A stretch of DNA of 64,000 nt from Gracilaria domingensis (Eukaryota; Rhodophyta; Florideophyceae; Gracilariales; Gracilariaceae): positions 1 to 64,000 of the forward strand of contig VCMS01000121.1 in assembly GCA_022539475.1 (NCBI GenBank), read 5' to 3'. The notes under the pieces are model-generated. The model made no database searches, was not told the DNA's origin, and worked only from the letters and a program-made list of their open reading frames with translations. Shown in pieces: positions 1-64,000 of this stretch; position 1 is the stretch's first letter; every line of letters begins with the position of its first letter. Both the position numbers and the translations under genes were made by a program.

Positions 1-1198
1 GGTGTTACTTCGTTTCTGCTTCTCTTGTCGGCAAGATCTCGACTCCTTTAACCAAATGAGGTTTGATGGTGAGGTCTTTGGGTCTGAGAATTTCCATGAA
101 ATGGGCTCGGAATGCTTACAACGTTCTCATTCTGTCTCGTAACAGCTACATTACCTACATCGGATTGCGAGATCATGGATCTTGATCACAGCACCATTGA
201 ACACAGGAGTTTCGATTAGGTCCACCGAGCCTCCTGGAAGCCGACACGGGCAGCTCGCGACACGCAGGCGAATGAGACACCAGCTTTGATTCTGTTTGTA
301 CGAGACAATTTACATGCCTCGAGCCATCGGCTGTTTAATGGTGAAGTCTTCGCTATGCGCCGTTGATTCATCGTCTGGGATGAAGTGACGTCTGTGGAAT
401 TGGTTAGACGCGAGGAATCCATAACCACGCTGGTCCATAAGAAAGGCTCTGTGGTTGCTGTACAGTACCGATCCGCAGTCTAGTGAGGGAGACGTGGTAC
501 GGAAACACTCTTTTCTCTATCGATGCGAATTTATTTTCGTGCACATCCTGGTGCCCACAATCATGTCGAAAGTTATGTGCCTGAAAAAAATACAATTTAT
601 GTGCATATATCTACGCAAGAGCCTTTACGCCATGGATTTCGTGATACTGGTGCGAGTGGGACAAGATACATAGGGGCTCCTTTTTGTGGGAATAGTTAGC
701 TCCTGCTCATATCTCAACAATCTATTAGTTTCAAAAAGCAAGAGATGCTAAAGGCAAACTCCTGTTGTATAGATGCAGTGTATCCTTGATTTCTAGAGGC
801 CTTCATTGACCTTCGAATATCCGTGGAGTGATGACACAGATATCAATACCTGCTTTTCTTGTTGGCAACCTACCAGCTCTCTCTCGATCAAGCAACAACT
901 TATCCACGATAACCATAAACTCTTTTCACGGCGATACCACGCCCATTTATGGCATGTAACCGAATATGGCATGCCCAGCATGCAGTTTGACAGTACAAAG
1001 CTGCTCACGAACATTTACTAGCGCGGTAGACAACTCGTTGGGCCACCGTCATAAGCTGATGCATCGTTAAAACTTTTTCGAACTAGACCCCGTGACAAGA
1101 ACAATAAGCTGCATGCGCGACCTGTGCGTTTAACGACTTAATGGTTAGCGCGAAACTACTGAAGGTGTTCTAATGCATGCGGAACAAAGCGTAAAGGG

Positions 1199-1289
1199 AC
1201 TTCTTCTTTCAATTCCCGTCAGACGTGCCTGACGGGAACTGAAAGAAGAAGTCACTTTCCACATTCCCTGCGCAGGGAATGTGGAAAGT
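1199..1289. repeat. Two adjacent long hairpins
   Basis: The first hairpin (1199-1252) has 24-nt arms with one mismatch and a 6-nt loop. The second (1254-1289) is a perfect 36-nt palindrome. A single C at 1253 separates them. The same layout, with the order of the long and short hairpins reversed, occurs at 48841-48926. The role is unknown. Possible readings are the end structure of a small transposon, a small-RNA precursor, or a replication or repair scar. Confidence 0.85.
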
Positions 1290-1736
1290 CTATCTCACGT
1301 TCCAATACACATCAGATCCAGTGTTCTTGAAACTACTACTTCTTTGCTTTGATAAGAATATGACGACAAAATCCTGTCGAAGACGGGGCGCGGAGTACAA
1401 AAGTAGTAGAGGAGTCCCAGAATGTGGTGACCAGTGTCACCTCACTACGGAAGCGGGAAGGTGAGCACAAGCCTGTCCCCCAATTCAAAGGCTAAAAGTG
1501 CACTTACTATAACGAGAGCCAGCATGGGTAGCCACGAGACAAGTAGCAATCTCGGTAAACATCATTCTACTCAAATGACAATCTCATGTACAATGGAACG
1601 TTTCTCAGCTTCACATCGACCATCTAATGGTACAAGTAAATTTGTATCACAAGGGTAGACTTCTACTACCCCGTAACCTATGTGGGCACCAGTCGGGACA
1701 TAGCTGTATGATATGCTAAACACAGGGAAAAGACAA

Positions 1737-2150
1737 TCAGATGGAGCGCAAGATAATGTGCCCCACGGCCAGAAGATAGCGCGGTACTGCGTTCGTCATC
1801 TCCTTGAACTGTCGCACGATTCTAGCCGCCGAGCGTTCGTGCAAGCAATGCGCCCTACCCAGAAAGAGACGTCCAAATGTCGAGTGCTGGTACAAAGCAC
1901 GCAGCGGCGGCATCATAGCTACCGCCAAGGGGTTTGGTATGATGTCCGTATAGACAGACACAATTATGCCGTCGACTGACAGAGAACCTGGCATAGTAGT
2001 AGGGGAATACATACCCTTCATCATATCCTCGTCAATGGCTCGTACGAGTGCAAGACCACCTTCATTAGTGAAAAGTTTGTCACCGACAGGTACCAGACGA
2101 GCTGGTATTCCACCAAGCCCCTGTGATTGGGAGAAAATGTGATTCACCAA
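1737..2150 (-). CDS. Possible fragment of a hypothetical protein
   Basis: A 137-codon minus-strand frame with a protein-like amino-acid mix (for example GGIPARLVPVGD and NEGGLALVRAIDEDM). I do not recognise the family. Upstream on the minus strand a pyrimidine-rich stretch ending in CAG lies next to GGGCTTGG, which could be a splice acceptor, so this may be one exon or an exon relic. No partner exon was identified. It may equally be chance. Confidence 0.25.
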   Translation of the reverse strand: MVNHIFSQSQGLGGIPARLVPVGDKLFTNEGGLALVRAIDEDMMKGMYSPTTMPGSLSVDGIIVSVYTDIIPNPLAVAMMPPLRALYQHSTFGRLFLGRAHCLHERSAARIVRQFKEMTNAVPRYLLAVGHIILRSI

Positions 2151-3706
2151 TATGCAAAGTATATGTCTGCTCTCGAGCTGGGGGTTAGGAGATTAAGGCT
2201 AACCTTCCACTTTCAGGGCCTGATCTCCGCTATTTCATCATCGTCATCATCACTGTACAACACCTTCACGAAGCTGTCAGTGGCGATTGGATCTCTTCAA
2301 CAATGATATACAGTTCAGGGAGAAGCGAGAGCACACCGTAGATCACCGCCGGGGTCTCAAGAGCATGAACTTTCAGCACCTGAGGCGAATTAAGCAAAAG
2401 CCTCGAGCCGTACAAGGTACTGCAGTCCTAACTCCGCGGATCATGCCGAACTCGCACATTTGGACATGATGCTCACGGCGGCTTTTTAAGTCAGTGAAAC
2501 GCTTCTCTCGCCTTGTAGACGAGCAAGCAACCGCAGTCAATCACCAGCGCTGGATGCTAACCGCCGAAGCCCACGCAGCGACGCTATTTGTGTAACCAAC
2601 ACATCTCCGAAATCGGGTCCCGTTCGCTCGTTATTCCTTCCGACTTATTTCTGTCAGAACGACGAGTTTGTCTCTGTATTGAAGAGTGAGCAGAAAAGAC
2701 TTGGTTCGAACGTCAACAAGACGAAAAAGAGGAAAAACGAACGTCCTACGCTGCGTTGATGACCTCGGCCGTTCCATCTCATATTCTTGGCGCAGGCAAT
2801 AAACGCGCTGAAAAGCAATTGTTCCTTACCAGAAGACTTACCCACTGGAAAAGCAACACTCAAAGTGATGATACACGAGATCCAGCATGAATACACAGGC
2901 GCGAAATACCGGCCCAAATCAGTAGAATGCCGAACCGCACAGAACGACACACTCAGATTGGTACGACGCAGGTCTTCGTAACCACAGAAGCAACGAATAG
3001 GCACATGGCATCATAAATTTGCGCATGAAAGCTGCTAGAAATGAGGTCATCTACTCGCGAAGAGTTGTGTCCAGTAAAGGCATCCATTCCAGCCGCGGCT
3101 AACCCCTAGACCCATCAAGCCCACCTTGCTGCTACGTAAATTCCGTCGATGACCCTTACTTCGATACAAAGAGCGAAAAGCCTCGTCGACTGTGCGGTGT
3201 CCCTACGCAACATTCGGGATTCCTTAAGCCTTTGAGTAAGACGAAAGACATGACGTCCTTTATGGGTAGACTTTGCCTTGCTCCCCTGATACTGACTATG
3301 TCTCTGCGCAATGTGCGAAAGCGAGGAAGAGTGCCTGACCGAATGTAATGAAATTCGTCGTCGCAGATGGTTGGTAGGCTGCAGCAATCGGTGCTGTGTG
3401 TTGCGAAGATCAGGAAGCGGGTGTAGGTTGCGAGTTGGTGATATTATGTAATACACTGGTACGAGGATATGTCGTTGAGGTTCATGAAGAAGCGCCAGTC
3501 GTAGTGCACCCCGGCTGAAGAAAACCAATTCAGAAAATCCGCACGTACTTTTACTGACTGAAGAAAATGTGGGGCCGCTTACCCAATTGCACGAATAGGG
3601 TTAAGCATATGTAGTGGCCTCTCGAGAAAGTCAGACTTTCTGTACGCTTTTCGCTCTCGTCCTGTAGTCGTAGCTCTCGTCCCATGATGTTTGCGGTAGA
3701 AGGATA

Positions 3707-3733
3707 GCGTTCTCGGCGGCTTAATTTGGAACA
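3707..3733 (+). repeat. Left terminal inverted repeat of pogo-type element
   Basis: 27-bp terminal repeat beginning GCGTTCTC and ending TTAATTTGGAACA. It is the inverted partner of 5956-5982 and is preceded by the TA target site. Confidence 0.9.
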
Positions 3734-3829
3734 GATAAGCACATGACACGTTTATTTAAAATTAAATCAGAAACGCAGAAGTTTGCAATGGTCAGCCACC
3801 TTTGCAGCTCACAATATCTGTGTCATGGG

Positions 3830-5800
3830 TCAATTTGGAACACCGTTCCCCCTCGAGCGTTCCACCTCCTGTCCTTGAGACAGCTCGACCAAGGCCATTG
3901 CGGCCGTCGACTGATTCCCGAACTGTTGAGCATGATTGGCACCCATCTTACGTCGCCTACGCTTGCGCGGCCACTTCGCAATGGGAAGATCATCAAACAA
4001 TTTCCCTAGCGTACTGTCACCAGGATTCACGTCATTTGCGGCAGATTGCGGGTTCTCGTTTTCCTTATCATTGTCGGCCACATCCTCTTTTCCTGGACGA
4101 CAACCAGTACCTTGCTTCTTTTTCCCCCTCCCGCCTGCCTTAGCTCGCTTTTCTCCTAGTTTAAGGCGCATTTTCTCTACCGTAAGTAACTCTGCGCCAT
4201 TTCCCTTACCAATAACCTCTCTCTTTGACTGCAACGGCTTGGAAACTGACTTAGAACTCTTGACTGACTCTAAAACCTTATTCACAACATACTTGGAAGA
4301 CATTAGCACCGCAATTTCGGATAGAACTAACGACGGTCTCGTGCTACCGTCGGTAATTCTGTGCAGTTTCTCAACTAAATACCTCTCTGCCCTTTGTCGG
4401 CGCTGATGACTGAGATCTTGTACATTGAAAGTGTCTTCCTTGGGCGGCAAACCGCTCCGTAACGCAGTCGAATCGTGATTGGCGGGTCCCTGGCGGCGAA
4501 ATCGGTTCATAAAGCTGTAGTTCATTGGCCACAGTCCGGCTTCTTCGAATGATTTGGCTGCTGTGTCAGGTGAGATCGACTTGTACCCCGCGACACCGAG
4601 TTTGATCTTCAACGCAACGTTTGCGTACCAAATATGACAGCGCTCCATCAACTCATCTCTCGTTTCTCTGATGTTTGTTTGGAAGGTCTTATTGATTGGG
4701 CGATCACAGGGTTGAAGGAAATGTGTCGTGTTTGGGGGCAGTTTAATCACCTCAATGTAAAAACCTTCCGACAGTTCTAACCATTCAATGCTCTCCCTTG
4801 AGCTGTGGCCATCGAGCGTGAGCAGTACCGGGGTCTTTTTGTCTACAACGGTTCGAATGTAGTCGTTAATATGTTTCAAAACCTCCGGCATATTTTCTTG
4901 GTCAACCGACCCATTCTCGCTCAGCAGAATGCGCGTCTGGCCAGGGCACCACTCTTGCTCTGACATCCAGTGGGGCATACCTCTTTCGTTCCGGAATTCT
5001 TCTTTGGGCAATGGTTCCAACCAGCTGGCCATTCTTTTTTTCCCTGACACAATGAGAAGCAAAGGTGCGATGTCACCTGCTGCAGACGCGCATATCCCGG
5101 CAGTGACGTGCTTTCCATGATCTTTGATACCAAGACGCGTTCCTGACTTGCGTGAGTTAGAAGCAGTGTAGCATCGAATCTTCTTGCCGTACTCAGGGAG
5201 CACAGCAGTTTCGTCGAAATTCCATATCCTGCGCGGGTCAGTTAGCATTCCTGGATGTTTTTTTCGCAGCTTCTCAAGAACATCCTTCAAAGTCTTCACG
5301 TGCTGATAGTTTTCGGCAGCCAACCTTGCACCTGTAATGTTCTCAGCGCAACGAAATGTCACCTCGCGATTTCGAGCTCTGAACGAACGAATTGCATCGT
5401 CCGACGGTAAACCTTTCGCGTATCCCCGACGTCCATCAGCGGCTATTCGACCATGCAGTTTTTTCATCTGCTCATGTCCCACTGCAAAACCGCGTTGAGC
5501 TGCGTAGATGCATTTCTCTACAATGAGAGTTTCTTCTGCTGGTTCTAGAACTGGTCTGCGGCCTGCGTGGTTTTGTACAGGATCCAACAGTTTGTTTAGA
5601 TCAGATTTGTTGTTTGTTCTAAGTGCCTTGCGAATGCGGAAGGTGGTGGTTGTGGACAGTCCTGCGGAGGATGCAGCATTGCGAACTGTATCGCCTCGTC
5701 GAAGAAGTTCAACAGCGGTTTTGCGCCTTGCTCGCTCTTCTTTTCGCTGTTTCAGTTGGCGCTTGTGCCTCATGGATTGTAGACGCATTGAGGGTGGCAT
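3830..5800 (-). CDS. Pogo/Tigger-like transposase, DDE_1 superfamily
   Basis: A 656-aa protein read from the ATG at 5800; the open frame extends 11 codons further upstream but without an ATG. A helix-turn-helix of the psq/CENP-B type covers roughly residues 26-60 (KTAVELLRRGDTVRNAASSA), followed by a CENP-B-like DNA-binding segment to about 125. The DDE_1 catalytic core follows: D196 in RIWNFDET, D330 in LLTLDGHSS and D366 in LQPCDRPINKTFQ, with 35 residues between the last two. This is the expected order for pogo, Tigger and jerky transposases, which cut and paste DNA at TA sites. The C-terminal 200 residues are basic and low in complexity (RKRRRRK near the end). All three catalytic aspartates are present and there is no internal stop. 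Confidence 0.92.
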   Translation of the reverse strand: MPPSMRLQSMRHKRQLKQRKEERARRKTAVELLRRGDTVRNAASSAGLSTTTTFRIRKALRTNNKSDLNKLLDPVQNHAGRRPVLEPAEETLIVEKCIYAAQRGFAVGHEQMKKLHGRIAADGRRGYAKGLPSDDAIRSFRARNREVTFRCAENITGARLAAENYQHVKTLKDVLEKLRKKHPGMLTDPRRIWNFDETAVLPEYGKKIRCYTASNSRKSGTRLGIKDHGKHVTAGICASAAGDIAPLLLIVSGKKRMASWLEPLPKEEFRNERGMPHWMSEQEWCPGQTRILLSENGSVDQENMPEVLKHINDYIRTVVDKKTPVLLTLDGHSSRESIEWLELSEGFYIEVIKLPPNTTHFLQPCDRPINKTFQTNIRETRDELMERCHIWYANVALKIKLGVAGYKSISPDTAAKSFEEAGLWPMNYSFMNRFRRQGPANHDSTALRSGLPPKEDTFNVQDLSHQRRQRAERYLVEKLHRITDGSTRPSLVLSEIAVLMSSKYVVNKVLESVKSSKSVSKPLQSKREVIGKGNGAELLTVEKMRLKLGEKRAKAGGRGKKKQGTGCRPGKEDVADNDKENENPQSAANDVNPGDSTLGKLFDDLPIAKWPRKRRRRKMGANHAQQFGNQSTAAMALVELSQGQEVERSRGNGVPN

Positions 5801-5955
5801 TTTGAGACTTGCTGATGCGTTCGCACTACACACTACGCTTCTACATCGTGGAGATTGGGTCTGTGGGTCTTTGAGGTGCTGAAGAAGGATGGTAAGATAC
5901 GGCGGCGGAGATCGAGATTGTCATCTCAATTCAAAGGCTGTTCCAAATTAAGCCA

Positions 5956-5982
5956 TGTTCCAAATTAAGCCTTTGAGAACGC
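5956..5982 (-). repeat. Right terminal inverted repeat of pogo-type element
   Basis: Inverted partner of 3707-3733, followed by TA. Immediately inward, at about 5935-5955, the TTCCAAATTAAGCC core is repeated, giving two adjacent candidate transposase-binding sites. Confidence 0.9.
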
Positions 5983-5984
5983 TA

Positions 5985-6404
5985 CCTTCGGTACACAAGA
6001 GTTATTCGGAAAGGTGGGCGAACCTCAGCATGTTGGAAAAAACTTGTATGAACCGAAAGCTCGTGCTAGAGAGATCCGGAGGAAGGGTCTCCCCAATGGG
6101 GAGTCCCCATTCTGCTGGCCGTTTAGGGTTACGCGCTAGCGCGGCGCTTGAGGCGCAGCGCCATTGGCACTGCCAACTTGGGACGCACACCCTCCCCAAC
6201 CACAAGGCGCGGAATGGCATATCCACGTGTAAAGCAACTCTGTCCGAAGCCGTCTTGCAAACTTTGCACGCTTTCGCACACTTTGCAATGCAAAGTGTGC
6301 AAAATGGCGCTGCATGTCGTCGATCAGTCCGGCTTTGTCAAGCCAGCGTGATCCGCGCCATCCGGACCCCATCATAGTGCTCTCCCGCTTCCACGCACTG
6401 CACC
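5985..6404. other. Intergenic stretch with a 10-bp hairpin
   Basis: No gene recognised. At 6276-6300 there is a perfect hairpin with 10-nt arms (GCACACTTTG and CAAAGTGTGC) and a 5-nt loop. The stretch lies just upstream of the thiC pseudogene and would contain its former promoter. I see no clear TATA box. Confidence 0.5.
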
Positions 6405-7870
<1,466 letters not shown>

Positions 7871-7899
7871 CATCACTGCTGGACCCCGCGACTGCCATC

Positions 7900-8319
7900 T
7901 CACCCGCAACCACAGCAAAGGTGCCAGCTTGCGGAGCAGTTGAGCGCCGTTCCGTCCGAATCTTCCCGCTTCGACACGGCTACAATGAATTCCGCTGAAC
8001 CAAACATAGCTCAAGATGAAGTACAGCCAGTGAAGTCGACGGACATTCCCTCCAGTCCAACAAGTGAATGACGCCGAAATCGAGTCGCACAGACAAATTG
8101 AAAACGACGTGCAACAGTTGGTATCCGAGATGCAATCAAGTTTCGAATCGTTTTCGGACAACGTACTTATACTCAGACCGACCAGATGACAGCCAAGATA
8201 AGCGATTTGGATGCGACATTTGTCAGTGTTTCAAAGAATGTGGAAGGCTCATCTGAACAACGAGGCAGTGTTTCTGCGTCGCCCGCTGAATCTCCAAGCA
8301 AGCGGGCTGATGTCTGAAA
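7900..8319 (+). pseudogene. Decayed coiled-coil protein tail
   Basis: Three successive frames on the plus strand each read as low-hydrophobicity, Ser/Glu/Gln-rich protein: first AEPNIAQDEVQPVKSTDIPS, then EIESHRQIENDVQQLVSEMQ, then DQMTAKISDLDATFVSVS, ending RADV and a stop at about 8319. The heptad-like pattern suggests a coiled coil. Two frameshifts separate the blocks, so this is a broken host gene of unknown function. It follows thiC on the same strand with almost no gap. It could be a separate gene or an unrelated fragment brought next to it. Confidence 0.5.
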
Positions 8320-8663
8320 AAGCGAATGATGTGCCTGTTCATTGTGAAGTTATTCTGTTGCAGGCCACGTGATGAGGAGAAACAATGCGAGAGCTGACTA
8401 GGTGATGAGAGGAGACCAAGAGCATTTCAGTTATGTACTTTGTAAAAAGGAGAGGCGCCTTCAACTCTTATAGCCCGTAGGGAATTGTTGCACAAAAAGT
8501 CAGGAGCGTAAAAGGTATATCTGAGGGAAAAGACTTAAGCTCTGCGAGAAATGAGGGTAAGATAAAGAGCAACAAAACGCGATATACAGGAATAAGAAAA
8601 ATGAAAGAGGTATTGCACATGGAGAGGATAGATTGTGAGGCATTACTGTTGGTATAAGCTAAG

Positions 8664-9412
8664 CTAAGTATGAAGTAGAGCGTCCGACGCACCAACACGG
8701 AACTTGGTATTCGATTGTAACAAACTATCACAAAGATTTTTCGCTCCACAAGTACCTCCGCCCCATAGCGCACCCGAAAAAGTACGTTTCCCCCTGGTAG
8801 AGGCAGTTTTGTTGGTAAGCTAGTCCAAACTTGATAGATTATCGTCAAACGGAGTGCATCCGACAAGCAACAAATGCCTAAGATTGCCGACTAACCACAC
8901 ATCTTGTTGAGAATCACCGACGTCATCTCGTGCAACTTCCGGAGCCATATAGGCCAGCTGCGATAATGATAAAGGTCCATTTGCTGAATACCATTTTGAC
9001 ATACTTGTGCTATCCTTTAGGTATGCGTTTGATACGACATATTCGAAGTTGTGCAAACCTGGCACGGCGATGTCGCCATGATGTGCTAACAACAATATAT
9101 TATCGGGAGTAATGAATCTGTGGACGAGTAGTGAGTGTTTCATATGGACCAATGCGCGAAGCAGACCAGATATCATCGTAGCTACATCAGCCTCACACAG
9201 TATATCTCGATATTGAACCACCCCAGTTAGGGTCTTAACACCAGCATAGTCGTTGACGACATATAGAGTACGCGCATTCTCGTACACGTCAACAATTGGA
9301 ACGATATTGGGTTGATCAGGAATACAAAGCAGTGTAACTGCCTCGTTCATGGCCTGTGCAACATGTGAAGCGCTTCGTTCTGCCTTGGTGGTAACCTTGA
9401 CACAAACGGAAA
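8664..9412 (-). pseudogene. Protein kinase-like pseudogene (CaMK-like fold, catalytic residues lost)
   Basis: Minus-strand frame matching the Ser/Thr kinase fold in order: the Lys region VKVTTKAE, QPNIVPIVDVYENARTLYVV (beta 4-5), HRFITPDNILL in place of HRDLKPxNILL, LSQLAYMAPEVA for the APE motif, and DVWLVGNLRHLLLVGCTPFDD for subdomain IX. The catalytic Asp of HRD is Phe, and the DFG segment reads PGL. One in-frame TAG follows NLSSLD. Kinase-like sequence then continues in the same frame (GKRTFSGALWGGG..GAKNLCDSLLQ..ASDALLHT) to a stop at 8664. The N-terminal glycine loop is missing. With one nonsense codon and both catalytic motifs lost it cannot be an active kinase. A pseudokinase is unlikely because of the stop. 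Confidence 0.8.
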
Positions 9413-10269
9413 CTCACGTGTGTAAATCGACGTAAATACTGCATTGTCTAAGCCCTGAATCACGCAGATCATTCCGAAACTTGTACACCCTGGTCAAACT
9501 TTGATTGGATGCCGAGAGCAACTGCTGGAAGAAGTGAACATGATCCTGTCTCGACTCGGCATAGATTTAGAGTCCAGCCTGTGAGGTCTTTAAAGATATT
9601 CGGACCGTGACGATCTCTTCGGCGGCCACCAGAGCGACGTACACGGTGACGCAGCCACCAGGAATGGGATGGCCAGAAGTAGCGGACTATCTGAGGTACG
9701 TCGATACGAAACTGCAATGTCGAAGATGCGCCTTTCTGGCAGGGAGAACCCGAACGTTGGCACAGCCGTCGGAGAAGGGCAGAGCGCCGTAGAGAAGACG
9801 CTACCGACGCAGCGGCGAGTGCGAGCGGGTCGAGGGCGGATTGCTGGGTGGCAATGTCAACACACTCTCGAGCGAAAGGGGAGATGAAGTGCGAGAGAAA
9901 ATTTTAACCATGTGTCACGCGATGGCTCCAGCAAACGGCTTGCGTTACAAGACGATCTCAAGGCAGAAGGTGACTGGAAGTGGCATAGCCTGGGAGTGCA
10001 TTCTGGATATTGTTACAAGCGATATTGTAGCCGCGAAACTGTTTGTTACAGCGCTGATCGGCGAGTGGCACCTGGTTGGAGATGGGTCGTGCATCTCAGA
10101 CCTGAACAGCAGATTGCCGGCGGTTTTCGGCGGCTCGTCCTGCGCGCGCGCGAGCGAGGAGAGCGAGAAGCGACGCAGAAGGCCACCAGATCGGCGGCGT
10201 GGAGGGTTGCAGCGTGGGCATGGTGGCACTGAGCGCGATGGATGCCGGCAGCTGTGTCTCCCGTGTTGG

Positions 10270-10377
10270 AATTATCAGCACTCACCCCGTGAGGGTGGGC
10301 TGATAATTGAATGCTTAGTCTCCACGCGATTCAGTGTGTGGATTGCGTGGCTCCACGCCCGCTTAGCGGACGTGGAG
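10270..10377. repeat. Cluster of three hairpins
   Basis: The first (10270-10308) has perfect 10-nt arms AATTATCAGC and GCTGATAATT. The second (10322-10350) has CCACGC and GCGTGG arms. The third (10351-10377) has CTCCACG and CGTGGAG arms with an inner CCGC/GCGG stem. They abut one another and precede the TATA-like box at 10427. Confidence 0.7.
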
Positions 10378-10426
10378 GGGTTTGCACTAGAATTATCAAG
10401 AGACTGGGGTAACCTCCCCGTCTCAC

Positions 10427-10470
10427 TATAAAAAGGGGGGGAGCAGAGGAGTTCGGCTTCTCCTCTGCTC
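10427..10470 (+). promoter_or_regulatory. TATA-like box followed by an 11-bp hairpin
   Basis: TATAAAA lies at 10427-10433, then a G run, then a perfect hairpin at 10441-10470 (GAGCAGAGGAG and CTCCTCTGCTC, 8-nt loop). A start site about 30 nt downstream of the TATA would fall in or just after the hairpin. No convincing coding sequence follows, so this may be the promoter of a lost gene or of a non-coding RNA. Confidence 0.35.
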
Positions 10471-11993
10471 ATAACCCTCATCATCCTTTACTTTCAACCA
10501 CATCTTCCTCATCCACGCACTCCCCTTCGCCACGCGCTGCGCAAATCGCGTGCACGAGCGAGCGCTGCGAAGTAGCATAGAACGACATTCGCGAATTAAG
10601 TTTACGCTACAAGCCAATTTGGCAGTATGATTTACCGTCGCATGCACGGTGCGTCACGCTGGCTCGACCCTGGAGCTGTGCGCCAATACACTTCTGGGGC
10701 CGCATTGTGCAAGCGGCTCAATGTAGTCCGTCTCGGCGCGCACCGCAAATCGCAGCTCGCATTGCCCGGGGGTGCCCACCGTCCCGTTCGACTATGTGCC
10801 GATCGTGATACCGCACACGCGTTACCGCCACTGCATTCCTTCAAGACCGCCTTTAAAGCTCCAGCAATAGCTCTGCGGCGGTGTGCAAATCGCGAACTGC
10901 AGACACAGAGCGAGGGCCACCTCGTTTGTGCTTCAGTCTAGTTCTGCGGCGCGCGCGGGCAAGCCCTCGGCTGGCCGAGAGTCTGCATGACGTTGACATG
11001 CAGCCGCAGAGGCAAGGGGAGCTGGCTCTATGTCTTTATAGGCGCAATCGCCGTCAAACTCGAAGTCAATCACAGCCTGCTGCAGCTGCAGCGCGGACAT
11101 TGTGCTGGCCTCTACGCACAGCAATTCACCTCCACGAAAAAGGCTCGGAGACGCGTCCATGACACACTGCCTATCGCGTACACGGATACGAGCGTCTAGT
11201 AGCAGCAGCGGGAGCGTGTTCGTCCATACGGCCAAATTATCCTGAGCTGAGTCACCTGTTGGAACACGCTGACTTCGATCTACGGTCGGCCTTACGTGTC
11301 GAGAGCCACGCTGTCTTCCAAACTTTGTGCTGCTCCACGGACGAAAAACATATCTGATACCCTCTTCGTCCCGTTTGTCGTCGCCGTAGTTGTCGTTGTC
11401 ATACTCTCCGTCTCGCGTCCAGTTCCTGTACCATCGCCGGCTCCGGCGTCATTTGCTTGATATGACACGCTTAACAGCTCAATCTGATCCGATAGTCTTA
11501 AAATGCCTTCAAGCCCTCAAGTTCTTCGCTGCTGCCGCTCACTATGCCAATTAGGTCCAAGCGTTCGCAGTTTACCACTCCGCACGTCCACCGTGCCGAT
11601 CGCACTACGACATCGCTGGCGCCGCTGACTGCTTCATTCGCTCGGTAATCGAACTCACTTCTTCGTCCACCATTCTGCCACTGTCGACATTTCTCTGCGC
11701 TGTTTCGTACACTGATCTCGTTGCAGTGCCGTAAATGTGTCGCAGCGCCTGCCAGGGATGAAAGCCAAAAGACGCGGACCAAATGCTCTGTTTCACAGCC
11801 TTATCGATGATACCAAGTGTGCTTTGCACGTTTATCGAGTTCAAATTGTTGCTGCTCAGCACGCTTGCGCAGTAAGTCACGTATTGCGTGCCTTGCAACA
11901 CGTTAAATGTCGTGATGACTCGATGCGTCTGCGCGTGCTGCAGAACAGCTTGGAAGAAGTACACTAGGTGAACTTACTCGAGAACTACGACGC

Positions 11994-12843
11994 TGTTCTC
12001 CAAGCCAGTGGTGATAGGACGTGGAATGGCAGGCAGCAGTGTTCAGATGTTTATCAGAACCTGTAAAATAGTATTACTGAGTCCTATGAGTTCTGTAGAG
12101 ATATCGGCATTGTGTGGGCAGTATGTTGAGGATATTGAGGTTTGGAACTCTGCAGTGCAATTCAATGGAAGCAGGTGCACATAAGTGGAACCCAAAAACC
12201 ACTAGTATGGTGGCAAGCAGTGAACTGCCCACAGTGAGCAGTCCAGTAAACAAGGACAGATGGGTTATGAGTCATAAGTTATGACTCATAACCCATCTGT
12301 CCTTTTTTTCTCGAACGAGGGCGAGGCGGTGACCAAATCGTTAATTATTGACATTCCTTTAAATATTCGACAAGACTTGTACAGTATTCTGCATGCTCCT
12401 GAAGGTTAGCATGATAATAGCTCTATCGTCCAGTGGACGCCTCCTAAAAACACAAATCGCATTTTGAGCATACGTATTTCTACACGTGGGTGCACAATAG
12501 TTTGGTTTTTGTGTCCACGCAAATCGGGTTGCGGCAAATCTACACACTGTAGAGTATGTAGAAATAGAAGCCCAGAACCTACCTGATTTTGAAACAGTTC
12601 CTACCAAGAACCTCTGTCACCCTCCGTAACTCTCTAGGCCCGTTACCTTGCGCCCAGGCCTCTGCTCGTCGTCAAACCCTCTGTTCCTCCCGCTCCTATT
12701 GGCTGCACGCCCCGCAGGGTCGTGACAGCCACACTTACCCAACGTCACGAGTCGTACTCCTCAAGTTCAAAACTTGCGCGCGCTTATGCTTGTTTTGACC
12801 GTGCAGTTCCCATCATGTTTCAGCTCCTCTCGACTTCTTTACC
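11994..12843 (+). repeat. Left terminal inverted repeat of MULE (850 bp)
   Basis: Starts ACTACGACGCTGTTCTCC and ends CGACTTCTTTACC. Positions 11994-12750 match 29932-29166 in inverted orientation with few differences. Positions 12526-12843 match the extra right-hand copy 30250-29933. It contains the 53-bp palindrome at 12252-12304. Confidence 0.88.
12252..12304. repeat. 53-bp perfect palindrome inside the MULE terminal repeat
   Basis: Two perfect 26-nt arms starting AAGGACAGATGGGTTATGAG around a single central base. The matching right terminal repeat holds the same palindrome at 29612-29664. Retention of both arms without a mismatch in both copies suggests function or recent copying, for example a transposase binding or hairpin site. 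Confidence 0.9.
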
Positions 12844-12894
12844 GCCCTTTTGCAAGTCACCCCTTCTTTCGCCGTGCTGCCGCTTCCACCGCGA

Positions 12895-13090
12895 TCGACG
12901 CCACCACCGCCACCCGCCACTCTCTCTTGTCTCCGCTGTAGTGCCGCTACCGTTGCTATCACCACCGCTACGGCCACTCTGTCTCGTCTCCATCATAACC
13001 GCCGCCACTGCCACCGCCACTCTGTCTCGCCTCCGCTGTGGCACCACTACCGCTGCGGTCACTACTGTTACCGCCACAGCCGCTTTCTTT
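12895..13090 (+). repeat. Imperfect C-rich tandem repeat
   Basis: Three diverged units, each around GCCACTCTGTCTCGTCTCC followed by ACCGCTAC-like triplets, with strong ACC/GCC bias. It lies between the inner edge of the left MULE terminal repeat and the 3' end of the transposase gene, so it would be in the 3' untranslated region or spacer. I see no evidence that it encodes protein. Confidence 0.6.
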
Positions 13091-13425
13091 GGCCTTCACC
13101 GCTTTCATAATGCAATTTGATTATTCGCATAATTCTGCTACTCTTATCGCCCGTGCTGCCCTGCGCGCCACTACAGGCTGCCTTGACATCACCGAGAACA
13201 CCGTCCACACTGCCATTGAAGCTCAAGTACACTTAAAGAACCGTCGTCGTGCCCGGCACCGCCCCCTCCATTGACGCCGAATTGATGAGCGTGACCCTGC
13301 AGACCGCAAAGATGCATGTGACACTGGGGCTGTAGATAAAAAGCAATGCTACAATTTGTTCAGTACCAATGGTAAGTTTTGAATCTATTACTTTGGCCCA
13401 TACTGCTTTCATTTACTGACGTTTT

Positions 13426-14892
13426 CTATCCTTGCTCTTTATCTGTCTTTGTGTTGTATTGACTGTCCGGATTATCTACAACGTTGAGAGCGCAAGCAAT
13501 GGCGTGTTGTGGTGTAGCTATCACTCGAGCCAACTCATCATGGCTTTGTTGGTTAGGAAAGAACCGCATAGGACGGTCGGAACCGACAGGGTTTATAATG
13601 TCTGCACTCGACGTCAAGAATTGGGATTCATTGCTAGTGGTTCGCCTTTGTTTCTTTGCCGGTGTTCTGCGCTCTAGAAAAGACTTCTTGCGCTTCTGCG
13701 ATCGGCCGAGTCCTGCATTTGGGTTATTAATATTCCGCGTTGGACTGCAATCAATCATTGGCAAGTCCGGAACACTGTCTGGCGCTGCAAGAGCTCTCTG
13801 GGATTGGCTCGGGTACCTTCCATTGTTTAAGAGCTGCAGACCGTCACGTAAATAGTTTTTGAGACTATCCACGGCAACTTGTCCATACATTTGGGCAACG
13901 CGGTGCATCTGGTCCACCAATGCTTTGCAGTCCGAATAGGTTGCATAAGACCTAAGTTCTTCAGTTTGGATCTTCTGTAGCTGCCCCACACGACTCTTAC
14001 TGTCTGTATATTGTGTGCCGTTCCCCTCATTCTGGGTATGGTGAGCAGTGTTCGATGGTTGGGGTTCCTGGGCAAGTCGGGAATGAATTTCGTTTTGGAG
14101 CTCTGTGTTTGGCGTCCCCATCTTTGAACGCAGTTGAAGTACGTGTTCTAGAGTCCATGAGTTGACATCACGGAGCCAGTAGTCATGCCAGATATGTTCG
14201 ATACGGAACCGGTTTGAGACGGCTGTCCGAATTGCGGGCCAACGATCGCACACCTCAGGGAACACCGCGAATAACCTCGTGAGGTGCGGGCATGGGAGGC
14301 CCCAAGCGGTCGTATCGCGACAGCTGCAATTGCCGATAACGCCCCCTGTCTCGTCCCTAGTAATCACTGCGTTTGAGAGGTACGCGTTATAGGTTTCGGG
14401 TGCGTTCAGGTTGGGATCGTGTGCTCTTCGAATGGTGAACACTGCTAATGGTTGTTCAGAGGATGCGTCCAAGTCCTCCATATCCAGGTCGAAATTGAAC
14501 GGAGCATCCCGAGTTGGAAGTACACTAGCGTCGATAATTTGAAAGTAGGCTGAGAATCGAACGCTACATTCGAGGAACTTCGTGATGCTGTAGGGCGTAA
14601 ACCTCTGAATCATTCGGTTCGACGTGGCTATTGTGAGCGGTAGACCTGACGTAACGAGCTTGTTGCGTAATGCAGTGTCACCTATTGTCGCCTTTTGAGA
14701 TCTTTCTGTTTGCAGTCTTTGTGTTATGGTCTTCATAACCATAGGAACCTCGGAGAATGGGACATTCTTAGAGATGATATATTGCTGATATCGTTTGTGA
14801 GAGGACTCAGAAAATCCACTCCCCTGAAAGAAGAAACGACGGGGGAGTGCGATATCTTTTAGACAGCGGACAACCATGTCTGGATTTTCATG
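13426..14892 (-). pseudogene. MULE transposase, C-terminal part with SWIM zinc finger
   Basis: This is the downstream part of the MULE gene. It continues in the same frame as 14893-16176 across a single TAA (14893-14895). A SWIM zinc finger lies about 180-200 codons in (CSCRDTTAWGLPCPHLTRLF: CxC...CxH), the normal C-terminal neighbour of the MULE catalytic core and thought to bind DNA or protein. It is followed by a serine- and glutamine-rich tail with basic clusters (GRSQKRKKSFLERR, TPAKKQRR) that look like nuclear localisation signals. The stretch is open for 488 codons and ends at TAG or TAA near 13426. The in-frame stop upstream means the full protein would need read-through, so I treat the copy as broken. 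Confidence 0.85.
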
Positions 14893-16176
14893 TTAGAGAA
14901 ACTTGTACCATCGTGGTAACGGAGCGTTGAAGTTGGTGAAGAATCGATGCTCCAGGGTAGAGCGCATTGTGTTAAATTCCTCCAGGCTCCTTGTCCTTCT
15001 CAACGAATGTAACGCGTCTCCCATATCCTTTCCCCATGCCGCTCGCTGTATGTGCTTGCACCATCGCTCCGTGTTGGGGGCCTGGTTCTTGTTCAGGTGC
15101 CAGTCGTCGAGGGTAATTGAGGATAAAGGAAATACTTTCCGAAGTGCGCCAATTAATGCAGCGCATTGGTCTATAGCGAAGCAGCTCGGAGATACGCGAT
15201 AACACTCTTTGAATCGTTCAAGGACCCAGAGAAAACTCTCCTCAGTCTCGTTCATTATATATCCCATAAAGTAAGTTGTTAGATGACCGTTATTGTCTCT
15301 TCCGTTCATAGTGATCAGAGGTAGATTGAACCGATTCGCCGAAGATTTGCAATCAACAGAAACCCCAGGGACAATGCCAAACCGCTCATAATCCAATGCC
15401 CACTCCTCCAGACACCATGCTACATACTGAAGCCCATCGTTGCTTCCAGTGGTGCAGTAGATTTTGTTTCTATTATTCTGTGAGTGTAGTTGAATCAGGT
15501 TCTGATACAACCTGAGGCATTCTTTTTCTTTCGGATAGCGCGAGTCTTCAATGTATTTTAGACGTCTCCGGAAGCGCGTTCTATCTACCTGGACGCCAAA
15601 CTTCTCCTCAACAAGAGCCAGTACAGTTCCGTAGTGTAGATGTAGTGTGCTCCGTAAGTGGTGAGCCTCTCGTTCCATACTTGGCGATAATTTTCTCACC
15701 TCAGAGGATCTGTCAGGCTCATGATTATGATATGCCTTCGCAAATGTAGCCGAGAAGGCATGTTGCTCGCTCATGCTAGTCACCTTCACTCTTCGTAATT
15801 TGAACTCAAATGGGCAGTTATACTGCTCGTGGCTCGACAAAGAGCATATTAGATAACCGCGATTTAGAACCTTCCGTCCGGAATGTTCCCCATACTTCGA
15901 GTCTCTTATACACAACTTGAATCCGTAACCTTCTGCAATATACTGCAGATGCTGCAGCACATCTTGTGAACGGGCATTAGCAACCTGCTCTAGGTAAGCG
16001 ACAAAAATACGTCTTACGCTCTCCTCTTCTGAGCTACCTTCCAATTGGGAAGAAGCAACCGATTCCTCCTCTTCAGTACCAGTTCTACTTGGGTCCTGTT
16101 CAAAGGAGCCCTGTTTCAGTGCCTCTAAAGCGATTCCTTCAAGAGGTTCCGGAGAGTTACGTGACACTTGTTGTAT
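14893..16176 (-). pseudogene. MULE transposase, catalytic exon 2
   Basis: A second FAR1/WRKY-GCM1-like zinc domain comes first (YGFKLCIRDSKYG ... CPFEFKLRRVKV ... HNHEP). The MULE DDE core follows: GVSVDCKSSANRFNLPLITM with the first Asp, CFAIDQCAALIGALRKVFP with the second Asp, and LDDWHLNKN, matching the usual CRWHINKN block. These are the hallmarks of Mutator transposases, which cut and reinsert DNA. The exon starts at the acceptor AG (16177-16178) and ends at a TAA at 14893-14895; reading continues in frame beyond it. Apart from that stop, 427 codons are open, so the damage looks recent. Confidence 0.87.
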
Positions 16177-16259
16177 CTGCAATGCGCAAGAAAAACCACA
16201 AAGTCGGTTGATGGTTAGAACTATGAGCACGGGAAGGCATGTATAGGATACATTCTTAC
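16177..16259 (-). other. Spliceosomal intron in MULE transposase gene (83 nt)
   Basis: On the minus strand the donor reads TTTCG|GTAAGA and the acceptor TTGCGCATTGCAG|ATACAA. Removal joins codons in phase 0 (VIS to IQQVSRN) and connects the two open exons exactly, whereas the unspliced frame ends a few codons into the intron. This is direct sequence evidence for a eukaryotic host. Confidence 0.85.
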
Positions 16260-17037
16260 CGAAATGACCTGCAATCCTCCTTTCTGGAGTTCCATGTGCC
16301 TCTCGGTGACGTCTATCACAGAACTGTCATCAGACAGCGGAGCTTCAATAGTAGACTTCGGCTTGTTCAGAGTAGAACCCCCGGCTTCATTGATGTCCTC
16401 TATTTCAATTATCTGTACCTTGCTCCGAACATTGCCACGAACACTGCCCTTATACCTACTCATGGTATTAACATCATCTACATGCTTAGTGTTCCAGATC
16501 CTGTTCTGCACCTCCAGGGGACGGCTAGGGATAACGTCATCCACAAAGTCATCTTCATCGGTATCCGCTCCCCTTGATGTTGATTTGAGAGCAGGAGGAG
16601 TGTAATTAATGAAAGGAATACGAAAATTACCGGGACAATTCTTCAATATTGCCTCTCTTACGGCTTTCTTCCTCTTCTCAGAAAGAGAGCGACGTCGCTC
16701 TCCAACACGTTCGTGATTGTGCATTGTAGACTCAGATACGAGCCATCCTTGCTCATCCCGGCGCGCTTTGGCCATAAAGGCCGCCTTACAGCCACACCCT
16801 GGATGGGAGTACTTGTATCTCAGACAGCGGAGCCTGGCGTTAAGACGATATCGTTTGGATTTCGTGACTTGCTTACAAAATTGAACCCCATACTCATACC
16901 CGTCCTGCGCACATAATGCGGCAACATAGCCAGGTAGATCCCATATATTGAGCTCCTCTCTCTCCGAACCCTGCTCTTCAACTTCTCCGACCAAGACACA
17001 GTCCTCATTCTTGTCTTTTCTCCTAGCCTGCTCTTTC
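16260..17037 (-). pseudogene. MULE transposase, 3' part of exon 1 with FAR1-like domain
   Basis: This runs from the LTR insertion site to the intron donor. It contains a FAR1-type zinc domain: YGVQFCKQVTKSKRYRLNAR, then CGCKAAFMAKARRDEQGWLV and STMHNHERVGERRRSLS. An acidic and Ser-rich linker leads to the second zinc domain in exon 2. An in-frame start could be read from inside the LTR to the right, but that LTR is a later insertion. The original frame continues instead from 27406-28987 on the far side of the insertion, with the five target-site bases CTTTC repeated on both sides. Confidence 0.85.
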
Positions 17038-18036
17038 TGTGGAGCAATTCCATCCCGTACTTGGGCACTAATTGTATTGCTCTGAGGAGATGGAATCCCT
17101 TTGGGAAGATGTATTGTGATGTGGACTTTGGCCCCTATACTTGGGAGAAATCTTAGTTGTTTCTGCTGAACCTTGCTAGGTGGAATCAATATTGGAACCT
17201 ATTGGTAGGTATAGTAGTAGTCCACGTGGTGGATCTGGCATGTAGATATTTGTGCCATCCCCGCTGGGAAGTACCTGGCACCCTGACAGTGGGTTGTCCA
17301 CGTGTGTGACCCTCGGGAGGTGTGCACCGTAGTTGACGGGTTACTGTAGTAGTTGTAGTAGTATATATGCTCGGGTGACTTCACCCTGGAGCCTCTAAGT
17401 AAATGGCCAACTGAGGCCGCCTTCTTCAACCCAAGGTTTGGTTCTAGTTCATGCAACCTTCGTAGGTTTACATCCCCCTCGGGCCGGTAACCACGTGTGG
17501 TTCTTGCATAACTATCCCCTCAGAATCATCTAGGAACCCCTACCAGGTATATTTCTGTTGTTATTGTTGCTTTTGTTTGTTGTTTCTGTTTGTTGTTTGT
17601 TCCGTTTTGTACACGGCGTGTCCCTGTGAGGCACATTCTTTCTGTTTGTTTCCCCTGGTTTAGGTATCGTTTCCGCCCCAGTATTGGGTTTATTTCGGCA
17701 CCACTGTGGCGTGTCGCTCCGCTTCCGGCCCTGTTTCCGCCGGTTGGCACGGGCCTTGCTCCGCTCTGGGTTGGTTTGCCTGGAGGGATCTCGGTTCCTT
17801 TCCCCTTTCTTTCCCCCTTTCTCTGGGTTTCCTCACCACTTTTGGTCACTATTTCCTTCTCTGTTTTCACCTCTGTAGGTATATCCAGGCACCGTCTCCG
17901 GTCTTACACCCGGCTTGTCACTCGACACGAGTACGGACAGAGGGCTCTTCTGCTGAGTCTGCCCTATTAGGGAGTGGGACTCGGACATCCTAGTGGAGGT
18001 TCCCCCATTGCGCTAGTCGCAGGGGTTTGCTCTACA
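17038..18036 (+). repeat. Left LTR of the young element
   Basis: 999 bp, TGTGGAGC...CTCTACA. Identical as far as I can see to 26407-27405. A T-rich stretch (TTGTTGTTATTGTTGC-like) and TATATATGC at about 17362 may be promoter parts. Confidence 0.93.
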
Positions 18037-18039
18037 TTT

Positions 18040-18057
18040 TGGTCTCCCGACTTAGAA
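18040..18057 (+). promoter_or_regulatory. Primer-binding site
   Basis: TGGTCTCCCGACTTAGAA begins three bases after the left LTR and would pair with the 3' end of a tRNA ending in CCA. The same 18-mer is used by the gypsy element at 47162-47178 on the other strand, which supports the call. Confidence 0.8.
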
Positions 18058-18240
18058 GGGATTGTATCAATTGTGAAGTACTCTTTTGAGTTTGGAATCT
18101 TTGAGATTGGGATTCCCCTTTTCGGGAGATTGGTTTCGATTGACACCGAGATTCGGTTGGTTGAGATCATTCTCTAGTTGTTTTCCGCTTTTCGGAAGTT
18201 GTGGTGAACGTGCTCGTTCTCACCCAGTCATCGGTTCATC

Positions 18241-19640
18241 ATGATGATGTTCATGATGTCAATGGATGGTCCCGCGGACGGTTCAACCCATGCGATGGAT
18301 GTTGGTGATTCCCCGCATTCGGGTTCTCCATCTGCTCCGGAAGGGATTGTCGTTGACGAAGTTTCATCTGACTATCGGAAGGTGTTGTCTGTTTTGTCGG
18401 TTCCAAAGGCTGGATGGTCTATTCACCCCACGCCAGTGGTTCATGGATCCTCCGACTCACGGAATATTGACATTGATTGGTTCTCCAGGATGGAGTCGAC
18501 CACCAGAGATCTGCTCTTTGGTTTGTTGGTCCAGTTGGGAACGCTGTCGAATCTCAGACGAGATATTTCTGATATCAAACTCCGAGATATGTCGGCAGAT
18601 ATTCGCGAGTTGCGACTTGATGTTACCTCGATTCTCGAGAAGATGTGTTTTTCTGAAGCCTCCTTTAAGGATTTTTCTGTTAAGTTGAACCGTATCGGTG
18701 AACGTTTGGATGCATTGGAGAAGTCCACTATTGGCCAGAGTGGTTTCCCCGAATCTTCGGTTGATGTTGGTTCCAGTTCTCGAAAGAGACACCGAAAGTC
18801 CGGTTCACACCGTCGTTCTTCTCGGAAGAGATCTGCTCGCTATGAGAGTTCAAGATCTGACAGTGAATGCTGTTCTTTGGATTCAGGTTCTTCCTCCGAG
18901 TCGTCGGATACAGAGCTCCGTTTCCGGAAGAGTCGAAAACGTTCCCGTTCACACGCTCATGGTTCTCGAAAGAGATTGAAGAAAAAGCTTACCAAGTCGT
19001 CTGGTTTTGTTTCTGATCACCGCAAGTCGGTACACTCTCCTTTGAGTACGTCTGACACGGAGACGTCCATGTCAGACGCGTCATCGTCATCCAATTTGGA
19101 TTTGAAAACCCACCGTGGTTCACCCCACGATTCTGAGTTTTCTCCGAAGCCGGAAGTTCCGAAGAGGTCGGCGTTGATGATGGAGAATAGTCCCGCTTTG
19201 TACGGTGGAAGTACCCATGTTGGGGTTTGAAAGATTGCTCCTGCAATAGTCTCCTTTGAGTACAGCACACCTGAGATTAGGTACGCTACGCCGCAACACG
19301 CTGTGCATGTTCGTTCGTATAGCGAACCGACCACGGTGATATGTTCCAAGTGTTATGGATTTGGACATACTGCACCGCAGTGCACGCTCTCACATTGGGA
19401 TTGGTCGACCATTATTAGGAACTTTGAATCACTCCTGCCTCAGGACAGTACTCGAGTCCTGAGTGTGTCCTATTGCCTCGCGAAGATGCGTCGGGATTGT
19501 GTTACATATGGTACAAATACCGTCCCGGTGCAGAACCACGATGTGGCAGAGAGATTCGCTCCCAAGACCGGGGATTTTTCAGTTCCCCAGGATGGGTTTC
19601 ACCCGAGCCAATCGGTGGTGCCTTCTCCGAAAAACTGATT
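18241..19640 (+). other. Gag-like region of the young element
   Basis: The first part (to 19230) encodes a protein with a helical segment (LRRDISDIKLRDMSADIREL) followed by long Arg/Ser-rich stretches such as SSRKRHRKSGSHRRSSRKRS. A CCHC zinc knuckle (CSKCYGFGHTAPQC) lies near 19340-19380. Both are usual Gag nucleocapsid traits. The layout matches the Gag of the gypsy element at 44909-47104 in being very basic and serine-rich. Confidence 0.75.
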
Positions 19641-21431
19641 TCGGGAGCCTCCCATTCGGGAGAGGTGACCTTTGAACAGGGGTCATTGACACCTGAGGCC
19701 TCTCAGCCTCGCTCCCAGATGAAGATCCTTTCTAGGAAGATATCTTTATCCTTATCGGAATCGCACCCTGAGATGGGTCAACTCGTTCGGCCTTGGATAA
19801 GGAAGATTGATCCGAAACGTCCGGAACGCGTGATGATGCTCTCGAAGAGAAGTTACAAAGTTCACGCCGATCTCGGATTTTCACACCATCTCATGGTTCG
19901 TCATGTCGCTCTGCTGGACACTGGAGCTGATCCAAACTGTATACTGGAATCGTTCCTACCCGAGGAGTGTCGTGCTTGTATCCGTTACGGCCCCCTGATT
20001 GAAATCGCTGATGCGAATGATCACCCAATAGTTACGATGGGTATGGTACCAATTATGGTTCGCTTAGGAATGACCGTTGTGTCGGTAGATTTTGTTGTGT
20101 GCAAGAAGCTTGCTGCCCCGATTGTCCTCGGTTGTGACTTTTGTGACCTCCATGTGGAGTCAATCCAACCCAGACATTCGATGGTGGAGATGGTAGACGG
20201 TTCGTCTGTTCCATTTGCTGGAAAACCGTGGGAACGGACAAAGAAGCGCTCCGCTCGAAACGCGGCACCGTTGCCTCCTGCTCAGCAGTACGTTCCACCA
20301 GTTCCTGGTTCAACGACGTTACGTGTCCGTGAGTTCGTACGGATTCCCCCTATGTCCCAAGCTTGGGTTACTGTCTCGACAGAGAAACGTGGATTAGTGA
20401 TGGTTCATCACTTGCCCTCTCTCTTGGAGAAATACGGTCTCGCTGTTGCTCGAAGCGTTGCTCTTTGCGAAGACGGAAAACCTTTTCAGGTTCTTGTTGC
20501 GAATTTCTCGCGTTCTGCGCAAACGTTGCAACACCAACAAGTGGTAGGTCAGATTACTTGGCACCCTCAGGGTATGTTTGCCACTGGTCTGGATGTTTCC
20601 GATGTTGTTGGCTTGTCTGGTACTGTAGAAGCTGAAAAGTTGAACTCCCTGTGGGATACGAACACGTTGAAGTGTGATTCTGTTGGTGCGCGTACGCAAA
20701 CATTGGTTCCTGAACAGGATTTGAAGTTGGATACCCGCCGTGGGTGTGGAAGTTTGGAAGTTGAGAAGTCTGGATCACTGCTTGAGATCCTTACCAATTT
20801 GTGGTATACAGTTGTGAATGCCTTGAAAGGGAGAACTCAGTTGAGTTTCGTCCCGTTCGTACGGTCGTTGTTCGATGCGACTCGTAGCGGTCCGTCTGTT
20901 TCACCAGTCGTGGTCGTTCCTTTGAAGGACAATTCTCTCCAATTCTGTCTGGATTACCGGTATGTTGCCCCAAACGCGTTGGGTGTGTACAGCATACAAC
21001 CGGTGAAGAACGGTGTTTACCCTGATGAGGGGTTCGTTAATTGCGTCGTGGATGACCACTCTGTGGTAGAGGATGCAGCTGCACCGGAACTTCGGGAGAA
21101 CGTCTTGGACGTGTCGTATCGTAACCCGATTGAGTCGGTTTGTACTCCAGTTGGAGGTAGTGATACCGTAGATACGGTTTTAAGAAGTGGAAAGATGGTT
21201 GCCGCTGATGTGGAGCCACAGTGTGGAAGAGATGCCCCTGCGGGATTGGTCAAGTTCAAACCTTTTGCTGAAGGTACAACTGTCGAGGTTGCTGCCCACC
21301 CGGGAAGTGAAAGCGTTGTTCTGACACCGATCCTCGGTAATGCTGGTGATGTCCACGTTGTGGAAGGTTCTGTTTCAATGCTTGATCCACGAGAGGAAGA
21401 AGTTGAAAGGGAAACCCACAAGGGTGTGTAA
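19640..21431 (+). other. Retropepsin-like protease and start of a reverse transcriptase-like segment
   Basis: The aspartic protease motif LLDTGADPNCI lies near 19910, with LGCDFCDLHV as the second conserved block. Further along, SPVVVVPLKDNSLQFCLDYR near 20900 resembles the first conserved stretch of gypsy reverse transcriptases, but the polymerase core that should follow is absent. The rest to 21431 is open and acidic, and I do not recognise it. Confidence 0.75.
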
Positions 21432-24400
21432 CTGACTCCTATCGTAAGGATTGTTTTGGTTGTTTGTTCGTGTTGTGATTTCTGAGCAAATCATTGCTCA
21501 CTCACCGGGTGACCGTTTTTTCCCCGTGGAAGGTCTGTTCCCAATCGAGGGAGAAGTGGTGATGCTCACATGTTTGTGTTTTTTTCGTTTGACACCCTAC
21601 TTTGGGTTGTGTGAATATGTTTTGTATTGGTTTACATGGTGGTTTTTTCACCCAACTTGTCGGGCTACCTTTCCCCGCAGGTACGGTTTTTTCCCATCGT
21701 GGGAGATTGTTTTCGTCTCATTTGAGAAGTCTCTGGACCATGAAGTTTGGTATTGTTCTCTTTGTTATGCTTTTGTCATGTTTGACAATATGGGAATGGT
21801 TGTCGAACTCTTTCTGAGTTGTTCCCATTGATCTGGTATTTTGTTGTCTACTGTACATGTCAGGTACTGTGTTTGTCCATTCTTGGAATACCCCGAGAAT
21901 ATTCGGTCTACTTGAAGTTTCATCTTGTCTTTGGTCTCCTTTGGAAGGATTGTACCGATGGATACGGTTATTCTACTGTTGAATATCCAGTCATGGATTT
22001 GGTTCACTCTGTCGAGTTGATTTGTACTGTCTGAATTACCTTTGTGAGGTTTATCACCAATTGGAAATGGTACTGGTATTGCTTTTGGAATGTAAGGTTT
22101 GTTACACCCTATGGGTTTGGAATTCGTGAACGGAGTATTCTGTTCACTCTTGTTGAGTTCCTACCACTAGTGGTGGCTCCGCCGAGGAAGGGGGGAGTGG
22201 CTGCAGTACGCTTTTGATTCGTTCGGCGTCGCCGTCTGGTCCAGTTTCTGGAAACTCTCGTACGCACGAGCTGATATTCTACTGACCGAACACGGTGGTA
22301 TCGATGCTGTGAATTGCCCTATGGGATAATCTTTGCATTCCAGATTGGTTGGAAGAAGTAGTGTTTGTGAAGTCTGAACCCTCTTTGGGGATGCTGTAAG
22401 GGAGTTTTACGCTGTCCCGTTCGGGAAATTGATGCCGCAGTTCAGATGGTTTCGCTCGCATGTTGCGCTCGTCGACTACACCGGATACGGTTTTGTACCC
22501 ATTGGAGTATGGTATTGGTGATGAACCGCACGCGGTAGAAGTTTGGTTTGATGCTGGTTCGTGTTCGGGAATGTTTGATGTTGATCTAGAACCCTACTGG
22601 GTGCATGAAGATGCTGCTCCGATTTGCTCGGCAGTTACTGTGGATGTCCCGAAAGTTCGGTTCGCGTTGCTCCGCTACGTCGGATTGCGTTGCGTATGTC
22701 CCGTTTGGTCGGTGTACGTAAGCCCTATGCACGGGAATGATGATTAGAAAGTCAGATCAGTCACCCTTGTGAAGGTATATGTCACGACTATCCGTCTACG
22801 GAATGCTGCTTTGATCTCCTTTGGGCTGGTGAAGATGTCGCTCCGCCGCACTCGGAACTGCGCGTTCACACCCCGAAGATTCGGTTAACGTCGATGCAAT
22901 CGTCGCGCCATACATTGGAGAGTCATTACAATCCACCCTTATGAAGGTCTGTGTGAACAAGAACCGTTGCCGGGCAACGCTATTGCCGTGCAGTGGAGAG
23001 TTCGTGTCAGATGTTGCACCGGTCTCAGTTCGTTAGCTACTCTTCCGCTGTGCCGGAAATGGATGTTACAGTACCACAAAGTCGGACTCAGTTGTTCACA
23101 ACAACGCGCCACGCAGTGGAATGTCAGTTTGAGTCACCTGGATGCAGGTCTATTGAAGAGAGGAACCGTCGTCGGTGCGCTGATGTGCCGTAGTCGGATA
23201 TTCGCAGTTTCGGGAGAAGGGAGATGTTGAAGACCTCGGAATGTTCGCTGGAGTACAGCGCTGATGTTTGATTAAGTGCCCTGTGATTAAGAGATGTTGC
23301 GCTGGAATGCCGCATGGCTGCGCGCGCGCGCGTGCACTGGCGGCCGCTCAAAAAATGTCAATTTTTTAAAGTGCAAACCGTTGTCGGTGCATGCCGCGTA
23401 ATATGCACCACACTGGTTGCATCCCTGACGGGCGCGCCAAATTAATGTATTTGATTTTTTGGCTTGCCACGGCGCGTGGACCCTTTGGAATCGGACGATA
23501 GTGCACATGGACACTTGGCACTCTAGCTGCCCAATTGGGAGTCGTTGCAAACCGCCACGTGTGAAAGTGCAGAGCCAATGAGATTGGCGTGCATTGCTGT
23601 CGTGCCGCATGGGCCGGATGAGCCACTAAATGGATATTTTGGGAATTCTGGCACCTGGCGCAGGTATTTTGGGACAACGCGACGTGTCGCAAACCGTCGC
23701 AACTGTGCAGGGAGTGCAGTAGCTGCATGTTTCCCGTGCACACGGTACTTATTGGTGAAGAAGCTCCTAAAAACGATGTGGGATATCACCGCTTGTCGGT
23801 TTAATGCTCAATGGAGATAGAGTGATGCTTTGTGCTCCAAACGTGGCGAAATGTTTACTTATTGTACTCGTTGAGAGTTGTGACCAATAATGGGTATGTT
23901 TCTGGTCCGATTTCGGCGAAAGGTGAGCCCGATGGGTGTGGTGAACTGGAGAGCCGTACGTGCGGATTACGCATGAAGCGAAAGTCCCGCATGTCGGTTT
24001 GGTGTTGTGTATACCGTTAAACGGTGAAGAAGATTGGTGAACCGGAAAGCGCGGTGTGTACAAAAGACTCATGCGTGTTGCAACGAGTTGCATTATGTGT
24101 GACAGCCACGAGTGGAATGTTTGTGTACGATGTTAACTCCGATCATCCGGGAAACTCTCATTAGAGATTTGACGTGTATGAAGTGTAACCGTTTCGGATA
24201 GAAGTTCGTGAAGATTTGAAGAAGCCCGTAAGGGAAGTGACCCTAATTGTGGGAGTATGTGGGAACGTGCAGGAACGTGTCGCGCGTTACACTACAACCG
24301 AGAATCGGGTCTGAATGATCCCATGGAGGGAGGAAGAGTATGTGATGATTACCAATGATGGTACTTGTATCCTATTGTAAGGTTGGCTGGAAATGGATCC

Positions 24401-26393
24401 ACATGGATAGGTGGATATGTCCCGGTTCAGAAAAACGTTGTAAGAACCCGAGTGGGTGTGTGAAGTTGAATTGAGGTGTACTGCTGTCGATGGAAAACCC
24501 GATCAACGGTGCATATTGTTGTCAAACCGGAAGCCTCGGTGCGTAACCATTGATGGGGAGTTCTGAAATGACTCACAGCCATATTTCCTGTTTAACGAAT
24601 ATGGTTGACGCCGTTGAAACGGATGCATCTCTTAGTATAGAAGTGAGGTGGCCCTGATGGGAATTCATCCAGATTGTTGCAAGCTCTCGTTGCTCACGCT
24701 ATCAATTTTTGTGCTGTATAGCAACCCAGTTGTCGAGATTAGAAGGCCCATTCTAGGGAGATGACGTGATCGAAACTTTCGATTTCACCCTGTTGTGGGG
24801 TTTGGAAAAGAATAATCCTGGTGGATACGTGAAGAAGTCCTGTCGTAGAAAGGTGATTTCACCACCCATGAGGGTAGTGGACGATGAAGTGTCGCGCAGC
24901 TAATTCGTTTGGAACCGGCAATGCGGTGTTGTATACCACCTTGGTGGGTAACTGTGACTCCGTTTCGGAAGATATTTGATTACGAATGCGACGTGCGTTT
25001 GGCTTACGCTCATCGGTGTTAGTGGAAGAATGGTACCGTGACCGGTGTGCATCGATCTTGCGCGTTATCCCAGAACTGGTACTGTGAAAAACCACACTGT
25101 GGTCCGCTTATTCTTTCGCCCTTAGTTGGGAACGCTGGGGACCGCTTCGCCGCCATGACGGATACGTCTCGTGGAGAAGGCTCCGCACTGGAATGTCGGA
25201 AGTTACCATTCATTGGATTGTCGCCCTCTTGGGATAAGAAGTTGTTGTCCGAGATTCAGATGTTGGTGGAATTGTTGTGTGTCTATTGTTGAGTGATTGG
25301 ACGCCCGTGGCGGGAGATTGCACCTCTCCGTCACTACGGCTTACATGTTATAGTGCCTGTTCAGGATTGTTGCGAACAATGGATGACGTTGTCTGTCTGT
25401 CCAACTATGGATGATGCCCGTTGCCGGTAGTGACTGTGGGCGTGCCCGCGACGCGGTGATGTGAGGAATACTACAGAGTGTTCTGGAATGACCATGACTC
25501 TACGTCAGAGAGCGGTAGGTTGTCTCCGAAAGGTCGGAAGAGATATGTTACCGAACTTACGGTTTGTGAAGTACGAAGACGAAGCTCGAAGAAGAGAAGA
25601 TGATCCTTGTAAGGAAGATGAAGAACATGTTGTAAGAAGAACCCGATGGATCGGTTGGAGGTTTTTGGTCTGCATTCTTCACAGAAGGAAACTCCCATTG
25701 TCGGGATACGTTTGACTACTCGTTTATTTTTGCTGTTGTTTGGGTATCGCCTTGTCAGGAAGAGATGTGAGGCTAACGCCAGTGATTGGATTCTGTCTGT
25801 TCTAACCTTGGAAGGTCTGTCACGCCCACGTATATGAGACTGTGGTACAGTGTCCCTACGTTCTAATGGACACTGACACTATCGGCCGAGCTCTCATTTT
25901 GGGAGATGACCGGGAGAAATGAACCGATCATCAGTGTCGTGACTGTACCGCATTCGGTTGTACGCGAAGCGTAGTGAACCTTGACAGGTGCCCAGTGAGA
26001 GATACAAACCTTTGCAGGTTTGGACTCAGAAGGGTTTCTTGAATTGCTCGGTGAGCTTTGGGAAGGAGGTGAAGATTAGATAACACCTACTGTGGTGATG
26101 CGTCGTCCCTGTGTGGGAAGATTGTTCAGAATCCGAGTTCGGAATGATGTCTGATGACAGGAACTCGAGGCTTGGTTTGTTGTATGATACGTTCATGGCC
26201 TCGAGAGCAGAAGTCTCTTGGAGAGTAAGAAGAAGAGCACCGCCGTGCGGGATGGCTCTGAAGAGATGAGCGCCGCAATGCGGAAGATTGCGATTGTGAA
26301 GAACCGGACGGTCGGTGATGTTGATATGAGATACTCGTTGGTACGAGGTGGAAGTTGGTTTGTTCCCGCTTTCGGGCGTATGCACCCTCGGCT
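21432..26393 (+). repeat. Non-coding 5-kb interior rich in short hairpins
   Basis: No coding region recognised. The stretch is T/G-rich and carries many short inverted repeats of 4-5 bp arms around a 3-6 nt loop. Examples are 21692-21704 (TCCCA/TGGGA), 22415-22426 (TCCC/GGGA), 22937-22947 (CCTT/AAGG), 24864-24875 (ACCC/GGGT) and 26365-26376 (CCCG/CGGG). Many are followed by GAAG or GAGATT. The spacing is commonly 50-100 bases. The same style of array occurs at 35052-36560 outside this element. Confidence 0.55.
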
Positions 26394-26404
26394 AAGAAGG
26401 GGGG
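26394..26404 (+). promoter_or_regulatory. Polypurine tract
   Basis: AAGAAGGGGGG-type purine run directly before the right LTR, in the position where plus-strand DNA synthesis is primed. Confidence 0.7.
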
Positions 26405-26406
26405 TA

Positions 26407-27405
26407 TGTGGAGCAATTCCATCCCGTACTTGGGCACTAATTGTATTGCTCTGAGGAGATGGAATCCCTTTGGGAAGATGTATTGTGATGTGGACTTTGG
26501 CCCCTATACTTGGGAGAAATCTTAGTTGTTTCTGCTGAACCTTGCTAGGTGGAATCAATATTGGAACCTATTGGTAGGTATAGTAGTAGTCCACGTGGTG
26601 GATCTGGCATGTAGATATTTGTGCCATCCCCGCTGGGAAGTACCTGGCACCCTGACAGTGGGTTGTCCACGTGTGTGACCCTCGGGAGGTGTGCACCGTA
26701 GTTGACGGGTTACTGTAGTAGTTGTAGTAGTATATATGCTCGGGTGACTTCACCCTGGAGCCTCTAAGTAAATGGCCAACTGAGGCCGCCTTCTTCAACC
26801 CAAGGTTTGGTTCTAGTTCATGCAACCTTCGTAGGTTTACATCCCCCTCGGGCCGGTAACCACGTGTGGTTCTTGCATAACTATCCCCTCAGAATCATCT
26901 AGGAACCCCTACCAGGTATATTTCTGTTGTTATTGTTGCTTTTGTTTGTTGTTTCTGTTTGTTGTTTGTTCCGTTTTGTACACGGCGTGTCCCTGTGAGG
27001 CACATTCTTTCTGTTTGTTTCCCCTGGTTTAGGTATCGTTTCCGCCCCAGTATTGGGTTTATTTCGGCACCACTGTGGCGTGTCGCTCCGCTTCCGGCCC
27101 TGTTTCCGCCGGTTGGCACGGGCCTTGCTCCGCTCTGGGTTGGTTTGCCTGGAGGGATCTCGGTTCCTTTCCCCTTTCTTTCCCCCTTTCTCTGGGTTTC
27201 CTCACCACTTTTGGTCACTATTTCCTTCTCTGTTTTCACCTCTGTAGGTATATCCAGGCACCGTCTCCGGTCTTACACCCGGCTTGTCACTCGACACGAG
27301 TACGGACAGAGGGCTCTTCTGCTGAGTCTGCCCTATTAGGGAGTGGGACTCGGACATCCTAGTGGAGGTTCCCCCATTGCGCTAGTCGCAGGGGTTTGCT
27401 CTACA
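26407..27405 (+). repeat. Right LTR of the young element
   Basis: Direct repeat of 17038-18036, offset 9369 bp, followed by the CTTTC target duplication. Confidence 0.93.
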
Positions 27406-28987
27406 CTTTCTTCATGGAGTTCACTCCAGCTTTCTGCCTGTTTGCACTCTTCCCTCCTGTTGATAAACGTGCATCGTACAATGTGCCTCCCTGAACACTA
27501 GGATCATCAGGCTGCCGTAAAGAGCACGACTTCTTTCGCGGCTTCAAACTAGAGTCCAGTACGTCGTTCAAAATGTCTTTCGCAATAAAGTTTCTGTTCG
27601 AAGAGACGTTCTTCTCTAACACCGCATTAGGTACCAGCGATATGCTGCGCAGTCGCCTTGTCCCACGATTGTTAATCGGCTTTGCATATCGTAAGTTTTT
27701 CTTAGCACTTATTGCGTTCTTCCCAGGCAAACGGCGTATTTCGTCTTCCTCGGGCGCTTTAGGAGCACTTTCCTTCCCACGTAACTTAGCAGCACCCCTA
27801 CCCGGCACTGACAACTTTGATAAACCACGCTTACGCTTACCTCTCCGCGCCTGAGCTTCTTTAGCTTGTCGTTTTGGAGGTTCTGTTGCTCTGTGTCGGG
27901 AAGCGAACACTGCCTCCCGACGACTCATCTGGATACTATCCACCGCAAAAGTATCACTGATGGGAATAATATGACTGGTAGACATGATCATCCTTATGCG
28001 TGCTTCTGCACAAGCCCACCTATATTGTTCAGTGAGGTGTTTTGGATGACCCTCCGCAAAACGTACTTTCGGAATGACCCCTGTGGTCCGAGCAAAAGTA
28101 GTCATAACAGATAGAACATATGCCCCACAACTGTAACCATCCTTCTGAATTTCGTAGTTTAGAACCTCTAACACATAGTTTGAAGTGGAAAACGTCCACG
28201 TGATCCTTTCTTTCCGAGCATGTTCTATTATGCGCGAGATAAAGTCTCGCATGTCTTCCGGGCAGTCCCAATCAAGACTGTCCCCCCAATACATCCTCCA
28301 ATTCCCAGCTGATACCCGTTCAGCAACAAACAAGCCCCAATGTACGCCTCTTATTCCAACTGGAACCACAACTGTTCTGATATCCCCAGGACTGAGATAT
28401 AGTTTCTGTAGAAACCAGCATTCATAGCGACTCAGAAGAGATAGTTGATCCTTGCTGTTCTGATTCATGAACAATCCTGCAGAACTTCCAATGCGAACAC
28501 CAGCATCAACCGGAACGAAAACAACCCCACAATTCGGTTCCAATTCCATAACACCAGCACCAAGAAGAACGTTACAGAACCATTGCTTTGGTTCACACGA
28601 TCCAATTAGGTTAGTGCCTACATTACCCTTATGATCAGTAGCATTTTGACGAATAATGATCAAGTGATACCAAAGTCTGCGAAGCTCATTAAAGCCGGGG
28701 GGTCCTTTGCGATTAAAACGAATACTAGTTCTGCGCTGTAGCTGTTCCAAGAAACTAGAAATAACTTTTATCATCACAGTGATTGAATTGATCTCCGCTT
28801 TTGTCAAATCTCGCTCACAAGGTTCGTTGGAAATATCATCGGTGGCTTTGATGGGATTTCCATTTTCATCTACCTCATCACCTGAACTCTCATTGCGCGG
28901 GTCCAAGAATCCTACAATCATTGAGTCAAGCGGATCGGAAGGTGGGTAAGAAACAGATGGATCGGATTCATTTTTAAACGATATCAT
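27406..28987 (-). pseudogene. MULE gene exon 1, N-terminal Ulp1-type cysteine protease domain
   Basis: Starts at ATG 28987; the open frame runs further up but only from TTG after a stop. The C48 (Ulp1/SENP) catalytic set is complete: His216 in GVHWGLFVAE, Asp236 in MYWGDSLDW, Gln281 and Cys287 in QKDGYSCGAYV. Ulp1 proteases remove SUMO from proteins, and in plant MULEs the domain is fused to or carried beside the transposase. A highly basic linker follows (AKEAQARRGKRKRGLSKL). The frame runs to the LTR border, and the flanking MULE bases continue in the same phase at 17032 (KK to EQARRKDKN). This shows that protease and transposase were one protein before the insertion. Confidence 0.88.
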
Positions 28988-29114
28988 AGCAATCCTGAAC
29001 GGAAGCGGTACGAACAATTAGATGAAACGCTTTGGTGGAGACGCAATGAAAGCGTCGTTGTTGCAGTGGGTGACTGGTATCCTCAAGAACCCGAGGGTCT
29101 CGAAACTTGTTGCT

Positions 29115-29174
29115 TGCGTTTTGCGCTCTCGTCGGTCGTGACATTGCGTTTTGCGCTCCCGTCGGTCGTGACGT
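29115..29174. repeat. 30-bp tandem duplication
   Basis: Two adjacent copies of a 30-mer beginning TGCGTTTTGCGCTC and containing TCGGTCGTGAC (29115-29144 and 29145-29174). It spans the inner border of the right MULE terminal repeat and lies upstream of the transposase start, so it may belong to the promoter. Confidence 0.75.
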
Positions 29175-29932
29175 TGGGTAAGTGTGGCTGTCACGACCCT
29201 GCGGGGCGTGCAGCCAATAGGAGCGGGAGGAACAGAGGGTTTGACGACGAGCAGAGGCCTGGGCGCAAGGTAACGGGCCTAGAGAGTTACGGAGGGTGAC
29301 AGAGATTCTTGGTAGGAACCGTTTCAAAATCAGGTAGGTTCTGGGCTTCTATTTCTACATACTCTACAGTGCGTAGATTTGCCGCAACCCGATTTGCGTG
29401 GACACAAAAACCAAACTATTGTGCACCCACGTGTAGAAATACGTATGCTCAAAATGCGATTTGTGTTTTTAGGAGGCGTCCACTGGACGATAGAGCTATT
29501 ATCATGCTAACCTTCAGGAGCATGCAGAATACTGTACAAGTCTTGTCGAATATTTAAAGGAATGTCGATAATTAACGATTTGGTCACCGCCTCGCCCTCG
29601 TTCGAGAAAAAAAGGACAGATGGGTTATGAGTCATAACTTATGACTCATAACCCATCTGTCCTTGTTTACTGGACTGCTCACTGTGGGCAGTTCACTGCT
29701 TGCCACCATACTAGTGGTTTTTGGGTTCCACTTATGTGCACCTGCTTCCATTGAATTGCACTGCAGAGTTCCAAACCTCAATATCCTCAACATACTGCCC
29801 ACACAATGCCGATATCTCTACCGAACTCATAGGACTCAGTAATACTATTTTACAGGTTCTGATAAACATCTGAACACTGCTGCCTGCCATTCCACGTCCT
29901 ATCACCACTGGCTTGGAGAACAGCGTCGTAGT
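29166..29932 (-). repeat. Right terminal inverted repeat of MULE
   Basis: Inverted copy of 11994-12750, including the 53-bp palindrome at 29612-29664. It lacks the inner 93 bp present in the left copy. Confidence 0.88.
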
Positions 29933-30250
29933 GGTAAAGAAGTCGAGAGGAGCTGAAACATGATGGAAACTGCACGGTCAAAACAAGCATAAGCGCGCGC
30001 AAGTTTTGAACTTGAGGAGTACGACTCGTGACGTTGGGTAAGTGTGGCTGTCACGACTCTGCGGGGCGTGCAGCCAATAGGAGCGGGAGGAACAGAGGGT
30101 TTGACGACGAGCAGAGGCCTGGGCGCAAGGTAACGGGCCTAGAGAGTTACGGAGGGTGACAGAGGTTCTTGGTAGGAACCGTTTCAAAATCAGGTAGGTT
30201 CTGGGCTTCTATTTCTACATACTCTACAGTGCGTAGATTTGCCGCAACCC
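29933..30250 (-). repeat. Extra partial copy of the MULE terminal repeat
   Basis: 318 bp equivalent to the inner part of the left terminal repeat (12526-12843, inverted), joined head-to-tail to the right repeat at 29932/29933. As a result 29166-29397 and about 30029-30250 are direct repeats. Immediately beyond, ACGCAAATC is the reverse complement of the bases that follow the same point in the full copy, suggesting a fold-back repair junction. Confidence 0.8.
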
Positions 30251-30405
30251 ACGCAAATCGTTAGATAGCACGGACGAGGTCAAATGTGGTGTGACCGTTA
30301 CACAAAACTCATTCATTCAAATTATGAGGGTTGACATCTCTCAGCCTAATAGGTAGCCTGTGGGGAAAAAACAGAACGGAATTTATTTCACTATGCATGT
30401 ATGAG

Positions 30406-30527
30406 TTATGATGACAATCAAGTGATGACATCGGGGCACGAGAAAGAAAAATTAGGGCCCGAGCCGAAGGCGAGGGACCAATTTTTCTTTCGAGTGTCAC
30501 GATGTCGTCACGAGATTGACATCATAA
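30406..30527. repeat. 122-bp imperfect fold-back element
   Basis: Arms of about 54-57 nt begin TTATGATG. The left arm reads ...GTGATGACATCGGGGCACGA and the right arm is its near reverse complement (...TCACGATGTCGTCACGAG...), with AAAGAAAAATT paired to AATTTTTCTTT in the middle. The loop is about 10 nt. It could be a small inverted-repeat transposon (MITE) or a small-RNA precursor. No target duplication was identified. Confidence 0.75.
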
Positions 30528-31220
30528 TTTGCTTATCGCACGGCTGGGAGTCGTCGAAGCAGAGGCTGCTATACGGCGTGTACGTGTGCCTTGCGTTTTG
30601 AGGGGGTTGAGGGGGATTGCAGAAAAATATGATCAAGAGGCAAGCGGTACTAATCACGTGAGGTGACGTGACGTGAATACCTTGTGACAGCTTGCGGACC
30701 ACAATAAAGGCTAATTTGCGTTGTTTTTCTCGGGCCAAGACTTATCTCACTAACAATGACGGACCAATGTAGTTATCTCACTGACAATGACGGACCACAT
30801 TGATATCCGCACTGCTTCTGTGCGATAATTAAATTTGTAGTTACGTGTGCTGGATTAAATTCCACAAGTGTTTCAAATGTGAAACAGACAAGAGTTGGGG
30901 TGCGCTTTGTTGCTACATACGATGTAGCATCATTACGCAGAGATCGAAAATAATCCAGGCCAACGACTAACACGAATTTAACGTAAGCTTATATAGCTTG
31001 CACAGTCAAACCGGTGGCACGTTCAGTAGCACAATGGTCATCAATGCATTGACATCCAATCTCTTAGATGGTATCCTTATAACCTGTCATGCACAAATCC
31101 AATTCGATCGTTTGACCTGTGGACTTCAAAGAGTACAAGAAGTGGATACTGGTACGAAGAACAATGAAACAATTGTGTGAACGTTGTAACACTGCTCTTG
31201 AGATGCGTTCAGAAATGATC

Positions 31221-32747
31221 TTATACATTTCCCCGACTGCTTCTTAGAGCGCCCCAGTCCAGTTTGGATTTGCTGGATGATCGAAACCTCGTCGTCTCCA
31301 TACCCCGCTCATCAGGACCGTGGAAATGCTCCGAATTCTTCAATCGCATCGCACTGCCATTCTGACCCAGGCCCTCGGAATCCCTACCTCGACTAGTGGT
31401 AGTCTGGGAGAATGTATTTCCCCACAAGCTAGGATATCTGATATTCAGCAAATTTTCTTTCTCCAAAGCCCCCATTCCGTCTATATGAAGCAGATCATCT
31501 ATGTTTTTCCGAATGGGCCCGGTTGATCGGTATGGTATGTTTTTTTGCGGTACCGTTATATTTATTACGTCATCCCTCTTGTTGATAACAACTTCTGAAA
31601 GAGGCTTCCTTCCGTCTGTGCCTGACCACGGTGCGGAGAATAGCGCTTGCCTCCAAGGAGATCGAACTGTAGGTAATGCATCCGAGATTTTTTGTTGCTT
31701 TTCCTCAGCATGAATACCCGGATACCCAGCAAAACGTGCTTCATACTCGGAACAAGCAGTTTTTTCAACCCCACCCATACGGCCCGGAAAAGAAGCGCAT
31801 TCTTGGTTTGGGACTACCGGGGGAACCGCACCAACTCGAGACTCTCCTATATCACTCTTCTCCCGTTCCTTGTTTTGTTTCAAATCGTACAAAGGTATAG
31901 CTGGTGCTTCAATCGAAACTTGTTCAAACTGCAAGCGAACAGGCTGCAGAGTCGAATCACGGTTTTGAGCATTTCGGGATACGATGTTAGAACTGCACCG
32001 TTCGTACATTGCGGGAACGGATGCCGGGTGATTCTGGATTCGCGAACGCGCCCAGGCCTTCAATTGCCGATCCCAGCGACGGAGCTCTGCTACGGCGGTG
32101 CGGGAGAGTGGGCGTTCATCACGCCAATCGGCACCGCTTCTGCGATGGGTTTCAACCCAGATTCGAAGTTCTTGACCACTGCGTGGATTGCTTGGATCAA
32201 AAAGATGAACAGAAGATGATCCCATGGCGGATATGGAAGCAACTTGCCGAACTTGAATAAGGCGGCCTTCAAACTCCGCTCGATTTGCCGTTTTACGGCA
32301 CAGACGACGAAGCTCGCGCACCTGCTTGGGCGTCAGTAGGTGGTTGGCAAATTCCGCGCCAAAACCTGATGAGAACCGTTTTGTGTCATCGGAACAACTG
32401 AAGAAGCTGTGAGAGTCTGGTGTGAATGACGGAGTGGAGGCTGGTGAATCTGATGGCAATGATGCACAGGGTGTTAGCATGGATGAAAGGCGACGTGGCA
32501 CTGGAGTGAGTGACGATGAGCACGGTGTGCTTGGAGCAGTAAAAGGAACAGTTGCCGTAAATGGGGAAACAAGCGCCTTGAAAGGTGTGGTCTTATCCTT
32601 GGACTCGATGGTTCTCTCATGCTGCTGGAGAGGGGTGAGGGCACTAGACGATTCATATTCAACTCTTAGCATACCGCCGACACAGACAAGAGCGGATACG
32701 GTGGAGCACGGTCGGCGAAGGAATGATTGGAATTGGCACGGATCCAT
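31221..32747 (-). CDS. Hypothetical protein, 508 aa
   Basis: An uninterrupted frame from ATG 32747 to a stop at 31221. I do not recognise the family. The N-terminal 130 residues are rich in Ser, Thr and Pro and probably disordered. Residues about 135-260 look folded and basic, with helices such as LTPKQVRELRRLCRKTANRA and AVAELRRWDRQLKAWARSRI. The C-terminal half is polar with scattered basic residues and no membrane segment or signal peptide. It stands alone between the MULE and an empty stretch, and its length without stops in roughly balanced base composition makes it very likely a real host gene. A nuclear or nucleic-acid-binding role is only a guess from charge. Confidence 0.65.
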   Translation of the reverse strand: MDPCQFQSFLRRPCSTVSALVCVGGMLRVEYESSSALTPLQQHERTIESKDKTTPFKALVSPFTATVPFTAPSTPCSSSLTPVPRRLSSMLTPCASLPSDSPASTPSFTPDSHSFFSCSDDTKRFSSGFGAEFANHLLTPKQVRELRRLCRKTANRAEFEGRLIQVRQVASISAMGSSSVHLFDPSNPRSGQELRIWVETHRRSGADWRDERPLSRTAVAELRRWDRQLKAWARSRIQNHPASVPAMYERCSSNIVSRNAQNRDSTLQPVRLQFEQVSIEAPAIPLYDLKQNKEREKSDIGESRVGAVPPVVPNQECASFPGRMGGVEKTACSEYEARFAGYPGIHAEEKQQKISDALPTVRSPWRQALFSAPWSGTDGRKPLSEVVINKRDDVINITVPQKNIPYRSTGPIRKNIDDLLHIDGMGALEKENLLNIRYPSLWGNTFSQTTTSRGRDSEGLGQNGSAMRLKNSEHFHGPDERGMETTRFRSSSKSKLDWGALRSSRGNV

Positions 32748-32759
32748 ATAGAGAGTAGT

Positions 32760-35040
32760 TGGACGTTTCTTTTCGTATCTAGATGGAACCTGATCTGAAC
32801 AACCTGGATGAAAATAACGCAGTTACAGGATACTTCTCCTGCGATTGACCTTTGGGGAGAATATTCCTGAAACAATATCGCCGATTCTTCGAAAACAAAT
32901 ACCACCAAAGATGACTCAATAGCTGAAATCAACTCAAGGGATAGGAACCAATTGCTTCAATGAATCCTTGGAACACACAGCTTTGTGTCCTTGGCAACAC
33001 TAACCTACCAAGAGAATTAACGTGACAGGCGAAAGTACGCGTAGTGATGACGGGCTGGTAATAGACACAACGATCAGAACTGAGCGACGAGAGAGCGACA
33101 CCCAGATTGTTATACTAGGACAAAAGAATAGCCTCACGGCCCTCCCAGTCTTGTCACCTCCGTACGTGAGACAGGGCGTCACACAAGGAAGAAGAGTTCC
33201 CGAGTATAGTTAACAGCGGCCCGATATAAGCAAATGTCTTGCTCCTTCTGGGACTGGTCAAACATCATGGACTGCACCGTTGGTGGCTAGTAGACCCACG
33301 CTTTACGCATTTCGGGGATTTGCAAACATCTGAAAGTCTACCATTCAAATTCAAACAGGATAGTTTTTTGAAAAATAAATTACATTCTTACTCGAGACTC
33401 TGGAAAGTCAGATTTCGAGAATTGATTTCAGAAATATTTAGGGAGAAGCGGGAAATGGCAAATGATTAGATGATGTTGCCCGTTTCTGCAAAATGCTGTT
33501 CTTAAAGGGCGTTCCAGGAGTTACGAAATGAAAAATTGGAAACTAGCGAAAGCTCCCCGCTCTGTAAGCGGTCGGTTCCATGGTTTCCCGTAAAGGTTGC
33601 ATGCGGTGTAAAGAGACAACCCAGAACTCTCTGTCCGAGTAAATCCAACCCTACCAAGGCAGTCTCCAACTTCGGATATTATTTTCTTTCATGGAAAACC
33701 TCGGCAACCTCGATATTCTCCGACGTGCCTTGTCCAAAACCTACCTATTGCAAAGTATTCTTAAAGCATATGCGTCAAAGCATAAGCGCTTCCTGCTTGC
33801 CAATCTGTCTTATGCTCTCCACAATGAGTCTTATTTTTCTAAAGTTTTGCAAACTGAGCTTCCACGCCCCATTTTCAACGTAAAGCATCACATTAATAGA
33901 ATTTTAAACACATGCTTTTGTTGCATGTAGCTTATAAAGAACAAACAGTTTTGTCTCCTAGTGGACACGCTAAGACCTTTTCTTAAACTCTCAGAGCGAC
34001 ATCATAGCCAATCATCTACGGCACCTAACGTCGAAACACTTTTGTTCCTTACACTTTTTACTGTGGCTGGAGCTAGCTATTAAAACGCAAGATGGTCGTA
34101 CAAAATAGGTTCCAGTACATTATTAAGCCTATTTGAAAACCTCCTGTGTGATTTAGATATATTCCTACCTGATTATTGTTTTCCTGATAACCACGCTAAA
34201 TTCACGCAAAATGTTATATGTTTTGCAAGCTGCGTTTATTTCTGATCTTTAGTATAGTCGCTGTACTTGGTAAAATTACGATAGAGATAACAAATCCAAG
34301 AGGAAACGATGTGTAGGATTCAAATAAATACGTTAATCGAAAAGATTTCTTTGCTGTGTGCGTTTAAAGCAGACTAAAAGTTCTATTTTGTTTCAGCTAC
34401 GTATTCTGTGGGAACACACGATTTAACCGCGTTCCTATCTACAAAACTTTATGAGCTCTTGAAAAGTCTCCAGTTCTCTAGACAGGCTGTTGTTGCTGCT
34501 GTCAAAGCTTATTTAAATGAGTGCTGAATGTTGACAGCGTATTCGGGGAAAGGTTTGAGTGGTTTGAAAGATTTATTTAACCCATATTTTTGTAGTACAG
34601 CCACAGGCCGTGACGACGTACAATGCCCTTGCGAGGACGAAAAAGCACTCAACGGATGCTAACAACGGGGCGCGAGATAGGCGCGCAGCACCGGTAGTGA
34701 CGATAGGATGACCCTTGTGGGAAACTAGAGGATGGAAGTATCGGCTAGAGGGTGCTTGAGGTTTTCCATGATGAGCTCTGCCGGGCGAGAGATGCTTAAG
34801 TGCACCTCCTAGGAGTACAAGTCACGTGTCCAAAATAATAAAATATCTAACTACAAGGGGGAATCCCGAAGAACGACACGACAACTGTCACAACCCTACA
34901 CGTGTGAGATCCGAGGTGCACCCTGTGCACACTAACTAAATTAACTAATACTATGCACCCGTCAGGGCGGTACCTCTTGCTGCACTACAGACTTCCCTTC
35001 TTGGGCCTGGCCTCGTCTTGAGGCTGGCCTAACATTCCTA
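32760..35040. other. Gene-free stretch
   Basis: No reading frame above 115 codons, and none resembles a known family. From about 33300 to 34560 it is AT-rich with ordinary intergenic character. A 79-codon frame at 33691-33930 (LSYALHNESYFSKVLQTELP) is weakly protein-like but unassigned. Confidence 0.5.
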
Positions 35041-35051
35041 CTCGGGGAGCG

Positions 35052-36560
35052 ACCGCGATTGCGGTTCTCACTGAACAACGATTTCCAGTCCATCAAGATC
35101 CCATTTGGGTGACCATCTTATGCGACGCAAAGCGCGGGAGAGCAACGCGAAGTGCCCGTGATGGGAGCACAACCAATGCAACGTGCAACACGGTGAACCC
35201 CGCCTTGCGTTCCCTCGAATTTCCGATTGGGTGAAGAACGATCACACGAGCGCTGCGGGTGGCTGACACAGCCAGGAGCCGGTCATTGGAGCTCCGCAGT
35301 ACCCAGGGGGCGCGGTTGCCTCAGATCGAAGAAGTCTCATTGGGTTGCCTAGAGAACTCGAACGGACCTTCCCCAATGGGAACTTTCATGCCGAAGGGTA
35401 ACGCCGTCGATTTCCTCACAGGCTGTGGAAATGTGCAGCGTGTCGCTGAATTCCCGGTCGGGGTACCACGACCATTGGCAGCGCGCTTCGTAATTTGCAA
35501 GCCGCCGGAATCCCTATGGGCGAATATGTCGCCCGTTGAGCGACCATTGCGCCTCAGCGAGCGAAGGGGCTTCCCAAGAGGTTGAAGTCCCTGCGTGAGA
35601 AAAATTAACAAACAAAGAAATCCCGAGAGGGTCACGAACGACTACGACCGCGAAACAGCAAGGTTGAGATCACAGCAGTTCCGTAGTGGGCAATCCGACC
35701 GAATTAAGAACCGGCGACAGGCGCCAAGGATTGCTGGAGATTCGATTCCTATAATCCCTGCGAAGCGCGCGCGAGCGATGCGACACGGGGAGCCTCAGTG
35801 CGGGAAAATCCCGTTTGGGTCGACAGTCTAATAAGCAAACCAGAAACAAATTCCAGACCAATCTTGATCCCGGTTGGCAAACTACGACCGAAACAAGGTT
35901 CGCGGTTGCTCCATAATGCGAGAATCCCACGCGGGGTCCAGCGATGCCAAGTGTGCAAGAGCATGTTCGAACCATCCTCAGAAGTCCCAGAGGGGTGATA
36001 CGCCATTGACGGAGTCACGAATAGAGCCCTTAGATGTGTAGCAGACTGTCCTTTCGAGGAGGAGCTAGTAGGCGCACACCGCGTTACGAGGCTCAGTACT
36101 TTCCTGTCAGGTCACCGAAGGCACGGTAGAGACGCCCCGATGCAGCGAGACTTTGAATCCCACCTGGGTCCTTTTCACTCATCGGCATCCCTCTCCGGGT
36201 GCTTCAGTTTGCTCCTGTATCCTCCCGTAGGGTTCTTTCCGAATACGCACTGTACCGAAACACTCGGCGTAGACGGCAAACGTTGCTTCCCAATGGGTAT
36301 GATTTCCTTCCCGTGGGCGTACAACGTGAGAGAGAGAGAGGCTCTCGAAACCGATCTCCTAAGGGGCCACATGTCCGAGTGGGGGGCGTTCACCTTCTGT
36401 ACGCACCGCGCGACGACATCCCATGGGGGCGCTGCGCTTCGAAACGAATCGCGTTGGATCGAGAGAAAACTTTCATTGACCCTGCTGGGAGCTACGAATC
36501 ACAGTCGCCCAGCCACGAGCTACTGACGGTCGAAGGACTGCTCACATCTCCCGGATGGGT
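35052..36560. repeat. Array of short CCC-loop-GGG hairpins
   Basis: At least 15 sites of the form CCC-N(2-5)-GG(G) occur in 1.5 kb, roughly one per 60-100 bases. They include 35100-35109, 35369-35382 (TTCCC CAAT GGGAA), 35453-35462, 35512-35520, 35622-35631, 35810-35819, 35936-35945, 35986-35994, 36159-36168, 36224-36232, 36289-36297, 36310-36317 and 36550-36559. The loops differ in sequence while the C and G triplets are kept, as in folded RNA or DNA under pairing constraint. No protein frame explains them. The gypsy element is inserted about 100 bp downstream, and similar motifs (TCCCTGGTGGG, TCCCGTTGGG) appear just beyond its far end at 47740-47762, so the array was probably longer before the insertion. 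Confidence 0.6.
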
Positions 36561-36658
36561 CGTATCGTTTGCCGGTCCCAACGGCTGTTGACCCCGGTAC
36601 GGGTCGTCTCATCATCGCGCATGAACCTAACAATGGGCATTCTAGACGCGTCTCTGGC

Positions 36659-37212
36659 TGTGATATAGTACGTATCGGGAGAAAACCCGAAGCGGTCTTG
36701 AGGCGACGGAGTGGGTTGTGGCTCGAGGGAGCGACTGTAATGAATCCGTACGGGGAGTAAGGAGGAAGCAGCCGGTGATCAGCGGGGAGAGTGGGCGGTT
36801 GGTACCACCAAGCACGTTCAGGAGCGTGCGAAAGGGTACGAACGGCCTAATAAACCTTATAGTACTTAGCCTAACGGTCTGTCGGTAGCGCTACTTGACC
36901 AACAAGACGTACGGCAAAGGGTGCTTGGTGTTTACAACGTGAGGTCATGGCGAGGTTGGGGTTCGCCTAAACATCAGGTAAACCCGCCTCTGTACGACCT
37001 CCAGATAGTAACTTACAGTACTATACTACGCCCGTCAACGTCCGACTGGCACACGTGTCCTACGTACGCTCCCAAGTACGCTTGGGTCCAACGTCCGATG
37101 TGGGGACAACTACGCGTACAAGTAACCGCTCGGGCCAGCCCTACACGTACGACACGGCACTCCTCACAACCCACTCCGTCCGCGGCGATCAACCAGATCG
37201 TACTATACGACA
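36659..37212 (-). repeat. LTR (3' LTR in element orientation)
   Basis: 554 bp, TGTGATATAG...TATACGACA as read on the plus strand, paired with 47180-47733. Confidence 0.92.
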
Positions 37213-40200
37213 GATCCCCCTCCTTAGATCGCACTCCGTCCCCGGAGTGCAGCCAAGCGCTGCGTCCAAGTCCGTTCGGTTGAGAAGAAGCCACCGATCG
37301 CTTCTGCCACAGAAAGTGCCCGCCAGGGGCGGGGCGAAGCCATGTCAAAACTCTGGCGCGTCACGCGGTGGCGTGAGGCGGAGGGTCGTACGACTGGTAG
37401 ACGCCAGCTGCGTGGTGGTACGACGCAGGGGAAGCCGTTCTCGTTCACAAGGCTGCCCATGCGGATTAGAAAGAGGAACACGTATCGAGGCCGTGCGTAC
37501 GTCGGCGTTTTATGGCCTCGACGCCGTCCGTCCTGGTAGCGCGCGGATTCTCACGTCAGGGCCGACACCTCCACGTCTCATGCGCTCCACAGCAGCGCCG
37601 CAGCTGCGAGTACCATTACCGTAGCAGGGTGTACGCCCTGTGCGTCGTCATGGCTCGTCCATTGGTGGTGCTGCCGATGCAGTTCGTGGCTCGCGCCCGC
37701 GGGATCCCGGCGTTCATGCAGACAATACGCACGTGACCGATCGCGTACGTTCCACCGGTCGCGGCGGCGCGACCAATCCTCCTTCGTACACCGTGGTGGG
37801 CTTCCTCCAACAACGGAGTGCTTCTGCCCGCGGGGGGCCCGATCCCGACGGGTCGTGCCCCAAGGGCGGGCACAGCGTCGCCCTGTCGTACCTCCAATGG
37901 CGCTGACTGCGGTAGTGAGGCCGTCAGCGAGCTCGCGCTTCTGCCACCGATGCGGTCGCGCAACCGCGGTGATCACCGCCGTGCGATGTGCGCCCGATGC
38001 GGAATGAGCACCAACGACTTTCGGTGTCGAGGGGGTGTACATTGGTCATGCCCGTTCGGAAATAAATTGAGGTGTATGAGACCTCAAAGTGTACGTATCG
38101 GCGCGGGCGATATCGCTTTCCGCGACACCCGGAACGGTCGTCCGTCTTAGCCCGTGCACCTCCGTGTCGTACCTCGCGGCTATAAGAGCTCCCTTCTGCG
38201 CGTCATCCGTTGCCCCCGATGGGTTCGCAATCAAGCCAGTCGTCCGCCCCGCCGCCTGCGATGCGAGTAATCCGAATCAATCGAGCACGTCTGGTGGTGG
38301 CGGTCCGTTTCGGTGTATGCCGCTTCCTGGCCAACACTTCGACCATCGCAGCCGTCGTACGAACCAGGCTCCGCGTCGGTCGAAGCAGGTTCCTATAACG
38401 GTCAACGAGTACATTTAAGGCAATGCACAGTACTTCGATGCGCGTCGCTTCGCAGCCATTCCGGTCTCGCTCTCATTACGTGAGCTGGCGAACCGTAATC
38501 CGAAGCGTACGCGATTGGAAGCTTGGCAGCCACGCTGGAATCACCTTCCTGGAATCGTCGGCCGTGCGGACGAAAGAACGTTCGGAATAGCCGACATGCC
38601 GTACTTAAGGTGCCCCGAGGAGCGCGAGTATCAACGCCGACTCCAGAGCCTGATGCACCGGCTCAATTCCGACGCGAACTTTCCACCCGAGAACGGTAAT
38701 TTTCTCGCGTTGGTGCTGTTCGAACCGCCGTACGACCAGCTGTACTGGTTAGACCGCGAGCATTGAGGAAGCAACGCCGCGACGGAAGCCCGCATTCGGG
38801 GATCACACCGTTTCTTCTACTCCTGGCACAACGTCGAGTACTTCGACGTTGCGAAGAACGACCGTACGGCGGTGTATTACAGTATGACCGAGGCGTGGAA
38901 GTCTGTGGAGGTCGAACGCAACCTCTCCGTACCGACGCCGTCCGTGGTGGCGTACCATTCGCGGGAACTGCTGTCCAAAGGTGCCTTGAGCCGTGCGGTC
39001 TTGCAGGTCCTGTACGCCGAGTGGGCAGTTTTCGCTTTCATCGCGTTCCTCCAGGCGGCCAGCGACGGTGTGGAAGTCTTCACCCGTGCAGGCGATCAGC
39101 GTCTGTACAACACGGACGATTCGCCGCAGTACGGACGGTTGTTCCCTCTCCGGTACAAATTAGTATGCATCTTGGCCGAAATGGGGCTGCAGAACATCCT
39201 GCGGGGGACCTCTTATCCTCCTGCGGTCGATGAGAGGCTCCTTCAGTACTCTTTGGAGACGGACTGGTCGCAGACACCGGGATTCCTCTGGTACGACTAC
39301 TTTGAGGACTCGTTCCTTACGATGCCCGCATCCGGTACGGGCGCGATGCCGATCAACCGAGTGCTGTTGCCGACGGGGCAACTCCCGCCTTGGCCATTCA
39401 CGGATATACCGAACTACTTCCCGCATGGGTATATGGAGGAAGACTTCGAAGCCGCTCCTCCGGTGCCGAGGCGTGAGAGCGGGGTCCAAGCCGGTCTGCC
39501 TCAGTTATCCTCCGCAGCCGAGCCGGAGCCTGATCCGGAGGTCGTGGAGGTACCTGTGCGTACGGAACGAGAGGTCCAGATCGGGCTCCCAGGCCGCCAA
39601 TTGGACGCAATGGGTGTCGAAGTCTCTGGTGAGCGCCTCCAGACGTTGCTCAATGCCTTGCGGGCTGTATGCGTTGCGCGTGGGATTCCGGAGCCGACCG
39701 ACGTGCCGAGCGCCCTAACGGCTGCGCATACTTGGGTGCGCCGCGCGGCAAACTCCGAAGCGTGTCTGCGCGAGCAGGGTCAGGGCATGCTAGACCTATT
39801 CGGTTATATTCGCGAATACAGCCTGCGCGTTCTCGGTTCGTACGAGCAGGGTATGCTGGCCGGTTTCGGGGAGGGTACTGCACTGGACGGACAGGTTATG
39901 GAGACGCAGGCTCTTTCGTTGGATGAGTTGGTCGGTGAGTCCTATCACGGGTTGCACGACCAGGCCATGGTGGAGAATCAGGTCAACCAGATCGTTCAGA
40001 ACCTGAGACGGGCGCGTGCGTCCCTGTTTGACGCGGTCACTCTGAACCCTCCAGCACCTCCGGTGAGTCCGGAAGGAGCTGTGGGAGGCGATGGTGGGGC
40101 CGTCACCGGTACGGAAGGTGTCGCTGTAACGGGCGACGGTGGCGCTCAAGCGTCCGGTAGCGGTGCTGTAGAAGTTGGTGACGACGTGGAGCCAGAGGGT

Positions 40201-40608
40201 ACCCCAATGACGGAAGTTCCGTCCGGTGTGGAAGCTCCTAGCGTGCCTGCTACGGTGGCGCAAGGTACCGGTGCGGGTGCGTCAGGTGTGGCTGCCAGTG
40301 ACGTTCCGGCGGTGAGCACGCCTAGTCAGCCGCAGTCACCCAGGAGGGTCGTGGTACCCAATGCTCCCTGGCCTGGTACTTCCAGTCCGTTCCAGCCGGT
40401 CGGTTCCCGAGGTGGCTCTCGTCGGTCTACCTTTCGGGCATTCCGACACCTCGTGGGAGGGGCCGTGGTCGCGGTGGTACGCGTGGCCGTGGTCGTTGTG
40501 TCCAGCCTACGGACTTCCGTCTGCTTCTCTCCCCCTCCTTACCCTAGCAAAACTCATTGTCATTGAATCATCATGCGAAAGTAAATGAAATCGATGCCTT
40601 TCAATAAA
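37213..40608 (+). other. Antisense accessory region of the gypsy element
   Basis: This lies inside the LTRs but is coded on the strand opposite to gag-pol. The main open part (38515-40566) encodes an acidic protein with a folded-looking N-terminal half (VLQVLYAEWAVFAFIAFLQ, LFPLRYKLVCILAEMGLQNI), then a Pro/Val/Glu-rich linker, a helical segment (RLQTLLNALRAVCVARGIPE) and a Gly/Ala/Val-rich tail. It is interrupted about once. A poly(A) signal AATAAA follows at 40603-40608 in the right orientation for this gene. I do not recognise the protein. Antisense extra genes between integrase and LTR are known in some plant gypsy lineages. 37213-38514 holds only short frames. Confidence 0.6.
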
Positions 40609-40727
40609 ATGTAAGGGCACTTTCCAGGAATTTAATTTTTTCAAAAAGTCACACTCATGGAAATGTCAGTGAAACAAAAACTTACTCATTTTTCAATGAC
40701 GTTGGTCATATTACCTTACTACAGCAG

Positions 40728-41744
40728 TCATCTTGTCTGCAAGCCTACTGAAACCCCATTTAGTTTTCCCTTAACGAGTTTTGCCTGGGTTAAGGGTGTT
40801 GCCGATGTCGTATGACTTCGGCGACGCCAGTATTGGGCGACAAAGTGCTGAGGGGTGTTGGAAGGGGGTTCGTAGGTGTCCGATTCGGTGTAGCCGTACG
40901 AGCGTACGCGGTATTGGACTCCGTCCGGCCTATCGCCGTGCGCTACGACGCGTTCCCCGACGCAAGGAACCCTATCGGGTGGCGGTAAATCGTTGCGTTC
41001 GACGACGTCTTCCGCAAATGGTCCCTCCGGGTCAGCGACGGGTTCCTCCCGTGTACGTTCGGTGGTAACGGAGCTACTCGTAGGCCGTGCGGACGGAGCG
41101 CGCGTGACGCGATCAATGGAGACGGTGTGTTCGATACCGTCTTCGTCGATAGTAACGGTAGTGTCCGTTGTGGCCTTGACCTTGAACGGACCGGTGGTCT
41201 TCGGCAGTAGTTTCCGAAGAGTTCGTTCCTGTTCTGTAAGTTCCTCTTCCGTGCTTTTGTAATTGGGCCGGTCAATGTACACTTCCTCGCCTTCCGCGAA
41301 CGTAGGGCGAAACCGGACGGTCTTATCGAAGTCGTCCTTGTAGCGCTGCTCTGCGCGTGTCAGCTTTGTCCGAGCGGTCTGAAGCGTCGCCTGTAGGAGC
41401 TTGAGCTTGTATCGTTTCAACTGGGCTGCGGACGGCTGAGTCGGGGTTGCGGGGTCCAAGGACGTACTGGGTTCGTCGATGAAGACACTGGGAGGTGTTC
41501 TCGTCAGTGCGACCGCGAACGGGGTGGTTCCCAGGGACCTATGGACCTGGAGGTTATATCCGTACGTAAGGGGTTGGACATATGCGTGCCAAGTCCTTTG
41601 GTGATCCGCTACGTAGTGACAAAGGCGTTCCACCAGTGTCTTGTTGAACCGTTCGGCCTCCCCGTTTGACTGGGGGTGATACGAAGTGGTTGAGACGTGC
41701 TTCGTACCCAGTGCAGAGCAGACGGTCTCGAAGAACTTCCACAT
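40728..41744 (-). other. Integrase C-terminal region of the gypsy element
   Basis: STTSYHPQSNGEAERFNKTL is the integrase block holding the catalytic glutamate. It is followed by VHRSLGTTPFAVALTRTPPS and a C-terminal GPFKVKATTDTTVTIDEDG-type beta domain. I see no chromodomain. Confidence 0.9.
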
Positions 41745-41798
41745 GAACTGCGGCCCGTTATCGGTTAGCAGGCAGTTCAGGATGCCGTACGGGTAAAC

Positions 41799-42761
41799 CT
41801 AATGTTCCAAGAACGTTTTGGCTACCACTGGGGCGGTGGTTGACCGCAGTGGTATGGCTCGCGAGAGCTTGCTGAATCGATCAGTCATTACCAGGATGTA
41901 CTGGCATCCGTTAAGGGATCTGGTGAAGGGTCCCACTATGTCTATGGCGATGAACTCGAGCGGGACAGCTGCTGGGAAGAGCTTCAGGAGCTTCTGGGAC
42001 CGGTAACGAGTTCCTTTGACGGCTGGGCATGACCGACAATTCTGTACGGTCTGGAAGACGTCGTTGGCCATGTGGGGCCAATAGAAGTCCCTCCGTAGCG
42101 TTTCGTACATTCTGGTGGCACCAGGATGCCCGACCAAGCGGGGATAGTGCGCCAGATAAAGGACGCGCGCCTGCAGAGACTCGGGGACCACCTTCTGTAG
42201 AGCGCCGTCCAAGCGTGAGCGTCGTATGAGTACTCCGTTTCGGTCGACATCGAACAGGGTAACCCCGTTGCCGACATCTCTCCGTACGGATTGGCAGAAA
42301 GGTTCCCGCGCCTGAGCTCGTACGAGTTCCTCGAGCGTGATCGGTACGATTTCGGTTTCCTCCGCGGGCAGTGCCAGTACTTCCGGTATCCCTGGTGATT
42401 CCCGTTCGGTTCTTTGCCAATCTACGCAGACGGTCGTGTATTCTTGTCCGTCTACGGTGATGTTGGCTATAACGAGACCATCGTCCGGACGGTCGTCGAT
42501 GAGGAAACAGGGCACCTCTTCACCTAGCGGCGAACTGTCCTCTCCGTCCGTTTGGATTCGTGAGAGTGCATCTGCCGCTTGGTGTTTGATACCCGGTCGG
42601 TGAATGACGTCGAAGTCGCACTCCATCAGGCGTAGCCGCCATTGTGCAAGTCGCCCTGAAGCGTCTGCTAGATTCAGTATCCACCTTAATGAGTGGTGAT
42701 CCGTGCGGACAGTGAACTTCTGTCCTTCCAAGTACGGTCGGAGGTGCAGGATAGCCCACAC
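41799..42761 (-). other. RNase H end and integrase core of the gypsy element
   Basis: The end of RNase H (FTVRTDHHSLRWILNL, FDVIHRPGIKHQAADALSRI) is followed by the integrase zinc domain (HYPRLVGHPGATRMYETLRR with CRSCPAVKGTRY) and the first catalytic block (EFIAIDIVGPFTRSLNG, YILVMTDRFSKLSRAIPL). Confidence 0.9.
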
Positions 42762-43100
42762 TACGGCGAGGCATTCCCGTTCGGTCGTTGAATACTTCCG
42801 CTCGGTCTTGGTTAGCGAGCCGCTCCAGTATCCGATTGGGAGGAGATCCCCATCCGGTTGGTTCTGGAGGAGGGCGCAGCCAACGTGACGGTCACAAGCG
42901 TCGGTGTCCAGTACGTATGGGTATCCTTGTTTCAGGATAGCCAGTATCTGGGGCCGTACCAGGCGTTGGCGAGGTTCGTCGAATGCCTCTTATTCCGTAT
43001 CGGTCAGGGTTTCAAAGCTACTAGGCTGTCCCTTTTCCAGTTTCTGATTCAGGGGAGCCGCTATTCGTGCGAAGTTCTGTACGAGCCGGCAGAAGACGTT

Positions 43101-44180
43101 TCAAAGACCCAGGAACGAACGGAGTTTCGTTTGCGTAGTCGTCAGATTCGCCTGCTTGATGGCTTCCTGCGTCTTCGTAGACACCTGGGGCTGGCTCGGG
43201 CGGATGACATGGCCAAGGTAGTCGACCATTCCACTGAAGAAATGGCATTTGTCTAGTCGTAGGGTAATTACTGCGGAACGTAGCATGTCTAGAATTGTCC
43301 GTACGTGTTCGTAGTGTTCCTCTATCGTTCTGGAGTAGATGATCACGTCATCTAGGTAGACCAGTGCGTACTGCCACTTAACACGGGATAGAATGATGTC
43401 CAGAGCCCTCTGGAATGTAGACGGAGCGTTCTTGAGTCCAAAAGGCATCCGTACGTAGCGGTAGAGACCCATGTGGGATGTGAAGGCTGTCTTGTCCCGG
43501 TCGGCTTCGTCCACTTCGGTCTGCTAGTATCCGCTATTGGCGTCCAGTGTGGAGAATATCCGTGCGTCTCCTAACGAGTCTATACACTCGTCCCTTCGTG
43601 TCAGCGGGTATATATCCCGTACGGTCACGGCATTCAAACGGCGGTAGTCGACGCAAAAACGTAGGCTTCCATCTTTCTTCTGTGCAAAGACGACCGGACT
43701 GGCCCATTCTGCGGACGATGGTTCTATCACCCCGGCTGCCAGCTGTTGGGTTATCTCCTTACTTTCAAGCTCCCGTCGGGCGGGTCCTGCACGGTAAGGC
43801 ATCTGGAATATCGGCTTGGTGCCGGGTTCCAGCTGTATTCGATGCTTTGCGGCGGAGATCTTGCCTAAATGGCCATCCCACATGTCCTTGAACGGTCGGA
43901 GGAGTTCGATGACCATGTCGCGTTCGTTCTCATACTCGGGGCTGATTTGAACGCGTTGGGGCCAATCGGGCTCGTCGCAACGCTCTGGAGGTTGGTCTAA
44001 AGCGGTATCCTCCCCCTCCTGAGAGTCGTCGCTCCGCGGCGTATCTGGGTGAAGGGGGGTGATTAGTGCTATGGGGAACGGGAGGGCTAGACCAATATCG
44101 GTACGTTTGTGGAGGTGCACCGGTCGGTCTGAGACGTTACCAACTTGAACGAAGAAGGGAACGTCAGGACGTAGATCCAT
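43101..44180 (-). other. Reverse transcriptase region of the gypsy element
   Basis: Clear gypsy RT blocks: KKDGSLRFCVDYRRLNAVTV, STLDANSGY, RYVRMPFGLKNAPSTFQRAL, and the active-site block LVYLDDVIIYS, followed by KCHFFSGMVDYLGHVI. These belong to the Ty3/gypsy polymerase. Confidence 0.92.
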
Positions 44181-44204
44181 GACGCCGTTCGCGAGCAGTG
44201 TTAG

Positions 44205-44804
44205 CTATAACGAACTGACCGTGCGGTGGTGTGATTGTAGAAATACCAGACCGGACGCCTTGGTTGTTACTTGTACCCTGGTTTCAGACATGGGGGGTAG
44301 CGTAACCGGTCGGGCGACGTGTATCTTGTTGGAGGACACATTCCGCTCCGGTTGGACTGGGTATTTCCGTACGGATGTGGGCATGTGGGGTTCGTACGCG
44401 TGGGACAATGTCGAGACAGGCCGTGAATGGCGCAGGAGGATCGTCCGTTTTGGGGGTAAGATTCCCAGTACGTATCGATCTATAAAACACGTGCCGAGTA
44501 GGACGCTTGTGGCAAGGTTCGATACCACGAGGAATTGTACTCGTACGTGAAGGTCTCCAATGCGGACAGCGAGCGGGAGAACACCCACGACCTCCATACG
44601 GTTACGTGAAGCGTCCGTAATGCGTGGCTTTACGTCCGTGCGGAGACGAGATTGCCATCGCGGTGGAAGATGCCGCTCGTGGATCAGACAAGGACCGGCT
44701 CCGGTATCTAAAATACCCGTGAGCGGATACATTAGGGTAGATGTGAGGCCCACAGAAAGGTGAACTTCGTAATTTGCACTCGCAAATAAAACATTGTCGT
44801 CCAT
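44205..44804 (-). other. Retropepsin-like protease region of the gypsy element
   Basis: ILDTGAGPCLIHE is the catalytic DTGA motif and SVLLGTCFIDRYV the second conserved block, as in retroviral-type aspartic proteases that process Gag-Pol. Confidence 0.85.
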
Positions 44805-44908
44805 ACGTTCTGGGATGTCGAGAGTCAGTTCTGTTCTGTCCGCAGTGGTTGGTTTGGGCTTAACGCCCGGTGTGGTGAGGCTTTCCGGCCTCGGAGGAGA
44901 CGACGCCC

Positions 44909-47104
44909 CTACGCATCCTTCGGCTCGGTTTTCTGTTCCGAAACGGTCTCTCCCACCAGCATGGCTGCCTGCCGAGGCTGGGCGTAAGATGTACGATTCG
45001 GGCCGATATTACGGAAACTGATATTGGATGGCGGTGGCGTGTTTCTCCGTGCGGGAATACCGGTGCCGTAGTACCCTTCGCGCCGGCGTTGGTAGTTTTC
45101 CTCGCGGATTGCGAGGAGCTTAGCCTTAACGTCCGGTGGGAGGAGTTGACAGCAGTTGGGCTCCCGCGAGAGGCCAATCCTGCACGGACGGTTCCTTGAC
45201 GCTGCGCCAGGAGGGTTGCTCGATCTTTGGCCGGGCGTACTGAGGAATGACCGTGCGGAAGTCGTCGGGGTGGTTGCACTTGGTGTGGTGGGTGGTGACG
45301 GCATGAAAGACCCCTTGGGAACGATGAGGACTTCCTCGCCGTCGTCGTCCGACAAGGAATACGTCGAGGCCGAGGGGGACTCGATGTGGTGCACCTTCCT
45401 TATCGTACGAGTGGAACGAGGCCACGCAGACGTAGTCTGCGTGTCCACCCGAACGGACTGGCGGCGTAAGGCGCGGTGAGTATCGCCGTACGATTCCGCA
45501 TAACGGGCGAGCGCGTTGTATCCGATACTGGGATGGGTGGTGAGGTGGTTCCGCACCTTTGACCGTATGGCGGGCAAAAGTCCTTTGACAAACAACCCCT
45601 CCAAGTCCCGATCGGTGTATACGTTGCCACAGCGGAGGGCCTTTGTCGAGAGCTTCTGGGCGAATTCCGTTTCGGACATCCCTGACGACTGGGTGTAAAA
45701 TGTCACCTCTGCGGATGCCGTGGCGATTACTTCATCCGTGGCGTAGGTGGTCAGTAAGAAGTTCACCACCTCTTCGTACTTATGGAGCGCTTCATCGCGA
45801 GGCCTGTCGACCGCTCCCGACTCACCAATGAGACGGCACTGAACCAGAGCGTGTGCGGGCCCGGTTAGGTAGAACTGGAAGCACCACAGTGCCACTCCTT
45901 CTGTCAGTCCGTTATGGTTGCAAGCGGTCTTGAACCGCTGCAGGAAATTGAGAACGGAGATGGGATCTGTTCCGGAAAATGAATGTCCTTTCATCTGGAC
46001 GTTCAATTTCTTTTGATAGCGCGCGATCTTGCGCGCCACCTTCGAGTCGTACTTCTGGCTGCGCCAAATCAGCCGGTACGTACGGTAGTCCACAACCTTT
46101 GTGAAATTGACGTTTAGAGGTCGGAGGCGCTTAAGCGCCAACTTCTCCGATCGGGAACGTCGCCGTTCAGACTTGCGTTTTCTTCGGGCGCTTTGAGAGT
46201 CCCCGGATTCATCCGAGTAAGTCTCCTCATTCTCTAATAATAAACGCGAGAACGCGGAGTCAGTATCTGAATGTCGTCGCCCTCTGCGGCGGCGACGATT
46301 CTTCCGTCTAAGTATGGAATTGTCCGAATCGGAATGCTTGCCCGGTTTACCGCCTCGTTTGCCGTGATTCCTCCCGTCGTCGGAGGAATCGCTCGAGCTT
46401 CCGTCCGGATCACCCTGAGGGGATACTGGTGGGAGATAGAAACCGGTCGGATCCCTCTGCGGACCCTTCTTCATTTCCGGTCTCTGTCTCTCACCGCGAC
46501 TAGGTCCGTTGTCCGTTTGGCCAGTGTCAAAGTTTGGGGGTTGAGGTGGAAGCTTAGCTACAAAAGCGGCCAACGTGTTACTCAGATTCTCTTGCATTCC
46601 GCTTTCGGTACGTCTGGATCCCAGCGCGTCGTTCACGATGCGGTGTACGATCGGTGTGATGTCACGAAGCATCAATTCCGGGATACGGTCCTTGAGATAT
46701 AATTCGAATGCCATGGGTACATGAACCTCGATCTCCGTGCGGAGTCCCTCCAGGGCGTACGGGGCTATTTCGGCCCATAGCTCGTGGGGTGGTCTCCGTC
46801 CGGTCTGAGGTGGTGGCGGGAGTGCCACCGTCCCAGGCGGTACAATCTCGGTTCCCAAAGGGGGCTCGGAGTTCTTACTCCTCTCCTTCTTCCTTCCGTC
46901 CGATTTGGTTTGCAAATTGCGTTCACGGATTATCCGCTCGGGCTCTTCTGAGGGGGTCACGTAGGCCGTCGCGGTACTTCGGGTGCTCCGGCGGCCTACC
47001 GAGGCATGGTCCGAAGCGGCGCGAGGGGCCGCCAAAGTGGACTCAGCATTGTCTTCTGCGACCTGCCGTTCTCCTTGCTCTCCGTGTGGGACGTTCGAGC
47101 TCAT
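44909..47104 (-). other. Gag region of the gypsy element
   Basis: A long open Gag frame. The N-terminal third is charged and Pro-rich, followed by Arg/Ser clusters (KNRRRRRGRRHSDTDS). The capsid-like core reads FSGTDPISVLNFLQRFKTAC and ALWCFQFYLTGPAHALVQ, typical of the retrotransposon Gag family. The C-terminal tail is rich in Ser, Pro and Arg. I do not see a CCHC zinc knuckle. Confidence 0.85.
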
Positions 47105-47179
47105 CTTCGAGTATCGTTTCCAATTCGGTACTGTAAACTCTGTGCGGTCTCGAATTCCATTTCTAAGTCGGGAGACCAG

Positions 47180-47733
47180 TGTGATATAGTACATATCGCG
47201 AGAAAACCCGAAGCGGTCTTGAGGCGACGGAGTGGGTTGTGGCTCGAGGGAGCGACTGTAATGAATCCGTACGGGGAGTAAGGAGGAAGCACCCGGCGAT
47301 CATCGGGGAGAGTGGGCGGTTGGTATCACCAAGCACGTTCAGGAGCGTGCGAAAGGGTACGAACGGCCTAATAAACCTTATAGTACTTAGCCTAACGGTC
47401 TGTCGGTAGCGCTACTTGACCAACAAGACGTACGGCAAAGGGTGCTTGGTGTTTACAACGTGAGGTCATGGCGAGGTTGGGGTTCGCCTAAACATCAGGT
47501 AAACCCGCCTCTGTACGACCTCCAGATAGTAACTTACAGTACTATACTACGCCCGTCAACGTCCTACTGGCATACGTGTCCTACGTACGCTCCCAAGTAC
47601 GCTTGGGTCCAACGTCCGATGCGGGGAAAACTACGCGTACAAGTAACCGCTCGGGCCAGCCCTACACGTACGACATGGCACTTCTCACAACCCACTCCGT
47701 CCGCGGCGATCAATCAGATCGTACTATACGACA
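47180..47733 (-). repeat. LTR (5' LTR in element orientation)
   Basis: Partner of 36659-37212. The primer-binding site lies directly inside it (47162-47178, minus strand), one base from the LTR edge, with the same TGGTCTCCCGACTTAGAA sequence as the other element. Confidence 0.92.
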
Positions 47734-48840
47734 CTGGCTCCCTGGTGGGCGATGGTCCCGTTGGGCTTTGCTCACTGTCCTCGTCATATATGGATGAGTC
47801 CTCTTTCGCACCCTCCGAGTCGGACTTGAAGGGCCCAGGGGGTGCGGTTCGTCGTATCCGTCGTACCCGTGGCAGGAATGCGTAGCGCGCTTCAGCTCGT
47901 TTGAGTCAATAAAGAGCTTCAGCTTCTCCATTCTTCCTTTTGCAGGACGCGTGGTCGCGGCGCGTTTGCGGTGCGGTCATCCCTCTCGAGGGCCAGCGCG
48001 TGCACTTTGGTGGTGCATGCGGGGTGCACAACGTGCGTCACGGCCCTCATGGCGTGAATTGAGCCCTGCTTGGGTCCCCTCTCCTTCTTGGAGTGCGCTT
48101 GGACTCCAAGCGTCAAGACTTTCCGGCCGAATGAGCCGGAGCGACGTTGGTAGCACGCGCGCGCGTGCACGGTGCTGCGCGCGTGCGCGCGGCACGTGCC
48201 AACAAGGCGGCGCGGTGCACAGTACGCGCGGCGGCCAGAAAGATATGTCCTCGATAGGTTAATAGGCTAGAATCGGCAAATTTCCCAGAAGGTTACTGGC
48301 AAGGCGAATCAAAAAATTCGCGCCGGAAATTACCTTCCCAGATCATCTGTCTCTTGCAGATGCTAGTTTTTGGCGAGGGTCGTCCAGAAATTGGGAAGGG
48401 TCGTCCAGTAAATTTGTGAAAAAATATCGAGATCAATTATTTCAAAATTTGGAGATAATTGCTTGGGTCGTCCAGAATCGCTGTGCCGTAAGTACTGGTG
48501 GGTTTTCCACTCATGCTAGTTCTTTAGTCGAGGGCTACCTGAACGGTATTTCGCGAAGTCTAGGTTCAGTTTCCATTAAGGTGCACATTACACGATACCT
48601 TCTGCGGAATGATACCCTGCAACGCATGGAATACTGGTGCTAGTACAGATGATGCCCATTATGAAATCATACCGTTTTATTCGTATCTATTCTTCTATCG
48701 ACCACTTTTGCTAACCACTACTTCGCTATATTACATGTACCATTTCCCCATGATGGAGCGGGTGTAGGCGCAATCTGCGGCGGATGCCGCAGACGGCACC
48801 TCCACCATAGTGCTGTATCGGTAGAACAAATACGCACTCC
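47734..48840. other. Flank beyond the gypsy element, GC-rich, no gene
   Basis: 47739-47885 reads as a protein-like tail ending in GAVRRIRRTRGRNA, followed by AATAAA at 47908-47913, so an older transcribed unit may end here, cut by the gypsy insertion. 48140-48240 is an alternating GCGCGTGCAC-type stretch able to form Z-DNA; similar sequence occurs near 23310 and 63800-63900. The remainder shows nothing recognisable. Confidence 0.4.
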
Positions 48841-48926
48841 GAGAGGATGAGGCGCGAAGCGCCTCATCCTCTCCGTTCCTCATGTAGGGAACCATGCCCA
48901 GATGCATGGTTCCCTACTTGAGGAAC
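48841..48926. repeat. Two adjacent long hairpins
   Basis: 48841-48873 has perfect 15-nt arms and a 3-nt loop. A single C (48874) follows, then 48875-48926 has 23-nt arms with one mismatch and a 6-nt loop. The layout mirrors 1199-1289 (long hairpin, C, short hairpin) although the sequences are unrelated. Confidence 0.85.
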
Positions 48927-48963
48927 CTGCACCTGCAACTCGTGAGCTACGTCCGCATCAAAA

Positions 48964-49110
48964 GTCATTTACCTGTATACGCAAGCAGAAAGTATCCATA
49001 AGTTAGTCAATTCTCCGTTGGATGCATTTGAAATGCGATGGAACCTACCGTTGATAAAACAAAGCAGAAACGTTGAGCTAGAAAAGTCGAGGGACCTAGT
49101 AACTCGCAAA
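48964..49110 (+). repeat. 147-bp direct repeat, copy 1
   Basis: Matches 49337-49483 with about a dozen substitutions. Starts GTCATTTACCTGTATACGCA and ends AACTCGCAAA. No coding role seen. Confidence 0.85.
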
Positions 49111-49336
49111 GGGAAGAAGAAGCATGAAAGGGATCGGTTAGATTACCAGCCCACCATCATCGTGAAGCGCGAAAGGTGTCGAAGCGAGAACTCACAAGCA
49201 AGGACACCAAGAAAGCCCATGCAGCAAACATATCGCAAGATGCGATAAACGAAAGAGCAGCCTATGTCCCAACCAAGCACCAGAATCGCCTATCCCGAAC
49301 AGTCAGACATCGATCTTGAGAGACGAAATGAAATTG

Positions 49337-49483
49337 GTCGTTTACCTGTATACGCAAGCAGAAAGTATCCATAAGTTAGTCAATGCTCTGTTAGATACAT
49401 TTGAAATGCGATGGAACGTACCATTGATAAAACAAAACAGAAACGTTGCGCTAGAAAAGTCGAGGGACCTAGTAACTCGCAAA
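49337..49483 (+). repeat. 147-bp direct repeat, copy 2
   Basis: Partner of 48964-49110, spaced 373 bp start to start. The intervening 226 bp show no internal structure that I can name. Confidence 0.85.
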
Positions 49484-49676
49484 AGTAACCCAAAGCCTTT
49501 TTCCTGCCGTTTACATGTCGCAGAGCGCGAAGAGACGTGGTAAGGATTGGTTAGTTTAGAACAAAGATACGTAGAAGGATATGGAAGCACGTACGAAAAG
49601 ACTGCACGGAAAGACTGCACGGAATACATCCGTGAGATACGGATGCTGTCCGCTTTATGGAGGCGTCCGACGAGGG

Positions 49677-49761
49677 CGGAGAAAGAGATTGAGGTACGCT
49701 TCATGTCCGCTTAATGGAATCCATTAAGCAGAGATGAAGCGTACTTCATTCTCTTTCTCCG
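49677..49761. repeat. 85-bp nested hairpin
   Basis: Outer arms of 28 nt (49677-49704 and 49734-49761) differ at two positions. Inside sits a perfect 9-nt-arm hairpin (49709-49729, GCTTAATGG and CCATTAAGC). A further small hairpin with CGCTAC/GTAGCG arms follows at about 49763-49782. It lies about 300 bp upstream of the Plavaka-like transposase and could be part of that element's end. Confidence 0.8.
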
Positions 49762-50072
49762 CACGCTACTTCGTAGCGAGTGCGAGGGCGGAAAAAAGTA
49801 CGACGGAGCGGAGTAGAACGCGAGGATGGCACGGATCACGACGGTAACAGAAGTTCGGACGTCGGACGGGCGGCGGCGGCGGAGGGAAGAGATTTATTTT
49901 TCTGTGCCAGATTGGACAAGTGTACAGCCTACAACGTTGCGAAACCACGTGTGTATAACCAGTGGTAGATAATACGAGAAGTACACCCTTGTTTTGAGGT
50001 CGACGTGTACCTACGTTCCTTTTTGAACGAAAGCACGTGATTTAAACTCAAAATATATTCTCCGTTCTCAGC

Positions 50073-53000
50073 ATGACGTCGATCTTGACTGTCGCTCGAC
50101 CTCCTTCTCCCTTCTTACAACCTTCCCTTGCAGTCTTTGTCGTCGTTTCTCGTTCATTTCTTCTTCCCGTGGTCTACTACAGTACACATAAGAAGCGTGG
50201 GTGCCCCTTCGTTACTCGCCGAGCAGTCTTATCTCTTCAACAGCATGTCAACCATTGCCCGTTTCGTCTGAAAGCAGCGCTGGAAGACGACAATAGCCGG
50301 TCCATTCGGAGAAGCAAGCGTCTCAAGCTTTCCGCGCCCGCGCCCGCATCTTCCGAAACGGTCACTGCCCCTTGTCGCCTTCCCGAGCCTCCGGTGTCCG
50401 AGGACATCGTCGACCCCACTCCGTGCGCCCCTCCCATTCCGGACACTTCGCATTGTGTTTCTCCTTCCCTGGATCCCGCGTCATTAGAGCGAGAACACGG
50501 AAGCAGTTCCCGCCCAGTGCCTTCTGAGGAGACCCTCGGTGATTTGCATATAGATTATCTCACGGTTCGTCTGGCTTCAGTAGCTTCCAACCTTGGTCAT
50601 CGTGAGGCTGACGAGCTAATTGGGCTACTTCGGGACCCACGATTCTCGCAAAAGCGATTCAACGAGACCATAACAAGTTCCAAGCGCTGTACAGAACTGA
50701 AGAACGCCATTTTCGAACGATACGCCTCAAAGGACGGTTTCAATCGAAGAACTGTCTCGCCAGAAGGATGTAAGTTCAGCGCCACCCTCTACACGAGAGA
50801 CCCCGTTCAGACACTTGTGAAACAGCTCCAGTTGGCTAAGAACGAAAACACATTCTTCCACCCTATACCTCAGACCTGCTCCACGAAAATATCTCACCCC
50901 ATGTCCGGCTCTCTCGCAAGAGACGCCACCTCAAAATTTGAGGAAATGGTCATGGGCTCTTTGGATAAAAGAATAGTGTGGTACTCACAAGAAGTAAGTT
51001 ACAGTGAATCTTTCGTAGGTCTTCTGCCGGTATACACCGATAAGTCTTCAACAACTCTAAAGCAAACATCGGTTACCGCCTATCCTCTTCACCTCATATT
51101 TCTCAACTTCTCCGACGAGCTTGGCCGTAAGTGTATCCGTGATGACCTCACAGTAGTGACATACTTCCCTACCACACTGATCGAGGTTTCCGCATCTGAA
51201 GCAGACGCAATGCTATTCGTTTCCAGCAAGTCTCTACGCGAGTCCAGGATGCAAATCCTTCAAGAATTTCTTCGTCAAGTCCTGGAGCCCATTCTAAATC
51301 TCACGCAGAAAGGTTTTCAGTTCATCGGCGAAGACAAACTAAGTCGAGTGTGCCATCCTCTGCTTGCAAGTTATTGTGCGCATATTCCTGAGGCTAAGGA
51401 CATTCTGTCCATTCTTCATGGGACCAAAACGGAAAGCCCGTGTCATAGATGCAAAGCCCCTCGCTCATCTTTATGCAGTCCTATTCCCACCTCATTCAAC
51501 GGACGTTCTCAGAAGCACACGAGAAGCATCCGAAAGACATACACAGCTATCTTGCAACATGCACAAAAAGACGAGGCGGAAAGACGTCCACGTCGTGCGA
51601 GGGAAAAGAGATCTCAAGCGGATACTCTGATGCGTTCAAATTCCATATCTCTCATTCCTTCGTTCCTCGAAACTTCCGTAAGCCTTGGAATGGTCCCGAG
51701 ACTGTCCCCATACAGTCTGTTCTCATTCGAACCATTACACAACTTGCATCTCGGCATCTCAAAGTTGATAAATACGGCCACAATCGAGAGACTGCAGTCA
51801 GACACCCTGTGCACCACAATAAGAACATCTGCATCGCGTTCATTTCGAACGATACGCACCAAACTCCTCAACCATGCAAACGCAATTCTAGCTGCCATAG
51901 AACGCGATTCTCCTGCCAAAGGTTTACATATCGATTTCTCCACGCAGGAGAAAGGCAAATCTTTGAATGGTATCTTCACGAAAGACGGTCTCCGTGGAAT
52001 GCTGGAGGCCAAAAACTACAAAGCACTTGACATGGTCTTTCCCTTCATAGGAGCATTCTTTGACATATGCTGTGGAGAACAGGACGTTGCCCCAATCACA
52101 ACCGTTTTCTCTCAGTACTCGGACTTGCTTTCGACCTTATTCAGATACAATCGTGACCCGTATTGGACTGAAAGCTCTCTCCTGTGTCTTAGTTCGGAGA
52201 TTGAAGCCTTCAAGCGTTCCGCAACAAAAACTCTGGCGGATTTTCATCCCTCCAGACTGGGAACTCTGAAGTTTCATCTTCTCGATCATCTCATGGACGA
52301 TATTCGCCGTCTGGGAAGTATCAAGTACTACGACGCAGGCATATACGAACATGCACACCTGCTATTTAAAAGACACTACAAAAAGACGTCCAGAAGAACA
52401 GCAACGGCTGTGGAGGAGAGTATTCGCTCCATTGAGCACGGACATGTTAGAAAGCAATGGAATGGCAATACTCCTTACCAGCGTAATCCAGGTTTACCAG
52501 GAACTTCCACACAGCTTCCTCGGTTTGCAATGAGAGGGCGTTCTTTCACTTTACGAGCTCTTCAACATTGTGTTTCAAGTATGTCCAGTTCAAAAACATG
52601 GACTGCTGTTAGAGAAATGTTCTCAAGTACGGACACAAGGTCGATTCTTGATCAAATTGGTGAACAGGCCCTTCCTTCTTTCCTCAGTCTCGTGAAAGAA
52701 ACACTGGATGAGCACTCTATTACATACTTCCCAGAAAAGACAAGGATAACTCTGGTGAATTCGGCCCTCGTGAAAGGCGGTTTCGTTCCGACTCTTGAAC
52801 ACTTCGATTCGTCTTCTAAGGCACTTAAGCTGGGACGACCCAAATACCCCATCATCCAACGTGTCTTCGCTTCTCCAGCATTTGGTCCCATTAGAAAGCC
52901 AAAGTTTTCCACTGTATTGGTAAGCGGAGAAGAGTCAGATACTTGGGTTGCCCAGGTAGTCGCTCTGATTCGAATATTTCTCCTTGATTCTGCACTTACC

Positions 53001-53348
53001 GCACCAGAGGTGGCATTCGTCCGGTATTTCGAGGTTTTACCCCCCGCAACAAACATCGACCACATATTGAAATGCATATCTTTACGGTGGGCTACAAACG
53101 ATGAAAAGAACCACACTCTTCCGTTCCCTCGTCATTCCAAAGCGGAGACTATCGTAGAGTTAACTCCTTGGTACGGGATGGTTCCGGCTTCTGCACTACA
53201 GGGAACTGTCCATGTTGTTCGATCAAACTACCCTGCTCCACCTTTTTGTCCTCCACTTCAATGGTTTCAACACCGATTCGACATCAATCGATTCTATCAT
53301 GATTCAGATGAAGAACCAACTGAGCACGTTGATCTTGTACAGCCTTAA
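50073..53348 (+). CDS. Plavaka/CACTA-type transposase, 1091 aa
   Basis: A single open frame from ATG 50073. An N-terminal single zinc-finger-like motif (GCPFVTRRAVLSLQQHVNHC, residues about 43-62) resembles the C2H2 finger at the start of Plavaka and KDZ transposases. The central part matches the Plavaka pattern: TRDPVQTLVKQL, PVYTDKSSTTL then AYPLHLIFLNFSDELGRK, a zinc pair CHRCKAPR, FEPLHNLHLGISKLIN, LKFHLLDHLMDDIRRL, and YYDAGIYEHAHLLFKRHYKK in place of the family's YNTE..ERLHIDYAK..YRAS block. Plavaka elements belong to the CACTA/EnSpm superfamily and move by cut and paste. Assignment rests on motif order read by eye; a KDZ relative is the main alternative. The gene is uninterrupted and its stop overlaps that of the convergent gene at 53345. 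I could not find the element's terminal repeats. Confidence 0.68.
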   Translation: MTSILTVARPPSPFLQPSLAVFVVVSRSFLLPVVYYSTHKKRGCPFVTRRAVLSLQQHVNHCPFRLKAALEDDNSRSIRRSKRLKLSAPAPASSETVTAPCRLPEPPVSEDIVDPTPCAPPIPDTSHCVSPSLDPASLEREHGSSSRPVPSEETLGDLHIDYLTVRLASVASNLGHREADELIGLLRDPRFSQKRFNETITSSKRCTELKNAIFERYASKDGFNRRTVSPEGCKFSATLYTRDPVQTLVKQLQLAKNENTFFHPIPQTCSTKISHPMSGSLARDATSKFEEMVMGSLDKRIVWYSQEVSYSESFVGLLPVYTDKSSTTLKQTSVTAYPLHLIFLNFSDELGRKCIRDDLTVVTYFPTTLIEVSASEADAMLFVSSKSLRESRMQILQEFLRQVLEPILNLTQKGFQFIGEDKLSRVCHPLLASYCAHIPEAKDILSILHGTKTESPCHRCKAPRSSLCSPIPTSFNGRSQKHTRSIRKTYTAILQHAQKDEAERRPRRAREKRSQADTLMRSNSISLIPSFLETSVSLGMVPRLSPYSLFSFEPLHNLHLGISKLINTATIERLQSDTLCTTIRTSASRSFRTIRTKLLNHANAILAAIERDSPAKGLHIDFSTQEKGKSLNGIFTKDGLRGMLEAKNYKALDMVFPFIGAFFDICCGEQDVAPITTVFSQYSDLLSTLFRYNRDPYWTESSLLCLSSEIEAFKRSATKTLADFHPSRLGTLKFHLLDHLMDDIRRLGSIKYYDAGIYEHAHLLFKRHYKKTSRRTATAVEESIRSIEHGHVRKQWNGNTPYQRNPGLPGTSTQLPRFAMRGRSFTLRALQHCVSSMSSSKTWTAVREMFSSTDTRSILDQIGEQALPSFLSLVKETLDEHSITYFPEKTRITLVNSALVKGGFVPTLEHFDSSSKALKLGRPKYPIIQRVFASPAFGPIRKPKFSTVLVSGEESDTWVAQVVALIRIFLLDSALTAPEVAFVRYFEVLPPATNIDHILKCISLRWATNDEKNHTLPFPRHSKAETIVELTPWYGMVPASALQGTVHVVRSNYPAPPFCPPLQWFQHRFDINRFYHDSDEEPTEHVDLVQP

Positions 53349-54226
53349 ATATTAAGGGCTCCATCCTCTACATGTTCACCTTGTGGTGCCTTTTCTTGTG
53401 ATCCTGTGTTACTTTCGAAATCGTTCATGTCCATTTCCTTGAACTTCATATCCCCTTCCTCGCATTCACCAACGAAACAATCGCTAATAGACCCCAATCT
53501 TCGGCTCACACTGTCAATAAAAAATTTTTCTTTCACAGTGAGGTAAAGTCTTCCGTTCGACGGCATTCGATATCCAAATGTAGCCTCTCTCATGTCATTA
53601 CCAAGAACCTTAGTCCAATCTTCCGTTGTCGTTCCAAAATTATGAAACTCGCTGGAATTGGTCCTCAAGACACGTTGCCCAACATCCCCCAGAACATTGT
53701 TTAAACAGAGAGGTAGCAGTTCGGCAAACTTCTTTGTAAACAGTTTCTGTCTCTGGCCACCCCTTGACACATCCGTACTTAGAAGGCTCACAACCGTCAA
53801 CACCCAGGCGTCCAAACATGCGAGCAACAGTATTGTGCCATCTAAAAAGGTGCCCGTATCCTTGTCTTCCACATCATACCGGATAAATTCCTTCAGTACT
53901 TGTACCCCGACACGGTTTCGGAAGAACAAGTCTTGATCTTCCGTCGGCATATCCTCGACATTGTCCGCATTGGAGTACTTTAGACGAACATATGGGGCTT
54001 TTCTCCACCATGAAGTGTTCGGTACACCATTTTCGTCAAGACGCAGTATGTTCTCCTGCGCTTCCTTCAACTGCATTGTGAGTTCGTCAGCATTCTCTTC
54101 TACCAGCTTTGTTCTTCTCCAAATCAGATCGTACCCCAGGAGCAGAAATAGTTTATCCCTCGTATTTCTCTTACGAACGCCCACGACGCCACTCATGGTC
54201 TGCCGCATTCTCTGCCTAAGGCACAT
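53345..54226 (-). CDS. Unknown 293-aa protein in the Plavaka-like locus
   Basis: Read from the ATG at 54226; an open frame continues 75 codons upstream but would overlap the divergent gene. I do not recognise the family. It is helical and charged (LVEENADELTMQLKEAQENI, LKEFIRYDVEDKDTG) with a hydrophobic helix LLLACLDAWVLTVVSLL in the middle and an acidic tail. Its stop codon (53345-53347) overlaps the stop of the 1091-aa transposase by two bases, and its start lies 69 bp from the start of the ParB-dioxygenase gene. Such tight packing in a gene-poor region suggests that the three genes travel together and that the last two share a divergent promoter. Confidence 0.6.
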   Translation of the reverse strand: MCLRQRMRQTMSGVVGVRKRNTRDKLFLLLGYDLIWRRTKLVEENADELTMQLKEAQENILRLDENGVPNTSWWRKAPYVRLKYSNADNVEDMPTEDQDLFFRNRVGVQVLKEFIRYDVEDKDTGTFLDGTILLLACLDAWVLTVVSLLSTDVSRGGQRQKLFTKKFAELLPLCLNNVLGDVGQRVLRTNSSEFHNFGTTTEDWTKVLGNDMREATFGYRMPSNGRLYLTVKEKFFIDSVSRRLGSISDCFVGECEEGDMKFKEMDMNDFESNTGSQEKAPQGEHVEDGALNI

Positions 54227-54295
54227 ATCTGCACGGGTCAAACAAAGTCTACCTCCGCTACGAAGCCCACTGCGTCGAAAAGGGCTTCTCCTGCG
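54227..54295. promoter_or_regulatory. Divergent promoter region
   Basis: The 69-bp gap between the starts of the 293-aa gene and the ParB-dioxygenase gene must hold or overlap both promoters. I see no TATA box, so this is inferred from gene arrangement only. Confidence 0.3.
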
Positions 54296-57200
54296 ATGAA
54301 TCAGACCGTCGACACAAGGGGATCTTCTGCTTCGAAACAGACGGTTCAGCAGGGGACGTCTGTGCAAGAGGAGGAAGATGAGATCATGAAAGGTCCCCTT
54401 CCAGACGCGGATGCGCAATCCGCACAAGGAGCTGGTCCATCTGTACCCCAAACTGCACCAGAAACTGCGGAGCAGCAGGACGATGACGTTGTGCTTCTGT
54501 CCGCAAGAATGGCACGTTCAAGTGTTTCTGGCGAGCGGTCTGGAACACAAGGGACACCTACTCGGAGCAAGACGTACAGACGAATTCGTCAGAAGGTACC
54601 AAAGGTGAACCTCAATCAGTACCGGATGGTTGTTGTTACTGTTGACATCACTCTGGTGGACACTCCGCCCAATTTACTCCGTGGAGTAAGTAAACGCCAC
54701 GTTGAAGCCCTTGTGAAGAGTATGGAGGAGCGGGGGATATTGCAGTCGATGGGTTCTCCAGTGGTGGCCTTACAAGATGCTACTACGGGAGAGAGGGATA
54801 CTGACAAGGGACGCCTAACGAAGAAGTGCTTCATTGTAGATGGTTTGCATCGTCTGAAAGCTATACAATATTTGGCAGCGACTGGTGCACCGAAGTGGAA
54901 GCGATTAGCCAAGTTTTGGCGTTGCAATCTGCTGATACGAAGAGATGGGAGGCCCATTGGGATGAAGGAATTGTTATGTGTTGCTTCGTACTTCAATGAG
55001 TCGACGAGTACCATGCGAAGGATGATGTTTGCAGACAAGATACACTCTATAGTTAGTGTGGTCGCCATTCTAATTGAAGATGTTGAGGGGGTGACGCCGG
55101 CAGACGTGGATCCTGCAGAAGTGACAGAAGTGTTGAAGGAGAGCCAACTGATTGGGACTGTGCAAGAGCGTCAGTACCTGAGATATGTCAATGTCGCCCT
55201 GCAACTCATGTCTTGTAAGGGAATGCTGGCCCATTTCGAGGATATATGTGAGACTGTGAGTGACATAGGTCTCACACATCTGTCCCATACTCCGCTATAT
55301 GTTTTGGATGCCGAGGAGTTTTCCTTCATTCTTGATTGTCTTCAGATGTTTCTATTGAAGGGCAAGTCGACGAAGACAAAGCAATGGAAAAGCTTTGAGG
55401 AGGTTCGAGGTTTCTTTTATGATAGAGCAGTGTCTCTGTTCCGCGCGGCTAGAGCAGTGAGGAATGAACTGAACGAGGAAGAGTCCATGGAAGTTTTCCT
55501 GAAACGCGAAGTCAGTCTTTCTGCTCCATCGAATGAAGATGACGTTGAAGACCCAGACAACAACGCAGCTGTGTATCAGTTCCTTTTGGGACAAGTTGTG
55601 AACTTCAACACATTGCCGCGTGTTCGGAGCAGGACGAACTCAATTAGAACTGCCACGACTTCCGTTCAGAATCGATTGCGGACGATGCTCAAGGTAATTC
55701 CGCCCCCCGCACCAGTGAAGCAGTCCGTGACGAAAAGGAGGACTCCCGCTGTTGCTGCTGCAACATCTGCCAGTGAAGAAGGGGAGCCGCGAAGAAGTGC
55801 ACGAGAACGGGCGCAGGTGAGTTATAGGGAAATTGAGCACGGCCGAAATCGAGGTGCCATAGAAGTTCTGGATAGCTCTGAAGAAGAACAGCGGGCTCCG
55901 CCGAGGAAGAAACGGAGAAAGACTTTCATACAACAGATGAGATCTACTCTGAACAGCATGACACCGGATGACCTGATGTCTCAACTAAATGAACATGTGC
56001 TGAGAGAAAGGTCGATGAAGGTTCAGTTCGTGGCATTGGGAGAGGGAGCGAATGCAGAGAACGCAGGCAGTTCTGCATTTGTGGATGACGATGAGCTTCT
56101 TTCTGTGACAGTTCCACGGGTTGTCACCGTCGAGAAAGATGCTGCGCCAGACGATCAGCAAGAGACAGGTGGGGGGTCATTTGATGACGAGTTACCTACA
56201 GCTCTTCCGGAATCTGAGCAGCACGGACTTGTTCGAGGTGACCGATATGATGGCCCACCGAACCCATCATGGTCCGGGTATGCCAGGCTGAGACCGCAGG
56301 AATGGCAAGGGAAGAACGTAATTGAGCACAAGGACCCCTGGCTCAGAGTCATTCACTTGCCGAAGGGACATAGGTCGGAGCTGCTAAGTGTCTCGAATCT
56401 CAGAGATGTACACCATCTTGTCTTTTGGCACGCTGCAAGGGCTGAACATCGCCTACGGGCGGAGACATTTGGTATGCAGTATCCTCGTACTCGACCGACA
56501 GGTATGGATGATGAAGAGGTGCTGTGGGTTGCTGCGAAGGAGCATGACGAATTTGGGCAAATGTTCTTCGCCCGAATGCAAGCTGAGCTAAGGCAGAATG
56601 GATATTGCGTGCTTGATGGCTGTGCGACGGATAATGGTGTCCCTAAATGGGAGGAGTTGGAAGAAGTTCGGGAGTTCGGAGATGTGTCGGGGAAGTTGGT
56701 GGACTTCTTCGAGAATGAGTATGGAGCGATGCCGGATATACGGAAAGGAGAGGAACAGAAGTCGTTTGTTCAAATAATCAACGATGATGAAGGATGGAAG
56801 GACGGTAGCGATGGACCATTTGAGGGGAGAGTGATGTCGACACGTTGGGGTACGGTGGAGAGGCCGGAGGATAATGAGGAGCTCAGGTGGGTTGTAAGGT
56901 CGCGTGCTTTACTTGATGTTCGAATGGGTACAATTGCTGCGGCTTTGGGACTATGGGACAATGAAAGGGAAGCTGTGAAGATGTACACTCCGAGAACTGG
57001 TGGTCGATTTCTGGGGACGACGAGAAAGTGCAAGCGCCAGACGCTGCACACCGACTTCAGTGGTCTGGTTACGAAGGAAACAATGAATACTAGCAACCCC
57101 GGATACTTTGTAATGGCCTCTGGGAAAGAAGGCTTTCCTCTCTGGGTGAGCGCTGGAAGCCATTAACTGGTGGGGATGAACAACCAACAGTTGCGAGTGA

Positions 57201-57610
57201 TGTCGGAGGTGTATCCAGCGAAGAAGATAATCATCCCACCGTACTCTGTATTCGTGGGCCGTGGTGATGTGACATATGCTGGAGCAAGTGGGAAGGACAA
57301 GGTGGATATGCCCGAGTCTATGGATTTGCTGGTTAGATACCACATGTACATGGTACCAGAGAGCTACGCACTACCTGATGCTGTTCATCGGGTTCGGAAT
57401 TTCCGACCCACGTTTGTCAATGGTGACGAGGAGGAGGAGGCGGAGGATGAACTGCTGTCCGATAAGGACGGTGGGGCGGTTGACATGGACGAAGACCAAG
57501 TGGTCGTGGAGATTGGTGTGGAAGCGGACGTCGGTAGAACAGAAGTGCTAGAGAGTAGTAGTGATGACGATTTGCCAATAATGAGGCTGCGAGCGCCTCG
57601 AAGTGGATGA
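54296..57610 (+). pseudogene. ParB-like domain fused to a 2OG-Fe(II) dioxygenase-like domain
   Basis: Open from ATG 54296 for 956 codons, then one in-frame TAA (57164-57166), then open again in the same frame to 57610. Residues about 111-187 match the ParB/sulfiredoxin fold: VSKRHVEALVKSMEERGILQ, PVVAL, and KCFIVDGLHRLKAIQYL with the VDGLHRL motif where ParB has GxxRR. A helical region follows, then a disordered basic linker with a nuclear-signal-like PPRKKRRKTF near 541-550. The C-terminal part is dioxygenase-like: HTD at 918-920 as the first iron ligands, PLWVSAGSH, IPPYSVFVGRGDVTYAGAS, and Arg1014 in LVRYHMYM as a possible 2-oxoglutarate ligand. The usual distal His of an HAG motif is Tyr994 here. 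The stop sits where relatives of this fold often have GSHK. A 45-nt GTGAGC...CAACAG segment (57146-57190) spans the stop and could be spliced out, but would remove conserved residues. Probably a recently damaged gene; TET/JBP-like base oxidation is a hypothesis only. Confidence 0.62.
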
Positions 57611-57925
57611 GAATGAGATGATTAGTAAATTATGTGTGTCTTGCGAGTATTAAGAGTAGTATACTATTACAATGCTATACATATGAACATAGAAAAGGTG
57701 CGGCAGGCTGGTGATTGAACAAATGTCAAACGTCTTTGGTCCAGTTGCGTCTAATTGCAACATGCCAAATGCTCGGTATCGTTAACATCATTGGTGGCAC
57801 CAGTCAATTCGCAATTGAACATGTAGCGTCCTAAAACTTCTGAAACTGCACTTAAGGTTGCTTTTAAGAGAAGTATGAAACTGAGAAGTCTATAGAGTTC
57901 CTGTCTATGCGGTGCTTGTGGCAGT

Positions 57926-58786
57926 ATGGTGACTGTATCAGGAAAAATGGCAGAGGAACAGAGAGACTTGGCGGAAATTTCACCCAATACCTTGTCTAAG
58001 TTCATATATGCCAATGGTTACGGTATATTAAGTTCCGTTGATGGAACTTTGAGAAGAGAAGGAGAGACAATTCCAGAAGAAGTTGTGAAGTGTATGAAGT
58101 TCATTGACGAACGTGTTGGTTTCGGACTTGTCACAAGGGGTGATGTGGGCGACGTGGAGGGGAAAATGGAATGACTCGGAGATTATAAGTTTGGTGTCTC
58201 GGCGAATCATGGAGCTTTCCTCCGTTTCTCTGACGAGTGGTAAAGTAAGGCTGCATTCAATGATCACACCCTTGACCACACTGTTAACGGACTACTGTTC
58301 CTGGCAAGGGATTTGAATAGGAGGCATGGTATTGTGAATGATGATGACAAGGGGTTCGTGGAGACCAGAAGTGATAGTGGCCTTCCCAATTTCGTGTACA
58401 ACAAACTGTGGCAGTGGAAAGAAGAAGTGGATTCTGCTATTGGGGACCTGTTGCAGAAGATGGATGCGTTTGTTATCTATCCCGGCGATAAAAGTTGCGA
58501 AATTGTGGACAAGCGATACACAAAAGGAAGCGGAGGAGAAAATCTTGTGGATAATGAACCGAGATTTATTGATACGGATGACGTCGTGACGTTCGGAAGT
58601 GCTTTGAGTGACGGGCCTTTGCATGAGGTAGCCGTGTACGGCGTTCACGTCAAAGAAGATTGTATCCCGGGTGGAGTACACAACCTGTTCGAAAGCGTAG
58701 AGGATGTACATTCGACAATTATTTTGATGGCTCTGTTGTACGGCTACGAGGAAAAGCAGCACGATAAAAACCACCATGATTCATAA
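57926..58786 (+). pseudogene. HAD-superfamily phosphatase pseudogene
   Basis: A plus-strand HAD hydrolase relative read in one frame with two in-frame stops (TGA 58172-58174, and a TAA about 75 bases later). Motif I reads SSVDGTLRREGE, so the nucleophile Asp of DxDGT is Ser. FGVSANHGAFLRF matches the middle of cofactor-type HAD enzymes. PRFIDTDDVVTFGSALSDGPLHE corresponds to motif IV, with Ser-Asp in place of Asn-Asp. It is homologous to the inverted gene at 58839-59297, which keeps the catalytic Asp. With stops and the nucleophile lost it is not an active phosphatase. Substrate unknown; trehalose- or mannosylglycerate-phosphate phosphatases share this fold, but I have no evidence for either. 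Confidence 0.72.
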
Positions 58787-58838
58787 AAGGGTATTGAGAT
58801 ATACACGACACTTTTATTACTGAGATCTCATATCATAG

Positions 58839-59297
58839 CTAAGTATTAAAGGCATCGTAGCACTTGAAACAAATTCCAAGAGCATTTCTAAACCTTTGAC
58901 ACTTGCATTTTCTGTACCCGTACAGTACTGCCATCCTTCTGATGGTCTCATGCACGTCCTCCACCCCATCAACAAGATATGTTACCGCTGCTGGATGGTC
59001 TTCTCCCATCACATGAACTGCCAGGGTTGCCATTTCATATAGAGGGCCATCATTGGAAGCATTCCCGAAAGCAACGATTAAATGTGTGTCGAACTGGAGG
59101 TCGCTTTCAACCATGATTCCGAAACCAACGCGTGCATTGATGTACTTCATGCATTTGACTGTTTCGGCAGGAATGTTCTCCCCAGCTCTTTTCAGAGTAC
59201 CGTCAATATCACTAATCACGGCGTAGCCATTTTCGAATATTTCGTTAGCGAGCTGCTGAGGACTTACTTCTTGGGCTCTAACTTCTGAGTTATACAT
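58839..59297 (-). CDS. Short HAD-like protein, 152 aa, lacking the cap region
   Basis: ATG at 59297 to a stop at 58839, uninterrupted. Motif I is intact (VISDIDGTLKRAGENIP) and motif IV present (IVAFGNASNDGPLYEMATL). About 130-140 residues found between these blocks in the neighbouring inverted copy (cap domain plus motif III Lys) are missing: GFGIMVESDLQ runs straight into FDTHLIVAFG. The protein is therefore half the normal size and may be a deletion derivative that still translates. Tail-to-tail orientation with 57926-58786 points to an inverted duplication. The C-terminus has extra cysteines (CKCQRFRNALGICFKC). Confidence 0.6.
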   Translation of the reverse strand: MYNSEVRAQEVSPQQLANEIFENGYAVISDIDGTLKRAGENIPAETVKCMKYINARVGFGIMVESDLQFDTHLIVAFGNASNDGPLYEMATLAVHVMGEDHPAAVTYLVDGVEDVHETIRRMAVLYGYRKCKCQRFRNALGICFKCYDAFNT

Positions 59298-59299
59298 GT

Positions 59300-60022
59300 T
59301 TTAAAAGCTTTTGAAAGCGTTCGTTTTGCAAATGGGTGTGGGTATACGAATGAGAAGGATGTGATTGATGTTCACAAGGTGCTTCGTAGTATAAAAAGAG
59401 TCTAAGATCGACCATATACGGGTATTGTAGTACTGTTTTAAAACGTTACTACGACGAGAAGCTTTTACATCGATTTGCAGTAAAGAAAGGATGATTTAGT
59501 CATAAATTATATGTACGGGTTCAAGTGGGTAAAGAAAACTATGAATATCTTCAACATAAGCTTAGAAATCAAGATCAGTAAAACAACCTCCATTAAGGGT
59601 TGAAACCCATAAAAGGTTTACCTTACTTTATACGGGTGCCCCAAGTATTGCAAAGGCTTAGTTCTTCAGAAATATCACAATTTTGTGCTTGTTTCGTTAC
59701 TAGTATCGTGCACTTTAATGCTGCGGAATGACCCTTTTCCATCTAGAAAAAACTTAGCCAGGTATTAGTGATAAGGGATGTAGGATTTAAAAGGGCATAT
59801 TTGAACCACAGAAGGACGAACAATATAAGTAATGTAATAGGAACAGGTCATTTCGATAAAGTAACTTTTATGTTTAACTATCTCTAAAAGGTTTACAACA
59901 CCGAAAAGTCATGTGTTCTAACCTCAAAGCTGGGAGAATGGGGAGGGGGATAACTTTTCCTTAACAACGTGGACCTAGTTTGTATGAAAAGGAGCGGGGT
60001 CACCGCCTACGATGTTTCTTTC
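59300..60022. other. AT-rich spacer without genes
   Basis: No reading frame of note. It would hold the promoter of the 58839-59297 gene and the 3' region of the oxidoreductase pseudogene. A possible TATA box (TATAAAAAG on the plus strand near 59390) reads away from the HAD gene. Confidence 0.4.
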
Positions 60023-60826
60023 TTAGCGGGAAAAGTCGTAGAAGTATGCGTTCCTAAACTGAAAGTCGGAGAAAGAAGTAGGGAAGCCAACGAGAGTTTT
60101 TCAATATGCAAGAAGTCGCCCAACGGTCTCTTCCAGGTGGAAAGTAGTACCTGTCTTAAGCGAAACTATCTTCAACAGCTCTTTCATTATTGTGAGCACA
60201 ACCGTACTGCACTCCGTAGCGACTACGTCCATAGGAATGAAACCTCTTGAGGCCCCGACGATGTTGAACGCTGATAGCCACACGAGCTTTTCATAATAGC
60301 TTACGAGAAATGTGTCTTCGTCGACAACCCCGCAAGTGAGACCCATAGACCTAAACCTGTCTGCAACGTTGGAGGCTCACTTTCCTGTTGCGACAGTGAG
60401 ACCATCCGGACTTTGAGAAGTGACACCATCCTGCGGAGCTGCGTTTCTTGAGAGGACACGAACGTATAAGACAACTTTTGAACACTTGTCCACACCGAGC
60501 TTCGAAAGCAATGGTATGATGTCTCCATTCTGGAAGAAAACGAGATTCTCTCTGAGCGAATAAGGGCAAGCCTGAATTACGGTCTCCAGGGTGTTCGTTC
60601 TTCCACAAACTAGTAACGGTACATCAGAGAGATGAGAGGTAGCAGCCATGCTGCAGAATTCGTGTGCGGAAATGACCGTATCTTCTTCGTTCGCCAGCAT
60701 GGTACCTATACGCCCTCTTCCAACAATAACGGCCCGAGTCCTTCGGGCGGGAGATGAGACCTGAGGGACGTCAGAGTATCTGGGTCTCGGAGGCGGAGTG
60801 GGAGGCATGTCGGACTGGGAGTTCAT
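60023..60826 (-). pseudogene. Rossmann-fold NAD(P)-binding protein pseudogene
   Basis: Read from ATG 60826 (MNSQSDMPPTPPPRPRYS). RAVIVGRGRIGTML is a GxGxxG dinucleotide site, followed by VPLLVCGRTNTLETVIQACP and NLVFFQNGDIIPLLSKLGV, which recall ketopantoate-reductase-like proteins of algae. Two in-frame TGA codons interrupt it (60377-60379 after DGLTVATGK, where relatives usually have Trp, and 60101-60103 after GRLLAY). Family-like sequence continues in the same frame after each (VADRFRSMGLTCGVVDEDTF; LVGFPTSFSDFQFRNAYFYD) to a TAA at 60023. There is no frameshift. The family memory is moderate; the exact enzyme is unknown. Confidence 0.65.
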
Positions 60827-61223
60827 TGCAAGTGTTCGAATGTTCTTGTGTGACGATAGAAATGGAAGATGGGGCGGGGAACTGCTGGGGTAAAGAGTGA
60901 TACTTAAGTACAAACGGTTGGGAAGCGCAGAACGGGAACATGGTTCACTTTGTGGAAGTGAGCGAAATGTATGATATGTGATTGTACTGAATGAATGATA
61001 GAGCTTGTATGAGACGACAAGCCACAAAGTGTGATGATGTTTTATGAAAAGTGGGTGGAAGAGTAGAAAGTGTACAATGATTGAAACTGATTTCGAACCT
61101 GAGTTGTAAAGTAGTTGTAAAGTACGAGTTACGGGGAGCTTTAATACAGGATGAAAGGAGCCATTTTGGCTTCATAAATGACGTGAACGGGTTCTTTAGC
61201 TTCACTCGGATTGCCATAATTAA

Positions 61224-61544
61224 AAGGATGGAGTTGGGTTGCGCCCAAATAATTCTATAAAGGTCGTAGAAGCACTTATGAAGGAAGGAGTTGTAGACAT
61301 GTTATTGTTGATGACGGTGGAGCCAGGGTTTGGAGGACAGGCGTTTATGGAGGGTGTTCGTGATAAGGTGCGACAGGCAAGGGAGTTGTACCCAAGAATA
61401 GGGATACAGGTGGATGGCGGTATTGGACTGAGTACTGTGAAAGGAGTAGTGAAGGCCGGTGCAAACATTTCAGTTGCAGGATCTGCCATCTTTGGCTCCA
61501 GTAACCCAGCTCATGTCATAGCTGGTTTTCGAAAGGTTGGTTAG
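61224..61544 (+). pseudogene. rpe: Ribulose-phosphate 3-epimerase, C-terminal fragment
   Basis: About 105 codons equal to the second half of ribulose-phosphate 3-epimerase (Calvin and pentose-phosphate cycles): GLRPNNSIKVVEAL, DMLLLMTVEPGFGGQAFM with the conserved MTVxPGFGGQ loop, GIQVDGGIGLSTVKG with the catalytic VDGG Asp, and ANISVAGSAIFGSSNP phosphate-binding end. The full enzyme is about 220-230 aa. The N-terminal half with the first metal ligands is missing, and a stop codon lies just upstream, so this is a truncated copy. No frameshift within the fragment. Confidence 0.85.
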
Positions 61545-61599
61545 AGATAGTAGCATAAATTTATTGTTTATTACATTGTTACCTTTACGTGTTATCACG

Positions 61600-61960
61600 A
61601 CTATATTCTCCGTCTCCATTGGAGATGTATTTCTCTTGTATCACAACCGGAAAAGGATGTGAGAGAACATCAATATATCCCCAGTGGACGCTGAGAGGGA
61701 GGATGAACTACTCTACGTGCTATCATTGTTACCCATCGGGTGTCGAGTGGTGACATATTCTTTTTTTTGTCACAACCCACAAAGGATGTGACGGAAGAAG
61801 AAGATGCCCCCAGTCGAGACAGAGGGTGAGCAACTCTAAGTACAATCAATAGTCCCTAGCTTTACTCCACTGGCAATATCTTCCTGTTTTGCTATAACCA
61901 TCGAGTGGGGTTATGGTGGAAGAGAAAAATATCGCTGATCGAGGCGAGGTCGGTGGGGAT
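61600..61960 (+). repeat. Three diverged tandem units of about 130 bp
   Basis: Each unit contains a ...TTTTGTCACAACC-like stretch followed by AAAGGATGTGA (or GTGGGGTTATGG in the third), then AGATGCCCCCAGT-like and GAGGGTGAGCAACTC-like blocks. Conservation is partial. The first unit starts after the epimerase fragment and the last runs into the region before 62000. Confidence 0.5.
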
Positions 61961-62185
61961 TATGTGAGCGCGAAAGAGGAGACAGAGAGGTGGCGCTCAA
62001 ATAGTGGAAGGTGCCGGGGTGTACAGTAGATGTTTTGGCGGGAAATGGGATGAGGGAAATAGGGACAATCATGGTGCTGGATATAGCCCGTGTGGTTGGA
62101 CAATGGGGGTGGACAGCACAGTTTAGCTCGATTGCACTGTATCGCAGCGGAAACTTCGATCCAACTACTACTTCTTCTTCTGAAG

Positions 62186-63115
62186 ATGTTGAACGGATAC
62201 GTGAAGGATGAGGAGCTGTTGGCGCTGTTGGAGGGGAAGGAGGTACCGCCGAGGCCGTCACCAAAGCGGGAAGAGGACGTGGTTACGGCGGCTGGTCGGA
62301 TGTCGCAGAAGAAGGAAGTGGCTGATGAAGGACAGAAGTGTGAGGCGAGGAGAGGGGATGGTGATGAGGTGGAGAAGGGGGTAGAATTGGAGGTGGAGGG
62401 GGTCGCAATGGAGAGAAGGGGTGCGGTGCATCTGAGTCAGTTAGAGGTTGGAGACCAGATAGAGAGTGGGGGCGGAGAGGGTGATAGGGAGATGCGGTTT
62501 GTGGGGGAGATGAAGGCGAGAGTGGGGATGTTGGGGTTGGTGATGAAGGAGCAACTGGACGATGGAATTGTGGAGATTGTAACGGAAATGGGCGGTGTGG
62601 TGCTGAGTGGGGGTGGTAGTGCTGTTTCGGTTGAGGCGATTTCGAGCCTGCGGAATTCGTTGTCGGTATTGGGAGTGGAGATGAGAAATCATGTGTATGG
62701 GATAGTGGAGTGTGCGGGAAGGGAGGTTGGAGAGTTGCGGGAGGAGAATAGGGTTCTGAACGAGAGGTTGGACTTGCTGGAGAAGGAAGTGAAGGAGCTG
62801 TGCAAGAGGCAAAGATTGGTGGAAGAGGAGACGGTGAAAGGAGGTGTGGAGGGAAAGACGGAGAAGGGAAGAGTGGGAAGGGTGGCGGTGCAGAAGGGGT
62901 CTCCTGTGACACCGAAGACAAAGGGTGGTGGGGTTGGGGATGGGAAGCGCCGTCTGAAGAAGAGGCGTAAGGAGATGAAGAAGGTGGTGGAGGAGGTGCC
63001 GCGGGAGGGAGTCGGAGCTCCGGTGGTGACTGGGTTTAGGAGTGCGGCGGAGGTAGCGCGGACTGCGAAGGGAATTATGAGGGGACAGGAGGAGAGAAGG
63101 ATGGGAGGGATGTGA
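62186..63115 (+). CDS. Hypothetical coiled-coil protein, 309 aa
   Basis: Read from ATG 62186; the open frame starts 32 codons earlier from GTG. It is highly charged, with a clear coiled coil near the middle-to-C-terminal part (VGELREENRVLNERLDLLEK) and a basic cluster (KRRLKKRRKEMKK) likely to be a nuclear or nucleic-acid-binding signal. The plus strand is strongly purine-biased throughout. Just past its stop, another frame reads KQFWARPVYEKGEGCPPDFY to about 63219, so the gene may continue through an intron or a frameshift. I do not recognise the family; a transposon ORF1-like protein is possible. Confidence 0.5.
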   Translation: MLNGYVKDEELLALLEGKEVPPRPSPKREEDVVTAAGRMSQKKEVADEGQKCEARRGDGDEVEKGVELEVEGVAMERRGAVHLSQLEVGDQIESGGGEGDREMRFVGEMKARVGMLGLVMKEQLDDGIVEIVTEMGGVVLSGGGSAVSVEAISSLRNSLSVLGVEMRNHVYGIVECAGREVGELREENRVLNERLDLLEKEVKELCKRQRLVEEETVKGGVEGKTEKGRVGRVAVQKGSPVTPKTKGGGVGDGKRRLKKRRKEMKKVVEEVPREGVGAPVVTGFRSAAEVARTAKGIMRGQEERRMGGM

Positions 63116-63119
63116 AGCA

Positions 63120-64000
63120 GTTTTGGGCGAGGCCGGTATACGAGAAGGGGGAGGGTTGTCCACCTGACTTCTACAAAATGACGTTTGCGGAGACGGAGAG
63201 AGAGGATGCGAACGCGTGATGGGCGAGAAATGGGTAAATAGCGGGGGTGGTGTGGACTGGGAAGAAGTGATGGGATGATTGAGGTGGGATGAGTTGCGAT
63301 TGGCATTGCAACATGGGAGAAAATAGAAAGGCAAACTAGCACGAGTGCAGTTTTGAGAGAGGGTCGCGGAAAAGAGTGAATGGGGTGGTGCGGCGAAGTA
63401 GAACCTCTACAAAAACTAGGGGACCCAAGAACTAAACTGCGCGAAATGGAATTTAATATTCCAAACTTTCTTAATTTTTTGAGTGCCAGCCTCTGCTACC
63501 CCCTCGCGCGCCCCAAATAGCCCCAAAACTAGCTTAGTTTCTAAAGCGAACAGACTATATTCCACTTTGCAGAACACAGACGATGGGGTCAGAAACGCCG
63601 ATTCTTTGTTTTGCCCGTAGCTCGAAAACGCGGGCGTTTCAGCGGCTCGCAATGCCCGATTTGGGGTGCGCGGCACATCTAAATACTTAGGATTTTTTGA
63701 TTGTGCCAGGCCGCGCCCCTACGGGCAATACTGTATACCCAATCGGCTACCGACAGGCGTGAGCCACGTGGCGTTTGGCCTGCTTGCAACGGCGCATGGC
63801 GGTGCACGCGCTTGTGCATGGTGCGCGCGTGTCCCATGTGGGTATTCCGAGCGTGCAACGGCGCGCGCGTGTCCATTGTGGCCGTCCCACGCGTGCGACG
63901 GCGCATGCCAGCAAGGCCATGCGCTGCACAAGGTGTGCACAGTCCTCAAAAGGTCGCCCGCTCGGTACTGCGGGCGTTCCAAGTCGTCCTAGATCATCCC
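63120..64000. other. Right end, GC-rich repeat, no gene
   Basis: Apart from the short protein-like run to 63219, no gene is visible. 63770-63920 holds diverged repeats of a CAACGGCGCATG / GCGCGTGTCCCATGTGG pattern with alternating GC and GTGCAC, similar in style to 48140-48240. Confidence 0.45.

Follow-up and report, generated by a model that had tools for sequence, protein, structure and literature searches.

A giant Plavaka-group DNA transposon with a methyltransferase-SET gene in the red alga Gracilaria domingensis, seen through an internally deleted copy

Structure and Decay of the Element

The window analyzed here, a stretch of 64,000 nucleotides of Gracilaria domingensis DNA (contig VCMS01000121.1), contained three open reading frames at 50073–53348 (+), 53345–54451 (−), and 54296–57166 (+), as listed in the initial annotation. 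These frames lie within a single copy of a giant cut-and-paste transposon, a red algal member of the Plavaka group (CMCT clade), and this copy has suffered an internal deletion (Table 1). The initial annotation had recognized a transposon, but assigned it too small an extent; likewise, its three genes are real, but a fourth core gene encoding a methyltransferase-SET protein, which is absent from the window copy, had been missed. Full-length copies are about 22.6 kb long (range 22.4–23.1 kb), and their core genes are arranged in the order A (+, Plavaka transposase), B (−), C (−, methyltransferase-SET), and D (+, ParB-like and dioxygenase-like).

The window copy was flanked by a 2-bp target-site duplication (TSD; AT), which was backed by an empty site. 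Among the eight copies with both ends seen, three had equal 2-bp flanks and five had unequal flanks. The left and right terminal inverted repeats matched at 13 of 17 bases in copy C34. The genome harbored at least 123 Plavaka loci and at least 150 N6_N4_Mtase loci, and the second and third reading frames (genes B and D) were repeated in at least 134 places and at least 48 scored places, respectively.

The tight packing of the three genes, which had been taken as a feature of the set, is a deletion artefact, because all seven compared copies contained extra DNA between 54233 and 54234 (6.3–7.0 kb in six copies and 2.5 kb in copy C169). Base-by-base alignment of the junction in six copies revealed a 2-bp microhomology (AC), through which one deletion removed gene C and the 5′ parts of B and D from the window copy. 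The second reading frame corresponds to the C-terminal end of an 822-codon gene, extended into the antisense strand of the third. Contrary to the first annotation, 57166 is not the true end of the third gene; its frame continues to 57610, and the TAA is premature and specific to the window (of 15 aligned rows, 13 had Gln at this position, the window alone had a stop, and one gave no clear reading). The window copy is dead.

Table 1. Features of the transposon copy in the window.
Feature	Position	Strand	Evidence or remark
Whole transposon copy	48344..63582	+	15,239 bp; both ends common to copies; empty site L061
Left TSD (AT)	48342..48343		Empty site reading CCCAG-AT-GGGG
Right TSD (AT)	63583..63584		Empty-site comparison
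Left terminal inverted repeat	48344..48360	+	CATCTGT in the window copy; CGTCTGT in most copies
Right terminal inverted repeat	63566..63582	−	Ends ACAGACG
Gene A, Plavaka transposase, 1091 aa	50073..53348	+	Pfam PF18759, 1.6e-14, above cut-off
Gene B, C-terminal remnant	53345..54234	−	822 codons in copy C262
Internal-deletion junction	54233..54234		Gene C (methyltransferase-SET) and starts of B and D gone
Gene D	54235..57610	+	5′ part lost; premature TAA at 57164–57166; motif His changed to Tyr
ParB-like region of D, with DGLHR	54608..55219	+	PHROGs ParB-like families; kept in P0003 and family 3
Dioxygenase-like region of D	56567..57403	+	HxD...GSH...GDV.H...R motifs only; His is Tyr here
Gene E, decayed HAD-IIB-like relative of F	57826..58782	+	Frame intact in copy L029; PF08282 20.1 bits, just under cut-off 20.9
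Gene F, HAD-IIB hydrolase	58841..59495	−	414-bp internal deletion at 59113/59116 in the window copy
Gene G, ORF without family match	60377..61027	−	ORF call and profile searches
Ribulose-phosphate 3-epimerase gene fragment	61239..61544	+	PF00834 80.3 bits, profile 113–198 of 198
Gene H, ORF without significant family match	62090..63115	+	ORF call and profile searches

Genes of the Element

The presence of a Plavaka-type transposon in an alga, as first suggested, was confirmed by the PF18759 match of gene A, which scored 54.3 bits in the window and 85.3 bits in a second family of the element (cut-off 26.3). The CxxC motif of gene A (CHRC) was kept in all eight resolved copies, and its H(3-4)H motif reads FHLLDH in both family 1, that of the window copy, and family 2. 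No relatives of gene A, C, or D were detected among IMG/VR contigs.

Gene C, as preserved in full copies, encodes a predicted N6A/N4C DNA methyltransferase fused to a C-terminal SET domain. N6_N4_Mtase (PF01555) was matched in all three families scanned (51.7–55.0 bits, cut-off 26.7), as was SET (PF00856; 23.2, 28.2, and 23.1 bits, cut-off 22.4). The catalytic motif is DPPF in five of the six resolved copies of family 1, DLPF in the sixth, and DPPY in families 2 and 3. As in the beta-class N6A/N4C methyltransferases (CcrM, DpnA; PF01555), DPPF/DPPY precedes an FAG-type motif, and gene C matched DpnA (5.3e-7) and CcrM (3.9e-6) in the PDB. The SET part contained YINDA in place of the canonical NHS motif. 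Wider searches returned no relatives of gene C at E ≤ 0.001, and phage records yielded weak matches to the methyltransferase only (17 records). Gene B had no family match in Pfam, NCBIfam, or PDB, and gave just one integrase match, at E = 2. No tyrosine recombinase was matched in Pfam among the element genes scanned.

Gene D had been described as a fusion of ParB-like and dioxygenase-like domains. The predicted ParB-like domain has moderate support from individually weak matches: four PHROGs ParB-like families were matched (3.9e-4, 0.007, 0.03, and 0.24), one of them again by D of family 3 (0.15), and GmrSD_N was weakly matched (0.21), but no match was found in Pfam ParBc or PDB, nor any ParB match from P0003 or the family 2 piece. 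A wider protein search with D gave three proteins, the same ones on repetition. P0003 (an ENA protein of 1243 aa), which has the same putative architecture, shared 34% identity with the second part of D and 23% with the first. No DNA-level relative of the ParB or oxygenase pieces was found in phage records. Two D genes carry the database names “mediator subunit 15-like” and “SasA”; such element genes are hidden under wrong names.

The dioxygenase-like region retains HxD...GSH...GDV.HAG...R motifs in diverged sequences, but lacks any match to a 2OG family; Pfam, NCBIfam, and PDB gave none, and PHROGs none that was informative. The HxD...H...R residues were complete in D of family 1 and in P0003; D of family 2 had HxD and H in one frame, and the family 3 piece begins after HxD. 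Alignment with two host PhyH proteins (hhalign) gave a probability of 1.3, which is not significant, and AlphaFold models of D and of its oxygenase part (two sequences each) had a pLDDT of 28 both times, too low to use. The dioxygenase assignment is therefore a putative one made from motifs only. HxD, GSH, GDV.H, and the following Arg stand in what we take to be the residue order of PhyH-type enzymes. It is improbable that the C-terminal domain has an unrelated fold with chance motifs and that D is only a DNA-binding partner; such a fold would agree with the missing family and fold support, but these residues were fixed in order across four diverged sequences where all were covered, and the motif His was kept in 12 of the 14 resolved copies, with Tyr in the window copy.

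Downstream of D, gene F was intact in copy L029, where it matched PF08282 (50.0 bits) and TIGR01484 (42.5 bits), both above cut-off. Gene E showed no constraint (14 N to 3 S among shared variants).

Conservation and Linkage of the Gene Set

The second family contained all four genes in the same order, with protein identities to family 1 of 45% (A), 37% (B), 35% (C), and 29% (D). In the third family, A, C, and D were seen, with a Plavaka match 6.5 kb from C and D. The persistence of the A-B-C-D order in diverged families indicates a long-conserved module. Between families 2 and 3, gene C had a dN of 0.27 and a dS of 2.67. Within family 1, the omega of shared variants was only modestly reduced (A 0.44, B 0.55, C 0.52, D 0.40; from small counts and without a tree), and for singleton variants of A, B, and D it was close to 1.

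The proposed recurrence of the genes together in other copies was borne out by copy comparison and by the linkage of B with the methyltransferase. Among the Plavaka matches listed, 31 of 123 had a methyltransferase 3–10 kb downstream on the other strand, compared with one (same strand) and two (upstream) in the controls. A methyltransferase was at the expected place in 51 of the 134 listed B places and at the wrong place in one. Among the matches listed, neither B nor a methyltransferase lay near 31 of the 48 D places, a count that includes contig ends and deletions.

Methylation Background of the Genome

No C5 methylase was detected in a six-frame search of the genome, in which 10 of 14 prokaryote controls were recovered; the MT-A70 search recovered no control and is hence uninformative. 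Transitions across copies affected 257 of 23,901 CpG positions (1.08%) vs. 816 of 81,798 other G/C positions (1.00%), and CpG observed/expected was 0.93, without CpG decay. A reading of the CG-to-CA substitution at the left end of the window copy as 5mC decay was considered and rejected, as genome copies lacked a CpG transition excess.

Comparison with Known Systems

C5 methylases are carried by some retrotransposons. Otherwise, the epigenetic enzymes described from transposons are mostly the TET/JBP oxygenases of fungal elements, and some Plavaka elements of fungi carry such a gene (PMC12730594, as far as accessible); the red algal element has the dioxygenase-like D, which has no TET/JBP match. 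It resembles the fungal Plavaka elements (PlavakaA and PlavakaB, CMCT clade) in its transposase, CxxC and HxxxH motifs, and the 2-bp TSD of the window copy, the TSD of the CMCT clade being 2–3 bp (PMC12730594). In contrast, it is about 22.6 kb long, harbors methyltransferase-SET and ParB-dioxygenase-like genes, and resides in a red alga. Its ends read CGTCTGT..ACAGACG rather than TGT..ACA (PlavakaA) or CATCA..TGATG (PlavakaB) (PMC12730594); the element is Plavaka-like in character, yet by its ends it belongs to neither described subgroup.

The Plavaka giant repeats of Amoebidium are likewise large, gene-rich, intron-poor, and tied to a Plavaka transposase, and their genes match only distant lineages, including red algae (PMC11244446). 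However, these repeats contain many tyrosine recombinase genes in clusters of up to 50 kb, whereas none was recognized in the red algal element, and neither a methyltransferase-SET nor a ParB gene is named in the accessible part of their account (PMC11244446). The rotifer N4CMT also joins a bacterial-type amino-methyltransferase to a chromatin domain in a eukaryote, but it belongs to the host and contains a chromodomain (PMC8885841, accessible part), whereas C is carried in many copies by a transposon and has a SET domain at its C terminus. C (8.3e-23) and the ParB-like part of D (3.9e-4) found their best matches in phage ParB-like and DNA methyltransferase families (phrog_67, phrog_3264); in contrast to the phage proteins, they are encoded in a eukaryotic transposon, by separate divergent genes. 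No transposon with a methyltransferase-SET or ParB-dioxygenase gene was found in the literature covered, which was mostly outside subscription journals.

Proposed Role of Genes C and D

The best reading of the locus is a CMCT-clade transposon with its own DNA- or chromatin-modifying module built around predicted amino-methylation, unlike the TET-positive elements of fungi. The methyltransferase-SET gene in the core makes a marking system of the element's own more plausible than it was from the window alone. We consider it probable that this is a Plavaka-group element with a conserved A-B-C-D core, dead in the window, whose C and D pair keeps element DNA permissive. C would mark DNA with amino-methyl groups and histones at lysine residues. 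D would bind DNA through its ParB-like part and oxidize either a protein or a methyl group at that place, and the pair would maintain element DNA in a condition that allows expression or transposition. In this reading, the transposon apparently comes equipped with epigenetic tools of its own.

C and D may instead act outward, silencing or marking the host or competing elements, or may damp the element's own activity rather than shield it. SET and DNA amino-methylation can indeed silence; in bdelloid rotifers, for example, 4mC acts in silencing along with H3K9me3 (PMC8885841, accessible part). A very high copy number is compatible with action in either direction, but conservation inside the element argues for a benefit to the element, and this alternative is considered unlikely. 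It is very unlikely that host or bacterial genes were picked up as cargo of no use to the transposon. True passengers do occur in the element (the ribulose-phosphate epimerase fragment and the HAD-like genes, of which E is without constraint), but in diverged families B, C, and D are again found alongside A in an unchanged order, and the dN of C between families 2 and 3 is well below its dS; the capture of B, C, and D as passengers was rejected on this conservation. A role for D as a TET-like eraser of 5mC, the parallel drawn in the initial annotation, would fit its HxD...H motifs and the TET-positive Plavaka and KDZ elements of fungi (PMC12730594, accessible part). This reading was rejected as extremely unlikely, as D and its pieces gave no Tet_JBP match, C5 methylase was not detected in the six-frame search (10 of 14 prokaryote controls recovered), and CpG transitions were not in excess.

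The preferred reading of a self-protecting C and D pair can be extended, tentatively and with considerable doubt, to an epigenetic code of the element's own. In such a code, 6mA or 4mC would be placed by C along with a lysine mark on histones, and the ParB-dioxygenase D would read, erase, or restrict this mark; C5 methylation would have been lost from the lineage. The spread of such elements might then explain the large N6_N4_Mtase expansion reported in Asparagopsis. A DNA transposon with a conserved amino-group methyltransferase-SET would combine the writing of DNA marks and of histone marks in a single mobile protein. This opens to testing the use of 6mA or 4mC by red algae, the possible introduction of amino-methylation by mobile elements, and the possibility that transposons carry the surplus of N6_N4_Mtase genes in Asparagopsis taxiformis, which has 66 such genes where the three other red algae compared have 6, 5, and 4 (PMC12115072, accessible part).

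Window copy and element borders

In the assembly searched (77.9 Mb, 680 contigs; the window lies in contig C121), the three ORFs reported in the initial annotation were present as described, and the first encoded a Plavaka transposase, as had been proposed. However, their tight packing, which had been taken as a feature of the gene set, was a by-product of deletion. All seven copies from the same genome that were compared carried extra DNA at window position 54233/54234, measuring 6.3-7.0 kb except in the copy on C169 (2.5 kb), and the joint of this first deletion, which produced the apparent packing, was formed by two AC dinucleotides. Another 414-452 bp, found at 59113/59116 in all five copies examined there, was missing from the window copy, which is a deletion derivative. 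Its second ORF was the end of an 822-codon gene (B), and its third ORF (D) was without its start and contained a premature TAA, with the frame continuing to 57610. A motif His of D, kept in 12 of 14 resolved copies, was replaced by Tyr in the window.

Similarity among copies broke off abruptly at the element borders, and the termini read CGTCTGT..ACAGACG, with 13 of the first 17 bases pairing. Base by base, the empty site L061 read CCCAG-AT-GGGG, where the window carries the element between two AT. Among the eight copies with both ends visible, the 2-bp flanks were equal in three (window, AT; C187, AA; C57, CA) and unequal in five (C34, C165, C222, C179, and C100); in seven other end pairs, one end could not be located or lay past the contig. 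The joined flanks matched at least 40 other places in the genome, including L061, and the window element is nested in another repeat. A second empty site, L046, was set aside because its alignment had the wrong orientation. The copy on C34 was 22,644 bp long, and four others were 22.4-23.1 kb.

Gene content and conservation

The gene map was obtained by projecting the open frames of copies onto C34.

Features of the element and of the neighboring DNA
Feature	Window position	Strand	Length	Place on C34 map
Element	48344-63582
Flanking repeat	48224-48343, 63588-63707
A, transposase		+	1100 codons
B		-	822 codons
C, MTase-SET		-	1055 codons
D		+	up to about 1300 codons
E, HAD-like		+		after D
F, HAD-like		-		after E
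G		-		after F
H		+		after F
E and F	57826-59495
Ribulose-phosphate 3-epimerase fragment	61239-61544
Upstream ORF	44909-47194	-	761 aa

In gene C, an N6_N4_Mtase domain (1.5e-13) preceded a SET domain (9.4e-5), and both scored above the cut-off. C also matched DpnA and CcrM in PDB and phrog_67 (8.3e-23), and five of the six copies resolved at motif IV read DPPF. B had no match in any database tried. F was a HAD-IIB hydrolase, above the cut-off and intact in other copies. In the window, E and F were related HAD-IIB-like genes arranged tail to tail, with E decayed and unconstrained. A ribulose-phosphate 3-epimerase gene was represented in the element by a C-terminal fragment that was apparently captured.

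The genome harbored at least 123 Plavaka, 150 N6_N4_Mtase, 134 B, and 48 D loci, and at least 40 of each element end. Of the 123 Plavaka hits listed, 31 were followed, 3-10 kb downstream and on the opposite strand, by an MTase, mostly about 6.0-6.5 kb away, compared with one on the same strand and two upstream as controls. An MTase stood in the expected position at 51 of the 134 B places listed (wrong arrangement, one), and B or an MTase lay near 17 of the 48 D places listed (both, 8; neither, 31). These counts, which hold among the matches listed, are understated because of contig ends and deletions.

Of the at least 150 N6_N4_Mtase matches, 91 were near 714 bp, 32 near 695 bp, and 27 of other lengths. 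The recurrence of the gene set was borne out by other copies and by the diverged C12 locus (second length class; family 2), which contained all four genes, A-D, in the order and orientation of family 1. Their identities to family 1 were 45, 37, 35, and 29%, respectively, and B and D were frame-broken there. A third family, on C157, showed C and D, with a Plavaka hit 6.5 kb away; between families 2 and 3, C had a dN of 0.27 and a dS of 2.67 (near saturation). The element belongs to the Plavaka group and carries a conserved transposase/MTase-SET/ParB-like set. In family 1, omega-like ratios of shared variants were 0.40-0.55 for A-D and 1.54 for E, whereas those of singletons were 0.97 (A), 1.09 (B), 0.57 (C), and 0.90 (D), indicating past selection and present decay. 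Three N6_N4_Mtase matches of 459 bp on contig C382, in open frames of 1169-1170 codons, differed from both element classes.

ParB-like and dioxygenase-like parts of D

The ParB domain proposed initially was partly upheld: this part of D matched four PHROGs ParB-like families (3.9e-4, 0.007, 0.03, and 0.24), but no ParB in Pfam or PDB, and the corresponding pieces of P0003 (an ENA protein) and family 2 gave no ParB match. D and P0003 had [VI]DG.HR in common; family 3 had IGGAHR and family 2 had IDGAHR, the latter in another frame. For the proposed dioxygenase, the motifs HxD, GSH, and GDV.HAG...R were retained in the C-terminal parts of D1 (the family 1 protein), P0003, and family 2. The family 3 piece, which begins later, keeps the last two of them. 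Libraries, PDB, and profile comparison, however, gave no support for a 2OG enzyme. By its motifs, this part is termed dioxygenase-like, with a motif order presumably resembling that of PhyH enzymes. The named database relatives of D were two G. domingensis proteins, one with a best identity of 95.5% to the copies compared. Annotated as mediator subunit 15-like and cell-wall-anchored SasA, both are transposon D genes whose models leave out the HxD/GSH core.

Possible DNA mark and related systems

TET-bearing Plavaka families have been reported from fungi (PMC12730594). The TET/JBP parallel drawn initially was not supported. No PF00145 C5 methylase was found in the genome by a search that was blind to introns and detected 10 of 14 prokaryote controls; transitions in copies showed no CpG excess (1.08% vs. 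1.00%), and CpG observed/expected was 0.93. The missing methylase match and absent CpG decay are at odds with the fungal model of 5mC removal, whereas a putative amino-methyl mark fits the data. C would mark DNA and chromatin, D would act on DNA that is marked or bound, and the gene set would serve the element itself, in its expression or movement.

The literature searched contained no report of a DNA transposon with an MTase-SET and ParB-dioxygenase-like core. Related studies link giant repeats in Amoebidium to Plavaka, with hits in red algae (PMC11244446), couple amino-methylation to chromatin in rotifers (PMC8885841), and record 66 N6_N4_Mtase genes in Asparagopsis (PMC12115072). We predict that the Asparagopsis genes may have the same transposon source. 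Outside the element, the upstream ORF, within a GC-rich stretch at 36-48 kb, had no Pfam match and reads like a retroelement Gag.
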